Positions 1 to 64,000 of a stretch of DNA of 64,000 bases are shown one piece after another. Each line of letters starts with the position of its first letter. Position 1 is the first letter of the stretch. The stretch covers positions 17,882,085 to 17,946,084 of the forward strand of contig OY727103.1 of NCBI GenBank assembly GCA_963402885.1. Reading direction: 5' to 3'. The notes below the pieces were generated by a model. It worked only from the letters and a program-made list of their open reading frames with translations. It searched no databases and had not been told where the DNA came from. This DNA is from Antedon bifida (Eukaryota; Echinodermata; Crinoidea; Comatulida; Antedonidae). A program made the translations under genes and the position numbers.

Positions 1-2400
1 CATATTAAGATGTTGTAGTTTTCGAGAGAATTTTAATAATGAAGCTAATTTTGATACTTCAATTGAAGATAGGTTAATTCCACTTAAATTCAACTTTTTA
101 CAGGTCAATATCCTACCATGTTCATAACAGGCATCTACAAGACCTCTTATGTTATCAACTGACAGGCTGTAATCAGTAGGCATTAATGGGAAGAATGAAT
201 ATCCATAATCAATGCAAAGTACATTCACCAACTTAGAAAGTGTAACACCATCAATATCTGAAAGATTGTTTCCATTCAAACCAAGCATTTCACTTTTCAA
301 TACCACATTTTCTTTATCACATTCATTCAATAAATCTTTTATAATACTACCTGAAAGATGGCAATTGCTCATATTAAGATTTTCTAGTTGTGGAGAGAAT
401 TTTAATAATGAAGCTAATTTTGATACTTCAATTGAAGATAGGTTAATCCCACTTAAAATAAACTTTCTCCATGTCAATATCGTACCATGTTCATAACAGG
501 CATCTACAAGACCTCTTATGTTATCAACTGACAGACTGTAATCAATAAGCATTAATGGGAAGTATGATAAAAGAGTCTCATTCCAAAGTAGATTCACCAA
601 CTTAGAAAGTGTAACACCATCAATATCTGAAAGATTGTTTCCCCCTAAAATAAGCATGTTACTTTTCAAAACCACCTTGTTTTTATCACATTCATTCAAT
701 AAATCTTTTATTATACTACCTGAAAGATGGCAATTGCTCATATTAAGATGTTGTAGTTGTGGAGAGAATTTTACTAAACAAGCCAATTTTGATACTTCAA
801 TTGAAGATAGGTTAATCTCACTTAAATTCACATATTTCCAATTTAAATTTGTAATATCTTTATGACAGGCATCTGAAAGATCTTTTAAGTTACTAAGTGA
901 CAGGCTATAATCAGTAAATGTGAATTTGTACTGTGTATCAAAAATATTTTTTTTCTTAATTACTAGATTCACAAATTTAGAAAGTGAAACCCCATCAATA
1001 TCTGAAAGATTCAAGTTGTTTCCTTTTATATCAAGTATGCAAGGTTTCAATACCTCTTTGCTTGTATCACATTCATTCAATAAATCCTTTATTATACTAC
1101 CTGAAAGATGGCAGTTACTCATATTAAGATGTTCTAGTTGTGGAGAGAATTTTAATAACCAAGCTAATTTTGATCCTTCAATTGAAGATAGGTTAATCCC
1201 ACTTAAATCCAAACTTTTCCATGTCAATATCCTATCATGTTCATAACAGGCATCTGCAAGACCTCTTATGTTATCAACTGACAGGCTGTAATCAGTAGGC
1301 TTCAATCCACATTCATTGCGATACAAATTATATCTATTATGTTCAAGTAGATTCACCAACTTAGAAAGTGTAACACTATCAATATCTGAAAGATTGTTTC
1401 CCTTTAAAACAAGCATGTCACTTTTCAATACCACATTTTCTTTATCACATTCATCCAATAAATCTTTTATAATACTACCTGAGAGATTGCAATTACTCAT
1501 ATTAAGATGTTGTAGTTGTGGAGAGAATTTAAATAATAAAGCCAATTTTGATACTTCAATTGAAGATAGGTTAATCCCACTTAAATTCAACTTTTTACAT
1601 GTCAATATCCTACCATGTTCATAACAGGCATCTACAAGACCTCTTATGTTATCAACCGATAGACTATACTCAGTAAATATGACATACATGCAATTCTTTA
1701 GATTCATCAACTTGGAAAGTAAAACCCCACTTATATCTGAAAGATTGTTTCTCATTAGAACAAGAATATCAGGTTTCAATACCACATTGTTTTTATCACA
1801 TTCATTAAATAATTCTTTTATAATACTACCTGAAAGATTGCAATTACTCATATTAAGACATTGTAGTTGTGGAGAGAATTTTAATAAACAAGCCAATTTT
1901 GATCCTTCAATTGAAGATAGATTAATCCTACTTAAATTCAACTTTTTCCATGTCAATATCCTACCATGTTCATAACAGGCATCTACAAGACCTCTTAGGT
2001 TATTAACTGATAGACTATACTCAGTAAATGTGAATTCATCATCATGCGATGTATCGACATTCATTACATTCACCAACTTGGAAAGTAAAACCCCACTTAT
2101 ATCTGAAAGATTGTTTCCCTTTAGAACAAGCAAGCCAGGTTTCAATACCACATTTTCTTTATCACATTCATTTAACAAATCTTTTATTATACTACCTGAG
2201 AGATTGCAATTACTCATATTAAGACAACATAGTTGTGGAGAGAATTTTAATAAACAAGCTAATTTTGATACTTCAATTGAAGATAGGTTAATCTTACTTA
2301 AATTCAACTTTTTCCAATTCAAATTTGTACCACGATCATGACAGGCATCTACAAGATCTTTTAGGTTATTAACTGATAGACTAAAGTTACTAAATGTGAA
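1..2400 (-). repeat. In-frame LRR supra-repeat inside the NLR exon (at least six ~123-residue modules)
   Basis: Within exon 2 of the NLR the LRR region is a tandem array of large modules. Spacings between equivalent points are 369, 369, 381, 378, 351 and 366 bp, all multiples of three. Each module contains about three leucine-rich segments: one with core LNMSNCxLSGSIIKDLL, one with GNNLSDIxGVxLSKLVN, and one with KLNLSxINLSSIExSKLA. A more variable linker carries YSLSVDNIRGLVDACYEH. Modules are nearly identical in the scaffold, and differ mainly in a short stretch after the second LRR, where length also varies. This pattern points to recent unequal exchange of whole modules within one exon. 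Confidence 0.88.
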
Positions 2401-5400
2401 TGCTAATTCATCATCATAATCATCATAATCATCATAATCATCATAATCATCATAATCATCATAATCATCCATTAGATTTACCAACTTAAAAAGTGAAACC
2501 CCATTTATATCACTTAAATCATTTTGTTCAAGTTGAATGTTTATATTAACTGGTAAGATATTTTCACCCAAAACCTGGTTCAATGTCACACCAGTTACAC
2601 TGTAAGGTAAAAAACACAGCATTTTAAGGTTAGGTGAATATTTCAACAAATGAAACAAGAATTCAGGACTCACTGACTTGTCAACTGTTAAATTTGTGAA
2701 GCCAGTGTATTGAAGTTGAAATTTGTCCATTTCAGTTAAGAGGATATCAATCTTGTCTTCAAAAAAATCCAAGGATGATATATTATATTTATATGGATAA
2801 TCGTACCATTTCCCATGTGTGATTATAAATAAATGAACTAACATAGCACAACAATTGGTTCGTTTATTGGCTTCTGACTCCTTAATATCTGAAAGCCAAG
2901 ACTTAACATGTGCATCAAAGTTATAGTTTTTAAGGCATCTGCTCATAAGTTGTATCAAATGTTCATTTTCTTCTATTTGAGTTGCTCTTTCCTCGTCCAT
3001 ATTACTCTCAGGGTCAAAAGATAAAATATATCTAAATGACTCTGACATTTCTGCACATGTTTCTTTCAGTTCTTCATCACTTGATGTTTTTGTATCTAAT
3101 TCTTCTATTACAGAATGATTATCTTCTGCCTTTACATATGTGAAATATTTTGCTAGTGAATGCAAATTTGAAGCTTTCACTTTCAACCAATGTTTCATAA
3201 ATTTACCAGCATCAGCACCTAGAAATCCTATAGTGAATATGATTGTCATATGTAGATATTTATTAGATATTATCAAGTCACATTCCTCCTCGTTTAATTC
3301 CTGACACTTTTCAGCGAGATAAAACCCTGCTAATGCCTCTGAAACTAACTTGTGTGGTGGGGCAAACATCTCATTTTTATCACTTTTACTAAGAGGTGGA
3401 TTTTTGTAAACAAATCCAATTTTGAGTGCCAAGTCCACTATTGATTTATCAAACATAGTTGTGAACTCATACTTGTCAATGATCAGTTTATTTGTCTTTA
3501 GTCCTTCATAGATCCATTGACCTAATGCTATTATTGCAGTTTTATATTCAACTGGAATTCTTTCAAAACTGGCAATTTCAGATTTATTTTCGTCACTATT
3601 TACCTTGGATAAATATTGATTTAAAGTACAACAAATTAGTTCTTTGAAAAGATCTGATAAGTCATCCGAAAGGTTTCCGGAGTCTTCCCATATTTTGCAT
3701 ATCATAAGTAATAACAAAGGAGATGAACACAATTCAAATACTGAATGCTCTTGTCTGTGTCGATTATAACATAATTTCCTAAATAGCCTTTCCCCTAAAT
3801 CCTTATTATTTGCAAAATATCTATTAATGTAGGTCTCTATACTTGTTACACTGAATCCATTTACCTCCACATGCACATCACATTTATCAATAAATTTTGC
3901 AGTGTTTTCAGGTCGGGATGTTATTATTGTGGTGTTTTTAAAATCTGTATTTGTAAACAGGACTAAAGGATCACCAGCACCTTGCTGCAACTCATCTAAT
4001 CCATCTAACAGTAACATTATTTCATCCCCATGGTTGATTATGAATGTTTTAATTAACTGTACAGACTCTTCATCGCTTCTAGTACCGATACAAATAGTAA
4101 ATGTTTCAAGATAATCTATATTAATAATAATGGCATCTAAGATTTTCTTTCCAGCCTGTAAGTCTCTGATATTTACTAGAAACACTATTTTATCAGAAAA
4201 TGTTTTATCTTTACCAGTAGCCCAGTTATAAGTAATGTATCTAAGAAGGGTTGTTTTTCCCATCCCCCCTTTACCTGTAAATATGATTTTATGAGCATTT
4301 TTATCTTTTATCATCACCAATATCTCTTCCAATGTTTTAGGTATTTTTTCTTTCTGGTCATATTGGCTTCTGTTCTGTTTTGTAGCTTCTGCTTGATTCT
4401 CTTTCTTACTTGATTGTACTAACTTGAGATCAGTGAATAACTCTTTAATATCGAGGTCCTCAAGAACTGCTGTTTCCAATTTGTTAAAATCTTTATATAA
4501 TTCTTGTTGCTTTTTTTTCAGGTATTGTTTAACTGTTAAAAAGAAGATACATAAAATTGTGTTCCTTACTAAAAACTGAATGGTACAAAGATTATTTGCA
4601 CACCTGCTTGTATTCTTGCAATTTGATTGGTTAATTACACATCACATGTCATTTGGAATTAACCCTACCTATCTGAAAAGTGATACCTATGGTAATAATT
4701 AACACACTCTAATGCACCTTCAGCTTTCTTTAAACATTTTGAGGATTTTTGCGTGTTTCGAAATCAACTTGTTGTGTGCGCAGTCTATAACTGTTCTATT
4801 CAGCATCCAAAGTTGGAGCACTGCCTTTTTAATGGCCTAGCTTCCTGGCCTAGCATTCTTGAATGATTTTATGAGGAATCAATTGAATGATAGTAGGTGT
4901 GTTTATTAAACAAAAATTAATGTTTTGTTTTTGTTGAATGGAGAGAATATTTTATTCAGTGAATTCATTTTTTAGCAGTGAAATGTATTCTAGTTCGAAA
5001 ATAATTAAACGGAAATAAACAAAAGAACAAAACAAATAATTTTTTTTAAGAATAATAATAAAATTGGTATTTTGTAACGAAGGCTCATTCACAAACAAAA
5101 TGTGTTCTTCCACAAGGAATGAAAGAAATACAATGCAATTACAGAATTCATGGTAAAACTCCAAATGTCATACTATGTACCTCAAATACTATTATATTAA
5201 AAATCATGACTACAGCTATTCATACGAAAAACAACAAATAGAATTCTTCATTGTCATAACTCACTTCTTGTTTCTTGTGATTGGAAAGCCTTTTTCTGTG
5301 GTGGATGATCTTCACAATCAGAGGAACTTTGGTCCAATTTGTGCTTGTTTGATTTACCTTCAAATTCTACACCTAAAGTAAGAAGATAATTTGTAAAATA

Positions 5401-6261
5401 TGAATCACCGTATATTCTTCAATCTTACCTGATGAAACAAGAGGTTTTTTTTTTACTATAAATGTTACCAATAAATTATGTGTTTCCAGAAATTCGTTTT
5501 ATGTTTATTTGTATGAAGACAAAAAAATAGTTTTCCCAATTGATATTTAACAATAATGATATACTTTGTTATTTGCCCTGTTGATGAATAGATTTTACAG
5601 CTTCATTTGGTGGGTAAAATTAGAATTTAAATTGACAGAAACAGTTGCATCTTTCAAAGAAATGTAACAACATTTTTATTTTATATAAAGGAATTTCTTT
5701 TTAAAGAATATATATTATATACGTACCTCTTTCTAGTAATATGTTTCTTGCACGTGGTCCAAGGCAACAAGCAAACCTTTTTATTTTGTCTGGTTTATTG
5801 ACTAAATGTTCATTAACCTCTAGGTAAAGTACTGCTTTCCAAATATTGTCAAAATTAACATTTTCAAGTTGATAGTTAGCAATAACAGCATCAAACCCTT
5901 CTTGGTCAACTTGTCTCAATGCCTTAAACAGTGTTCTCCTATAAGGTGACAACTGTTTATAATCATCAGTTCTTTGTTCACTATCTTTCATATATCGACT
6001 GACAAGAATTTCAGCATCTTTAAATTCTGATATTTTAGAAATCTCTAATAAAAGTTGAGCTTTAATAGGAGTGATATCACCTTTATTTTCTAGAGCATTA
6101 AATAAATTATGTGAGTTGAAGTCTTTTCTGGTGATGTCTCCTACAGGTAAATGTTCAAGTAGTAAGATTTGCAACCAAGTGTATTTTTCTCCTTTATAGT
6201 ATTTACTGAGATCAGCTTTCAATTCCGAAAATGCTTTCTTTTTACTGTCAATGTCAGTCAT
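1..6261 (-). CDS. NLR-type immune receptor (death-fold, NACHT, LRR), 3' end outside window
   Basis: This encodes a STAND-class NTPase receptor of the NLR family, expected to be a cytoplasmic pattern-recognition or signalling protein. Exon 1 (6261-5727) begins at the only good ATG and encodes about 178 residues. Its first ~95 residues look like a DED/death-fold domain, and residues ~105-175 like a second helical bundle. A GTACGT donor follows. The 1.2-kb intron ends in a pyrimidine-rich acceptor. Exon 2 begins at 4532, and the phases match (1 nt plus 2 nt). Exon 2 stays open to the window edge, about 1,510 residues. It carries a Walker A motif GKGGMGKTTLL (about residue 265), Walker B LLLDGLDEL (about 350) and then LRRs. 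The internal frame is constant: the module landmark falls at positions 1, 370, 739, 1120, 1498, 1849 and 2215, and the P-loop at 4261, all in one frame. No stop was seen, so it looks intact. The family is certain; the exact N-terminal domain type (DED versus death) is inference. Confidence 0.9.
2410..2469 (-). repeat. 9-bp microsatellite coding (Asp-Asp-Tyr)n in the NLR
   Basis: Six to seven tandem copies of the 9-mer CATCATAAT lie in the NLR coding frame. On the minus strand they encode consecutive Asp-Asp-Tyr triplets at the junction between the first LRR segment and the module array. The same place in the other modules holds short, mostly acidic or aromatic variable sequence. Confidence 0.85.
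4533..5726 (-). other. Intron 1 of the NLR gene
   Basis: This 1.2-kb stretch separates the death-fold exon from the NACHT-LRR exon. It is AT-rich. Small reading frames in it have no recognisable similarity. The donor on the minus strand reads GTACGT and the acceptor follows a T-rich tract ending AACAG. No transposon was recognised inside it. Confidence 0.75.
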
Positions 6262-6496
6262 TTTACAAACAAATCTGCAAATACAAAAATACTAATACTA
6301 TTATAGTCATTCCTTGTTGTGTGTGGATACGTTGAAATCCGTTATTTTAGGCTTATCTAGAGGATTCTAGTTATGTTTAAGAAACGTTATTTTAGGCCTA
6401 GAATAGAAATAGTGACATGTTGCAAATCGTTATCCTAGCGTGCTAGGATAAAAACAAGTACACACGCCGTAGGTAGTTTACTCCGTTAGGTGTACG

Positions 6497-7810
6497 TTGT
6501 GTAACAATACAATTGTTAGTTGGCACTATGCCAAAATCATAGTGCATACAGTGCAAGGGTCCCCGTGCTACAGTACGACCAAGTGGGATCGGCACGTTGA
6601 TTGCTGTTCTTGTAGCGAGGAGGCTCCGTGCGATATCTGTGTCCGATGGACGCCTGCGAAGTTTGCGTCGCTACCTAAGCCTCGGAATCGTGTGGAGGTC
6701 ACTGACCCCACACCGTGTGTAACTCAGGAAACAGTTGTTAGTCAGCCTACACCTGCACACGAGAATGCTCCTCCCGCGATGCATGCATCCGCTGCAGCTG
6801 CGGCCGATCCGGATGTACTCTCCCCGGCGGTCATGCAAGCTATCTCGGCAGCGGTGAGAGCGTTGCCTAGGGAGATGCCCTCTGCAACCTCTCCTCATAC
6901 CGGCCCTCCCCAAGTTCCGTACATCGAACTTCGGCCCCCGCCTCAGACGTCTGTGTCTGAGGGCCCGTCCATCGTCAGAGGGTATGAGTCCGATTTGACA
7001 ATGGTCACGCTCTCCGATGAGGAGCGCGCGAGAGAGCGTGAGGGACCGGAGGGTGAGGGCCTGCAGGCATTAGTGCTTTGTACTGTCCTGGCGGTACTCA
7101 AGTTTCTTGGAGTCGACTATGCGCCATTGACGAAACGTTTTTCGACGTTCGGTCTGCGCACGCCGCTGAAGAAGACCTCCACATGCCCGATTGTGCCGCT
7201 TGATCCTGAGCTTATAGATAGGATCGAGCTTATAGCTAAGGAACCGAAGATTCCTAAGCCTGCGCCTTTTGTTCTCGGAGCGGCCTTTCCAGTGCCTACT
7301 CAGCAGTTTGAACAATATATCACGGCGCCCGTCATTTCGGACGGGACGGGTCCGCGAAGACCAAGGCTTAGACGCAAGTAGGTCAAACTTTCTTAGTGCG
7401 GAGCGCGCTAGGTCTGAGGAGGTTCTGTCAACTGTTGACAGAGCGGCCCGCGAGACGATTCGAGCTACGTCGATGATGGGATATCTTCTTTCCTTCAGGC
7501 CGATTTCCGACGCTTCACGTCTGTCGACTCCTTCGGCGCCCGTGATCTATTCTTCGGGTCATTCTCACATAGAGAAGACAATTGGGCCCGGGAGAGGGAA
7601 GCTCGTCACGAGACTCGAGCTCGGATTCATCAGGCGAGTCGACAACGTTCTAGATCAAAGTTGACACGGCCGCCTCCCCCTCCCCCTTCACCGGCTCAGC
7701 CTGCCTTTCAGGCTTCAACCTCCTACCCACAAAATAACAATCCCCACAGTGGTGGTGGAAGAAAAAGCGGCCGCCGCGGTGGCGGTGGGCGCTCGGGTAA
7801 TGCGAGGCGC
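6497..7810 (+). pseudogene. DIRS gag-like region, frameshifted
   Basis: A 294-codon frame (6497-7381) starts with a short cysteine cluster (CCSCSEEAPCDIC). It continues with Ala/Pro-rich sequence and an acidic segment, the composition seen in gag-like proteins of DIRS elements. The region then continues in a second frame (about 7380-7490, with AERARSEEVLSTVDRAAR) and a third frame ending in basic, proline- and glycine-rich sequence (7490-7815). At least two frameshifts therefore interrupt it. The first codon chosen is the first ATG in the frame; the true start may differ. Assignment as gag rests on position before the RT and on composition, not on a diagnostic motif. Confidence 0.6.
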
Positions 7811-7876
7811 CGGTGACGCCCTCAAGGTGCCCGTCCTCACGGCGGAGGACGGGGTGGTGGGGTCGCCTACTTCAGT

Positions 7877-8616
7877 ATGCGCAGGTTTGGACCTTTACTA
7901 CAGACAAATGGGTTCTCAAATGGGTACGCCATAGAGTTCACGAGTCCGCCGCTGTACGGCGGTCCTCGACCAACAAGGGTTCCATCCGAACCGGTAAAAA
8001 GACAGGCGCTCATGGAGGGCCTCTCTGCACTTCTCCGCAAAGGAGCGGTAGTGCCGGTAAACAAACTCTATGCGTCCCCGGGACACGAGTCCACCGTTTT
8101 TCTCGCCGAGAAGAAGTCCGGTGACTGGCGACCCATATTAAATCTGCGGAGTCTGAACAAACGGTTCATCCGTCCCCGCAGGTTCAGAATGGAGACAATA
8201 CCATCCATCTTGCTGGGGCTGCGGTGAGGCGACTGGGCGGCGTCAATAGACTTGAAAGATTTCATGTACCTATTGCGGAGCAAGACCAACGTTGGTTGCG
8301 CTTCCGGATTCACGATCGTGTTTACCAATTTGTTGCGTTGCCGTTCGGGCTGTCTACAGACCCACGTGTGTTCACACGCCTAGTCAGGACGCTTGCGGCG
8401 TTCTTCCATCAGAACGGCATACGCATCCTCATGTACCTAGATGATTGGTTGATCGTGGCCCAGTTTCGGGACCTGCTACAAAACCATCTTGCGCAGGTCC
8501 TTCTCTTAACGGAACAGGCAGGATTTATCATAAACCGAGAGAAGTTGTGCCTTCTGCCGACACAGACTCCGGTTTACCCCGGTGCAGAAATCGATCTTGT
8601 GACGGGCTTACAGTAA
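7877..8616 (+). pseudogene. DIRS reverse transcriptase, frameshifted, RNase H missing
   Basis: The first frame (7877-8227) has the DIRS/Ngaro-type N-terminal RT block: basic and Gly/Pro-rich sequence, then FLAEKKSGDWRPILNLRSLN and METIPSIL. A stop and frame change near 8225-8255 interrupt the first catalytic block, of which IDLKD is readable. The second frame (8224-8616) has the block ending VALPFGLSTDPRVFTRLV, and the catalytic box YLDDWLI. RT would normally copy the element RNA in cytoplasm or nucleus. This copy cannot make a full enzyme because of the frame breaks. Confidence 0.85.
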
Positions 8617-8629
8617 TTTACATAAGGCC

Positions 8630-9215
8630 ACTCTGTACAACCTTTCGCTTAAGACGGCATTCTTGCCGGCGGTGGCGTCATGCAAACGCTGAGGCGAATT
8701 ACACGCTCTCTCTCCTTAGAACCAGGCCATATCAGGTTCGGCTAGTTTTCAGGAAGGACTTCCTAGCTAAGACGCAAACGTTGAATTTCTCGCCGCCCGC
8801 CGTATTCGTCCCCACCATTGCCTCAATTTCAGGGGTTGAGGAAGACAGGTTCTGGTGTCCTGTTAGAGCGATTAAGATCTACATCAACAGAACCAGAGCT
8901 TTGCGGGATGGTGTGTCACACCTGTTTATCGCTTCGGTGTCCCCATTCCGTCCGGCAGCAAAGTCAACGATCGCAAATTGGATTGTTGCAGCAATTCGCG
9001 CTGGATACGAATCCTCGGACACTCCTCCTCCTGCGCATATGCACCAGGTGCGTGGCGTATCCACATCTTGGGCGTTGTTCACGGGAGTCCCTCTCCCTGA
9101 CATTCTGAAGGCGGCTTGGTGGCGGACGCAATCAACGTTCACTTCGTTTTATCTATCGGATGTATCCGCTAACCAGGCACCAGTGGCGACCTCAATTCTG
9201 AAGCCTCGTCTTTAG
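8630..9215 (+). pseudogene. DIRS tyrosine recombinase, N-terminally truncated
   Basis: The frame that ends at 9215 carries the C-terminal catalytic half of a DIRS tyrosine recombinase. It contains CPVRAIKIYINRT, then an HQVRG box (His and the second catalytic Arg), then FYLSD with the candidate nucleophilic tyrosine. In DIRS elements this enzyme inserts the circular DNA copy without target-site duplication. It is joined almost directly to RT sequence, so the start of the recombinase, and probably the RNase H, were lost in one deletion. The first ATG of this frame lies inside RT territory and is not a credible start. Confidence 0.85.
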
Positions 9216-9310
9216 GTACGTATTCTTCACTTACTTGTCGCCCGCCGCCGACTATGTTTAGTCCGGTGCTAGACTGGCTATATTGTTGGTAAGCAGGCAC
9301 GAAATAGACT

Positions 9311-9607
9311 ACACAAACCAACAGTGGTGTTGGTAGTCTATGAGTGCTGCTTACCTTGATAAACGCCCTCCCGCCGTCCCCACTGACAAGTGTACACATG
9401 AAATGATAATGCTACTACGTTGGATGGCTCCCTCTTGAGGGCGTGGTTACGGATGCGTGCATTTTCCGGAAGGGGTGCTATTTTGTATATACAGATTTTT
9501 CTTTTTCGTAAATTGTATCCTCTCTTCGGAGAGAGAGGCTATATTGTCGGTTTATCCAGGTAAGCAGCACTCACTAACAGACTACCAACACCACTGTTGG
9601 TTTGTGT
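9311..9607. repeat. Inverted complementary arms at the 3' end of the DIRS element
   Basis: A 46-nt segment at 9311-9356 recurs in reverse complement at 9558-9607, with one short insertion difference. Both contain the core CAACAGTGGTGTTGG. The ~200 nt between them is unique. DIRS elements carry a terminal inverted repeat and an internal complementary region near their 3' end, so these arms probably mark the right boundary. Confidence 0.7.
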
Positions 9608-9619
9608 AATTTAGGCCAA

Positions 9620-11950
9620 GAATAACCAAAATTTGGTCTCTGTATGTGGTAAAAATTGTGTGTACTTTTAGGCAGGAGATGTTTAAAAATATGAACCTCT
9701 ACACTGTAGGTCCTCGGAAACACTATTTTACCCTTTAATACAACCTTGTGCTGACCTTTAATCTATCTAAGACCGCACTAAGCTAGCCTATCTATAGATA
9801 GGGTATATTTAGAGCCTACAAACAGAGAACATAGACGCAAAGTACTTCTATTTTGATCATAATTAAACCATACAATATACATTTAAGTCAAGGAATTTCC
9901 GGGTTATGTTTTCAAAAATGTAAGGAAAATATGTTTATAAATAATTGTGAAAATAACAAAACTTACGTGCTGCACTGAATCTACAGTATATCAAAGATTT
10001 TGTGAAGGGAATTGTGGAACACCTCATACAATAGGTTTCCTAAAAAGTAAGTTTTAGTCTAAAAATCCACCTTGTTTTTCTGAATTTTTCTACATAGCAA
10101 TCTTGTTTTTCTGCCTGGCATCTAGCCATCTTGTTTTCTACCTGGTTTAGCACATAACGCTACTGTACATCAATAGACTTACATTGCCTATAATTATGTT
10201 TATTGTTATGCAAAGTGCCAACTCCCTTTTTACTGCGTTCTGTGAGTTACAAAATCAGTCTTGCGTATTATTCTATTTAATAAAAAAATTGATAGGCTTA
10301 TAATACATTCAGTTTCAATCAATTGTATAAAGAAACCAAGCTATGCTATTCATATATGCAATACAGTAAATTGTTATGAGGCCTATGTAATTATAGACAG
10401 CGCACTCTACAGGTAGCTTTTCAATCACGCATTATTCACTAGCCTAGGGCCTCACACAATTTCAAAGCCTCTACTGTAGTCTACCTTGAATATTATGAAG
10501 CTATGAAAGCTATGCATAAAAAAATTAGGATTTTGTAATGTAATGTATTTTTGATACTAAATAATGAGTTCCTGGCAACATAGAGAGAAATAAATTTGAT
10601 TCTCGCCTATACAGTAAAATGTGCGATAAGTAAACAATATATTTATTATATATATATATATATTTTTTTTAGTATTTCGTATCATCCATGAAAATTATGA
10701 AATGAAGGTATAAATCTTGAGTACTTCATGTGTATTGTCTCAAACAAGATGTAATTAGAAAGTTTAAATCAACTTTCAGCACTAGGAGAAAATTCCACAT
10801 ATCTTGTATTTTTTTTACATGAAACATATGTCTTCATCAGAAATCCTGTAACGGTAATAATAATTACCTACCTGTGAGCAGAATATTTTGATTACACTAG
10901 TAATCTAGAACCTACTGTATGGCAAACATGTGAGTAGAGATGAGTTGTTTGTGTTTCCATGGAGAAAAGCTGGTTGTGAGAAACCCAGACTGATTTAGAC
11001 TCTGTGTGACATGTCTGTGTGTGCAGAAAAGGAAAATGAAAAGAGCCTAGAGAATGATGATTGGCTTAAAGCAAAGCCATATATATAAAGAGTTACGACA
11101 TTGGGTTAAAGTCATGTGATACCACTAGATGGTGAATTATCAATGTGCAAAGCGTACAGAAGTACTTGCGGCAAAGAATAATTACGCGAGTGTGCACTAG
11201 TACTTTATAAAGTTCGATTGATTGATTTTGGAATGAAACATCTCATAAATACGTATTATAATAACAATTATGGAATATTTTAAAATTCATAATGCATGCT
11301 TTGCTTACTAATAAAATAAACTGGCGTGGATATATTTGTTAATAATCTGAAAAGGGTATGAACAATATTAAAATAATAAAGGCAAATTATTACAAATGAA
11401 ATGATGAACAAGTCATGAAATTTAAAAGTTGGCGGTGCAGTTTGTGTCAAAATAGCTTTTAATCAATCCAATGTTGATTGTATACAGTATTGATTGACAA
11501 AGATAAAGGAATCATCTATGCTGAGTTTTGATTCAATTAAAGTTTTAGAGTGAGCCCTCTATTGACACAGATAAAGGAATCACTTATGCAGAGTGCTGAT
11601 TGGCTTAAAGTTGTAAAGTGGGACCTCTATTGATAAAATCGAGGGTCTGGGTCTGTGAGATGAACCAGTAAACTGGTACTCTTCCGAAATAAAGTGGACA
11701 CACGCTATACGTCTACTTTGTATGTCCAATTTTTAAGTTCTTATCTGAGAAATAACATTGTCCCCACAATTTTGTTTGTATTTGCTTTTCCATGCATCTA
11801 CATACATGGGTAGAAATGGGTATAAAATGACCTGAATAGCACATGGCCAGTATCTTATATGGCCAATATTAGATGTTTAAACATTTTAAACTTTTTTAAT
11901 TTTCAGTAATCCTGTCAACATTCTCAATTTGGAAAGAAGTATGCTCATAA
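9620..11950. other. Intergenic AT-rich stretch without a recognised gene
   Basis: No reading frame with recognisable similarity was found on either strand. The region holds a short (TA)n tract near 10650, scattered TAGGCCTA-like motifs, and a small direct duplication described separately. Confidence 0.6.
11493..11629 (+). repeat. Two-copy ~69-bp tandem duplication
   Basis: Two adjacent units each start with ATTGACA, contain GATAAAGGAATCA and end CCTCT. They differ at about one position in five, so this is an old tandem duplication. Confidence 0.65.
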
Positions 11951-11954
11951 AACG

Positions 11955-12180
11955 ACCCTTGAACCCAACTCTAATCTTAACACTAATCTAATTTTAATTA
12001 TTAATCCTAATAATGCTATTCCTAATACTAATCCTAACACTTATCTTAACACAATTCACTTACACTTACAATTCTCTTAACTTTAACACTTACCCTAACT
12101 TTAACATTAATCCTAACTTTAACAATATTTCTAACTTTAACATTATCCCTAACTTTAACGCTAATCCTAAACCAAACCCT
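11955..12180. repeat. Degenerate telomere-like (CCTAAC/CTTTAA) interstitial repeat
   Basis: About 220 bp are built from 6- and 12-mers such as CCTAACTTTAACA, CTAATCCTAACA and CCCTAAA. These resemble the C-rich strand of the metazoan telomere repeat (CCCTAA) after heavy mutation. Reading frames across it are periodic artefacts. Confidence 0.6.
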
Positions 12181-12289
12181 AAAACTTAATTTACCCAAAT
12201 ATGAGCATGCTTCTTCATTTTGTCTGAAAACATCTGCCAAAACATGGAGGTAGAGTGCTTTCGTGGGAAGTGGAGGTATGTTGTTCATG

Positions 12290-14830
12290 TCCGACAAAGC
12301 AATCTGGTCAAGATGAAGCAATGTGGTCAAGATGAAGTCATCTGGTCAAGATGAAGCCATCTGGTCAGCAAGAGTAGCGCCCGAGAGTATCGCCATGTTG
12401 CATCCATTAGAGTCTTGCCCTCCTGTATGAAGTGGCACCCGAAGGTAGCGCCCCGTACTTACGCCATCTGGGTGAGGCTGTGTCTGCCACATGGCCAGGT
12501 CACGATGAGAAAGTTACTCAGTTTGGGGAATAAAAAAGTCAGTGGTAGAGGCACCCAGAGGCGAGCGCTCCTCAGTGGTAACGCACTCTATGGTACCCAA
12601 CTGAATGGTATAGAGCTCAGAGGTAGCGCTCACGTGTAGGCCTATAGCTGTTTGTTACAATGGAGCACTCTAGAGGTAATTTTACAATATTTTACTGATG
12701 ATATTTTTGTCCATTTTATATTTTACTAGTGTTGGTCATTTTTCCATTTTAAGGTGATTTAATATTGTTGGTAATTTTCCCATTTTAAGGTGTTTATAAT
12801 AAATCAAAAAATATGTATTAATTTTATATGTTAATATTTATGTGCATAAATATTTTGATTTAAGTTTTCAATTTCTAGGAATAATGCCTGACAAGATGAA
12901 GCCATCTAGTCAAGATGAAGCAATCTGGTCAACAAGAGTAGCGCCCGAGAGTATCGCCATGTTGCATCCATTAGAGTCTTGCCCTCCTGTATGAAGTGGC
13001 ACCCGAAGGTAGCGCCCCGTACTTACGCCATCTGGGTGAGGCTGTGTCTGCCACATGGCCAGGTCACGATGAGAAGGTTACTCAGTTTGGGGAATAAAAA
13101 AGTCAGTGGTAGAGGCACCCAGAGGCGAGCGCTCCTCAGTGGTAACGCACTCTATGGTACCCAACTGAATGGTATAGAGCTCAGAGGTAGCGCTCACGTG
13201 TAGGCCTATAGCTGTTTGTTACAATGGAGCACTCTAGAGGTAATTTTACAATATTTTACTGATGATATTTTTGTCCATTTTATATTTTACTAGTGTTGGT
13301 CATTTTTCCATTTTAAGGTGATTTAATATTGTTGGTAATTTTCCCATTTTAAGGTGTTTATAATAAATCAAAAAATATGTATTAATTTTATATGTTAATA
13401 TTTATGTGCATAAATATTTTGATTTAAGTTTTCAATTTCTAGGAATAATGCCTGACAAGATGAAGCCATCTAGTCAAGATGAAGCAATCTGGTCAACAAG
13501 AGTAGCGCCCGAGAGTATCGCCATGTTGCATCCATTAGAGTCTTGCCCTCCTGTATGAAGTGGCACCCGAAGGTAGCGCCCCGTACTTACGCCATCTGGG
13601 TGAGGCTGTGTCTGCCACATGGCCAGGTCACGATGAGAAGGTTACTCAGTTTGGGGAATAAAAAAGTCAGTGGTAGAGGCACCCAGAGGCGAGCGCTCCT
13701 CAGTGGTAACGCACTCTATGGTACCCAACTGAATGGTATAGAGCTCAGAGGTAGCGCTCACGTGTAGGCCTATAGCTGTTTGTTACAATGGAGCACTCTA
13801 GAGGTAATTTTACAATATTTTACTGATGATATTTTTGTCCATTTTATATTTTACTATTGTTGGTCATTTTTCCATTTTAAGGTGATTTAATATTGTTGGT
13901 AATTTTTCCATTTTAAGGTGTTTATAATAAATCAAAAAATATGTATTAATTTTATATGTTAATATTTATGTGCATAAATATTTTGATTTAAGTTTTCAAT
14001 TTCTAGGAATAACACCCGACAAGATGAAGCCATCTGGTCAAGATGAAGCCATCTGGTCAAGATGAAGCAATCTGGTCAACAAGAGTAGCGCCCGAGAGTA
14101 TCGCCATGTTGCATCCATTAGAGTCTTGCCCTCCTGTATGAAGTGGCACCCGAAGGTAGCGCCCCGTACTTACGCCATCTGGGTGAGGCTGTGTCTGCCA
14201 CATGGCCAGGTCACGATGAGAAGGTTACTCAGTTTGGGGAATAAAAAAGTCAGTGGTAGAGGCACCCAGAGGCGAGCGCTCCTCAGTGGTAACGCACTCT
14301 ATGGTACCCAACTGAATGGTATAGAGCTCAGAGGTAGCGCTCACGTGTAGGCCTATAGCTGTTTGTTACAATGGAGCACTCTAGAGGTAATTTTACAATA
14401 TTTTACTGATGATATTTTTGTCCATTTTATATTTTACTATTGTTGGTCATTTTTCCATTTTAAGGTGATTTAATATTGTTGGTAATTTTCCCATTTTAAG
14501 GTGTTTATAATAAATCAAAAAATATGTATTAATTTTATATGTTAATATTTATGTGCATAAATATTTTGATTTAAGTTTTCAATTTCTAGGAATAACGCCC
14601 GACAAGATGAAGCCATCTAGTCAAGATGAAGCAATCTGGTCAACAAGAGTAGCGCCCGAGTGTATCGCCATGTTGCATCCATTAGAGTCTTGCCCTCCTG
14701 TATGAAGTGGCACCCGAAGGTAGCTGTTTGTTACAATGGAGCACTCTAGAGGTAATTTTACAATATTTTACTGATGATATTTTTGTCCATTTTATATTTT
14801 ACTAGTGTTGGTCATTTTTCCAATCCCTGT
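12290..14830 (+). repeat. 564-bp satellite array, four full units and one deleted unit
   Basis: The anchor AGAGTAGCGCCCGAG occurs at 12371, 12935, 13499, 14082 and 14646. Spacings are 564, 564, 583 and 564 bp. The 19-bp excess in one unit equals one extra copy of a short internal repeat, AAGATGAAGCCATCTGGTC. The units are almost identical. The fifth has lost about 200 bp at a TAGC microhomology. Each unit has a GC-rich half with GGTAGCGC motifs and an AT-rich half. A 74-codon frame recurs in every full unit, but it has no recognisable similarity, and identical units would preserve any frame. Confidence 0.92.
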
Positions 14831-14959
14831 TATTATTATTATTATTTTAAGGTGATTGTTGGTAATTTTCCCATTTTAAGGTTTTTTACTATTGTTGGTA
14901 ATTTTTTCATTTTACAATTTTTAACTGTCGATATTTTTTTTCCATTTTACGATACTTAT

Positions 14960-15345
14960 GATTATTATTATTGCAAGTGTCTATTATCGCAAGTGTCTAT
15001 TATCGCAAGTGTCTATTATCGCAAAAGTGTTTATTGTCGCAAGTATTTATTTATTGCCAGTGTTTACTATATTAAAAGTGTTTACTATATTAAGTGTTTA
15101 TTATGTCGCAAGTGTTTATTATGTCGCAAGTGTTTATTATGTCGCAAGTGTTTATTATGTCGCAAGTGTTTATTATGTCGCAAGTGTTTATTATGTCGCA
15201 AATGTTTATTATGTCGCAAGTGTTTATTATGTCGCAAGTGTTTATTATGTCGCAAGTGTTTATTATGTCGCAAGTGTTTATTATGTCGCAAGTGTTTATT
15301 ATGTCGCAAGTGTTTATTATGTCGCAAGTGTTTATTATGTTTTAT
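14960..15345 (+). repeat. Minisatellite, 16- then 18-bp units (GTCGCAAGTGTTTATTAT)
   Basis: The array opens with variant 16-bp units of GTGTTTATTATCGCAA type, then about 14 almost identical 18-bp units. Because 18 is a multiple of three, every frame stays open, which explains the long false reading frames here on both strands. Confidence 0.95.
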
Positions 15346-15514
15346 ATTATCTCTATCGAAACGGTAACATCATTTTTAGCCAGTTCATAATAATGGGTTT
15401 AATCGTTATCCTTAAGCATACATTAGAGATACTTTATTGTTGTTGGTAATTTTCCATTTTAAGGTGTTTTATTATTGATAGTATTTTTACCATTTTTTAT
15501 TTACTATTGTTATT
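15346..15514 (+). other. Short spacer related to the AT half of the 564-bp satellite
   Basis: The spacer contains GGTAATTTTCCATTTTAAGG, which also occurs in each 564-bp unit and near 14850-14880. It shows that the satellite and the minisatellites have exchanged sequence. Confidence 0.6.
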
Positions 15515-15875
15515 TCAAGCGTCTATTATATTACAAGCGTCTATAATATTACAAGCGTTTATTATATTACAAGCGTTTATTATATTACAAGCGTTTATTA
15601 TATTACAAGCGTTTATTATATTACAGGCGTTTATTATATTACAGGCGTTTATTATATTACAGGCGTTTATTATATTACAGGCGTTTATTATATTACAAGC
15701 GTTTATTATATTACAAGCGTTTATTATATTACAAGCGTTTATTATATTACAAGCGTTTATTATATTACAAGCGTTTATTATATTACAAGCGTTTATTATA
15801 TTACAAGCGTTTATTATATTACAAGCGTTTATTATATTACAAGCGTTTATTATATTACAAGCGTCTATATCGCAA
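15515..15875 (+). repeat. 18-bp minisatellite ACAAGCGTTTATTATATT, about 20 copies
   Basis: About twenty nearly perfect units, some with G in place of A at the ACA(A/G)GCG position. The same unit appears in reverse complement at 23725-23955, forming one pair of mirrored arrays. Confidence 0.95.
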
Positions 15876-16560
15876 GTGTGATCAAAACAGTACTGTCTGC
15901 AGATTGGATAATGGGTGTATGTCCTGCATAACTGGCTCAGCCTATATATTGTGCCAGTTCTGCGGTACATATCATTTGGAAACCTGAGCTGCACTGACGA
16001 GATCTAATAAGATCGAAACAGTACTGTCTGCAAAAAAAAAAATCCGATTAAATTTCAGGTCACCACATTTGGTCAGAATGGGTTTAGACTGGTAACCATA
16101 TGTCGATGGGCTACAGTAATGAAGCAGCAGCAGTGATTATGATTGCATTCAATTATTTTTCAAATGATATTCAGTGATTGCAAAATGATGAATGTTTTAA
16201 TAATACTGTTGAATCATCTCATGGTTTGGTGTTAATGTTAAAATGTCAAAAGAAATTGCTATAGAAGTGGTTACCAAAACAAAAAAAGGATATCATTATT
16301 GCCGACAAAAATCTTTCACTTAATAAAATATGTTGTGTTTAATAGAAAGTGAAAATTTACTTTCCTAGAATGAAATCGGCTGCGTAATTAGTTCTCAATG
16401 GTTAACAGTAGTATAAGAGTTTCAGGTAACACCAGTGTAAGTTTCTCAATGTATTGCTTCTCAGTGGAAATGTATCCGTGTAAGCCTCTTGGTATGACTG
16501 TCTGGGTATTATTAGTTATTTTATGTGTTCTAAGAGTTTATTCTTCAATCTATCTATTAT
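15876..16560 (+). repeat. Left arm of a long inverted repeat (non-satellite spacer)
   Basis: This ~0.68-kb sequence is largely the reverse complement of 23095-23720. Matching landmarks include CAGTACTGTCTGCAG (about 15889 and 23697), GAAGCAGCAGCAGTGATTAT (16122 and 23390) and CAATGTATTGCTTCTCAG (16448 and 23178). A second partial CAGTACTGTCTGCA occurs inside the arm near 16019. No coding similarity was recognised. Confidence 0.88.
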
Positions 16561-17378
16561 GGCAAATGTTTATAATTGCAAGTATTTAATATTGAAAGTG
16601 TTTATTATCGCAAGTGTTTATTATCGCAAGTGTTTATTATCACAATATATTGACTGTATATTTATTTGTTTATTATCGCATATGTTTATAATAGCCAGTG
16701 TTTATTGTTGCAAGTGTTTGTTATATTACAACTGTTTATTTTATTGCAAGTGTTTATTATCGCAAGTGTTTATTGTCGCAAGTTTTTATTGTCGCCCATG
16801 TTTATTACTGCAAGTGTTTATTACTGCAAGCGTTTATTATCGCAAGCATTTATTATCACAAGCATTTTCTTATTATGTCGCCCGTGTCTGTTATGTCGCC
16901 CGTGTTTATTATGTCACCCGTGTTTATTCTCGCAAGTATTATTGCAAGTTTCTATTATTATATCGCCGCAAGTGTCTATTATTATATCGCCGCAAGTGTC
17001 TATTATTATATCGCCGCAAGTGTCTATTATCATATCGCTGCAAGTGTCTATTATCATATCGCTGCAAGTGTCTATTGTCATATCGCCGCAAGTGTCTGTT
17101 GTTATTATTTCGCCGCAAGTGTCTATTGTTATTATTTCGCCGCAAGTGTCTGCTATTGCTATTACTTCGCCGCAAGTGTCTGTTATTGTTATTATTTCGC
17201 CGCAAGTGTCTGTTATTGTTATTATTTCGCCGCAAGTGTCTGTTATTGTTATTATTTCGCCGCAAGTGTCTGTTATTGTTATTATTACGTCGCAAGTGTC
17301 TGTTATTATTATTATTACGTCGCAAGTGTCTGTTATTATTATTATTACGTCGCAAGTGTCTGTTATTGGTTAATGTAG
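16561..17378 (+). repeat. Minisatellite with units growing from 16 to 24 bp
   Basis: The array begins with 16-bp units (GTGTTTATTATCGCAA type) and becomes 18-, 21- and 24-bp units such as CGCCGCAAGTGTCTATTATT. Longer units differ by added TAT/ATT triplets. Reading frames across it are artefacts of periodicity. Confidence 0.92.
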
Positions 17379-17384
17379 TTAAAG

Positions 17385-18150
17385 TTGAGTAGTATAAGAG
17401 TTTCAGGTAACACCAGTGTAAGTTTCTCAATGTATTGCTTCTCAGTGGAAATGTATCCGTGTAAGCCTCTTGGTATGACTGTCTGGGTATTATTAGTTAT
17501 TTTATGTGTTCCAAGAGTTTATTCTTCAATCTATCTATTATGGCAAATGTTTATAATTGCAAGTATTCAATATTAAAAGTGTTTATTATCGCAAGTGTTT
17601 ATTATCACAATATATTGACTGTATATTTATTTGTTTATTATCGCATATGTTTATAATAGCTAGTGTTTATTGTTGCAAGTGTTTATTATCGCCAGTGTTT
17701 ATTATCGCAAGTGTTTATTGTCGCAAGTGTTTATTGTCGCCCATGTTTATTACTGCAAGCGTTTATTATCGCAAGCATTTATTATCACAAGCATTTTCTT
17801 ATTATGTTGCCAGTGTCTGTTATGTCGCCTGTGTTTATTATGTCACCCGTGTTTATTCTCGCAAGTATTATTGCACGTTTCTATTATTATATCGCCGCAA
17901 GTGTCTATTAATATCACCGCAAGTGTCTATTATTATATCGCCGCAAGTGTCTATTATTATATCGCCGCAAGTGTCTATTATCATATCGCCGCAAGTGTCT
18001 GTTGTTATTATTTCGCCGCAAGTGTCTGTTATTGTTATTATTACGTCGCAAGTGTCTGTTAATGTTATTATTACGTCGCAAGTGTCTTTTATTGTTATTA
18101 TTACGTCGCAAGTGTCTGTTATTGTAATTATTTCGCCGCAAGTGTCTACA
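17385..18150 (+). repeat. Direct duplicate of the 16403-17378 segment
   Basis: The non-satellite lead (containing GGTAACACCAGTGTAAG) and the following graded minisatellite repeat the preceding ~1-kb segment, with fewer satellite units. A few substitutions distinguish the copies, so the duplication is recent but not identical. Confidence 0.9.
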
Positions 18151-18154
18151 ATTG

Positions 18155-18343
18155 GACGTGCGCTACCTAAAACTGGATGTGCGCTACCTAAAAGTGGACG
18201 TGCGCTACCTAAAAGTGGACTTGCGCTACCTAAAAGTGGACTTGCGCTACCTAAAATTGGACTTGCGCTACCTAAAAGTGGACTTGCGCTACTTAAAATT
18301 GGACGTGCGCTACCTCAAGACGGACTTGCGCTACCTACAGAAA
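18155..18343 (+). repeat. 21-bp minisatellite GTGCGCTACCTAAAAGTGGA, nine copies
   Basis: Nine units with alternations such as ACGTGCG/ACTTGCG and AAAGTGG/AAATTGG. The GCGCTACC core recurs in the 564-bp satellite (as GGTAGCGC) and in degenerate sequence at 34230-34660. Confidence 0.93.
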
Positions 18344-18368
18344 AATAACATTAATATTATGTCAAAAT

Positions 18369-19498
18369 AAAGTGGATTAACTTAATCCACTTAATTTATG
18401 TTAAAATTAAGTGGTAATTGTGATTTTTTAGCATTTGAAAAGCAAAAAAATTAAGTGGATTAACTTAATCCACTTAATATTATATCAAATTAAGTAATAT
18501 TATATCAAATTAAGTGGATTAAGTTAATCCATTTAATATTATATCCAAATTAAGTGGATTAACTTAATCCACTTAATTGTGATTTTTTAGCATTTAAAAA
18601 AAGCAAAAAAATTTAAGTGGATTAACTTAATCCACTTAATATTATATCGAATTAAGTAATATTATATCAAATTAAGTGGATTAAGTTAATCCACTTAATA
18701 TTATATCCAAATTAAGTGGATTAACTTAATCCACTTAATTGTGATTTTTTAGCATTTAAAAAAAGCAAAAAAAATTAAGTGGATTAACTTAATCCACTTA
18801 ATATTATATCAAATTAAGTGGATTAACTTAATCCACTTAATAATATATCCAAATTAAGTGGATTAACTTAATCCACTTAATTGTGATTTTTTAACTTTTG
18901 AAAAGCAAAAAAATTAAGTGGATTAACTTAATCCACTTAATATTATATCCAAATTAAGTGGATTAACTTAATCCACTTAATTGTGATTTTTTAGCTTTTG
19001 AAAAGCAAAAAAATTAAGTGGATTAACTTAATCCACTTAATATTATATCCAAATTAAGTGGATTAACTTAATCCACTTAATTGTGAGTTTTTTAGCATTT
19101 GAAAAGCAAAAAAAATTAAATGGATTAACCTAATCCACTTAATATTATATCAAAATTAAGTGGATTAACTTAATCCACTTAATTGTGATTTTTTAGCATT
19201 TGAAAAGCAAAAAAAATTAAGTGGATTAACTTAATCCACGTAATATTATATCAAATTAAGTGGATTAACTTAATCCACGTAATATTATATCAAATTAAGT
19301 GGATTAACTTAATTCACTTAATATTATATCCAAATTAACTTAATCCACTTAATTGTGAGTTTTTTAGCATTTGAAAAGCAAAAAAAATTAAATGGATTAA
19401 CCTAATCCACTTAATATTATATCAAAATTAAGTGGATTAACCTAATCCACTTAATATTATATCGAAATCCACTTAATTGGGATTTTTTAGCATTTGAA
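18369..19498. repeat. Array of about 20 near-perfect palindromes
   Basis: The core is a 29-bp palindrome: arm ATTAAGTGGATTAA, one central C, then the complementary arm. About twenty copies are separated alternately by TATTATATC(A)AA and by a T-tract/A-tract block. That block (TTTTTTAGC...GCAAAAAA) is itself an inverted repeat. Some copies have lost an arm or carry CACG in place of CACT. Every copy could form a cruciform or hairpin. Confidence 0.93.
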
Positions 19499-19515
19499 AA
19501 GCAAAAAGTAAATTA

Positions 19516-21160
19516 AAGCTTGAAGTATATAAGTAAACGCTTGAAGTATATAAGTAAACGCTTGAAGTATATAAGTAAACGCTTGAAGTATATAAGTAAA
19601 CGCTTGAAGTATATAAGTAAACGCTTGAAGTATATAAGTAAACGCTTGAAGTATATAAGTAAACGCTTGAAGTATATAAGTAAACGCTTGAAGTATATAA
19701 GTAAACGCTTGAAGTATATAAGTAAACGCTTGAAGTATATAAGTAAACGCTTGAAGTATATAAGTAAACGCTTGAAGTATATAAGTAAACGCTTGAAGTA
19801 TATAAGTAAACGCTTGAAGTATATAAGTAAACGCTTGAAGTATATAAGTAAACGCTTGAAGTATATAAGTAAACGCTTGAAGTATATAAGTAAACGCTTG
19901 AAGTATATAAGTAAACGCTTGAAGTATATAAGTAAACGCTTGAAGTATATAAGTAAACGCTTGAAGTATATAAGTAAACGCTTGAAGTATATAAGTAAAC
20001 GCTTGAAGTATATAAGTAAACGCTTGAAGTATATAAGTAAACGCTTGAAGTATATAAGTAAACGCTTGAAGTATATAAGTAAACGCTTGAAGTATATAAG
20101 TAAACGCTTGAAGTATATAAGTAAACGCTTGAAGTATATAAGTAAACGCTTGAAGTATATAAGTAAACGCTTGAAGTATATAAGTAACGCTTGAAGTATA
20201 TAAGTAAACGCTTGAAGTATATAAGTAAACGCTTGAAGTATATAAGTAAACGCTTGAAGTATATAAGTAAACGCTTGAAGTATATAAGTAAACGCTTGAA
20301 GTATATAAGTAAACGCTTGAAGTATATAAGTAAACGCTTGAAGTATATAAGTAAACGCTTGAAGTATATAAGTAAACGCTTGAAGTATATAAGTAAACGC
20401 TTGAAGTATATAAGTAAACGCTTGAAGTATATAAGTAAACGCTTGAAGTATATAAGTAAACGCTTGAAGTATATAAGTAAACGCTTGAAGTATATAAGTA
20501 AACGCTTGAAGTATATAAGTAAACGCTTGAAGTATATAAGTAAACGCTTGAAGTATATAAGTAAACGCTTGAAGTATATAAGTAAACGCTTGAAGTATAT
20601 AAGTAAACGCTTGAAGTATATAAGTAAACGCTTGAAGTATATAAGTAAACGCTTGAAGTATATAAGTAAACGCTTGAAGTATATAAGTAAACGCTTGAAG
20701 TATATAAGTAAACGCTTGAAGTATATAAGTAAACGCTTGAAGTATATAAGTAAACGCTTGAAGTATATAAGTAAACGCTTGAAGTATATAAGTAAACGCT
20801 TGAAGTATATAAGTAAACGCTTGAAGTATATAAGTAAACGCTTGAAGTATATAAGTAAACGCTTGAAGTATATAAGTAAACGCTTGAAGTATATAAGTAA
20901 ACGCTTGAAGTATATAAGTAAACGCTTGAAGTATATAAGTAAACGCTTGAAGTATATAAGTAAACGCTTGAAGTATATAAGTAAACGCTTGAAGTATATA
21001 AGTAAACGCTTGAAGTATATAAGTAAACGCTTGAAGTATATAAGTAAACGCTTGAAGTATATAAGTAAACGCTTGAAGTATATAAGTAAACGCTTGAAGT
21101 ATATAAGTAAACGCTTGAAGTATATAAGTAAACGCTTGAAGTATAAACGCTTGAAGTATA
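19516..21160. repeat. Highly homogeneous 21-bp tandem repeat, about 78 copies
   Basis: The unit AAGTATATAAGTAAACGCTTG is repeated about 78 times with almost no variation. One unit near 20185 has a single-base deletion, dividing the array into 32 and 46 copies. The last units shorten before the next array. As 21 is a multiple of three, all six frames run open, and the long open frames here should not be read as proteins. Confidence 0.97.
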
Positions 21161-23060
21161 ATAATAATAAGTGCTGGCAACGATAAATGTTGCCGACGAT
21201 AAGCACTGATAATAAACACTGGCGACGATAAGTGGTGCCGACGACAAGCGCTGATAATAAACATTGGCGATGACAAGTGCTGGCGACGACAAGCGCTGAT
21301 AATAAACACTGGCAACGATAAGTGCTGGCGACGATAAGCGCTGATAATAAACACTGGTGACGATAAGCGCTGATAATAAACACTGGCGACGATAAGCACT
21401 GATAATAAACACTGGCAACGATAAGTGCTGGCGACGATAAGCGCTGATAATAAACACTGGTTACGATAAGCACTGATAATAAAGAATGGCGACGATAAAG
21501 AATGGCGACGATAAGCGCTGATAATAAACACTGGCAACGATCAGTGCTGGCGACTATAAGCGATGATAATAAAGACTGGCGACGATAAGCACTGATAATA
21601 AACACTGGCGGCGATAAGTGGTGCCGACGACAAGCGCTGATAATAAACATAGGCGACGACAAGTGCTGGCGACGATAAGCGCTGATAATAAACACTGGCA
21701 ACGATAAGTGCTGGCGACGATAAGCGCTGATAATAAACACTGGTGACGATAAGCGCTGATAATAAACACTGGCGACGATAAGCACTGATAATAAACACTG
21801 GTGACGATAAGTGCTGGCGACGATAAGCGCTGATAATAAACACTGGTGACGATAAGCGCTGATAATAAACACTGGCGACAATAAGCACTGATAATAAACA
21901 CTGGCAACGATCAGTGCTGGCGACGATAAGCGCTGATAATAAACACTGGCAACGATAAGTGCTGGCGACGATAAGCGCTGATAATAAACACTGGTGACGA
22001 TAAGCGCTGATAATAAACACTGGCGACGATAAGCACTGATAATAAACACTGGCAACGATAAGTGCTGGCGACGATAAGCGCTGATAATAAACACTGGTTA
22101 CGATAAGCACTGATAATAAAGAATGGCGACGATAAAGAATGGCGACGATAAGCGCTGATAATAAACACTGGCAACGATCAGTGCTGGCGACTATAAGCGA
22201 TGATAATTAAGACTGGCGACGATAAGTGGTGCCGACGACAAGCGCTGATAATAAACATTGGCGACGACAAGTGCTGGCGACGATAAGCGCTGATAATAAA
22301 CACTGGCAACGATAAGTGCTGGCGACGATAAGCGCTGATAATAAACACTGGTGACGATAAGCGCTGATAATAAACACTGGCGACGATAAGCACTGATAAT
22401 AAACACTGGTGACGATAAGTGCTGGCGACGATAAGCGCTGATAATAAACACTGGTGACGATAAGCGCTGATAATAAACACTGGCGACGATAAGCACTGAT
22501 AATAAACACTGGCAACGATCAGTGCTGGCGACGATAAGCGCTGATAATAAACACTGGTGACGATAAGCACTGATAATAAAGAATGGCGACGATAAAGACT
22601 GGCGACGATAAGCGTTGATAATAAACACTGGTGATGATAAAGACTGGCGACGATAAGCGATGATAATAAAGACTGGCGACGATAAGCACTGATAATAAAG
22701 ACTGGCGACGATAAAGACTGGCGACGATAAGCGCTGATAATAAACACTGGCAACGATCAGTGCTGGCGACTATAAGCGATGATAATAAAGACTGGCGACG
22801 ATAAGCACTGATAATAAAGAATGGCGACGATAAGCACTGATAATAAAGAATGGCGACGATAAAGACTGGCGACGATAAGCGCTGATAATAAACACTGGCA
22901 ACGATCAGTGCTGGCGACTATAAGCGATGATAATAAAGACTGGCGACGATAAGCACTGATAATAAAGAATGGCGGCGATAAGTGCTGGCGACGATAGCAG
23001 ACACTGGCGACGATAGCAGACACTGGAGACGATAGCAGACACTCACGATAATAAACACTT
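21161..23060 (-). repeat. 29-bp composite minisatellite (GATAATAAACACTGGCGACG type)
   Basis: The dominant 29-bp unit is GATAATAAACACTGG followed by YGACGATAAGCGCT. It is interspersed with 15-16-bp half units (GATAAGTGCTGGCGAC). Higher-order blocks of several hundred bp repeat within it, for example around 21300-21540, 21700-21920 and 21930-22180. In reverse complement it reads GTGTTTATTATC, the same family as the left-hand arrays. Confidence 0.92.
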
Positions 23061-23094
23061 GTAATAATAAATATATTTACAATAATAAACACTG

Positions 23095-23720
23095 CCTATT
23101 TTAAAAATATGGAACACATAAAATGACTAATAATACCCAGTCAGACCAAGATGCTACCACGGATACATTTCCCCTGAGAAGCAATACATTGAAATGCTTA
23201 CACTGGTACGCGTTACTTTAAACGCTTACACTACTTTTTAAAAATAATTACGCAGTATATACCACCACTTAGCAATTTCTTCTGACATTATAACATTAAC
23301 ACCAAACCAAGAGATGAGTCAACAGTATTATTAAAACATTCATTATTTTGCAATCACTGAATATCATTTGAAAAATAATTGAATGCAATCATAATCACTG
23401 CTGCTGCTTCAGGATAAAGATTAAATACTACTATTTAGCCCATCGACATACGGTTACCAGTCTAAACCCATTCTTACCAAAAGTAGTGATCTTGTTAAAA
23501 ACAAATTTTATCTGATTTTTTTTTTGTAGTATATAATAAATATATATATATATTCTATCTGCAGACAGTATTGTTTCGATCTTATTAGATCTCATCAGTG
23601 CAGCTCAGGTTTTGAAATGATATGTACCGTAGAACTGGCACAATATATAGGATGAGCCAGTTATGCAGGACATACACACCCATTATCCAATCTGCAGACA
23701 GTACTGTTTCGATCACACTT
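23095..23720 (-). repeat. Right arm of the long inverted repeat
   Basis: This is the reverse complement of most of 15877-16560, with small indels and substitutions including a (TA)n insertion near 23540. It has the same neighbours in mirror order: the composite minisatellite inside and the 18-bp AAGCGTTTA array outside. Confidence 0.88.
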
Positions 23721-23724
23721 GTGA

Positions 23725-23955
23725 TATAGACGCTTGTAATATAATAAACGCTTGTAATATAATAAACGCTTGTAATATAATAAACGCTTGTAATATAATA
23801 AACGCTTGTAATATAATAAACGCTTGTAATATAATAAACGCTTGTAATATACTAAACGCTTGTAATATACTAAACGCTTGTAATATACTAAACGCTTGTA
23901 ATATACTAAACGCTTGTAATATACTAAACGCTTGAAATATAATAAACGCTTGAAA
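23725..23955 (-). repeat. 18-bp minisatellite, mirror of the 15515-15875 array, about 13 copies
   Basis: The units read AATATAATAAACGCTTGT on the plus strand, which is the reverse complement of the left-hand array. The outer units change to AATATACTAAACGCTTGT and then AAATATAAT variants. Confidence 0.94.
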
Positions 23956-24115
23956 TAAAAAACACTTTGAATAATAATCACTTGCTATAATAAAGTTGCG
24001 ATAACAAATGTTTGCAATAACAAACACTTTCAATAAACACTTGAAATAAAAAACACTTTGAATAATAATCATTTGCTATATTAAAGTTGCGATAATAAAT
24101 ATTTGCGACAATAAA
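23955..24115 (-). repeat. Two-copy degenerate extension of the minisatellite
   Basis: Two ~80-bp blocks both contain AACACTTTGAATAATAATCA and TAAAGTTGCGATAA. They look like decayed members of the same minisatellite family. From 24120 to 24530 no repeat or gene was recognised. Confidence 0.7.
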
Positions 24116-24534
24116 AATTAATATTTTACATGCACATTTTTGTTATTACTGTATGAAGGCTAGTTTTTATCGATGCGCACAAGAAATGGATTTTAATTTT
24201 CAATTGTCAAAAAAGTTTTATTACTCAAAAGTCAGTCTGAAAATCAAACTAAGATAAAGACACTCTTAGAATGTAAAAGATATATCATGTTTTTAAATTT
24301 CTGATGAGTAACACTAATAAGTAGTAAACCTTGATATGAAAAATTAATTCAATATTTTTTGAAAATCCTGCGTTGATTATTACTGTAGATTATTTATTTG
24401 TCTTAATTGTGAAGCAATTTTCCATTAAACCACACATATTGATAAACGAACTAATTAAAGTTACCCAATATTATTTATACTTAATTTTCTTATAGAAAGA
24501 CCACAATATGTCATTCACAGTATTATTACACTTA

Positions 24535-24865
24535 ATAAAAATAAACAATAAACACTTGCGATAACAAACACCAGTGATAATAAACACCGGCAATAATAAA
24601 TACTTGTAAAAATTAAACACTTGCCTAATAAACACTTGCGATAATAAACACTTGCGATAATAAACACTTGTGATAATAAATACTGGGTATAATAAGCACT
24701 GGCGATAATAAATACTTGCGATAATAAATACTTGTACAAATTAAACACTGGCGATAATAAACACTTGTAAAAATTAATCATTTGCGATAATAAACACTGT
24801 CGATAATAAACACTGGCGATAATAAACACTGGCGATAATAAACACTGGCAATAATAAACACTATA
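24535..24865 (-). repeat. Outer 16-bp minisatellite, mirror of 14960-15345
   Basis: About twenty imperfect units of GATAATAAACACTTGC or ...ACTGGC run in reverse-complement orientation relative to the left outer array. They mark the right edge of the symmetric satellite complex. Confidence 0.9.
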
Positions 24866-24869
24866 AATA

Positions 24870-27800
24870 TAAATATCTTCAATACCATATTTGTTAAAAA
24901 TAATGTTGTTTTACATGATCCCATAAAATATTTTCTGCAGTACAATTATAAAAGAATTGATTCGCATTACTGTACTAATGCTCTAGAAAATTAATTCGCA
25001 TTACAAATCTTCTATGAAAATATTTTTCTTTCCATTATGTACGATTTCTATTTGGAAAAAATGTATGATTTTTTATATTTCTTTTCCATGTTACCCAATC
25101 TATATTTTCATCATTAAAATAGTTTTTACATTTTGTTTTTCATCTAAATTGGTTTGTATTGTAAAACATAGGACAAGAATACTAATAAAAGAATTAACCC
25201 TTAGTCTCCAAAATGATCTTATAATTAATCATTATGACAGATGGATTTTTATATAATACTACTGATAATAAATTAATATTTATTTTAGGCAGACATTTTA
25301 TTGCAATTAATGAGGTATCTCTTACAATATTTTTTGTAAACTTCAGATTTCTCATCTTTATTGTTTTAAAATTATTTAATTACTTTTAAGTATATCACCG
25401 GGCGGTTTGGAATTTCTTAAAAATAAAAAGTTTCGAGTCTGACAGTGTGAATATTTGTAACTTTCCCTAAAGTTTGTTTTTTGTATACATGTAATGTTAC
25501 TCTTCCCTGGTTGTACTATTTGTTTGTAAGTACAGATACTGAACTCTACAATTTTGGTTTTTTCCCACATATATTGTACACTTTTACATTTTTAATTTTA
25601 TATCACGTTGCTAGCTGTAATTTTGTTATAATATGTGGTCGGTCATTATATGTAAAACTCAATACAAGCTAATAAAATGTAACAATAACATTTATTAAAA
25701 GAGAAGATCAAAACCATAAATTAATTACAAATTGTAAAGAAATTTCTATTTTACATGTTTACTACAATTAATTGTTTTGCTCAAGTGATCAAACTTGATG
25801 CTAATTCATTTCACATTCATATGATGCATACTACAATTATGTTACCAAATGTTAAAAAAAAATTTGCCTTTTCAGCCTACTACATAAAAATGAATGGTGC
25901 GAATGTAATTATAATTTCAAATACTATGGACTGTTCCAATCCAAACTACTATTATTCCATGAATCTTTACAGATTTGGTTGTTTGGCAACTGTGTTTAGA
26001 TTGTTCTACATCAGAAAATTAATATAAATAATATAATCTTCAATTTTTACCTAATTTGTATACTACTGACCTGAAAAATATAAGTACAGTATTTAAGAAA
26101 ACATAATATTAAATTTTTTTCATAAATTTTTACATGCAAATTTGTGTTATTATTTAGGCTAGATTCTACCTCCTAGAAATGCATTTGTACATAAAATTAA
26201 AAAAAATAAAATTTTGGTATATTTAAATTTCATTAAACTAATAAAAGAAAATTGTAAGTATGTAAGAAAAACATTAAAAAATGTATATATATAGTCAATC
26301 TTTTACTACAACTTTTACACGAACATTTGTGTTATTTTGTAGGCTAGTTTATACCGCCTAGAAATGACTTTATATTAATTATAAAAAAAAATGAAAATGA
26401 TATACTATTCAACTACAGCTGAAAAATGCATTTTTTAATTTGTGAAAAAATAAGATTTTGGTATATGAACAATTAAACCTGAAAAAAGTGTATGTTAAAA
26501 AATAAAAATCTGTATGATTTTATTATATTTGGACATATTAACTATTAACCTGAAAAAAAGTGTAAATGTAAAAAAAAAAACATTAAAAAAATAACCAATT
26601 TCTTTAGAAATGAGTATTTGTTTTGAAAATTGAGATTTTGGTACAGTATAATTGAACAAGTTAAAAATATGTAAGAAAAAAAAATTCTGTAATGTGACTA
26701 TGTAAGAAAAAAATTTAAAAAACAACAAAAATTAACCAATTTCTGTAGAAATTCATTTTTGTTTCCAAAATTAAGATTTACAATATATTAGAAAAATTAA
26801 ATTGCCTGAAAAAAATGTATGTTAAAAATGAATATAAATACAGAAACTTTATTGGTCCAACAAGGAAATTTGTTTGTTGACAGGCTTGAACGAACAGTTA
26901 GAAAAATATAAAATAAGTCATTGGTATACACAAATACAAGTGAAATTTGTAAAAAAATGAGATTTTAGTTCAGTAAATTTGAACAATTTAACTATTAAAG
27001 TAATTAAGTTTGCCTGAAAAAAGAAAATATAAGTATGTGTGGAAAATATTTTTAAAAATGAATATAGAAATGGATACTTTGTAAAACAAGTGAGATTTTG
27101 GTACAGTAAATTTTGAACAATTTAACTATTGTACTACAAACAAAACAAAAAAAAACAAAAGTAATTCTGTAAGAAAAACATTAAAAAAAATTAAACATGA
27201 TATAAATATTCAAAAGAAGCCTATAGAAATACATAAAGTATTCAAAATGTGTTAATAAATGAGATTTAAGTATATTTGAACAATTTAGCATTTCTGAAAA
27301 AAATTTGTATGCAAGAAAAACATGAAAAAAATTAATATACAGTAAATGATACAATATTCAATAAGAATTGCACATTTCTTTATAAATATTAAGATTTTGG
27401 TATATTTGAACAATTGGAAACCTGCTGGAAATAATACTATTTATTATTATAAATATTATTTTATTATTATGTATGGTCCAAGAAGGAAATTTGTTTGCTT
27501 GAAAAAACAGTTAAAAAATAAAGTAAGTTATAACATTTAAAATACGAATGAAATAAGAATATTAGAAATACATAAATATATTTTTCTATAGAATAGAAAT
27601 GCATATTTGTTTTCAAAAGGTAAAAGGTATTTATCCTGGCCACTGAGAAAATTCGAATTAGGCCTTCCACTACACCTACCAGATTAGCACACCAGGAGAC
27701 GATCCCTAAACAAAAATTTGGAAAATTAATTGAAATTTTGGTAGTAAATTTAATTAATATTTTTAGCTAAAAAAAGAATAAGAATGTTTAGCAAAACATT

Positions 27801-30800
27801 TTTAACAAAATGATAAAAAAATTTGTAAAACAAGTCAGATTTTTGTTCAACTATTATACTACCTGCCTGAAAAAATGTAAGCATGTTAGAAAAACATTTT
27901 AAAAATAAGAACAAATTATATAATATTCTACAGAAGCCTATGGAAATGCATATTGTTTTTCTAAAAAAGTAAAATAAAATGAGATTTTGGTACAGTAAAT
28001 TTAACTTAGCCTACCTGAAAAAGAAGTTGTAAGTATGTTATAAAAACATTAAAAAAATTATTAATAAATGATATAATATTTAACTAATAACATTTTATGG
28101 AATTGCATTTTTTTTCAAAATATTAAGATATTGGTATATTAAAATAATTTAACTGTTATACTGTCTGAAGAAAATGTAATTATGTAAGAATAAAAAGGTA
28201 AGTCATACAAAAATACAAGTGCTATAACAACAATGAATTAAATAAGAATATAAAAAACAACAGATTAAAATTGGAAAGATTTTGGTAAAGTAAGTTTGAA
28301 CAATACTGAATAAGCACTTGTAAGTAATATGTAGGAAAAATGTTTAAAAAAATGAATATAAATGATATAAAATTCACAAAAGTTTATAAAAATGCATGTA
28401 TTTCAAGCAAGATTTTGGTATTTGTTTTCAAAATGTGTTAATAAATGAGATTTGAATGATTTAACTACTTAATTACTTGGCCTGCCTGAAAAAAATGAAT
28501 ATAAATGATATAATACTCAATAGAAGCCTACAGAAATAATGCATAGCTGTTTAAAAAAAATAAATATAATATTCAACTATTGTATTTTTTTAAAAATTGT
28601 AAACATTTTAAGTATGTAACATTAGCCTATAAAACTATTAGCATGCCTGAAAAAAAATGTTAGTATGTAAGAAAAACATTAAGAAAATGAATATAAATAT
28701 TCAACTACATTTCATAGAATAGCACATTGTTTCTTCAATATTTGTAAAAATTGTTATATATATGACTCCCCACATGATTACTTCATTGTATTTATTATCC
28801 TGTATATTATTATATTGTGGAAATAAATTAAATTGAATAATGATATGATATTCAATCTTTTACCTTAATTTTTACATTCACATTTTTGTTATTAAGATTT
28901 TGGTATATCATGAATAATTTACCTGAAAAAAAAATTATATATTTAGAAAAAAAAAAAGAGATTTTGATATTTTAAAAATGTAATACTACTGTACATGCCT
29001 AAAGAATATGTAACAAAAATATTTAAATGGTATTTTGCTATATTAATCAAAATGATTAAACCTGCCTGAAAAAGATTTATAAGTATGTATTAAAAAAAAT
29101 GTCAAAATATAAATATATAAAAATTTGTACAAATTTAGATTTCTGTATATTTAACCAATTAAACTACCTGCATGAGACAATTGTAAATGTAAAAAAATGA
29201 AATGTTTATTATGCAGGATAAAATTATTTTAAATGAAATAATATTCAATAGAAATGCAAAAAAACAAATTAGTTTTAGTACTCAGTATATTTGAAAAATG
29301 TAATTATTATACTGCCTGGATAAAGTAGTACAAAGTACTGTATGTAAGAAAATTAAATTTTTACAAATTAAAATATAAATGATAATATTCAACTACTGTA
29401 TTAATTAAATAAACTTCCTGCTTGGAAAACAATTTTAAATGTAAAAAAAATGAATTAAAAATGAATTTTGTTATTATGAATGATTATAAATGCATTTCTT
29501 AATTAAAAAAAAACAAAACTTTGGTATATTTGAAAAATTCAACTGTACTGTAAATTGTAGGTTATAATATTCAACTATTTACCAAAAATTAATTCTTTTG
29601 TTTTTATAAATATTTTAACTTTTTGACCACAAACCCTATTAACTTAGAATGCCTGCATTTACAGATATTCAACACAAATATATTTTGCATAAAAATAATA
29701 CAATTGACTGAAATATCTCCATTTCTTTATTTTGAGTTTAAAAGGCAAAATTCCATTTTTATAAATAATCACATTCTACTGTCAAAAATTCCATTTTTTT
29801 TTCAAAATTAGATTTTGATACATTTGAACAATTTAAATATTGTATCTTTCAAATCTTATAACTTATTAGCATGCCTTATTCAAATTCTTACAACAGTAAG
29901 TTTACATATATTTTAGTATAGCATTTTATTTCTAATAAAATTTTAAAATGTCCAAAATATTTTATTTATAACTAATTTTTTGCATCTTCTACCAACTTTT
30001 TTTAGTTTATTACCCGAAAAAAATGTATATTACACAACCTTTGAATTTAAATTTGTTCAATTTTATTAAACCATAAAAAGCAAGTGATTCAACCTTTTAC
30101 CAACAATTATTTTGTTTTTCTAAATGTTTACAGATATAAACACAAATATATTTTGCATAAAAAATTAACTGAGATTTCTTAATTTGTTTTCAAGTTTGAT
30201 TTATTTTGAGTTTAAACGGTAAAATTCAATTTCATGAATAATCATCACATTCTACTGTCAAGAAAATTTTTTTCCCTAATTTGTAAACAAAATTAGATTT
30301 TGGTATATTTGAACAATTTAAATATTGTTACCTTTCAACTTTCGGACCATATAACTTAAGCATGCCTTATTCAAATTTAGTCAAATTCTTACAACATATT
30401 TTAGTATAGCATTTTTTTTCTACAAACAAAACAAAATTCCAAAATATTTTATTTATAAGTTCTTTTCCTTTATATCTATGATTTTGCATCTTCTATCAAC
30501 TTTTTTTAGTTTACTACCTGAGTAAAATGCAAATTACACTACCTTTGAATTTTAATTTTTTATATATTTCCTTACAAACCTCTAAGTTCATAAAGTGTTG
30601 ATGTTAATGAATTCAATACAACATTGAATACAATTTTAAAGCAGTGTTTTTTAAAATAAAGTTCAAGCATAACAATACTGTAGGAGCAACAAATATTTTT
30701 TCTAACTTCCAAAAAATGTTTTGTTTTCAAATTAAATACTTTCTTTCTAAACTAACTCAAAGCTTTAAAAAGTGTCAACATTTCACAGACATTTTTCAAA

Positions 30801-30900
30801 AATATTTTACTATTTTATAAAAACAATGTTTTTGATGTTTCTATTTACTACTCTGATTTTACATGTTATAGCAACTTGTTTTAGTTTAATACCGGAGACA
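24870..30900. repeat. AT-rich gene desert built of a degenerate long-period repeat
   Basis: From about 25.9 to 30.3 kb the motif AGATTTTGGTATATTTGAAC recurs about fifteen to twenty times in varied form, spaced roughly 120-300 bp apart. It alternates with CCTGAAAAAAATGTAAGTA and AAGAAAAACATTAAAAAA motifs. TTTTACATGCAAATTTGTG-like segments recur near 24127, 26132, 26314 and 28870. This is best read as an old, decayed satellite. No coding region was recognised on either strand. Confidence 0.6.
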
Positions 30901-31580
30901 AATGTTACTTTTTAAAAAGGCAAATGAACATTTAAAGAACATGATGATGAAACTGGAAGGGACCATTGTCATCAATTGAATTGATTGTATTGGATAAGAA
31001 AAACAGATATAATGAACATTGAAAGAACATTATGATGGCATTAAGGCCAGGGGGAAACTGGAGGACTTTAGTTACCGATACAGTAACTAAAGGGTGAAAT
31101 AATTGATAGTATTGGATAAGAAAAATTAGAGAGATTATGAAAACAGGAGGGAACCGTTGCCATTGGTTGAGTAAAAGACAGTGCCCTCACTGAGGGGATG
31201 TCAGACTACTTGAGAAAGCAAACATAGGGTAGTACTTTTTTTAAGTACTTTTTAAAATTAGTTATTACTCTTAGTGGGATAATTTTTGTAAGCAACCACA
31301 CAATAGAGGGTGCTATAAAAAAAACACATCATACTAAAAGATGATGCTATTAAAAACAATGTTTGGCATAGGTGTAGTATCTAGACAGGGCAAAGGCAGA
31401 AAACAAAATGTATTCTTTAAATTTATTTAACATACTAGGGGCCAGTACTTTTTACGCTATCAGGATTTTTTTCTCCCATATTATCTAAAAGAAAATGTAC
31501 CTTATAACGGAAGGCAAGAGGCTTAAAATAAAACAATATACTGTATATGATATATATATAATTTGCAACGATGAAATGAC

Positions 31581-31632
31581 GAAATCTGTGAGAATGAGAA
31601 AAGTCGACTTTTTCTCATTCTCACAGATTTCC
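31581..31632. repeat. 52-bp near-perfect palindrome (hairpin-capable)
   Basis: Arm GAAATCTGTGAGAATGAGAA faces its reverse complement across a central GTCGAC, with a single extra T. Weaker complementarity continues outward for about 15 nt on each side (AACGAT...ATCGTT). A transcript of either strand would fold into a long hairpin. Confidence 0.9.
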
Positions 31633-32097
31633 TTATCTTATCGTTTCAAATTAATTAATACATTTCAGTATATCACCAGGCTGTTTAGAATTTGTTCTAT
31701 GCCTGTGGTGTTTATATATATAAAATCTGGAACATGCTTCTGCTTATATAGTTTACATAATTATATAATAATTTATACAGATAAACAATGCTGACAGAGA
31801 CATTTTTTCGGATTGTCAAAAAGACAGGAGCATGCTCATAGCTAGGTATATTAAGTGATAAAGTTAGTGTTAGGAACCATTTCATGACCATGCACCTGTA
31901 TTCATTTTGATGGTCCGACTAATGTAGCTCTAAATATAGAAAGCATTGAAATTTATTTCCCTACTTATTAATTCCAAGTGATAACAACTTGTTACTGCAC
32001 ATGGAATAAAACATACGCGAAAAAAAAAAAAAAAATTGGAGATGAAATGCTGATATGTTTGTACAGGTCACCTAGCAAGAAGTGAGGACAAAAGGTA

Positions 32098-32157
32098 GGC
32101 AAAATTAATGACAACAGCAAAATTAATGACAACAGCAAAATTAATGACAACGGCAAA
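32098..32157 (+). repeat. Three-copy 18-bp tandem repeat
   Basis: Three copies of CAAAATTAATGACAACAG, the last with a G substitution. Confidence 0.85.
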
Positions 32158-34150
32158 AGAAGAAAGAGAGGTAAAATATGAAAACAGAAAGACCTATAAC
32201 TATTTGAGCAGCATAGTTACAGAAGAGTTATGAAGAGAAGAACGGGTACATCCAACATAGAATGATGGAGGAATGGACAACCGTCTGGGAAGTAAATCAA
32301 GCGCTAAATCCAAAAAGTAGAGGACTGAATCAAAATAATTTACTGGATTAAAACCTTTGTAATAAACAACAGGCTAAGAAAATAAATGATATTGGTGATT
32401 GGCAATTGGCTAATACACAAGCACGGACAGTCATAGAAAAGTGGTGATTGGCTAATGCACAAGCAAAAAGCACAACAGCGAATGATGTAGGTTAGGCTAC
32501 TAATAACTGTGACATTTTATAGGTTTATATTTAATTTACCTCTGCCAAAGAGCTATATGTAATCGATTGTGTGTGTTTGTTAGCAAGATTACTCAAAAAG
32601 TAATTGCAAGATCTTTACCAAGAGTTATAATTTGTAATTTTAAAACATTTCTTATACGAGTAGTTTTAAAAAACCTATTTCTTTTCAAATTCACCCATTT
32701 GTTTTTGCCGTTAATTGAAAGGCTGGTTACATAACCATTACACCAAATTCGGATACACATGCTTGTAGTGAAAATAGCCTAAATCACACACAGCCTTAAG
32801 ACAACAATTTAAAACACTTTTTTCTTTTTCAGTGAAATCTTGTGTAAGAGAATTTTACAGTAGGCAGAGGTATGCACTCTTGGAGTGTCTTTCTAGTTGA
32901 ATACTGTGACATATAAACCTTGTCGACAAAATGTATCCAACATTTGAAACCAATTGCATGGTTTTAATAGAAAAACGTTTTGCTGTAGTGAATATTTGAG
33001 CAATTTATTTTTTGTTTGACGGCGTCTGTGTGCAGTAATAATATCATTCTTTTCATTTTATTTTTTTAACCAAACTTGAATATGTGTTTTTCACATGATT
33101 ACCTCTATTTTCTATCAAAGATTGGTGTTTTCCCCTATAGATTTTCATTGTTTCAACGATATTTCTGCGATATTTATTTGTTTTGTGTTTGTCTGATTGC
33201 TCTTGTATTTTAAGTAAGTAAATTTATTGTCATTTGTAAATGAACGCTTTTCGGCTAAAAACAAATAAATTGAACTTAAACTACATGGTGAAACTATCCC
33301 CCGCCGGACACCATCCCGGTACTTCTAGAACTGGTTTCGGGGGCGTTGGTAAAAACTATTATGGTATTTCAAGGTTTCGGAGAAGTACATACGTAAACAT
33401 GATCATTAATTGTGCAGATTGCTGTTGAGTAGAGAGAAGAAACTGACTTTTTAGTTTTTGCAAGTATCTATCTATATTATTTGTGACTGTGCGACATAAT
33501 TTGGAAATGATGGTTGCCAGGATGGTATGGATCATTTATTTATCAATTTTTGTATAATATTCAAAAACTGTTTTATAGTACATTTAAAAAACGAGAACAA
33601 AAAAGGCCATATACCTGGCTGCAGTCGCATGCTCAAGTTAGACATAGTGAGCTGTAGACTAAAAATTGTTACTTTACAAAGAACAAAATTATCATTGTTT
33701 TACAGTACATTTAAAAACTTTTCTTTCAAGAACAAAGACTTTTTACTTTACAAAGAACAATTGAAAGACAAATGCTTGGTCACATTTTTATAACAAAACT
33801 TGTTAATTCATGAAGAAAAAGAGAAATGCTTCGTGTCAAAAAGACAAAGCTCGAGAAAGGAATTTATTCAAGTCAAAGAGACAATGGCAAAATGGGCAAA
33901 TTAACTAGCGAGAAGATAGGACAACAGGTGGACCAAACGAATAACTGCCACCTAAGAGCTGGCAGAGGAAAAGGTCAAGGGTTTTCATAGCACAAAAGTG
34001 TCCCCAACCCTCACAAAATGCATAAGATACTTGTGCAAGGACATGAGAACCATTAGCAGCATTAGAATACGCTAAAGGGGGGAGGGAGGGGAAGGTGGTA
34101 AATTAAAGTATATTTAAAGATTATGCCTAAATGGCGAGCAATGTACCTTA

Positions 34151-34700
34151 GTGCAATTTTCGGAGCGATGTCCCACGGCGCAATATTTTCTTTTGGAGCG
34201 ATGTCCAACGAATTGTGACCATCTGAGCGATGTATGCCTACCGCTAAGTCGGACCTACCGCATGAGCGCGTACCGTCAAGCGCTACCTCTGAAGTGCACC
34301 TCCGAGAAGAACGAGAAAATAATGGGACTGCGTTGCCACATCATCGATGAGGGGTATTGCCAGGAACAAAATAATCTGCGAACTACTGTCGGGTGCTAGG
34401 CGCTACTCTCCGGCGCTACTTATTAGTAGGTCACAGTTCAATATTATAGGCATGTTTCTGTAAGCCTACCTCTACGTCGTAGCCTACCTCTCCAAGTACA
34501 AGCGCTCCTACCTGTGAGCATAGGCCTCTCCTGCACTGAGAGCTCAGACCACAGAGTGATATAATTATTGCTAGGTAATATTAGTTTAGCCTTTATGTAT
34601 GCACATCAGAATAGGCGATACTCTCTGATGCTAGGCATACTCTCAGGCGCTACTCACAAGGATACTATAGGCTACAGTTCAAAATTATATAGGCCACCAC
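34151..34700 (+). repeat. Degenerate GCGCTAC/GAGCGATGT-rich region
   Basis: Several short GC-rich motifs recur irregularly, including GAGCGATGT (three times), GCGCTACTC and AGCGCTACCTC. The GCGCTACC core is shared with the arrays at 12.3-14.7 and 18.2 kb. No gene was recognised. Confidence 0.5.
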
Positions 34701-34734
34701 TTCCATCGTCTTCTGTCCATATGTGGTCGGTAAA

Positions 34735-35510
34735 TCGAACCACCTGTATGTGCGTGTGTTGTATATGGAAGACGCGATATCAGTACACCGCGCCTCACCA
34801 CACCACCTGTATGTGTGCGTGTGTTGTATAACATACCAGAAGGAGCGATATCAGTACACCGCGCCTCACCACACCACCTGTATGCGTGCGTGCGTGTGTT
34901 GTATAACATACCGGAAGGACCGATATCAGTACACCGCGCCTCACCACACCACCTGTATGTGCGTGTGTTGTATAACATACCGGAAGGAGCGATATCAGTA
35001 CACCGCGCCTCACCACACCACCTGTATGTGTGCGTGTGTTGTATAACATACCGGAAGGAGCGATATCAGTACACCGCGCCTCACCACACCACCTGTATGT
35101 GTGCGTGTTGTATATGGAAGGCGCGATATCAGTACACCGCGCCTCACCACACCACCTGTATGTGTGCGTGTGTTGTATAACATACCGGAAGGAGCGAAAT
35201 CAGTACGCCGCGCCTCACCACACCACCTGTATGCGTGCGTGCGTGTGTTGTATAACATACCGAAAGGAGCGATATCAGTACACCGCGCCTCACCACACCA
35301 CCTGTATGTGTGCGTGTGTTGTATAACATACCGGAAGGAGCGATATCAGCACACCGCGCCTCACCACACCACCTGTATGATGCGTGCGTGCGTGCGTGTG
35401 TTGTATCATACCGAAAGGAGCGATATCAGTACACCGCGCCTCACCACACCACCTGTATGTGTGAGTGACGTGTTGTTTATCATACCGGAAGGAGCGAAAA
35501 CAATGCCGCG
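34735..35510 (+). repeat. 71-bp minisatellite, about eleven copies
   Basis: The unit contains CGGAAGGAGCGATATCAGTA, ACACCGCGCCTCACCACACC and ACCTGTATGTGTGCGTGTGT. Unit length varies through GTGCGTGCGT slippage and through loss of the ATAACATAC segment in a few units. GC content is far above the flanks. All reading frames across it are repeat artefacts. Confidence 0.95.
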
Positions 35511-35599
35511 ACTCACCACCTGGATCGACCTCTACAAGCTACATACCGTTATACGAATAGATGCCTACCTCCTAACATCAATTGGAATAAAGCCCCTCG

Positions 35600-36480
35600 A
35601 ATAACGCCCCGTACCGTTTGTATATTTCCTCGTAATAATACACAATATTGTATTTTAACACATTTCTGTTTTATTTACTGAAAATTGTAAATTCAATTAA
35701 AAAAATGGTCAAATTGTGTCAGACACGGGGTTTGTTTGTTCAAATTTTGTTTATTTATTTGTCTTTTTGTAAAATAAGTTTTTCTACAGACGTGAGAAAA
35801 ATTGTCAAATTGGCAGCCAGCCAATGGATTTTTGGTTGAATTTAACAATTTATTATGTTATTTATATTTTTTTTAAATTTTTCTATAGAAGTGATTAACT
35901 TGATTAAAACTTCAAAATAACCTATTCAAAGTCGGATTTAATTGATCTTCATTTTTCATGTTTTTCCGGGGCAATACATCTTTACAAGATACATATTACA
36001 AGATACATTTTACACATTCACGAAAGGCAGATGTTCAATTCGAAACGATTTTCCATTGTTTTGTTTATTTATTATAATTTTTTATTTATTTTAACCAAAA
36101 AATCATGTTGTCTGGAAGCATTTTTTTTTTTCGATCCAGTTTTTAGTCAAAGTGAATAACTATTACGTGACAATAAAATGGCATAATTCATTATTGAGCA
36201 CCTTTAACGCTATATAAATCGAACGATTGATTGATATTATATTCAACAAAAACAATTTAAGGCACAACTTTAAGTTCTTCGTTTTTAACAAAGTAGTTTT
36301 CTTGTAATTTATTATTTATTTTTTTATAATTTCGATATTACAAAAGTATCATCCAATAAATAATTAAGTTAACGAATTATTTTTTGCTTTTGCAATGAGG
36401 AATAATAATAGTTTTAAAAGCTCCTGATCTTCCTACTTACAAATTACGTCAGACAATGGCAAAACATCTGACCAATAAGC
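35600..36480. other. AT-rich intergenic stretch upstream of the LEM gene
   Basis: No gene was seen. It contains diverged pieces of a dispersed repeat family (GCAGCCAGCCAATGG at about 35813 in reverse orientation; TATTACGTGACAATAAAATG at about 36165 in forward orientation). It also has a GCTATATAAATCGAACGATT-type SINE tail near 36210. Confidence 0.5.
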
Positions 36481-36508
36481 GACTACCTTGACGGACAGCC
36501 ATATAGCG

Positions 36509-36530
36509 ACAGAGCCATATATGGCTCTGT
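36509..36530. promoter_or_regulatory. Perfect 22-bp palindrome containing a CArG box
   Basis: The palindrome is ACAGAGCC ATATAT GGCTCTGT, and its centre is CCATATATGG. That matches the CC(A/T)6GG consensus bound by serum response factor. It lies about 0.6 kb upstream of the LEM start codon, in the expected promoter or first-intron region. Function is inference. Confidence 0.5.
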
Positions 36531-36563
36531 ATAGCGATAATACAGGCCGCCCTCAACGTTGTA

Positions 36564-36573
36564 GGGAATTTCC
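36564..36573 (+). promoter_or_regulatory. Candidate kappa-B site
   Basis: GGGAATTTCC matches the Rel/NF-kB consensus GGGRNNYYCC and sits 34 bp after the CArG palindrome. A ten-base match can occur by chance; only the position near a likely promoter makes it worth listing. Confidence 0.35.
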
Positions 36574-37170
36574 CCAAATTAAATTTGATATTGATAAACA
36601 TCATTATTATTAATTTAGAGGCCAACATAATTCGTTTTAATTGTTATTACTTCAATTCATTATTCATTCAGTGAAGTTAAATACAACTATCGAATCATGG
36701 TTTGTAATTTTATTATAATTAGGAATTGTTTTTAGGCCTGCAATATACGTGCACACCTACTAATCCGAGGCCTAGCTAGGAGGCTAGGCCTACTCTACTA
36801 GCCTAACAAATTCTAGCTGCTCGGGCCAGGCCTGCGTCGTAGAGGCCAGGCTTAACCGGATAATAAGGCCTAGCTAGGCAGAAGGTTCGGCTAGGCTTAG
36901 ATTAGTAGTTGCCTTTCGTACTACTACTGTCAGTCAATGAAAGCTAGCTAGACTTTTAACGACTTATTTTTGTATTCTAAATTCCTGGCCCAGCAGTCAG
37001 GGGGACTACTGTAGCTGGCTAGCAAGCATTTATCTTATCTTATTATTTGTCTTGCTCATTTTAATTTACTGGCCTAGGCCTATGTTAATTTTTGTAATTG
37101 AAAACACTACTGTTTCTCAACACAGAGTTCACCAATTATGAAAACACAACTGTTTAAAAACAAATTGATT

Positions 37171-39110
37171 ATGGTTGAAGAACTAAGTTTAGAGGAACTT
37201 AGAACAGAACTTGAAGACAGAAGTAAAACTGTTGGACCACTTCTAGGTAAAGTTTTCTTCTAGGCAAGTAGCCTAGTTCCAATCCATCCTTCATAATAGA
37301 ACAATTTCATTTGAACCCCTATTAAGAGGACACCTTCATGACCCCAAAAATGTCTTCAATTATATAGGATTGTCCACTCTATAGGTGTTTACCGTAGTGT
37401 TCAAATATATATTTCACATCAATTGTTTTACCAGAAACGTCTCCCCATTAAATAAGAGTTGGTCAGACTCTTGGTAAATTGTCCCTTTAAAATATGAAAT
37501 TACGCAAACCATAACAAATATTTTTTAATCACTTTGTCAGGGTCATCTTACTATCTGTTTACTTCCGTCTTTCAACATTTAATTTATAAACCACCTTTAT
37601 TTATTATCGTTGTTATCATAGATTCAACTATTATAGTTTACCAACGACAACTTGCTAGATTGTTAGCTGAAGAAACAAGATTAGGAGGCAACGTGGAGTA
37701 CGCAGAAGAGGAGGAAGAACAATATAGCAATTCAGATTTAGGGTGTAAGTTTTTATAACTATGAGGTTAAAGGTCGTTTTCTCTAATTTACAATTGATAT
37801 TATAGTAGTCGCATTTTAAATCGTTATCTTAAGAATATACTTACCCAAAAAAATCCTTTGAACCTCAATAAAGATTACGAGCGTATCTAGCCGCACTCCA
37901 TACAAATTTGATTTTATCTTGACCAAAATAAAAACTGTGTTTTACTTTGATACATTGCAAAAAATATTAAAATATATATATATATTTGGACGTTCTTCAA
38001 TAATAATTGAAGATTATTGAATTAAAGATTATTGAATTAAAGGTTATTGAATTGAAGAATTCTTATATAGCGCTTCTCATTATTATTCCGGTCATTTTTT
38101 AATCAAACACGAATGAAAACATACTCCCATAATGCAGCCTCTGCACAGCGGTTACCTCACCAGCTACCCATTTGTACATCTGGGTGAACGCAAGTAAAGT
38201 GTCTTGCCCAAGTTTTATAAAACACTGCGTGCAACATGCCCTTGGTTGCCGTTGGTGTATCTTTCAAAACATAAATGTTTATACTGTATTTGTGTATATT
38301 TTTATATTTAGATGATGATGAAGAGGAAGAAGATGAGGATGAACAAGAGGAGGATGAACAAGACAGTCATGTTCAAGCAGGAGGAGATTCAGGGTACATA
38401 TTTTTTTATGCAATGAAAAGTAAAAATTGTAGACTTACCATTTCACAGAAGTATGGCAATCAATGCTGAGAGGGTAATGTTTATGCCTTGAGTGGGTAGT
38501 GGTCATGCCTCAGTAGTTAGTAGTCGTGCTTCAGTGGGTAGTGGTCATGCCTCAGTAGTTAGTAGTCGTGCTTCAGTGGGTAGTGGTCATGCCTCAGCAG
38601 TTAGTAGTCATGCCTGAGTGGGTAGTGGTCATGCCTCACGCCGTTTTTTTGTTGTGATTGTTTGTAAATTAATTAAAATACCTTATTGCTACCTTATGAA
38701 AATTATTATTAATGAATTATTAAATTACATATTTAGAAAAAAATCAGGTGTGATTCGAACCTACAACCTCCAGATCACTAGACTGGCGTTCATAACTCTG
38801 GACCACCGAGCATACATTATTCTCATCTTTGGACAAATATTTTCAGTGTAGTGTTTAACGCAGTATATTTCTCAATATTAACGATCATGTTTTTATTCCT
38901 ATTTTTAGGCCACGTCAAAGACCCAGTGCGCAAAAGTCGTCTAACCAACCACAACAAACTAGTCCACCACAACAGACAAGTAAAGCCAAAGGATTGGTAC
39001 CGATATGGGTACAGAGTCTTGCCTTATTGATCCTATCGCTTTTAATTTTCGCAATATGGTATAATATGGAAGAAAGCGGTAGCTCAACTCCCAAAATTAC
39101 TACAAACTAA
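37171..39110 (+). CDS. Emerin-like LEM-domain inner nuclear membrane protein (four exons)
   Basis: LEM proteins sit in the inner nuclear membrane and bind BAF to tether chromatin. Exons are 37171-37246, 37622-37744, 38312-38393 and 38909-39110. All junctions are GT-AG and all phases agree, giving 160 residues. An in-frame ATG at 37138 would add 11. Residues ~1-40 form the LEM domain, split by intron 1 (LSLEELRTEL, then VGPLL, then YQRQLARLL). A strongly acidic Asp/Glu stretch follows, then a Gln/Ser/Pro-rich linker. A single membrane segment (IWVQSLALLILSLLIFAIWY) lies about 17 residues from the C-terminus, so the protein is tail-anchored. LEM domain first, one C-terminal membrane span and a short lumenal tail is the emerin architecture, though this protein is shorter than vertebrate emerin (about 250 residues). 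LAP2-like origin is the alternative. Confidence 0.85.
38020..38245 (-). repeat. SINE fragment in LEM intron 2 (minus orientation)
   Basis: In reverse complement this carries GGGCAAGACACTTTAC, CAGATGTACAAATGGGTAG, GCTGCATTATGGGAGTATG and an AGCGCTATATAA-like tail. The same body is found at 49600-49890 in plus orientation. The tRNA-like head is missing or heavily decayed. Confidence 0.7.
38495..38640 (+). repeat. 42-bp minisatellite in LEM intron 3
   Basis: About three and a half copies of a 42-bp unit made of two related 21-bp halves, GTGGGTAGTGGTCATGCCTC and AGTAGTTAGTAGTCGTGCTTC. Confidence 0.9.
38742..38814 (-). repeat. tRNA-derived sequence (SINE head or tRNA pseudogene) in LEM intron 3
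   Basis: In reverse complement it has an A-box-like TGGTCCAGAGT, an anticodon-like loop CTAGTGA flanked by CCAG/CTGG (anticodon AGT), and a B box GGTTCGAATC. The acceptor and T stems do not pair well, so a working tRNA is unlikely. Confidence 0.55.
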
Positions 39111-39473
39111 AAGTTTTTTTGCATTAATGGGTGCAAGCTCTGAAATATAATCCTGCTAGATTTTGGTGATCAGGTACACCCTTACCAATTGCATAAGCCC
39201 TTATGCCAAACCTGTTATGCTCCATAGTTTTTTAAGGCTTGGTTACCACTAGGGTGCAAAACGATCATTAGGCCTACACACAAATTGACCAATCCGGTGA
39301 AAGTTTGAATGATTCAAATTGCTTGTGATTGGTCAAATTTCTTGCATTGTAAATCAAGCTTAATGATGATGGGACTAGCTAGCCCATTTGTACAATACAC
39401 CCATTAGTACTGCTTATTCATTCAAATCTTTTGAATACTTACTTTTTTTACATTCATAATTTTATACCACAAT

Positions 39474-39479
39474 AATAAA
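39474..39479 (+). terminator. Likely polyadenylation signal of the LEM gene
   Basis: AATAAA occurs about 365 bp after the LEM stop codon, followed within 40 bp by a T/G-rich stretch. Confidence 0.5.
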
Positions 39480-39499
39480 GTCAAAAACGTGGTGTAATG

Positions 39500-42335
39500 T
39501 TATATTTTTGCTTGTTTCATTTAATAATTTATATTACATAGCAATGAGAAGATATTAATTAAGTATTCTAAATTAATAATAATACATAATATTGTTTAAT
39601 AATTATTATAAAACATCGTTGAATTTAAATTATTTTTTACTGTACTGTAGCTACTAAAACTAAACATTTACACTTAGCATTTGTGTGTATTTGCATGAAA
39701 CATTTTAGGTTTTTTGTCAATTTATTTGTGTTTGTTATTTGTTTGTTGTTATTATTATTAAAGAAAGTAGAAAACCCTTCTTTGAGACGCCCAATACAGG
39801 GACACTTTACTGTGGAACAACTACACATTATCAACCAACCCTGAAAGGGGTCACTCTGTTGTGTGTCTAGTCTCTATGTAATATGTTTAGGACCAATTTT
39901 TCACAGCAAATGTTTTTTTATAAATAAAAAATGTACTTTACTTTAAAGTATTTGATTTATCGTATACTGTACCAAGTAAAAAATATTTGTTTAAAAAAAA
40001 ATATTAATAGGCTAAAAAACGAGGTTAGTTTTACTGTTTTTTTATAAAACGAATGAATTTATTTATACCTCTTTCACATTTCCTAGCAAAACTTCAGAAT
40101 TTACACACATCTGTGTTTTGTATTGAGCGCTTCCCAGTCTGTGTGCGTAAACTGCCGAGTTTTGCTAGGTGATGTGAAAAGGGGTATTAGTTGTACTGTA
40201 TATGAAATTCAGTTTTTCACAAATTATTTTAAAGTTAAAGATGTATTGTCCCCGCAAAACATGATTTTTAATAGTCCATTTTGCAGCTTTAATAAAAGCT
40301 TTCATAGGAAAAAAAATATTTGTACTTTTAAAAAGACAAAATAAACGTTTAAATTCAATTAGCATCCACTTTCACATATTTTTTTGCTTTAAATTACAGT
40401 TTTTAGTCACGTGCAAACGCGACTCTACAGCTCACTATGTCGGTCGGTCGGTCGGTAAACACTAACTCAAATTTGAGCACGCAACTACATGTATATGGCC
40501 TTGTTAAGGTACATATATATTTTTTTCATTCCAAAAACATGTTTTTTAGGTGGACAATACATCTTTAACAGAATGCTTACAATGTTTGATGAATTATTAT
40601 TCGTTTTTTATTATATAGCCACATCTTTTTTAATGGCACTTTTGGCTTGCGATTAAACTTGCCTTTCAATCCCAAACCCCTAGGTTCAAATCCTGTACAA
40701 TGCAGGATTTTTTGTAAAACAATGCTGTGACTGCATTGTCATATTTGGATTGAGTTTAGTATTTTTTCTCTAACATATTATATTACTTTGTTTATTGATA
40801 GATACAATATTTATTGTGGATATAGTAATAAAAAAAATAGCCGAAATGTATATGTATTGTTTTATATTTTATTTATTGTTTAGCCAATATAAAAATGGCA
40901 AAATTTATTACAATTACACAGTAATAATAATATAATCCTTCATACCCTCTCTGGTATCACAGGAGCGGGAATCGAAGGTCAAGGGGTAAATTGAGTACCC
41001 AAAATAACTTGTGGAAGGTCAACACCGGCAGTTGGCTCCTAAATATTTGTTCTGCTCAATGCAGAATTCTCAAATGTTCTGCTTTTGACTTCGAGTGGAG
41101 TGCAGCATATATTTGCATTTAAATAAATAGAAAGAATGCAGCGCAGTGACGTAGGAACCAACGACGCAACAGTGCAGTAAACATCGCTACGGGATTTAAA
41201 ATCAGTTTGATTTCACGCAACAACGCAAGAAAACTGGAAAACATAGTACAGCGCGTAGTCAAATATGCGGGCTAAACCAGGTCAACTAACGTTGACGCGC
41301 AACTAAGCAGGTTTGATTTCATGCAGGCCGGGGAAACACAATTATTGGAAGGGCATTTTATTATGTTGCGCAGTTTGCGTTCATCTCTAGTGAGAACTAC
41401 GCTTTACTGCGTATCAAAGATATTAACTATATGTATCAAATTTTATCATATAACCCACCATGACCCCCATTCATAAATCGTTTTCTCGTATTCCTGATAC
41501 AGCCAGCAAAATTGCACACCCTCTTTCCCCACTCTCATAAGCGCCGGAAATGCTGTAAAAGGAAAGAATTATCAATTGATGCCACCATCAAAATAAATTA
41601 TGGAAAGTCAAGATTATGCTTTTTTGACAAAACTGTCATAATTCTGCTTAAAACGTAGAAAATTATCGTAAAATAAAACAGTTATACCTATAAACACATG
41701 CACGTCCAAAAATGTCCAGCTCTTCCGCTTAGTGCTCACACACCTCGCTCGGTGGTTTACACCGCATTATCAATATTACCTTTATTCAACACTCAAAAAA
41801 TCGTTTACGCTTACAGTGCTTCCTCAACTTTATGTCCACTCTCAATTAAAATTATAATTCAGACTTCTTTCATTATTTTTCTGAAGGATAACGAATCAAA
41901 CCACGACAGTGTCTTTATTTTGATGCGTCCATTGTCTGCTTTAACATGAATCTTGTTATCTTTTGAATGATCACCAATCACACCTGAAAAATTGGCACCA
42001 TGGTATATAATATTATACAAATAATGAATGTTTATGAGTGTAATGGTACAAATAATGGCATGCAGTGAATGATAAGAGGATATATATATCAACGAGGCAT
42101 GGTTTTTCCAACGATTCCACGTCTTGTAGAGATGTTCCCATTAATTAATCAAAATCCTACACGATCTAAAGCTAATTTAAATGCCTTTTTGATGGAAATT
42201 AGTATATATCTCTCCAGAAATGTACTCCATCGTAAAAAAAAACAGTCGCCACGAAAGTACAAAATATGTGGCGCTGTTGTATTTCAAAAGCAATAGTATA
42301 AAACAAAATATTTTCAAATGCGAAAAGATTTTTTT
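39500..42335. other. Intergenic region without a recognised gene
   Basis: It is AT-rich with several small reading frames that show no similarity. It holds a (GGTC)n tract near 40441 and a tRNA-like B box GGTTCAAATCC at about 40684 that suggests a decayed SINE head (about 40625-40715). It also contains pieces of the dispersed repeat with GATGTATTGTCCCC at about 40240. Confidence 0.5.
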
Positions 42336-42339
42336 TTTC

Positions 42340-43647
42340 TGTACACGAAAAAAAGTACTATTAAACGATTGTCGTCTGGCGATCCGTATGGAGTAAGGAC
42401 AGCTTTGGGCTGGGCAATAAATGGCCCAATAAATAAAGATGTTAATCAGCCTCGATCGAGTCACCATGTGCAACTTAAAGCAACCTATGAACAGTCTGGT
42501 AGCTGTTGGAAGCTGAATACAAGTAGTTCTAGCGCCGAAACTACCTTATCCATCAATGATCAGAGGGTATTGCACATATGGGAAGGCTCCATTAGTCTAC
42601 AAGATGGCCACTATTCCATGAATATTCCATTCAAGCACAGACCACCAAACCTACCAGATAATCGTCAGATGGTAGACCGTAGATTGTACCTGTTGGGTAA
42701 ATGATTGACACGAGACCCAGTTCTGAAGAAAAAATATGTAACTGAAATTGCTACTACTAATAAGTAACTACTTGCTGATCGACATGCATGCAGTTCCAGA
42801 AGAGGACCTCTGCAGAGCTGACGGTTGTGTATTATACTCTTGCATCACCGGTGTTTAACCCCAAGAAGCCAGACAAATGCAGAATCGTCTTTGATTGTGC
42901 TGCTAGGGCAAATGGCACCTGGTTAAGTACACACCAAGGACCAGATTTTACCCATAAATTAATCGGCATCCTTCTTCGTTTCCGACAAGAAGCTGTTCAT
43001 AACCGATATCCAGGGCATGTTTCACCAAGTTGTTGTAAATTCCGCCGATCGTGACGCACTGTGGTTCTTATGGTGGAAAAATGATGACCCATACAACGTG
43101 CCTCTAGAGTATATAATGACTGTTCATTTATTTGGAGGAGTTTGGAGCCCAAGTTGCGTCAATTATGCTGTTCATCTGACTGTCGAGGATAACGCAAGTG
43201 AATACAGCAATGCTGCAAGGCAGACAATTAAGCGTAACTTTTACGTAGATGATTGCTTAAAATCTGTAGCGTCTGTTGACGAAGCCATATATCTCGTACA
43301 TGAAGTTAAAAGACTATTGCAGTGTGGAGGGTTTCACCTCAACAAGTGGATGTCGAATAGCAGGGATGTTATCTATTCTCTACCTCAAGATGAGTGGGCC
43401 ACAGGATTAAAGAACAGTTTCGACAGCTTACCATGTGAAAGAGTCCTTGGAATGCTTTGGAATATTGAGCAAGACAAGTTTCAATACGATATTTAAGTTG
43501 CTGTTAAACCTATGACACATCGCGGAGTGCTAAGTATACTCAACTCTATGCAGGACCCTATGTACTGCGAGCAAAGATGATATTTCAGCAACTATGCCGC
43601 TGCAAATACGACTGGGACGATCCCATACCAAATCAGTGGAATCGATT
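42340..43647 (+). pseudogene. BEL/Pao pol, reverse transcriptase part
   Basis: Three frames together cover the RT region. The first (to 42704) has the BEL block GVRTALGWAINGP. The second (42788-43054) has FNPKKPDKCRIVFDCAA and the block ending LIGILLRFRQE. The third (43017-43496) starts at MFHQV and has the catalytic box YVDD (in NFYVDDCLKS), then FHLNKWMSN. The sequence continues past 43497 into the RNase H-proximal linker (CKYDWDDPIP) and is cut at 43647 by the LINE. Frameshifts near 42705-42790 and 43020 disable it. Confidence 0.9.
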
Positions 43648-46108
43648 TCGATGAGCGATGTTTTTAATGCACCTACTAAAGAATCACCTTTAGGACTGTC
43701 TGATCACAACGTCATCGTATGCACCCCAATCGTAGGAACATTTAAATCGCCTAACGTCTTCGCTTACCATACAAAACGTAGCTGTAAACCGGGTGCCAAG
43801 GAAAACTTCGAACGCGACATTAATAACATTAGATGGCAAGATCTATATCGAATGGATGGATGCTGTAACCAGTTTGAACTGTATCATAAGAACATTTCTG
43901 AACTCTTAAATTTACACTTCCCCCAAGTAACGATTAAAAGACTTCTTAAAGATAAGCCATGGGTAAATAATGCGTTTAAAGGTATCGTTTCTAGACGGCA
44001 AGCAGCTTTTGCAATTGACCCCATGTCTGCCGAATATAAGAAACTTAGAAACTTATCTAACCGAATGGCTAAATCTTTGAGAGGTGATTTTTATCGTAAT
44101 AGTATTGCCCAGTTATTCTCGTCCGATTCTAAATCTTGGTGGAGGGGTATTAAACAATTTCTTAATCTCGGAAAGGGTACTAAGTACTTTAAAACTATGG
44201 CTAATGAATTATGTAACGGGAACGTATACGATCTTACCACGAAAATTAGTGGTTTTTTCCAGTCCCTGACTTCTGAGTTCAAACCTCTTGAACCAAAAAC
44301 CAATGATTGTAACACTGTAGTACCACCCCATTTAATTATCACGCCAGAGACAATTGAGTCTAAGCTTAAACTTGTGAAATGTAATAAAGCCCCAGGCCCG
44401 GACGGAATCCCTCCGTGGGTACTACGTGATTTTGCCAATGTCCTTTCCAAGCCAATAAGTGCAATAGTTAACTCGAGTTTAAGGGAAGGGGTTCTCCCCA
44501 TGCTTTGGAAGTCAGCCGATATAATCCCCATTCCAAAGGTTAACCCACCTAAGGTTCTTGAGAATGACTTGCGTCCTATTTCGCTGACTTCCACCACCAT
44601 GAAAGTTATTGAAGGGATCGTAGGGGAAATGATTTGGGTCCAAATTAAAGATAAAATCAAGTTGAATCAATTTGGTTGCTCTAAGGGTGTGTCTACCACT
44701 GATGCTCTTATACTTTTGTTAACCGAATGCTTTAATGCTACTGACCAAGGAGATGAAATGAGATTATTATTGCTTGATTTCAAAAAGGCTTATGATTTAA
44801 TTGACCATAATATATTAATTGATAAGTTGTATAATTTAGGGGTCGAAGACCATCTAATCTCTTGGATCTATGCTTTTCTATGTGATAGAAAACAACGTGT
44901 TAAACTAGGCGATGAATTGTCCCCTTGGACAGTCGTTAAGGGTGGTATCCCCCAAGGATCCTGGTTGGGGCCCATGTTGTTTATCATCTTTGTCGACGAT
45001 CTTCTGGATGGGGTGCCGTGCATGAAATACATGGACGACACCTCTATCCATGAACGCGTCGGCAACGATGGGGCAACTGTACTCCAAACCACTCTTGACG
45101 AAACTGTCCAGTGGGCTAAGGATAACAATATGTACCTTAATATTAAGAAAACGAAAGAGATGAGAATTAGTTGTAAAAGGTCAAAGACTGCTTTTGAGCC
45201 ACTCCATGTTGGAGATTGTAATCTGGAACGTGTTGACGAATTTAAACTTCTTGGTGTAATTATTTCTCATAATTTGTCATGGCAACCTCATATTGATCAA
45301 ATGATTAGTAAATGTAATTCTAGAATGTACTTTCTCTAACAGGTGCGGAGGGCAGGCCTGGATGCCCCCGCACTTGTCCAATTTTATACTAGTATCATTA
45401 GACCAATATTAGAATATGCGGCCCCAGTTTGGGGATCAAATATTACGAAGCAACAGAATCAACAACTTGAACAAATTCAGAGAAGGGCCTTTAAATGTAT
45501 TTTTCCGCATGCTACTTATTCCGATGCCCGCAGCTTCCTTGGTTTTTCTACCTTAGAAGACCGCCGTGTTCGACTGTGCAAGGATTTTTTTGTTAAAATC
45601 AAAGACCCCAGTCACAGATTGAACCATTTGTTACCGGAGGCTCCTTCTGCTGCTTATAATCTTAGAAGACTCCGTGAGTTCTGTATCCCGAGAGTTAAAA
45701 CTAACCGTTCAAAAACGTTTATTATTAATCACGGATTATTCCAAAAATGGTAAACATTTTGTGTTATGTTTCCGCGACCTTCCGTACCTTTGTGTGTAAA
45801 TTTTATTGAAAATTTTTGAAGTTTTTAACATTTTTTAAATTTGTAAACATTTTTAATACTTTTAAATTTTTATCCTGCAGGCCTATGTCTTTAACAATTT
45901 GAATTTTATATTTATTGTTTTTATAATAAGTGATTTTTAATTGTAATTTTGTTTTAATTTTTTGATTGTATGTTCTACATTTCTGAATGTCTTTTATATT
46001 TGTATATTGCATTTTATTTTTCTGAGTGAAACGCTTTTGTTAAACTTCAATCTTTCGTTTGATTGCAATAAAGTTCTATTCGTATTCGTATTCGTATTCG
46101 TATCGATG
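43648..46108 (+). mobile_element. 5'-truncated non-LTR retrotransposon (CR1/Jockey-like LINE) inserted in the BEL element
   Basis: The insert begins inside the endonuclease domain (LGLSDHNVI) and ends in the microsatellite tail (ATTCGT)n at 46076-46102. The same hexamer TCGATG flanks it on both sides (43648-43653 and 46103-46108), a probable target-site duplication. The BEL coding sequence is in register on the two sides of the insert. 5' truncation and a microsatellite tail are typical of target-primed reverse transcription by CR1-like elements. Confidence 0.92.
43654..45753 (+). pseudogene. LINE ORF2 (end of endonuclease, reverse transcriptase, C-terminal domain) with one stop
   Basis: The frame is open for about 560 codons up to a TAA at 45337, and continues in the same frame to 45753. 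It contains the last endonuclease motif (SDHNVI), then a long linker. The RT blocks follow: KAPGPDGIPPWVLRDF, LRPISLTST, LLDFKKAYDLIDH, GIPQGSWLGPMLFIIFVDDL and the catalytic YMDD. The thumb and the C-terminal block (YTSIIRPILEYAAPVWG) come last. One nonsense codon, just before the block starting RRAGLDAPAL, is the only lesion besides the missing 5' part, so insertion was fairly recent. The first ATG at 43594 lies in BEL sequence and is not a LINE start. Confidence 0.92.
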
Positions 46109-48019
46109 GCTCATTGACCTCCCTACTATAAGGGATCTGAAGGTACCACGTTGTTTTAAGCCCATTGGGCTTCACATCAAATCCAGTAGTAACGTACCTT
46201 AGAATGATAGATTAAAGCCATTGTAGTATTCTGATGTCCAAATCAAGACTTGCGCCTTTGAAGACCACAACCATCCCAAGGTTGGAGCTGACCGCAGCCG
46301 TCGAAGCAACCAAGTTAGACAAGTTGTTGCTGCGTGAGCTAGAAATTCTGCTGTTGGAATCCACCTTTTGGTCGGACAGCATCGTCTTATGGTATATTCA
46401 AAATGATGAGCTTCGCTTCCAGACTTACGTAGCAAACCGTGTTTCAGTAATCAGGGAACAGAGTTTCCCGCACCAATGGTGATACATTGACACAAAGAGT
46501 AACCCTGGAGATGAAGCATCCCGAGGTTTGACTGCAAGCAAGTTGGTTAATAACCGCAGATGGGTTAGCGGACCATCGTTCCTATGGAAAGGTAAAGAAA
46601 CATGGCCACCTCAACCACCTTTCAAATGCGCAGAACTTAAAGGTTGAAGCGTGCTGTGGCATGGATTATGCGCTTCAAAACCTCTATGTTGAAACCTGCA
46701 TGCCCAATTACTGGGAAACTAACGGTAAACGAGCTTAGGAAAGCAGAAATTCCATCATCCGGTATATTCAAACAAATAGCCTGAACCCTGTGCAGATTAA
46801 TTCGCTTAAAAAGGTTGAATCCTATCCTGACAGAAGACGGTCTGTGGTGTATGGGAGGTAGATTAGAAAAGGCCAATGTATCATACCAAACCAAGCATCA
46901 AGTATTGCTACCATCAAATCACCATGTTACCAAGTTAATTGTCGAACATCACCACTTGAGAACGGGTCACGCTGGAGCTGAACGCACTTTGGCCAAAACC
47001 AGACTAAAATATTGGATTGTCCGAGGTCGCTCCACTGTGAAAGGTATCTTGTCCAAATGTATAACATGCAGGACGTTGAGAGCAAGAACAGAAACACAAA
47101 TGATGGGAAATCTTCCTGAAGCCCGGGGTTAAATCAAATGAAACGCCGTCCAATAGAGTAGGTATCGACTACTTTGGACCGTTTATAATAAAAAGAGCCC
47201 ATAGCGAATTGAAAAGAAACGGATGTATCTTCACTTGCCTCGCCACTCACTTAGAGGTTTCACACACTTTGGACACCGACTCGTTCATTAACACCTTACA
47301 ACGCTTTATTGCACGTCGGGGCGAGCCAGCCGAAATTCGCTCAGATAACGGCACAAACTTAGTAGGTGCTCAACTGCAATTAAAGCAAGCACTTAAAGGA
47401 TGGAACCAACATAAGATAGGTGACTTCTTGCAACAAAAGGAAATCGAGTGGATATTTAATACTCCTACTGTGTCACATATGGGTGGAGCCTGGGAGAGGC
47501 AAATTCGTACAGTGCGTTCTGTGCTGCATGGCGTATTGAGTCAGAAGAAACTAGATGATGAAGGATTTATCAACACTGATGTGCATAGTAGAAAGCATAG
47601 TGGACAGTCGTCCCATAACTAAACTTTCCAGTGATCCAGATGATCCCTCACCCCTTACACCTAACCACCTGTTGCTTATGCGTGCTGGACCATCATTACC
47701 TCCTGGCATGTTCGTTAACCAAGACGTATAAGCGCCGTTGGCGTCAATTTCAGTATATGGCGGACATCTTTTGGAAACGATGGTTAAGTGAATATCTTCC
47801 TGCCCTCAACAGGGTCAGAAATGGTTAAAACCAAGAAGAAACCTACGGCAAGGGGACCTGGTTCTAATGAAAGCAGAGAACACACCTCGTTACCAATGGC
47901 CTTTAGGATTGATCACCAAGATTTACCCCGGCACCGACGAACGGGTTCGTTCGGTTGAAGTTAAAACCCAAACGGGTGTATATGATAGGCCAATTGGTAA
48001 AATTTGCTTACTAGAATGA
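46103..48019 (+). pseudogene. BEL/Pao pol, RNase H and integrase part
   Basis: After the LINE, BEL sequence resumes (DLPTIRDLKVPRCFKP). The RNase H region follows in another frame (SRLAPLKTTTIPRLELTAAV, FWSDSIVLWYI), then NPGDEASRGL. The integrase has an HHCC zinc finger (HHHLRTGHAG...CITCRTLRA), and the acidic triad is seen in VGIDYFGP, RSDNGTN and GGAWERQ. The C-terminal block near 47840-48019 (GDLVLMKAEN, WPLGLITKIYPG, ERVRSVEVKT) ends in KICLLE and a stop. At least six frame breaks or stops separate these pieces. Confidence 0.9.
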
Positions 48020-48180
48020 TGTATGTAATTAAATGTAGTTAGATTCAGAAAATCAGACAATTAATAGTATTGATAAATCCTTTATTTTGCGAATTCGTGC
48101 TAAAAACATGGCACTGGGTTATTTATTATTTATTACTTGATAGGAAGAATACATTATGTATACAATGTATTGGGCCAGGG

Positions 48181-48480
48181 TGTTAGTAACGCAACGCTTT
48201 CTTTCTGCTATATTAAACTGCACCTGACATAATATGTAAATTTCCCGTTCTTTTGTTTCTATTCCCTTTTATTGTGCTGCGCTTGTCGTTGTAATACACC
48301 AGACAGGCCAGTGATGCAAGTTATTTGGTTTCTTTGATTACTCTCTTTAGTTTAGTTTAGGCTTAATACCATATTTGTACATTTTGTTAATTTAACCTGA
48401 ATACATTTTAGTTCTTTATTGTATTATTTTGTTACATTTTCAGTTTGAACCACAATAAATCAATTGTGAAATGCGAAACC
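48181..48480 (+). repeat. Probable 3' LTR of the BEL element
   Basis: A purine-rich stretch (TTGGGCCAGGG) directly precedes TGTTAGTAACGC, a typical polypurine tract followed by an LTR starting in TG. An AATAAA lies at 48454. With no 5' LTR in the window for comparison, the right end is not defined. Confidence 0.55.
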
Positions 48481-48932
48481 TGATTGGAAGTTTTTTTTTG
48501 TATACCGATTAACGTACGATGCTACGAGCGTTACAGAGTTCAATGATGGTGCAGCACAACCAGAATGTGCGACTGTCGAAAATCAATGTGTAGTGTGCGC
48601 CATCTACAATAGCGTTCAAAATTAGATTGCTTGGCCTAGTGGGTGTGTTAAAAACGTATGTTTTACATTTGTGCAATGGTACTGTACATTTTCTATTCTC
48701 ATGCAATTATTTGTTCTATTGCACTCATTATTTGTATTCTATTTGCCAATAAATAACTCAACAACTTGACAACTAGAGTGCGCCACTTTATAACTCCTGT
48801 ATCCAAAATCAAACTCGAGCTCTGCAGTGCATAGCCTAGCCTCCTTCGACAACTGGAAATGTCTGAGCCATAATATAAAACAAATATTCTTTGCACATTT
48901 TGAGTTTATGGTTAAAATTATGAGCAATTTAC

Positions 48933-51900
48933 CTTCTACTTTCTTAATGTCCCCAGCATGTTCTTGAGTACAATCTGCAAACTGGGGTGTTTCTGGTAGA
49001 ATAACCTCATTTGCATTCAAATGCAGGTGTGTTTTTAGCTCAGTCGGTACTTTGACTACAACATCTCCTAAAATGTTAAACCATAGTATTATATAGTATT
49101 CTATAAAATCTTTTTGAGAATTATATGGTATAATGGAAAGGTGTATCAGACTACTGTAGCATGTGAAAGGCATGGGTTCGAGAACGGTCTGCGGCATATT
49201 GCTTTTGACTTTAAGCAAGACACTTTACTCTCGTCCTTCTGATGAGACATAAAGCTGTTGGTCCTCTATACAATGCAAGTGTGACGATCCAATCAAAATG
49301 TCTTCAGTCTCCAGTAAAACCAAGGATGATTAATTCAATACATTTACTTTGTTGTTATTATTTCTACCTTGGGTATTGTTAATGTAGATATCTTTGTGTC
49401 GGATGGCGTAAACATCAACGAGTCCACTTGTTACTTCTGAATATAACGAACCATCTAAGCTACCTGTCAACACACAAAGTGACAATGAAATTATATTTAC
49501 TATGACAATATAAATTGAATTTTTATTATTGCTTTAGCTGGCAGCTAATTTGACTATTTTTTGCTTTAAATTACATTTTTTTCAGCTAAATAATTTCTTT
49601 TTTCGTATGGTGCAGTGTGTTGGACGTTTGACTACTGATCGTGAGACCGAAGTTCGAATCCAACTCTCGCCGCATTGCTTGTATCTTTATGCAAGATACT
49701 TACGTTTGCCTCACTCCACCCAGGTGTACAAATGGGTACCCGGTTAGATCAAGACACAACCTTGCGCTGATTACTAGCTGCATTATGGGAGTATGTTTCC
49801 ATATGTGTTTGATCCAAAAAATGACTGGGGTAATAATGTTCACAACATTTAGGCGCTATATAAATCCAGGATATTATTATTATTACACTTTTGGCCTATG
49901 TGACATTAAAATGGCATATTCAACAAAAAAACAATTTTTTTCAGGGGGACAATATATCTATAACCTTTTAAATTATATCAGGGTTTTTAAATGTTTGTGG
50001 TATGGTGTGCCACTATAATAAAAGTATAGTATCCAAATAAATACTATGTTTACATGTTCAATCATTAGGCAAATTCTTAGATACAGTATCACATGTTACA
50101 TTGATTTTAATCTAACCTAAAAAGTATTTCTATGATATAGTACTAACATGTGATGAATATGTGACACTGTATCACACCTACACACTATAAATCAGAAAAT
50201 AGTTTAAAAAAATAAAAATACCAATATGAATGTCTCCAGATTCAGTCTTTATATTGCACTCTCCGTGCAGATTACCGGTCATTATGTCGCCCTCCTGTGA
50301 TTCTATCGTCGTTGCTTTTCCATAAATATCACTACACGTAATTGTTCCTTCTTTTGATGTTAATTTTACAACATGACCCTGAATCTTGTCCGTCTTAATA
50401 TTCTGAAAAAATGAATTAGACTAAAAAATTATACTGTTCACATTTGTAGTACCAGGGCGGATTGCTATAAAACAGTCTTAACTGATGGTCTTAATAACTC
50501 CATGATAAAAGCCGGCTTTATCAGATAGACGGTCTTACTAAACACACCTGTTAGACTATTGCCATTGCAATAGTCTTAGCTAAGACCACGTACAGTAATA
50601 AATTAAGGGCGTAATTTCTGAGTAGAATACCAAATAAGGTAATGTTCGTCATGCTTGCTCAATTCACAATCATAACAGTACGTACATTTCTACGCAAGAA
50701 AATATAATATTCTAGGTTTTTTATTTATTATAGCCAGCTAAGACTATTTATAGACCATTTATAGCAATCCACCCCTGGTTAATTTTAACAAGAAATGTTT
50801 TAAAATGTCATTATCATCTACAAACTTATGATGAGTGTTCTATTAAGAAAATGCTTGTGGAGAAGTTTCTGGATGTACATACGTATAATAAAAATACGAA
50901 AAAGGGCCAGGCTAAAAACGCCAGAGGCCTCCAGCGTTGGAGGGCTACTTAGAGTCTATAAACCAGGTCTCTGTGTTATGCTACAGGTACTAGCAATACT
51001 TACTCCCTTATTGTTTGCAGTCAGTGAAACATTTCCAAGAAGGGACTTTACAATGCTAATATTACCACCTTGACTAACAGCTGTAGCCTGGCTTGTCTGT
51101 GAAAACAAATCAATAAATCAAATATTTATACAAGCCTACTGTATGCTAAACATACTGTTAAAAATGTCATTCAAAATTTAATGTTATAATAACAGAATTT
51201 TCTTAGTAAGTTTAATTTGTGTGACATGATCGCAGATTAATATAAGTGAAACCCCCCCTCCACTCATTATCCAGGCCCTTCCCTGGGGAGGGGTGTATAT
51301 TGAATACACTCTCATTCTAAAAAATATTTAAGTTTAGTTTTGTCAAAAGTCTATAGCTAAGAACATACAGTGGAACACCTCCTCTGAGAACACTCCTATT
51401 AAGGGACATTTTCACATGAAAGGAATGAGGTGAAATATATATATTAACACACCAACCTTTATTCAGGGAAACCCCTATTAATAGGACACTCTCTCATGTA
51501 ATGAATGAGAAGAAATAAGAGTTTTTTAACAAGAGACCCCTACAATTAAGGAGGCACTTTTTGAGTTACAAAAGTGTCCCCGTAAAAGTTCTACTGTATT
51601 ATATGGCCAACTTTAGAAAATCAAAAGTTTTTATTTAAAATTCTTTTGTCACTACCTATTATATAAAACTGATAGAAAAGTATGTAATTATTTCGAAAAT
51701 TATTTTGACAATGAATTTCCGCAGTACTTATAGTACATATAGCTCTGTCTACACTATCAAACTTTATGTGACAAAAATGTATATATGGACATGATGTTGT
51801 CATATCACTACCATATTTGGGCATATCAATACCATATTTGGCCACATCACACTTTTTTTTGATAGTGTAGACAGAGCCTTAGGCCTAACTGTAAAATTGT

Positions 51901-53074
51901 GATTGTAGTAATACTTGCCTTCAGTGACCTCATGATGCAGTCGCCCTGTTCCGTTTCAAAATCACAACTTTTGTTCTCAAATTTTTCAACATAAATATGT
52001 CCTTGTCCGGTAGACTGAAGATGGAGATCTTGAAAAAGTATATTAATTATGAAATATAATATTTACGGTATGAAATTATATCGTTCAAAGAATGATCAGA
52101 TGTTGTAAAGTAGATTCCGTCTATTCAGGGGACACCTTTATTAAGGTGACACTTCCTATGAAATGTACAAGCTGAAATGTATTTTTTAACAATATGATCA
52201 ACCCCTGTTTAGAGGAAACCCCTATTAAGGGGCATGAAATAAGTGTTTTAACACTACTACCAACCCTTATTCAGGGAAACCTCTATTAAGGGGACACTCT
52301 CTCGTGAAACACTACGATCCCCCACCTCTATTCAGGGAACCTCCTAACATAAAGGTGACACTTTTTTGGGTTCCAAAGGTGTTTTGTTAATAAATAGGGT
52401 GCTAACTGCATGTTACAACATTTAAAAATGAATTACTTACCGAAGCTCATTGGAACTTCAACATACCAGCCAAGATTAAGTGAATGTTTCTGAAATTTCT
52501 CAGCACATTCATTGTCCAAAAAGTCGCCTTTAATCGCAAGAACTTCATCCTCTCCCTTGTAGTCAACATCAGTTATACATGAATCACGAAATGTATGATT
52601 GATAAAATCTGGCAGACTATCACCAGCTATTGGTGACCGTAAAAGTAAGTGTACAAATATTCTATCTGCTGACGGGAACTCAATTGGGTTGAGCGGAACA
52701 ACTCGCATCGGAAAACTTGTATTGCTGATAAGTTTACCAAATGGATTATCCAGCTCAAATGCCCAAGACCGAATTTTAGCAGTTTGTTGGTCATTATTAG
52801 CTAATTTAGTGCTGCTAGCGAACGACCGGACACTAGTTCTAACTAAGTACGCACTACGTACTCTGCTAGGCCGTAGCATATGGTTGACATATGGCATCTG
52901 GAACTGCTGCTCCACCATCCTGCCGCGGGAGGCTGAAAACAATGACCGAGTACATAGGTCTAACCGAGGCCTAGCCAAAAAGCACTTAGTATTTGTAGAA
53001 TTATAATCACAAACATACCTCCTCATCGAAATTGGTGACTTTAATTGTCGAAGTACAGGATACAAACGAAGCAT
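48933..53074 (-). CDS. FAM185A: FAM185A-like protein, six exons found, last exon(s) not identified
   Basis: This is the orthologue of vertebrate FAM185A, a poorly characterised protein with a DUF4097-type beta-solenoid. Exons on the minus strand are 53074-52441, 52028-51919, 51096-51004, 50402-50222, 49463-49368 and 49067-48933, and all phases match. Exon 1 has an Arg-rich, acid-poor N-terminus that resembles a mitochondrial targeting signal. A conserved block follows (SWAFELDNPFGKL, RVVPLNPIEFPSADRI). Later exons give repeating short strands with Gly turns (GNISIVKSLLGNVSL, GDIMTGNLHGECNIKTESGDIHI, GSLDGSLYSEVTSGLVDVYA, GDVVVKVPTELKTHLHL). The donor after exon 2 is GC (AAG then GCAAGT), a permitted minor class. 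The reading frame at 48933 is left in phase 1 with no convincing downstream exon before the BEL element. Introns hold SINE and MITE insertions. Confidence 0.85.
49126..49290 (+). repeat. tRNA-derived SINE fragment in a FAM185A intron
   Basis: It has an A-box-like TGGTATAATGG, a B-box-like GGGTTCGAGAAC, then the conserved body AGCAAGACACTTTACT and CTTCTGATGAGACATAAAGC. The body differs downstream from that of the 49600 copy, so it may be a related subfamily. Confidence 0.65.
49535..49965 (+). repeat. Dispersed repeat family D1, copy split by the SINE
   Basis: The left half has GGCAGCTAATTTGAC and TTTTTTGCTTTAAATTACA. The right half has GTGACATTAAAATGGCATAT and CAGGGGGACAATATATCT. The same order occurs uninterrupted at 58885-59020 and 61920-62100. 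Confidence 0.7.
49600..49890 (+). repeat. Near-complete tRNA-headed SINE inserted into an older dispersed repeat
   Basis: It starts with a tRNA-like head (TGGTGCAGTGTGTTGG; B box AGTTCGAATCC). A body with GTACAAATGGGTACC and GCTGCATTATGGGAGTATG follows, and it ends in GGCGCTATATAAATCCAG plus (ATT)n. It interrupts a dispersed repeat whose two halves lie at 49535-49600 and 49890-49960. Confidence 0.75.
51365..51595 (+). repeat. Dispersed repeat with CCCCTATTAAGGGGACA motifs, copy 1
   Basis: Several short blocks of the type ATTCAGGGAAACCCCTATTA alternate with AATGAATGAGG(T/A)GAAATA. The same blocks recur in the next intron at 52120-52380 and in degenerate form at 37305-37500. Confidence 0.65.
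51742..51877. mobile_element. 136-bp MITE with ~20-bp terminal inverted repeats
   Basis: The ends GCTCTGTCTACACTATCAAA and TTTGATAGTGTAGACAGAGC are exact reverse complements. The interior repeats CATATCACTACCATATTTGG-like blocks. Length and structure are those of a non-autonomous DNA transposon. The target-site duplication is not clear. Two diverged relatives lie at 56670 and 59723. Confidence 0.85.
52120..52385 (+). repeat. Dispersed repeat with CCCCTATTAAGGGGACA motifs, copy 2
   Basis: Four imperfect blocks with TATTCAGGG, ACCCCTATTAAGG and GACACT lie in FAM185A intron 1 and match the blocks at 51365-51595. Confidence 0.65.
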
Positions 53075-53564
53075 TATAGATCTTAGGTCGAAATATATAA
53101 TTAACAGTTAAAAATAATTATTATTGTTGACAATCGCTTCCACACATGTGGTGCATGTAAAATTAAAACGTGTCAAGTGTTGTGATTTGTGATTAACGGA
53201 TCTGATTGGTTAAAATCCAACGCAAGTACAGTATAGTACGGTAGCCCATAAGTGTCAAGGCAAAATATTCAAAAAATCACGAAAAAGGCAACGAATATAC
53301 AAATATTACAATTTATTAAAACATTGGAAAAAAAATTAATTCAAAGCGTGGGTGATTATTCGAATAAATACAGTACATTCATATTTCAACCAATATCAAT
53401 CAATCAAAATCAATTTATTCCATAAAACTAAGGATATGTACACAAATGTCATTAAAAAGTTATGGAAAAGGGAACTCAAAATAAACAAAGCTTTTTAGTC
53501 GAGACCCTTTTTAGTCGAAAAACAATAAGGTAACAAGAAGTTACTTATATCAATAACAATAAAA
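53075..53564. other. Intergenic stretch upstream of FAM185A
   Basis: This holds the presumed FAM185A promoter and 5' UTR. No TATA box was recognised close to the start codon. No gene was seen. Confidence 0.5.
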
Positions 53565-53915
53565 AATCGCACTGGGATTTTTATCACGTGATCTTTTTAT
53601 AAATATGTTCTACAAACACATTTCTATGACGTCACGATAGACATTGAAAGGGTATTTTTTCTTTGGTTGTTTGATAATAGTGGAATAAAATAGACCTCTA
53701 GGGTTTTTACAAAAAAATATATATTTCAGAGAATTTACAACGATTTACTTACATAATTACGTACATAATATATACAGTAGGCCTACCATCATTAATAGGC
53801 CCTTACAACAACGTGATGTTTTTACAGATTGAATACTTTTTATTAACATTTACTAAAGGTACATCATCTATGTTTTTCAATTATGCGTTTAAAATAAAAG
53901 CGCGAGATTTCATGC
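53565..53915 (+). repeat. Left copy of a ~350-bp direct repeat flanking the TSP1 cluster
   Basis: It matches 62148-62496 along almost its whole length. Shared landmarks are TCGCACTGGGATTTTTATCA, CACGTGA (E-box), TTTATAAATA, TATGACGTCAC (CRE), AATAAAATAGACCTCTAGGG and AACATTTACTARAGGTACATC. It ends in AAGCGCGAGATTTCA. Confidence 0.88.
53580..53634 (+). promoter_or_regulatory. E-box, TATA-like and CRE cluster, left copy
   Basis: TCACGTGA lies at about 53584, TTTTTATAAATA at about 53594, and TGACGTCA at 53627-53634. All three are conserved in the right copy near 62167-62214, where the sequence around them has diverged slightly. Regulatory use is inference. Confidence 0.4.
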
Positions 53916-54290
53916 GATATACACATGGCAGTCTCAATCAAAAAACCACGGACCGGAGGCCCAGATCAACACATGGTTATTTTTCATATTCACATACACA
54001 CAAAACATTTCAACAAAGAAAACCCGATTTGACAATTGTCTGCTTTAATTAATTACTGTACTAATAAACCATCCTGCCAAAAACAGAAAAGTACGAAAAC
54101 AAATCGTGGAAAGCGTAATGCCGAATGACGGGAAATTTTCAAGAGAGAGATACTATTGAATTGATAATAATCTGACAATGGAAATGATGATGATTATATT
54201 ATGATAATGATGACGATGTGAATAATGATGATATGATAATCTGGTAACAAAATGCTGATGATGACGATGAGGCACAGCTCAGCAAGTAGC

Positions 54291-55394
54291 CTACTTATCG
54301 GACTTCCTAAGTCCATCGGACTTCCTAAGTCCATCGGACTTCCTAAGTCCATCGGACTTCCTAACTCCATCGGACTTCCTAACTCCATCGGACTTCCTAA
54401 CTCCATCGGACTTTCTCAACATATATAGTCCACATATTAATACAACAATACAAATGAAGGTTATCCCCGCCAAAACTCCGACACTCACTTTATAGGCTTT
54501 TAATGTTTGTGTGGACACCAGTTCTTTTCCTTTCAAAGCGATATCGCAGTCTTGTTCAGTCGTATAATTTCCTTTACATTTCGTACCTGCGCATTCAGAC
54601 TCCCGTACCACATCACGTGACCTTACGCGATTAGTTGCATTTTCACAAGATGACCATTCAGTCCATGTACTTAGTTGACAATCAATATTCTTGCAATCAC
54701 AACACTGACCACTAAAGGACTTTGGACATTCACAACCTTGTTCTGTGAGTGTCCCTTCATTGTAGCAAACGCGGTTGCAGGGTCGTTTATCACTGGTTCC
54801 TTCGAAGCATAACCCGCACGCTTCAGTGACGTTCCTGATCCTGAATTGAGTGCCGAATAGACCACATTCGTGTGTACATACAGACCAATCACCCCAATCA
54901 CTATACTGACAGTCACTGTACTCCACTTCACATGACTGGTTTTCGAAGGTGAGTTCCAATGGTCTGCATCCAATATCTATCTCAAGCACGTTCCTTACCC
55001 TATACCGAGTTCCATTTTCACCAAGTTCTTCAGAGTGACAGGAGGACCAAACCCCCCATTCGGTGTACGTACAGTCAATGAATTGTTCTATACATGATTG
55101 AAATTCAACGATAGGTTGACAGCATTCAGACGGTTCGTTTTCTCTTCTATCAACGTTTCTTACTCGACTCCGAGTTCCATTTTCTGCACGTTCTTGTGAA
55201 TGACACGCAGACCAATTACTCCAATCAATGTACGTACAATCAGTTTCCGTTTTTGATGCTTTAGCGTTCCCTGCAAAAAATCCTCCAAGGAAACCAAGTC
55301 CTAACAATAGTATTACCAAAAAAATTCCTATTCCTACTTTCGTAGTAGTGTCAACGTCTTTATTAGGCCTATCGGTTTGTTTATTATCCGCCAT
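54291..55394 (-). CDS. TSP1-repeat membrane protein A, two membrane segments, cytoplasmic RKSDG repeats
   Basis: A single exon of 367 residues. Residues ~20-42 are a hydrophobic signal anchor after a charged N-terminus. The middle contains thrombospondin type-1 repeats: CTYIDWSNWSAC, CTYTEWGVWSSC, CQYSDWGDWSVC and, after an EGF-like cysteine cluster (GTLTEQGCECPKSFSGQCC), CQLSTWTEWSSC. The tryptophans in WxxW are classic C-mannosylation sites, and several N-x-T/S sequons occur. Residues ~303-326 form a second membrane segment (VLAGITFICIVVLICGLYML). The tail has six RKSDG(V/L) hexapeptides plus RKSDK. With the N-terminus inside, both tails would be cytoplasmic and the TSP1 region an extracellular loop. 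A TATA-like box lies about 95 nt upstream of the ATG. Function unknown; adhesion or immune recognition is plausible. Paralogues B and C follow upstream. Confidence 0.85.
   Translation of the reverse strand: MADNKQTDRPNKDVDTTTKVGIGIFLVILLLGLGFLGGFFAGNAKASKTETDCTYIDWSNWSACHSQERAENGTRSRVRNVDRRENEPSECCQPIVEFQSCIEQFIDCTYTEWGVWSSCHSEELGENGTRYRVRNVLEIDIGCRPLELTFENQSCEVEYSDCQYSDWGDWSVCTHECGLFGTQFRIRNVTEACGLCFEGTSDKRPCNRVCYNEGTLTEQGCECPKSFSGQCCDCKNIDCQLSTWTEWSSCENATNRVRSRDVVRESECAGTKCKGNYTTEQDCDIALKGKELVSTQTLKAYKVSVGVLAGITFICIVVLICGLYMLRKSDGVRKSDGVRKSDGVRKSDGLRKSDGLRKSDGLRKSDK
54300..54420 (-). repeat. 18-bp coding minisatellite in the cytoplasmic tail of protein A
   Basis: Six tandem copies of an 18-mer (CATCGGACTTCCTAA + GTC or CTC on the plus strand) encode RKSDGL and RKSDGV. 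The three GTC and three CTC copies are grouped, which indicates slippage. Confidence 0.93.
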
Positions 55395-55484
55395 GGTGCA
55401 ATGAAGTGCGTATAATTACAGGTTAATTCACAATGTAATGATGAGGTGTAATGATAATGTGTGTGTAAACGAACATTAACGAGT

Positions 55485-55496
55485 ATTATATATATA
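55485..55496 (-). promoter_or_regulatory. TATA box of TSP1 gene A
   Basis: A TATATATATA stretch lies about 95 bp upstream of the gene A ATG. Gene B has a TATATATAA at the equivalent place. Confidence 0.5.
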
Positions 55497-56139
55497 CGGT
55501 TGATACAGGTTTATTGTTAAAAGGAAATTCCCAGTTTGACAAAGATAGTATATTACACAATTAGGCTATAGCAAGATCAAATGACAACATCTAAAAATAA
55601 ATACCATATCACCTACCAGCGGCAATTCTTTTTCTATACAAACGTTTACAATTAAGGAATATTATAAGGAGCCTTTATCAATTGTTGTTATTCATGAGTC
55701 AAAAAATGGAAAAACCTGATAACTATTAATAGACAAAATGTAATAAAATGTCACTGAGAGAGGAGCCTACGACCTACTTATACATGGGTTGACACCCGGG
55801 TTGACATGGGTTCGGTGTGAATTACATCCATGGAAATTGCGGGGTAATAATTGGTCAGGGTAGTTGGGGGTTTTAATCAATCTTACAGACAAAAAAACAG
55901 ATGAATAATTAGTAACTGAGGCAACACTAAAAGTAATTGATCTCTTTTCATACATGACATCACACACAGGTCTCATCAAAAATAATTTCATACAATTTTG
56001 GACTTCCATGAAAGAGTAAAATTCCACTCTTCCTTAATATACTGATGGTGATTATACAATATGGAGTCATATTTATTTTATTTTAAAGCTGTATATGTAA
56101 AACAAAATTTTTTTCACTTACAAAATGACAAAATATTCA

Positions 56140-56275
56140 ACACAAAAAAATCCCATTGCTATCAGCCAATTTGGCATTTTTTTGCTTACAGTTTTTTCAG
56201 GTAAAAACGTTTTTTTTTCGATCTAATTTTGTGGATAACTATTATGTGACATTAAAATGCCATATTCATACAGGT
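56140..56275 (+). repeat. Dispersed repeat family D1, copy
   Basis: It carries CAGCCAATTTGGC, CAGTTTTTTCAGG, TCGATCTAATTTTGTGGATA and TATGTGACATTAAAATG in the family order. Confidence 0.7.
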
Positions 56276-56669
56276 CAGTCAATCATAATATGTTAAAAAA
56301 AGTCAACAGTCGAATAAACAAACACGGTACAAATATATTGTTTCGTATTATCATGAGCACAACAGCACCTGTACCGGTATTTGTTTTTTCTATTATGTTG
56401 GCATACAAAAGACATTAAATAGACATTTGTGAAATATAATACAAGACACACTGGGTTTTTACAACATATTTTCAGTACTGACGCAATGATTATCTAAACA
56501 CGTTCTAATTTCTTGTTATTTTCTTTTGATGTATTACCATAATAACAAGGTTATAGGCCATGATCATTTGAATGACTTGTACATAAAATGAGCATAAAAT
56601 GGGTTTGTCAACGTTAACAAACACGACAACCTCACCGAGGAAGTGTTTTGAAAGCCCAAAGTTTTAAAT

Positions 56670-56826
56670 CTCCGTCTGCACTATCAAACCAGTTTGACAA
56701 AAACGTGTGATGTGCCTAAATATGGAAGTGATATGATTAAATGGTAGTGATATGACATCATCATGTCCATATAATTATGAGCACAAAACATTTTTGTCAC
56801 ATAAAGTTTGATAGTGTAGGCAGAGC
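56670..56826. mobile_element. MITE copy, relative of 51742-51877
   Basis: The ends CTCCGTCTGCACTATCAAAC and GTTTGATAGTGTAGGCAGAG are near-perfect inverted repeats. The interior has GTGATATGACATCATCATGT, also found in the other copies. Confidence 0.8.
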
Positions 56827-57230
56827 ATTTTGTTACAATAAAAAGAGAGAAGACAGAGAATTATAATTCTATGATAACCTTTATTATTCCAACTTTACAG
56901 CATTGTTAGCTGACAATAAATGCATCAGAACGACTCAAACACCATTGTCCTTTATATTTCAACATAAAACATATTCTATAACTAAAATAATAATGTATTG
57001 GATCTGAAGTAAGTAAACTTAAAGTTATCAATCTAAATAAGGTAAATATATTTCTAAGCAATACACTTTTATACAAAAAGTGTATAGTCTTTTGTTTTAT
57101 ATCTATTAATCATTTAAACCTACCAACTATAGCTAGGCTGGTTCACAGTGCAATCCATCCGGAACTTTCGTTAAGCTGATCCCTGTCTGATCTCTGTCTC
57201 AATATAAATCTGATAATAAAAGATGATAAT

Positions 57231-58102
57231 CTACATGATGATGATGTAGATAATGATGAGGATAATCTGATAATAAAATGATGAAAATGATGGTGATGAT
57301 GACGTACCACCGCAGTCTGGTTTCTTCGTAGGTATGTTACATGTTGTACCTTGGCGATTACAGGGTCGTTCTTCAACGGGTTGTTCATTGCATAATCCGC
57401 AGGCTTCTGTGACGTTCCTGATCCTGAATTGAGCGCCGATTTGGCCACATTCTTGTGTACATACAGACCAATCACCCCAATCACTATACTGACAGTCACT
57501 GTATTCCACTTGGCATGACTGTTCTTCGAAAGGGGTTTGCAATATGCATCCATTTATATCATTATCAAGTATGATCCTATCTCTAAACTGAGTTCCATTT
57601 TCTCCACGTTTTGGTGAGTGACACGTTGACCAAGGACCCCAATCAGTGTATTGGCAATCATTGATGTCTTGTCTACATGACTGCTCTTCGAAGGTGGGTT
57701 GGAATATGCATTCATCTACATCATTCTCAAGTATGTTCCTAACTCTATACTGAGTTCCATTGTCTCCACGTTCTTGTGAGTAGCACGGTGACCAAGGACC
57801 CCAAATACTGTATTGGCAATCATTGATGTCTTGCCTACATGACTGTTCTTCGAAGGTGGGTTCAAATGTTATGCATCCATCTATATCATTCTCAAGTATG
57901 TTCCTAACTTTATACTGAGTTCCATTTTCTCCACGTTCTGGTGAGTGACAAGCGGACCACTTACCCCAATTGCTGTACGTACATTTACTTTCTTTTTTTG
58001 TTTTTTCCCATAAAGGTTTCCCGGAAAAAATCCTACAACGAAAGCTATTACCAACAAAATTCCTATTCCTACTTTCGTAGCAACGTCTTTATTAATCGCC
58101 AT
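57231..58102 (-). pseudogene. TSP1-repeat membrane protein B, frameshifted near the signal anchor
   Basis: The start codon at 58102 and the signal anchor (TKVGIGILLVIAFVVGFF) match genes A and C. After a T-run at about 58023 the frame shifts by one. The shifted frame then stays open to 57231 and encodes four TSP1 repeats with CTYSNWGKWSAC, CQYSIWGPWSPC, CQYTDWGPWSTC and CQYSDWGDWSVC. The tail is Cys-poor, Ser-rich then hydrophobic (QIILIIIYIIIM), as in gene C, and lacks the second membrane segment and RKSDG tail of A. The frame downstream of the shift is undamaged. That suggests either very recent inactivation, a homopolymer sequencing error, or an allele. Upstream sequence is a duplicate of gene A's promoter. 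Confidence 0.8.
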
Positions 58103-58198
58103 GGTGCAATGAAGTGCGTATAGGTTAATTCACAATGTAATGATGAAGTTTAATAATGTGTGTGTAACACAAGCCGAATAAACGAACATTAACGAGCA

Positions 58199-58209
58199 TT
58201 ATATATAAA
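58199..58209 (-). promoter_or_regulatory. TATA box of TSP1 gene B
   Basis: ATATATAA lies about 100 bp upstream of the gene B start, in sequence paralogous to the gene A promoter. Confidence 0.5.
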
Positions 58210-58884
58210 CGGTTGATACAGGTTTATTGTTAAAAGGAAATTCCCAGTTTGACAAAGATATTACACAATTATTAGCAAGATCAAATGACAACATCTAAAA
58301 ATAAATACCATATCACCTGTCAGCGGCAATTCTTTTTCTATACAAACGTTTACAATAAGGAACATTATTTAGCCTTTATCAATTGTTGTTATTTATGAGT
58401 CAAAAAATGGAAAAACCTGATAACTATTAATAGAAAAATGTAATAAAAATGTCACTGAACTAGAGGAGAGAAGAGCCTACGACCTACTTATAAATGGGTT
58501 GACACCCGAATTGACATGGGTTCGGTGTGAACTACATCCATGGAAATTGCGGGGTAATTGGTCAGGGTAGTTTGGGGTTTTATTCAATCTTACAGACAAA
58601 AAAACAGATGAATATTTAGTAACTGAGGCAACACTAAATGTACAGTTTTTGTAAACAAAATAATTTATCTCTTTTCATACATGACATCACCGTACAGGAA
58701 ATATATTTCATACAGTATTATGGACTTCCCTGAACGAGTGAAATTCCACTCTTCCTTAATGTAATTACTACTGATGGCGAATATTCAATAAGGAGTCATA
58801 TTTATTTATATTTATAAGATGTATATGTAAAACATGAACAAATGTTTTCACTTATAAAATAACAAAATAAATTGTTAAATTCAA

Positions 58885-59020
58885 CAACAAAAAAACCCAT
58901 TGGCTAGCAGCCAATTTGAAATTTTTTTGCTTTAAATTACAGTTTTTTCATGTAAAACGTTTTTTCGATCTAATTTTGTGGATAACTATTATGTGACATT
59001 AAAATGGCATATTCAACACT
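58885..59020 (+). repeat. Dispersed repeat family D1, copy
   Basis: It has CCATTGGCTAGCAGCCAATT, TTTTTTGCTTTAAATTACAG, CGATCTAATTTTGTGGATAA and GTGACATTAAAATGGCATAT. This is the best preserved copy, and its start forms a short inverted repeat (ATTGGCT...AGCCAAT). Confidence 0.7.
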
Positions 59021-59722
59021 AAAGGTAAATTTCAAGAAAAATCCGGTGTAAACGGTTCGGGTAATTTCGAAGACGCTGCGGTCCATTTTCTATACTACTG
59101 AATTCCAACATATGACATTATAAATTGTCAATTACCATATAGGTAGATTCTGTATTACAGTGCCACATATATTGTATCATGAGGTTTATGACCAATGATA
59201 AAGTCACATGTGATATATATATAAGAATTTGCTTATGATACATGAAACAAATATAAAAGGTCTACAATACTAAGAATCGGCTAGATGCATGTGGCAAATA
59301 ACATGTAGTGTGTTATTATACAGGTCAGTCAATCATAATATGTTAAAAAAAGTCGACAGTCGAATAAAGTGAACACGGTACCAAAGATATTGTTTCGTAT
59401 TATCATAAGCACAACAGCACCTGTACCGGTATTTGTTTTTCTATTATGTTGGCATACAAAAGACATTAAATAGACATTTGTGTAATATAATACAAGACAC
59501 ACTGGGTTTTTACAACATATTTTCAGTACTTACGCAATAATTATATCTAAACACGTTCTAATTTCTTGTTATTTTCTTTTGATGTATTACCATAATAACA
59601 AGGTTATAGGCCATGATCATTTGAATAACTTGTACATAAAATGAGCATAAAATGCGCTTGTCAACGTTAACAAACACGTCAACCTCACCGAGGAAGTGTT
59701 TTGAAAGCCTCCAGTTTTAAAT

Positions 59723-59879
59723 CTCTGTCTGCACTATCAAACCAGTTTGATAAAAACGTGTGATGTACCTAAATATGGAAGTGATATCATTAAATGGTAG
59801 TGATATGACATCATCATGTCCATATAATTATGAGCACAAAACATTTTTGTCACATAAAGTTTGATAGTGTAGGCAGAGC
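59723..59879. mobile_element. MITE copy, duplicated with the flank of gene B
   Basis: This is the paralogue of the 56670-56826 copy, with ends CTCTGTCTGCACTATCAAAC and GTTTGATAGTGTAGGCAGAG. Its shared position shows that the MITE inserted before the segmental duplication. Confidence 0.8.
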
Positions 59880-60240
59880 ATATTGTTACAATAAAAAGAG
59901 AGAAGAGAGAGAATTATAATTCTATGATAACCTTTATTATTCCAACGTACAGTACACTTTACAGCATTGTTAGTTGACAATAAATGCATCAGAACGACTC
60001 AAACACCATTGTCCTTTATATTTCAACATAAAACACATTCTATAACTAAAATAATAATGTATTGGATGTGAAGTAAGTAAACTTAAAGTTGTCAATCTAA
60101 ATAAGGTAAATATATTTCTAAGCAAGACATTTTCATATAGTTTATATGAAGTCTTTATCATTTAAACACTTATTTTTTGGTAGGCCTTGCCAATTTGTAA
60201 AAGGTTATGCTTCTATAACTAGACTGGTTCACAGCCAAAT

Positions 60241-60569
60241 CCATCGGGAATACATCTGATAATAAAAGATGATAATCTACATGATGATGATGTGTATAAT
60301 GATGAGTATAATCTGATAATAAACTGATAAAAATGGCGATGATGATGATGATGCACCACCGCATTGTAAATCAATAACAGTGTTTCATTAAATTTTCTTT
60401 TGTCTTTTAAACTATGATTTTGCATATTTTAGTGCAAATTATAAATCTATGTTGCTACCAGTGATGTGTATGAATATTCTAACACAAAGATCTTGTTTAA
60501 GTGCTAAGATTCCATTTAAGCTGACTCCTGTCTGAATTGAAGATAAGTCTGATAATAAAAGTTAATAAT
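60241..60569 (-). other. 3' flank of gene C with a second copy of the GATGATGAT tail sequence
   Basis: On the minus strand, 60355-60250 contains TGCGGTGGTGCATCATCATC followed by the same (CAT/ATC)-rich sequence that forms the end of genes B and C. This is a partial duplicate of a gene's 3' end. It could be an alternative last exon or a dead fragment. Confidence 0.5.
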
Positions 60570-61295
60570 CTACATGATGATAATGTAGATAATGATGAAG
60601 ATAATCTGATAACATGATGAAAATGACAATGATGATGACGATGATGCACCATCGCAGTCTGGTTTCTTCGTAGGTACTTTACATGTTGTACCTTGGCGAT
60701 TACAGGGTCGTTCTTCAGCGGTTTGTTCCTTGCATAATCCGCAGGCTTCTGTGACGTTCCTGATCCTAAATTGAGCGCCGAATTGACCACATTCTTGTGT
60801 ACATACAGACCAATCACCCCAATCACTATACTGACAGTCATTGTATTCCACCTCACATGACTGTTCTTCGAAGGTGGGTTGCAATATGCATCCATCTATA
60901 TCATTATCAAGTATTTTCCTATCTCTAAACTGAGTTCCATTTTCTCCACGTTCTTGTGAGTGACACGTTGACCAAGGACCCCAATCAGTGTATTGACAAT
61001 CAATGAACTCATTACTACATGACTGTATACCTACTTCGGTGACATGTTTACTACATCCATTCTCCTGAACAATGTTCCTAACTCGAAATTGAGTTCCATT
61101 TTCTCCACTTTTTTGTGAATGGCATGCGCTCCAGTTACCCCAATCACTGTACGTACAATCACTTTCCTCTTTTGTTTCCCATGGTTTCCCGCAAAACATT
61201 CCTCCAACAAATCCTCCAACAAAAGCTCCTGCCACAAATAACAAACATATTCCTGCTTTCGTTATTGTTACATGACTTTTCTTACACTCCTCCAT
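60570..61295 (-). CDS. TSP1-repeat membrane protein C
   Basis: A single exon of 241 residues. After a short charged N-terminus (MEECKKSHVT), residues ~11-34 form a Gly/Val-rich signal anchor. Three TSP1 repeats follow: CTYSDWGNWSAC, CQYTDWGPWSTC and CQYSDWGDWSVC. Each has the WxxWxxC motif and the RVRN/RDRK/RIRN basic strand, with N-x-T sequons (ENGTQF). A linker (TTCKVPTKKPDCDG) and a Ser-rich stretch lead to a short hydrophobic end (QIIFIIIYIIIM). This end could be a GPI-type signal or a second anchor; it is encoded by an ATC/ATT-rich microsatellite. The start was chosen because the anchor aligns with those of A and B. TATA-like ATTAATATA lies about 80 bp upstream. Function unknown. Confidence 0.82.
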   Translation of the reverse strand: MEECKKSHVTITKAGICLLFVAGAFVGGFVGGMFCGKPWETKEESDCTYSDWGNWSACHSQKSGENGTQFRVRNIVQENGCSKHVTEVGIQSCSNEFIDCQYTDWGPWSTCHSQERGENGTQFRDRKILDNDIDGCILQPTFEEQSCEVEYNDCQYSDWGDWSVCTQECGQFGAQFRIRNVTEACGLCKEQTAEERPCNRQGTTCKVPTKKPDCDGASSSSSLSFSSCYQIIFIIIYIIIM

Positions 61296-62147
61296 GGCGT
61301 AAAGAAGCTCGATTCACAAAATTCAAGCGTAACGTAATTAATGTGCGAGTACCATAAGCAGCAGTAAACGATTAATATACGGTGGCAACTGGTTTATTGT
61401 TACGTGGAAATTCCAAATTTGACAAAGATAGTACAAGTATTACAATACTTTATTGGAACATCAAATTAAGTCATCAAAAAAATAAATATCAGCTATACAA
61501 ATGTTTACAAAGAAGAAAAATAAAGAAGCCTCATTGGCTGTGATTCCCGTTATAAAGTTAAAAAGTGGAAAACCCATATTTGTAGACAAAATGAAGAGGA
61601 GAAAGTTACGACCAAAGCATCTTTGTTACTATCTTTGATAAAGCGTAAGGAAAAGATTTAACAATACACTTCGGTCACCTTTTTAAGTTAAATCTTTTGA
61701 ACTCTGCCAAACAATTTAATTGCTAGTACTTCTATCAATATCAATTCAAGAACAACTACAACAAACATTATATAAACAATAAAGATGTATAATCTCCCCA
61801 AAACATGAAATGAACATTAATAAAATCAGATTTTTCATCAGGTCATTTTGTAGTTTTAATAAAGATAATCACTTCCGTAAAAAATAAAACACCCAAAAAA
61901 TAATGTTTGCATTTATAAAAAGAGTTAAATTCAAACGAAAACCCATTAGCTGACAGGCAATTTGACTATATTTTGCAGTTTTTTTCAGGTAAAAATATGT
62001 TGTTTCCCATCCAATTTTTCCAAACTACTTAGTCACACTAAAATGGCTGCGTATCTTCACAACATTTTTATTTTTTTCAGGGGAACAATATATCTTTAAG
62101 AGAGAAGGTAGCCCAAATGAGTTATAACTCATTGCATGTTTTGTTCA
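61296..62147. other. 5' flank of gene C
   Basis: It has the gene C promoter region, which is only partly similar to the A and B flanks, and a D1 repeat copy at about 61920-62100. No other gene was seen. Confidence 0.5.
61920..62100 (+). repeat. Dispersed repeat family D1, copy
   Basis: It contains CCATTAGCTGACAGGCAATT, CAGTTTTTTTCAGGTAAAA, CACACTAAAATGGC and CAGGGGAACAATATATC in the family order. Confidence 0.65.
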
Positions 62148-62496
62148 AATCGCACTGGGATTTTTATCACGTGACCTTTTTATAAATAGGTTCTGCAACT
62201 TTTCTATGACGTCACGGTATTTTTTTCTCTTATGGTTTGATAATACTGGAATAAAATAGACCTCTAGGGTTTTTACAAAAATAAATTTCAGAGAATTTCA
62301 AAACAATTTCAAACAATTTACCTAAACACCTGTATACCGAGCAGTACATAATATATACCATCATTAATAGGCCCTATACAACAACGTGATTGGTGATATT
62401 TGTTCAGTTTGAATACTTTTTATTAACATTTACTAGAGGTACATCATCTATGTTTTTCAATTATGCGTTTAAAATAAATAAGCGCGAGATTTCACA
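62148..62496 (+). repeat. Right copy of the ~350-bp direct repeat flanking the TSP1 cluster
   Basis: It is the counterpart of 53565-53915 and has the same E-box (TCACGTGA), TTTATAAATA and CRE (TGACGTCA at 62207-62214). A few indels separate the copies. Confidence 0.88.
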
Positions 62497-62760
62497 ATAG
62501 GGTTGGTGAAATCTGTCCACAATAGGTTACTTTTCTGTCCATAATAGGTTACTTTCTGTCCACAATAGGGACTAGAGGGCGCTGTTGTTTGTCCATAATA
62601 GGTTACTTTCTGTCCACAATAGGGACTAGAGGGCGCTGTTGTTTGTCCATAATAGGTGACTTTCATAATTGGCTGTCCAAAATAGGTGACTTTTTGTCCA
62701 CAATAGGGGATTTTATTGGAGTAGTGCGCCATCCATTGTGTTGTCCATAATAGGTGATTT
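62497..62760 (+). repeat. Minisatellite of GTCCATAATAGGTTACTTT units
   Basis: About eight ~20-bp units of the type TGTCCAYAATAGGT(T/G)ACTTT. Two adjacent ~58-bp higher-order copies include GGGACTAGAGGGCGCTGTTG. The reading frame across it on the minus strand is an artefact of the repeat. Confidence 0.85.
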
Positions 62761-62774
62761 TTTTGGCGTACTCT

Positions 62775-62794
62775 CGTACGTACGTACGTACGTA
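62775..62794. repeat. (ACGT)n tetranucleotide tract
   Basis: Five copies of the self-complementary tetramer CGTA lie directly after the minisatellite. Confidence 0.9.
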
Positions 62795-62799
62795 GTTTG

Positions 62800-64000
62800 T
62801 TTCGCGAGTAGAAGTAATACTAATTTGCTTTCTCTTCAGACTTTGAGTTGAGGCTACCGACCTAGGCCTATAAATTAGTATATTATTTAAGTCTCTCTAG
62901 CCTAGGGGTCTCTCTAGCCTAGGCCTAGTCCTGTTAGTTAGGCTACCTCTATACTATAGGCCTACTTAGGCCTACTACTAGCCTAGGGCTAGGCCTAGCT
63001 TAGATACAGCAGCAGGGTACCTCCCTGCTTACAGGAATACAAATGACATGGGCTCCATATTAGGTAGATATGTTTTACTACAAACAACTAGGCCTAGCCT
63101 CAGTTATCTTGTTTGTTTGTTTTTTTATTATTTATTAATATAATATGAATATATATACAGACTAACATACTATTTTACTTGTAACTATATTGCCTATTCT
63201 GCAGGTCACTGGCGGACTAAGTGACTAGAGGCCTAGTCACTATTTAATACGGTCTTTTACTACTGCCACCGCTACTATACTTTGAAGACCGAAATCTTCA
63301 AATCACAAACATCTAGATTGAACTATTAAAATTTTTGTTTTTTTTATTATTTTGTGAATGAACGAGTCTTATCCAGACAGTTCGGACAGTTAATAGGTTG
63401 GCAGTATAGTAGAACCAGAGCTAGTGTTACTGTGTTATTAATTATGTCATCTATTTAAATCTCACAATTGTTTTCCCATATTTTTTGCGTGTATTACAGA
63501 TTGTGTACAGTGTATCTTCTGATCAATATTATAGTACAGTAGCATGGAAATGTCTATTAACTAGGGTAAGTAACAGATAGGCCCAACCTACAATTGAAGA
63601 AAAATACTTTACATATAACCCACTACATCTTTTAGGAGATTTTTCAATATGATCAAGATACTGTGAAATCCCAAAAAGAAGCCTATTTCAAAACAGTATT
63701 TGTTTGCAAAAGTAATCTCGAAAAGGAGGATACAAATGAGACAAACTGAATATTATCAGTACCGTAGTAGAAAAACTTACTGACAATACATTTGAAATGT
63801 TCTATTCATTTGCTTTGCTAGGAAAATAAAAGTAGATATTTCTTTGTTTATTTCCATTCATTATAAACATTACAATCACCATACAAAGAATAGATAAATC
63901 CACTGACAAATTCATGCAGAAAATATTTCAAAATTTAATTAAATGTTATATTATTAAAGCATTCATTCAATAAAGCCTTTATCTTTAAACATTTAATATA
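62800..64000. other. Right edge, no gene recognised
   Basis: The first 250 bp are rich in CTAGGCCTA-type motifs, as is the sequence upstream of the LEM gene (36750-37080), so a promoter or first exon of a plus-strand gene is possible. The rest is AT-rich without a recognisable reading frame. Confidence 0.45.

Follow-up and report, generated by a model that had tools for sequence, protein, structure and literature searches.

A ten-kilobase inverted minisatellite complex in Antedon bifida, more likely an old, locally formed inverted duplication than a new transposon

The DNA transposons Foldback (FB), Galileo, Tetris and Tm1 share with the locus reported here long inverted arms of short tandem repeats and unequal arm lengths. 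The TU elements of sea urchin, which are invertebrate foldback elements too, have an outer domain of tandem repeats; a literature search for them found none, and the comparison here is by description. In the passages of PMC3169594 on Tm1 of root-knot nematodes, the terminal inverted repeats (TIRs) contain 13-15 bp tandem repeats and have a mean TIR-TIR identity of 93.15%. Tetris of D. virilis (passages of PMC4079207) is similar; the same paper cites a sea-urchin foldback, and part of PMC3688188 reports extra transposase binding sites in the tandem repeats of the Galileo TIRs. A second group of relevant elements is the metazoan non-LTR retrozymes with type I hammerheads, as described in sections of PMC7229834.

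The locus studied here is a complex of about 10 kb (14950-24880) in a 64-kb stretch of DNA, referred to below as the window. It is built of short tandem repeats, and the strand on which they are read switches mid-way. One motif, CAAGYGTYTATTA, is common to the minisatellites of the complex and, with at most two mismatches allowed, occurs 96 times on the plus strand and never on the minus strand up to the centre; beyond the centre, it occurs 156 times on the minus strand and never on the plus strand. The rest of the window has four matches on the plus strand and five on the minus strand, and five Markov-1 simulated 64-kb sequences used as a control gave 4-7 and 4-10, respectively. The features are as follows, with periods and unit numbers obtained by TRF.

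11357-35797, no strand: duplicated segment of 24.4 kb, sharp-ended, with collinear matches to either side of the complex
14965-15345, plus: left outer array, mostly 18-bp units TTATTATGTCGCAAGTGT
15346-15510, no strand: left spacer between outer and inner arrays, 84% similar over 69 bp to a 564-bp tandem unit of the left flank
15511-15868, plus: left 18-bp array, 19.9 units (also by inverted-arm alignment and unit matches)
15880-16032, plus: left retrozyme relic, consisting of a partial hammerhead, a 131-bp unit between predicted cleavage sites and a full hammerhead motif
15989-16032, plus: left hammerhead ribozyme motif, predicted cleavage after 16028
16033-16560, plus: rest of the left spacer, of which 16045-16560 served as arm query without the ribozyme part
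16561-18150, plus: left graded arrays, periods of 16, 18, 24 and 30 bp
18146-18337, plus: 21-bp array CTAAAAGTGGACTTGCGCTAC, 9.1 units
18360-19480, no strand: short-palindrome array (ATTAAGTGGATTAA-CTTAATCCACTTAAT), around which the strand switches
19514-21145, minus: core 21-bp array, 77.8 near-identical units (also by unit matches)
21161-23060, minus: right graded arrays, periods of 29, 45, 74 and 119 bp (also by unit matches)
23060-23725, minus: right spacer, inverted partner of 15869-16560
23555-23714, minus: right retrozyme relic, 133-bp unit
23559-23603, minus: right hammerhead ribozyme motif, predicted cleavage after 23564
23726-23965, minus: right 18-bp array, 12.9 units (also by unit matches)
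23966-24116, minus: degenerate 16-bp units (also by motif count)
24547-24862, minus: right outer array, 16-bp units (also by BLAST and unit matches)

A sequence-only reading had described the complex as a set of layers repeated in mirror order. The inverted repeat and the strand polarity are real, and the mirror is looser than described in its graded unit order and its periods. The 18-bp arrays and the adjoining spacers form a true inverted repeat: 15511-16575 aligns to the reverse complement of 23060-23965 with 764 of 819 aligned bases identical (93.3%, with indels), and without gaps the longest inverted match spans 290 nt at 95% identity. All 13 units of the right 18-bp array have their best match in the left one.

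The graded arrays mirror each other as a layer, since each is the closest class of the other by best unit match (39/39), a count biased in their favour, as the left graded class has 54 units and the remaining left classes have 21 and 20. Their unit order is not collinear (Spearman 0.05 and 0.12, within the -0.24 to 0.16 spanned by five block-shuffled controls), and their periods differ (16/24/30 bp on the left and 29/45 bp on the right). The left arm contains a tandem duplication of its own (about 16410-17385 and 17386-18147, 96.5% over 777 aligned positions).

The proposed pairing of the outer arrays depends on how they are compared. Whole-array BLAST prefers it, with 79.6% for 24547-24857 against 14965-15300 and 75.7% against the left graded array. 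In contrast, the best matches of the 17 right outer units fall mainly in the left graded arrays (15.6, versus 1.5 in the left outer array), while the mean similarity is 0.65-0.67 for all three left classes. The periods also differ, being mostly 18 bp on the left and 16 bp on the right, and the left outer array with its preamble is a direct relative of 15433-15879. The DNA just beyond the two outer arrays shows no homology (local score 27, shuffle mean 32, p 0.87). The core is asymmetric, because the 1.6-kb 21-bp array at 19514-21145 is present only to the right of the palindrome array; the class closest to its units is the left 18-bp array.

Rather than a new transposon, the complex appears to be an old local inverted duplication, and the history that we consider probable has three stages: local inverted duplication of minisatellites together with a retrozyme, turnover of the arrays, and segmental duplication. 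A block of minisatellites belonging to a single family, its 18-bp array adjoined by a retrozyme copy, would have been duplicated in inverted orientation around the short-palindrome array, giving two arms of opposite strand. The palindrome array, whose reverse complement aligns back to it at 71-80% over stretches of 450-840 bp, sits at the strand-switch point, and this is counted in favour of the inverted duplication. A hairpin that folded back or caused a template switch, while DNA was being replicated or a break repaired, may have produced the initial inversion. In each arm, the arrays would then have grown, shrunk and homogenised independently, so that their periods and lengths came to differ. 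In a later step, locus and flanks together (24-26 kb) would have been copied, in inverted orientation, about 800 kb along the same chromosome. Palindromic amplification, which the sequence-only reading had offered as its alternative, fits better than its Foldback transposon.

The last stage can be read from a second copy of the segment at C16:17066458-17092870, which is inverted relative to the first and lies about 800 kb away. The duplication measures 24-26 kb, and its ends carry no direct repeat. Both flanks are common to the two copies, which indicates a segmental duplication and not the insertion of an element. The second copy repeats the strand polarity (137:0 and 0:150). In an alignment of the four arms, 57 informative sites unite the two left arms and the two right arms, with none conflicting; divergence is 7/679 (1.0%) between the left arms, 16/643 (2.5%) between the right arms and 74/592 (12.5%) between left and right, showing that the arms diverged before the segment was copied. 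The left-right divergence is uneven (21/330 in the outer half and 53/262 in the inner half), partly because of alignment noise at the array edge. Array lengths have changed between the copies: the left 18-bp array has 19.9 units in the window and 25.9 in the second copy, and the second 30-bp block 5.5 and 44.8. With the relative age of the two paralogues readable, each layer lends itself to a measurement of array turnover. As in known inverted segmental duplications, one chromosome bears both sharply bounded 24-26 kb copies in opposite orientation; what differs is that the segment holds an older, smaller inverted repeat.

The main alternative, which we regard as unlikely, is a single old non-autonomous Foldback-type DNA transposon with tandem-repeat TIRs, mobilised in trans, which inserted, decayed and was later carried in the segmental duplication. 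Long inverted arms containing tandem subrepeats, unequal in length at the two ends, are found here, and the TIRs of Tm1 (PMC3169594, in part) and Tetris (PMC4079207, in part) are similar. The BLAST pairing of the outer arrays is what a larger element with terminal arrays predicts. The arms stop at array boundaries, as in a Foldback element, and their internal tandem repetition also resembles Foldback arms. The local inverted duplication has, for its part, to accommodate these likenesses, the uneven arm divergence, the asymmetric core and an inversion mechanism that we only infer. A Pfam search (E 0.01, six frames) of 11357-14958, 15869-16563, 24900-29881 and 29880-34861, outside the array core, found no match, to a transposase or otherwise, a result that is compatible with a non-autonomous element and also leaves the transposon without a domain of its own in these stretches.

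Other observations are against an inserted element. The sequence-only reading had suggested looking for target-site duplications at about 14.95 and 24.87 kb; the longest common word at the outer ends is 7, within the 5-9 given by 50 control right windows. At the inner ends, one model gave no common word of at least 7, and a wider model gave AT-rich words of up to 8 without a control of its own. The spacers between the inner and outer arrays resemble the adjoining flanks, on the left as listed above and on the right weakly (60%, E 1.5e-6), which is a poor fit to a single inserted element with terminal arrays. A search for other arm loci, also suggested in that reading, did find one further copy, sharing both flanks. 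The genome search covered 315.6 Mb of this one genome, scored only the best candidates and skipped simple repeats; with the arm query lacking the ribozyme part, eight of nine matches were in the two loci. The ninth is weak (16238-16375 against C14:21611065-21611192, 73%) and lies on another contig, with no motif match within the surrounding 8 kb. All 63 genome-wide matches of the exact 18-bp-period pattern were likewise in the two loci. Thus, neither the best-candidate DNA search nor the exact pattern revealed dispersed arm copies with different flanks in the 315.6 Mb. The locus therefore differs from Foldback, Galileo, Tetris and Tm1 in that it was not found dispersed, shows no target-site duplication above control, has spacers resembling flanking repeats, and has a second copy with the same flanks. 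A single-copy arm with no empty allele had been named as the finding that would speak against the transposon; the arm has two copies, both within one duplicated segment, and no empty site was seen in this one assembly, which comes close to it. We consider that no transposition is needed to produce what looks like a giant Foldback transposon: minisatellites duplicated in inverted orientation, with arms that then drift apart, can give the same appearance.

Each arm also carries a hammerhead motif, a new observation that is absent from the sequence-only reading. The right motif scores 28.6 bits with Rfam HH9 (E 0.005 for the window), which is below the Rfam gathering score of 52, and aligns across the three HH9 stems with gaps. 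The left motif scores 21.9 bits (E 0.11) in a search of 10 kb and is absent from the matches listed for the whole window. A hammerhead pattern was observed twice in the window, against 0.03 expected. The motif is present in all four arms of the two loci, and its catalytic core pattern is undamaged in each. Self-cleavage and circular RNA are further marks of metazoan retrozymes; in folding calculations on the isolated motif, the hammerhead structure was less stable than the optimal one by 0.6 kcal/mol on the right and 3.8 kcal/mol on the left. Judging from strand order, we read the hammerheads as putative type I.

Relatives of the ribozyme unit were found on 11 contigs (42 of the 51 match rows). 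In 8 of 12 dispersed loci inspected, two motifs lie 275-290 bp apart, and the core is intact in 18 of 20 motifs from the 12 loci by a family-tuned pattern. The ribozyme unit is part of this dispersed retrozyme-like family, and the arms hold relics of it. In motif spacing, the dispersed copies agree with the retrozyme description of short tandem repeats with a 150-450 bp monomer and low GC, while the arm units are smaller (131 and 133 bp), about 150 bp of the dispersed monomer being absent. The family thus resembles metazoan retrozymes, as described in part of PMC7229834, in its hammerhead core, motif spacing, GC (0.44 and 0.40, measured in the arm units only) and scatter on 11 contigs; the arm unit differs in its size and in its place inside an inverted minisatellite block. 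The unit is found on other chromosomes where the remainder of the arm is missing; it is therefore a distinct element within the arm, presumably a passenger, and a retrozyme relic has been preserved inside a foldback structure.

The same fact is against the view that the ribozyme-bearing arms are the inverted terminal repeats of a Penelope-like or Terminon-like composite retroelement, which we judge very improbable. Hammerheads do occur in Penelope-like pseudo-LTRs and in Terminons, also in tandem (passages of PMC11167929 and PMC6431247). However, such elements have a reverse transcriptase, joined by GIY-YIG in the canonical ones, and neither domain was found in the six-frame scan outside the array core. 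It would be equally surprising if the locus were a working unit. In such a unit, the inward-pointing hammerheads, intact in all four arms despite the 12.5% arm divergence, would make transcripts entering from either side self-cleave into small RNAs, the inverted minisatellites would fold into long hairpins, and the uniform core array would be held at a fixed length. An assembly artefact, either a chimeric hairpin read or mis-joined arrays, is the least credible explanation: inverted tandem arrays are hard to assemble, but the arms differ by 12.5% in common columns, and the inverted order recurs in the diverged paralogue about 800 kb away, whose repeated strand polarity makes an accident of assembly unlikely.

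Searches beyond the genome gave few matches. The exact array and arm patterns had none in viral contigs, where the ribozyme pattern had one; the 16-bp array pattern had none in prokaryote genomes, and the left spacer had none among phages. Six motif strings of the complex were not found in a literature search; one paper, PMC6431247, mentions hammerhead ribozymes as well as foldback, and where it treats hammerheads it deals with Terminons. Among 10 ORFs submitted to a domain search, only the reverse-transcriptase ORF at 43594-45339, for which 602 homologues were found, and two ORFs with spondin-type thrombospondin domains exceeded the curated cut-off; an integrase match was below it.

Matches to microRNA families in the core were below gathering scores and lay within palindromes, and were rejected. 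In the core arrays, 76 units were counted per copy, of which 75 are uniform in each, and one fixed difference separates the copies. These arrays pose a small puzzle in tandem-repeat homogenisation.

The tandem-array complex spans about 14960-24870 of the window, which is 17882085-17946084 of contig C16 in a genome of 315.6 Mb, probably that of an animal to judge from thrombospondin-type ORFs. A motif near CAAGYGTYTATTA is common to its arrays, except for the 21-bp array at 18146-18337 and the palindrome array, and, with up to two mismatches allowed, the left part has 96 occurrences on the + strand and 0 on the - strand, and the right part has 156 on the - strand and 0 on the + strand. Within the complex, 15511-16575 and 23060-23965 form the true inverted arms; their alignment has indels and shows identity at 764 of 819 bases. 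Two further arrays are placed as follows:

18360-19480: array of short palindromes between the left and right parts; matches its own reverse complement
19514-21145: core 21-bp array, confined to one side of the palindromes; nearest units are those of the left 18-bp array (78/78)

Part of the left arm is duplicated in tandem (96.5% across 777 aligned bases). The left outer array and the preamble before it (14885-15331) are related in direct orientation to the preamble and 18-bp array at 15433-15879 (74.6%).

The sequence-only reading had described layers repeated in inverted order on the two sides. This holds for the 18-bp layers, which correspond (13/13 units), and for the graded layers as classes (39/39), but not for unit order within the graded layers, for which Spearman coefficients of 0.05 and 0.12 fall inside the range of five shuffled controls. 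On the proposed pairing of the outer arrays two tests disagree: whole-array BLAST places the right outer array closer to the left outer array (79.6%) than to the left graded array (75.7%), whereas the best matches of its units lie in the left graded arrays for 15.6 of 17 and in the left outer array for 1.5 of 17, a unit-wise matching biased toward the graded class by its size (54 units versus 21).

Each arm carries a hammerhead motif of the HH9 type. When 10 kb were scanned permissively against Rfam, the right motif (23559-23603, - strand) scored 28.6 bits (E 0.0008) and the left (15990-16032, + strand) 21.9 bits (E 0.11), both under the Rfam gathering score of 52; there is no Rfam match in the window at gathering scores, and the whole-window scan lists the right motif only (E 0.005). 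The alignment of the right motif spans the three stems, with gaps, and the window has two occurrences of the pattern CTGANGAGN{6,20}CGAAA against 0.03 expected. A partial hammerhead copy lies one unit upstream in the arms, and the units, measured from one predicted cleavage site to the next, are 131 and 133 nt long; the window's left arm has this half-motif one catalytic position off the consensus. Compared with shuffled sequences, the left unit folds better (z -3.86) and the right unit weakly so (z -1.47), and the minimum-energy fold of the isolated motifs, left and right, differs from the hammerhead fold. A contig of the viral collection (L001, 1373-1399, - strand) also matches the ribozyme pattern.

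A genome search with 15876-16560, for which 40 of 210 candidates were scored, returned 51 rows, nine in the two complexes and 42 elsewhere on 11 contigs, the latter covering the ribozyme unit only (query 33-164). Twelve dispersed loci (L012-L023) were fetched and inspected. They form a retrozyme-like family in which most hammerhead cores are intact (18 of the 20 hammerheads that a family-tuned pattern finds) and copies often adjoin TA-rich DNA; in eight of the 12, two motifs are spaced 275-290 bp. By eye, the copy in ten of them stops at a common point shortly after the cleavage site, where TA-rich DNA begins; in one it is succeeded by other sequence and in one it continues into a further unit. 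The 5' ends are variable. These features fit the metazoan retrozymes of PMC7229834. Of the dispersed monomer, about 150 bp are missing from the arm unit. Part of what had been read as a unique spacer is therefore a retrozyme relic with dispersed relatives, already inside the arm when the arm was duplicated. The ribozymes in the arms are most likely passengers.

For the remainder of that spacer (16045-16560), the genome search scored all seven candidates, and eight of nine matches fall at the window locus and a second locus on C16 (17.0788-17.0867 Mb); the ninth, a weak one (73%), is on C14, with no motif match in the 8 kb read there. By eye, the left-arm piece 16238-16375 and its C14 counterpart (L035, 4065-4192, 73%) both resemble a short coding stretch. 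A search for an exact pattern of 18-bp period, one that covers the left outer array too and misses diverged arrays, gave 63 genomic hits, every one of them at the two loci (reversed-pattern controls, 0). The right flank adjoining the complex (24863-26000) has a long match at the second locus only; apart from this, a stretch of about 70 bp matches at dispersed sites and a single match of 191 bp has 70% identity, with 40 of 102 candidates scored. These DNA searches score only the best candidates and skip simple repeats. The second locus is collinear with the window from 11357 to 35797 in inverted orientation, and beyond this, in the 100 kb read, there are only four short non-collinear matches (156-183 bp, 77-81%). 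Block by block, the flanks of the two copies differ by 1.7 to 9.9% substitutions. No target duplication is present at the segment ends: copy 1 has no shared 9-mer, and the two that copy 2 has are AT-rich, overlap each other and do not lie at the ends. The single other copy of the complex thus came from segmental duplication. A Foldback transposon (FB/Galileo-like), one of the two readings first proposed, should leave dispersed copies with different flanks, which the genome searches did not find, and a target duplication, which was not found either; a single extinct insertion of such an element is the less likely reading.

In a four-arm alignment, the two left arms differ at 7 of 679 sites, the two right arms at 16 of 643, and left and right at 74 of 592; the divergence of about 20% in the inner arm half is partly noise, with alignment uncertain at array edges. 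At 57 sites the four arms divide into two pairs, and every one of these sites joins the two left arms and the two right arms; the arms therefore predate the segmental duplication, and there is no sign in this alignment of later conversion between arms. Copy 2 keeps the strand polarity (137:0 and 0:150). The left outer, left 18-bp, left second 30-bp, 21-bp (18146-18337), and right outer arrays have 21.5, 19.9, 5.5, 9.1, and 19.6 units in the window and 19.5, 25.9, 44.8, 11.1, and 13.8 in the second copy, respectively, and the right 18-bp array has 12.9 versus 22.6 (plus a 6.6-unit block). The preferred explanation is a local inverted duplication around the palindromic array, then independent turnover of the arrays and a later inverted segmental duplication of the locus. 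It accounts for the strand polarity, for spacers that resemble the flanks and for the presence of just one paralogue; we infer the step that created the inversion. The core 21-bp array is nearly the same length in both copies (77.8 and 77.4 units by TRF), and by unit pattern each has 76 units, 75 of them uniform, with one fixed difference between copies. The only explanation we offer is recent homogenisation in each copy, plus chance or a length constraint. By eye, an edge unit of this array in the second copy retains the state of the first.

The flanks have repeats of their own. On the left, tandem 564-bp units (97-99% alike, with 19-bp and 36-bp subrepeats) occupy 12300-14724. The right flank (24870-31000) is highly AT-rich, GC falling to about 20% in places, and contains direct repeats that have diverged to about 58% identity; no Pfam domain was found in 24900-29881. 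A piece of about 70 bp at 25344-25415 recurs on many contigs, some of its copies being spaced by about 365 bp. A GC-richer 71-bp tandem array (34739-35519) lies near where the duplicated segment ends on the right. The stretch 6000-9500 is GC-rich (up to 57%) with long ORFs, two of which were scanned and had no Pfam match. At 54291-61295 (- strand), two ORFs contain spondin-type thrombospondin repeats, and the same stretch has tandem duplications.
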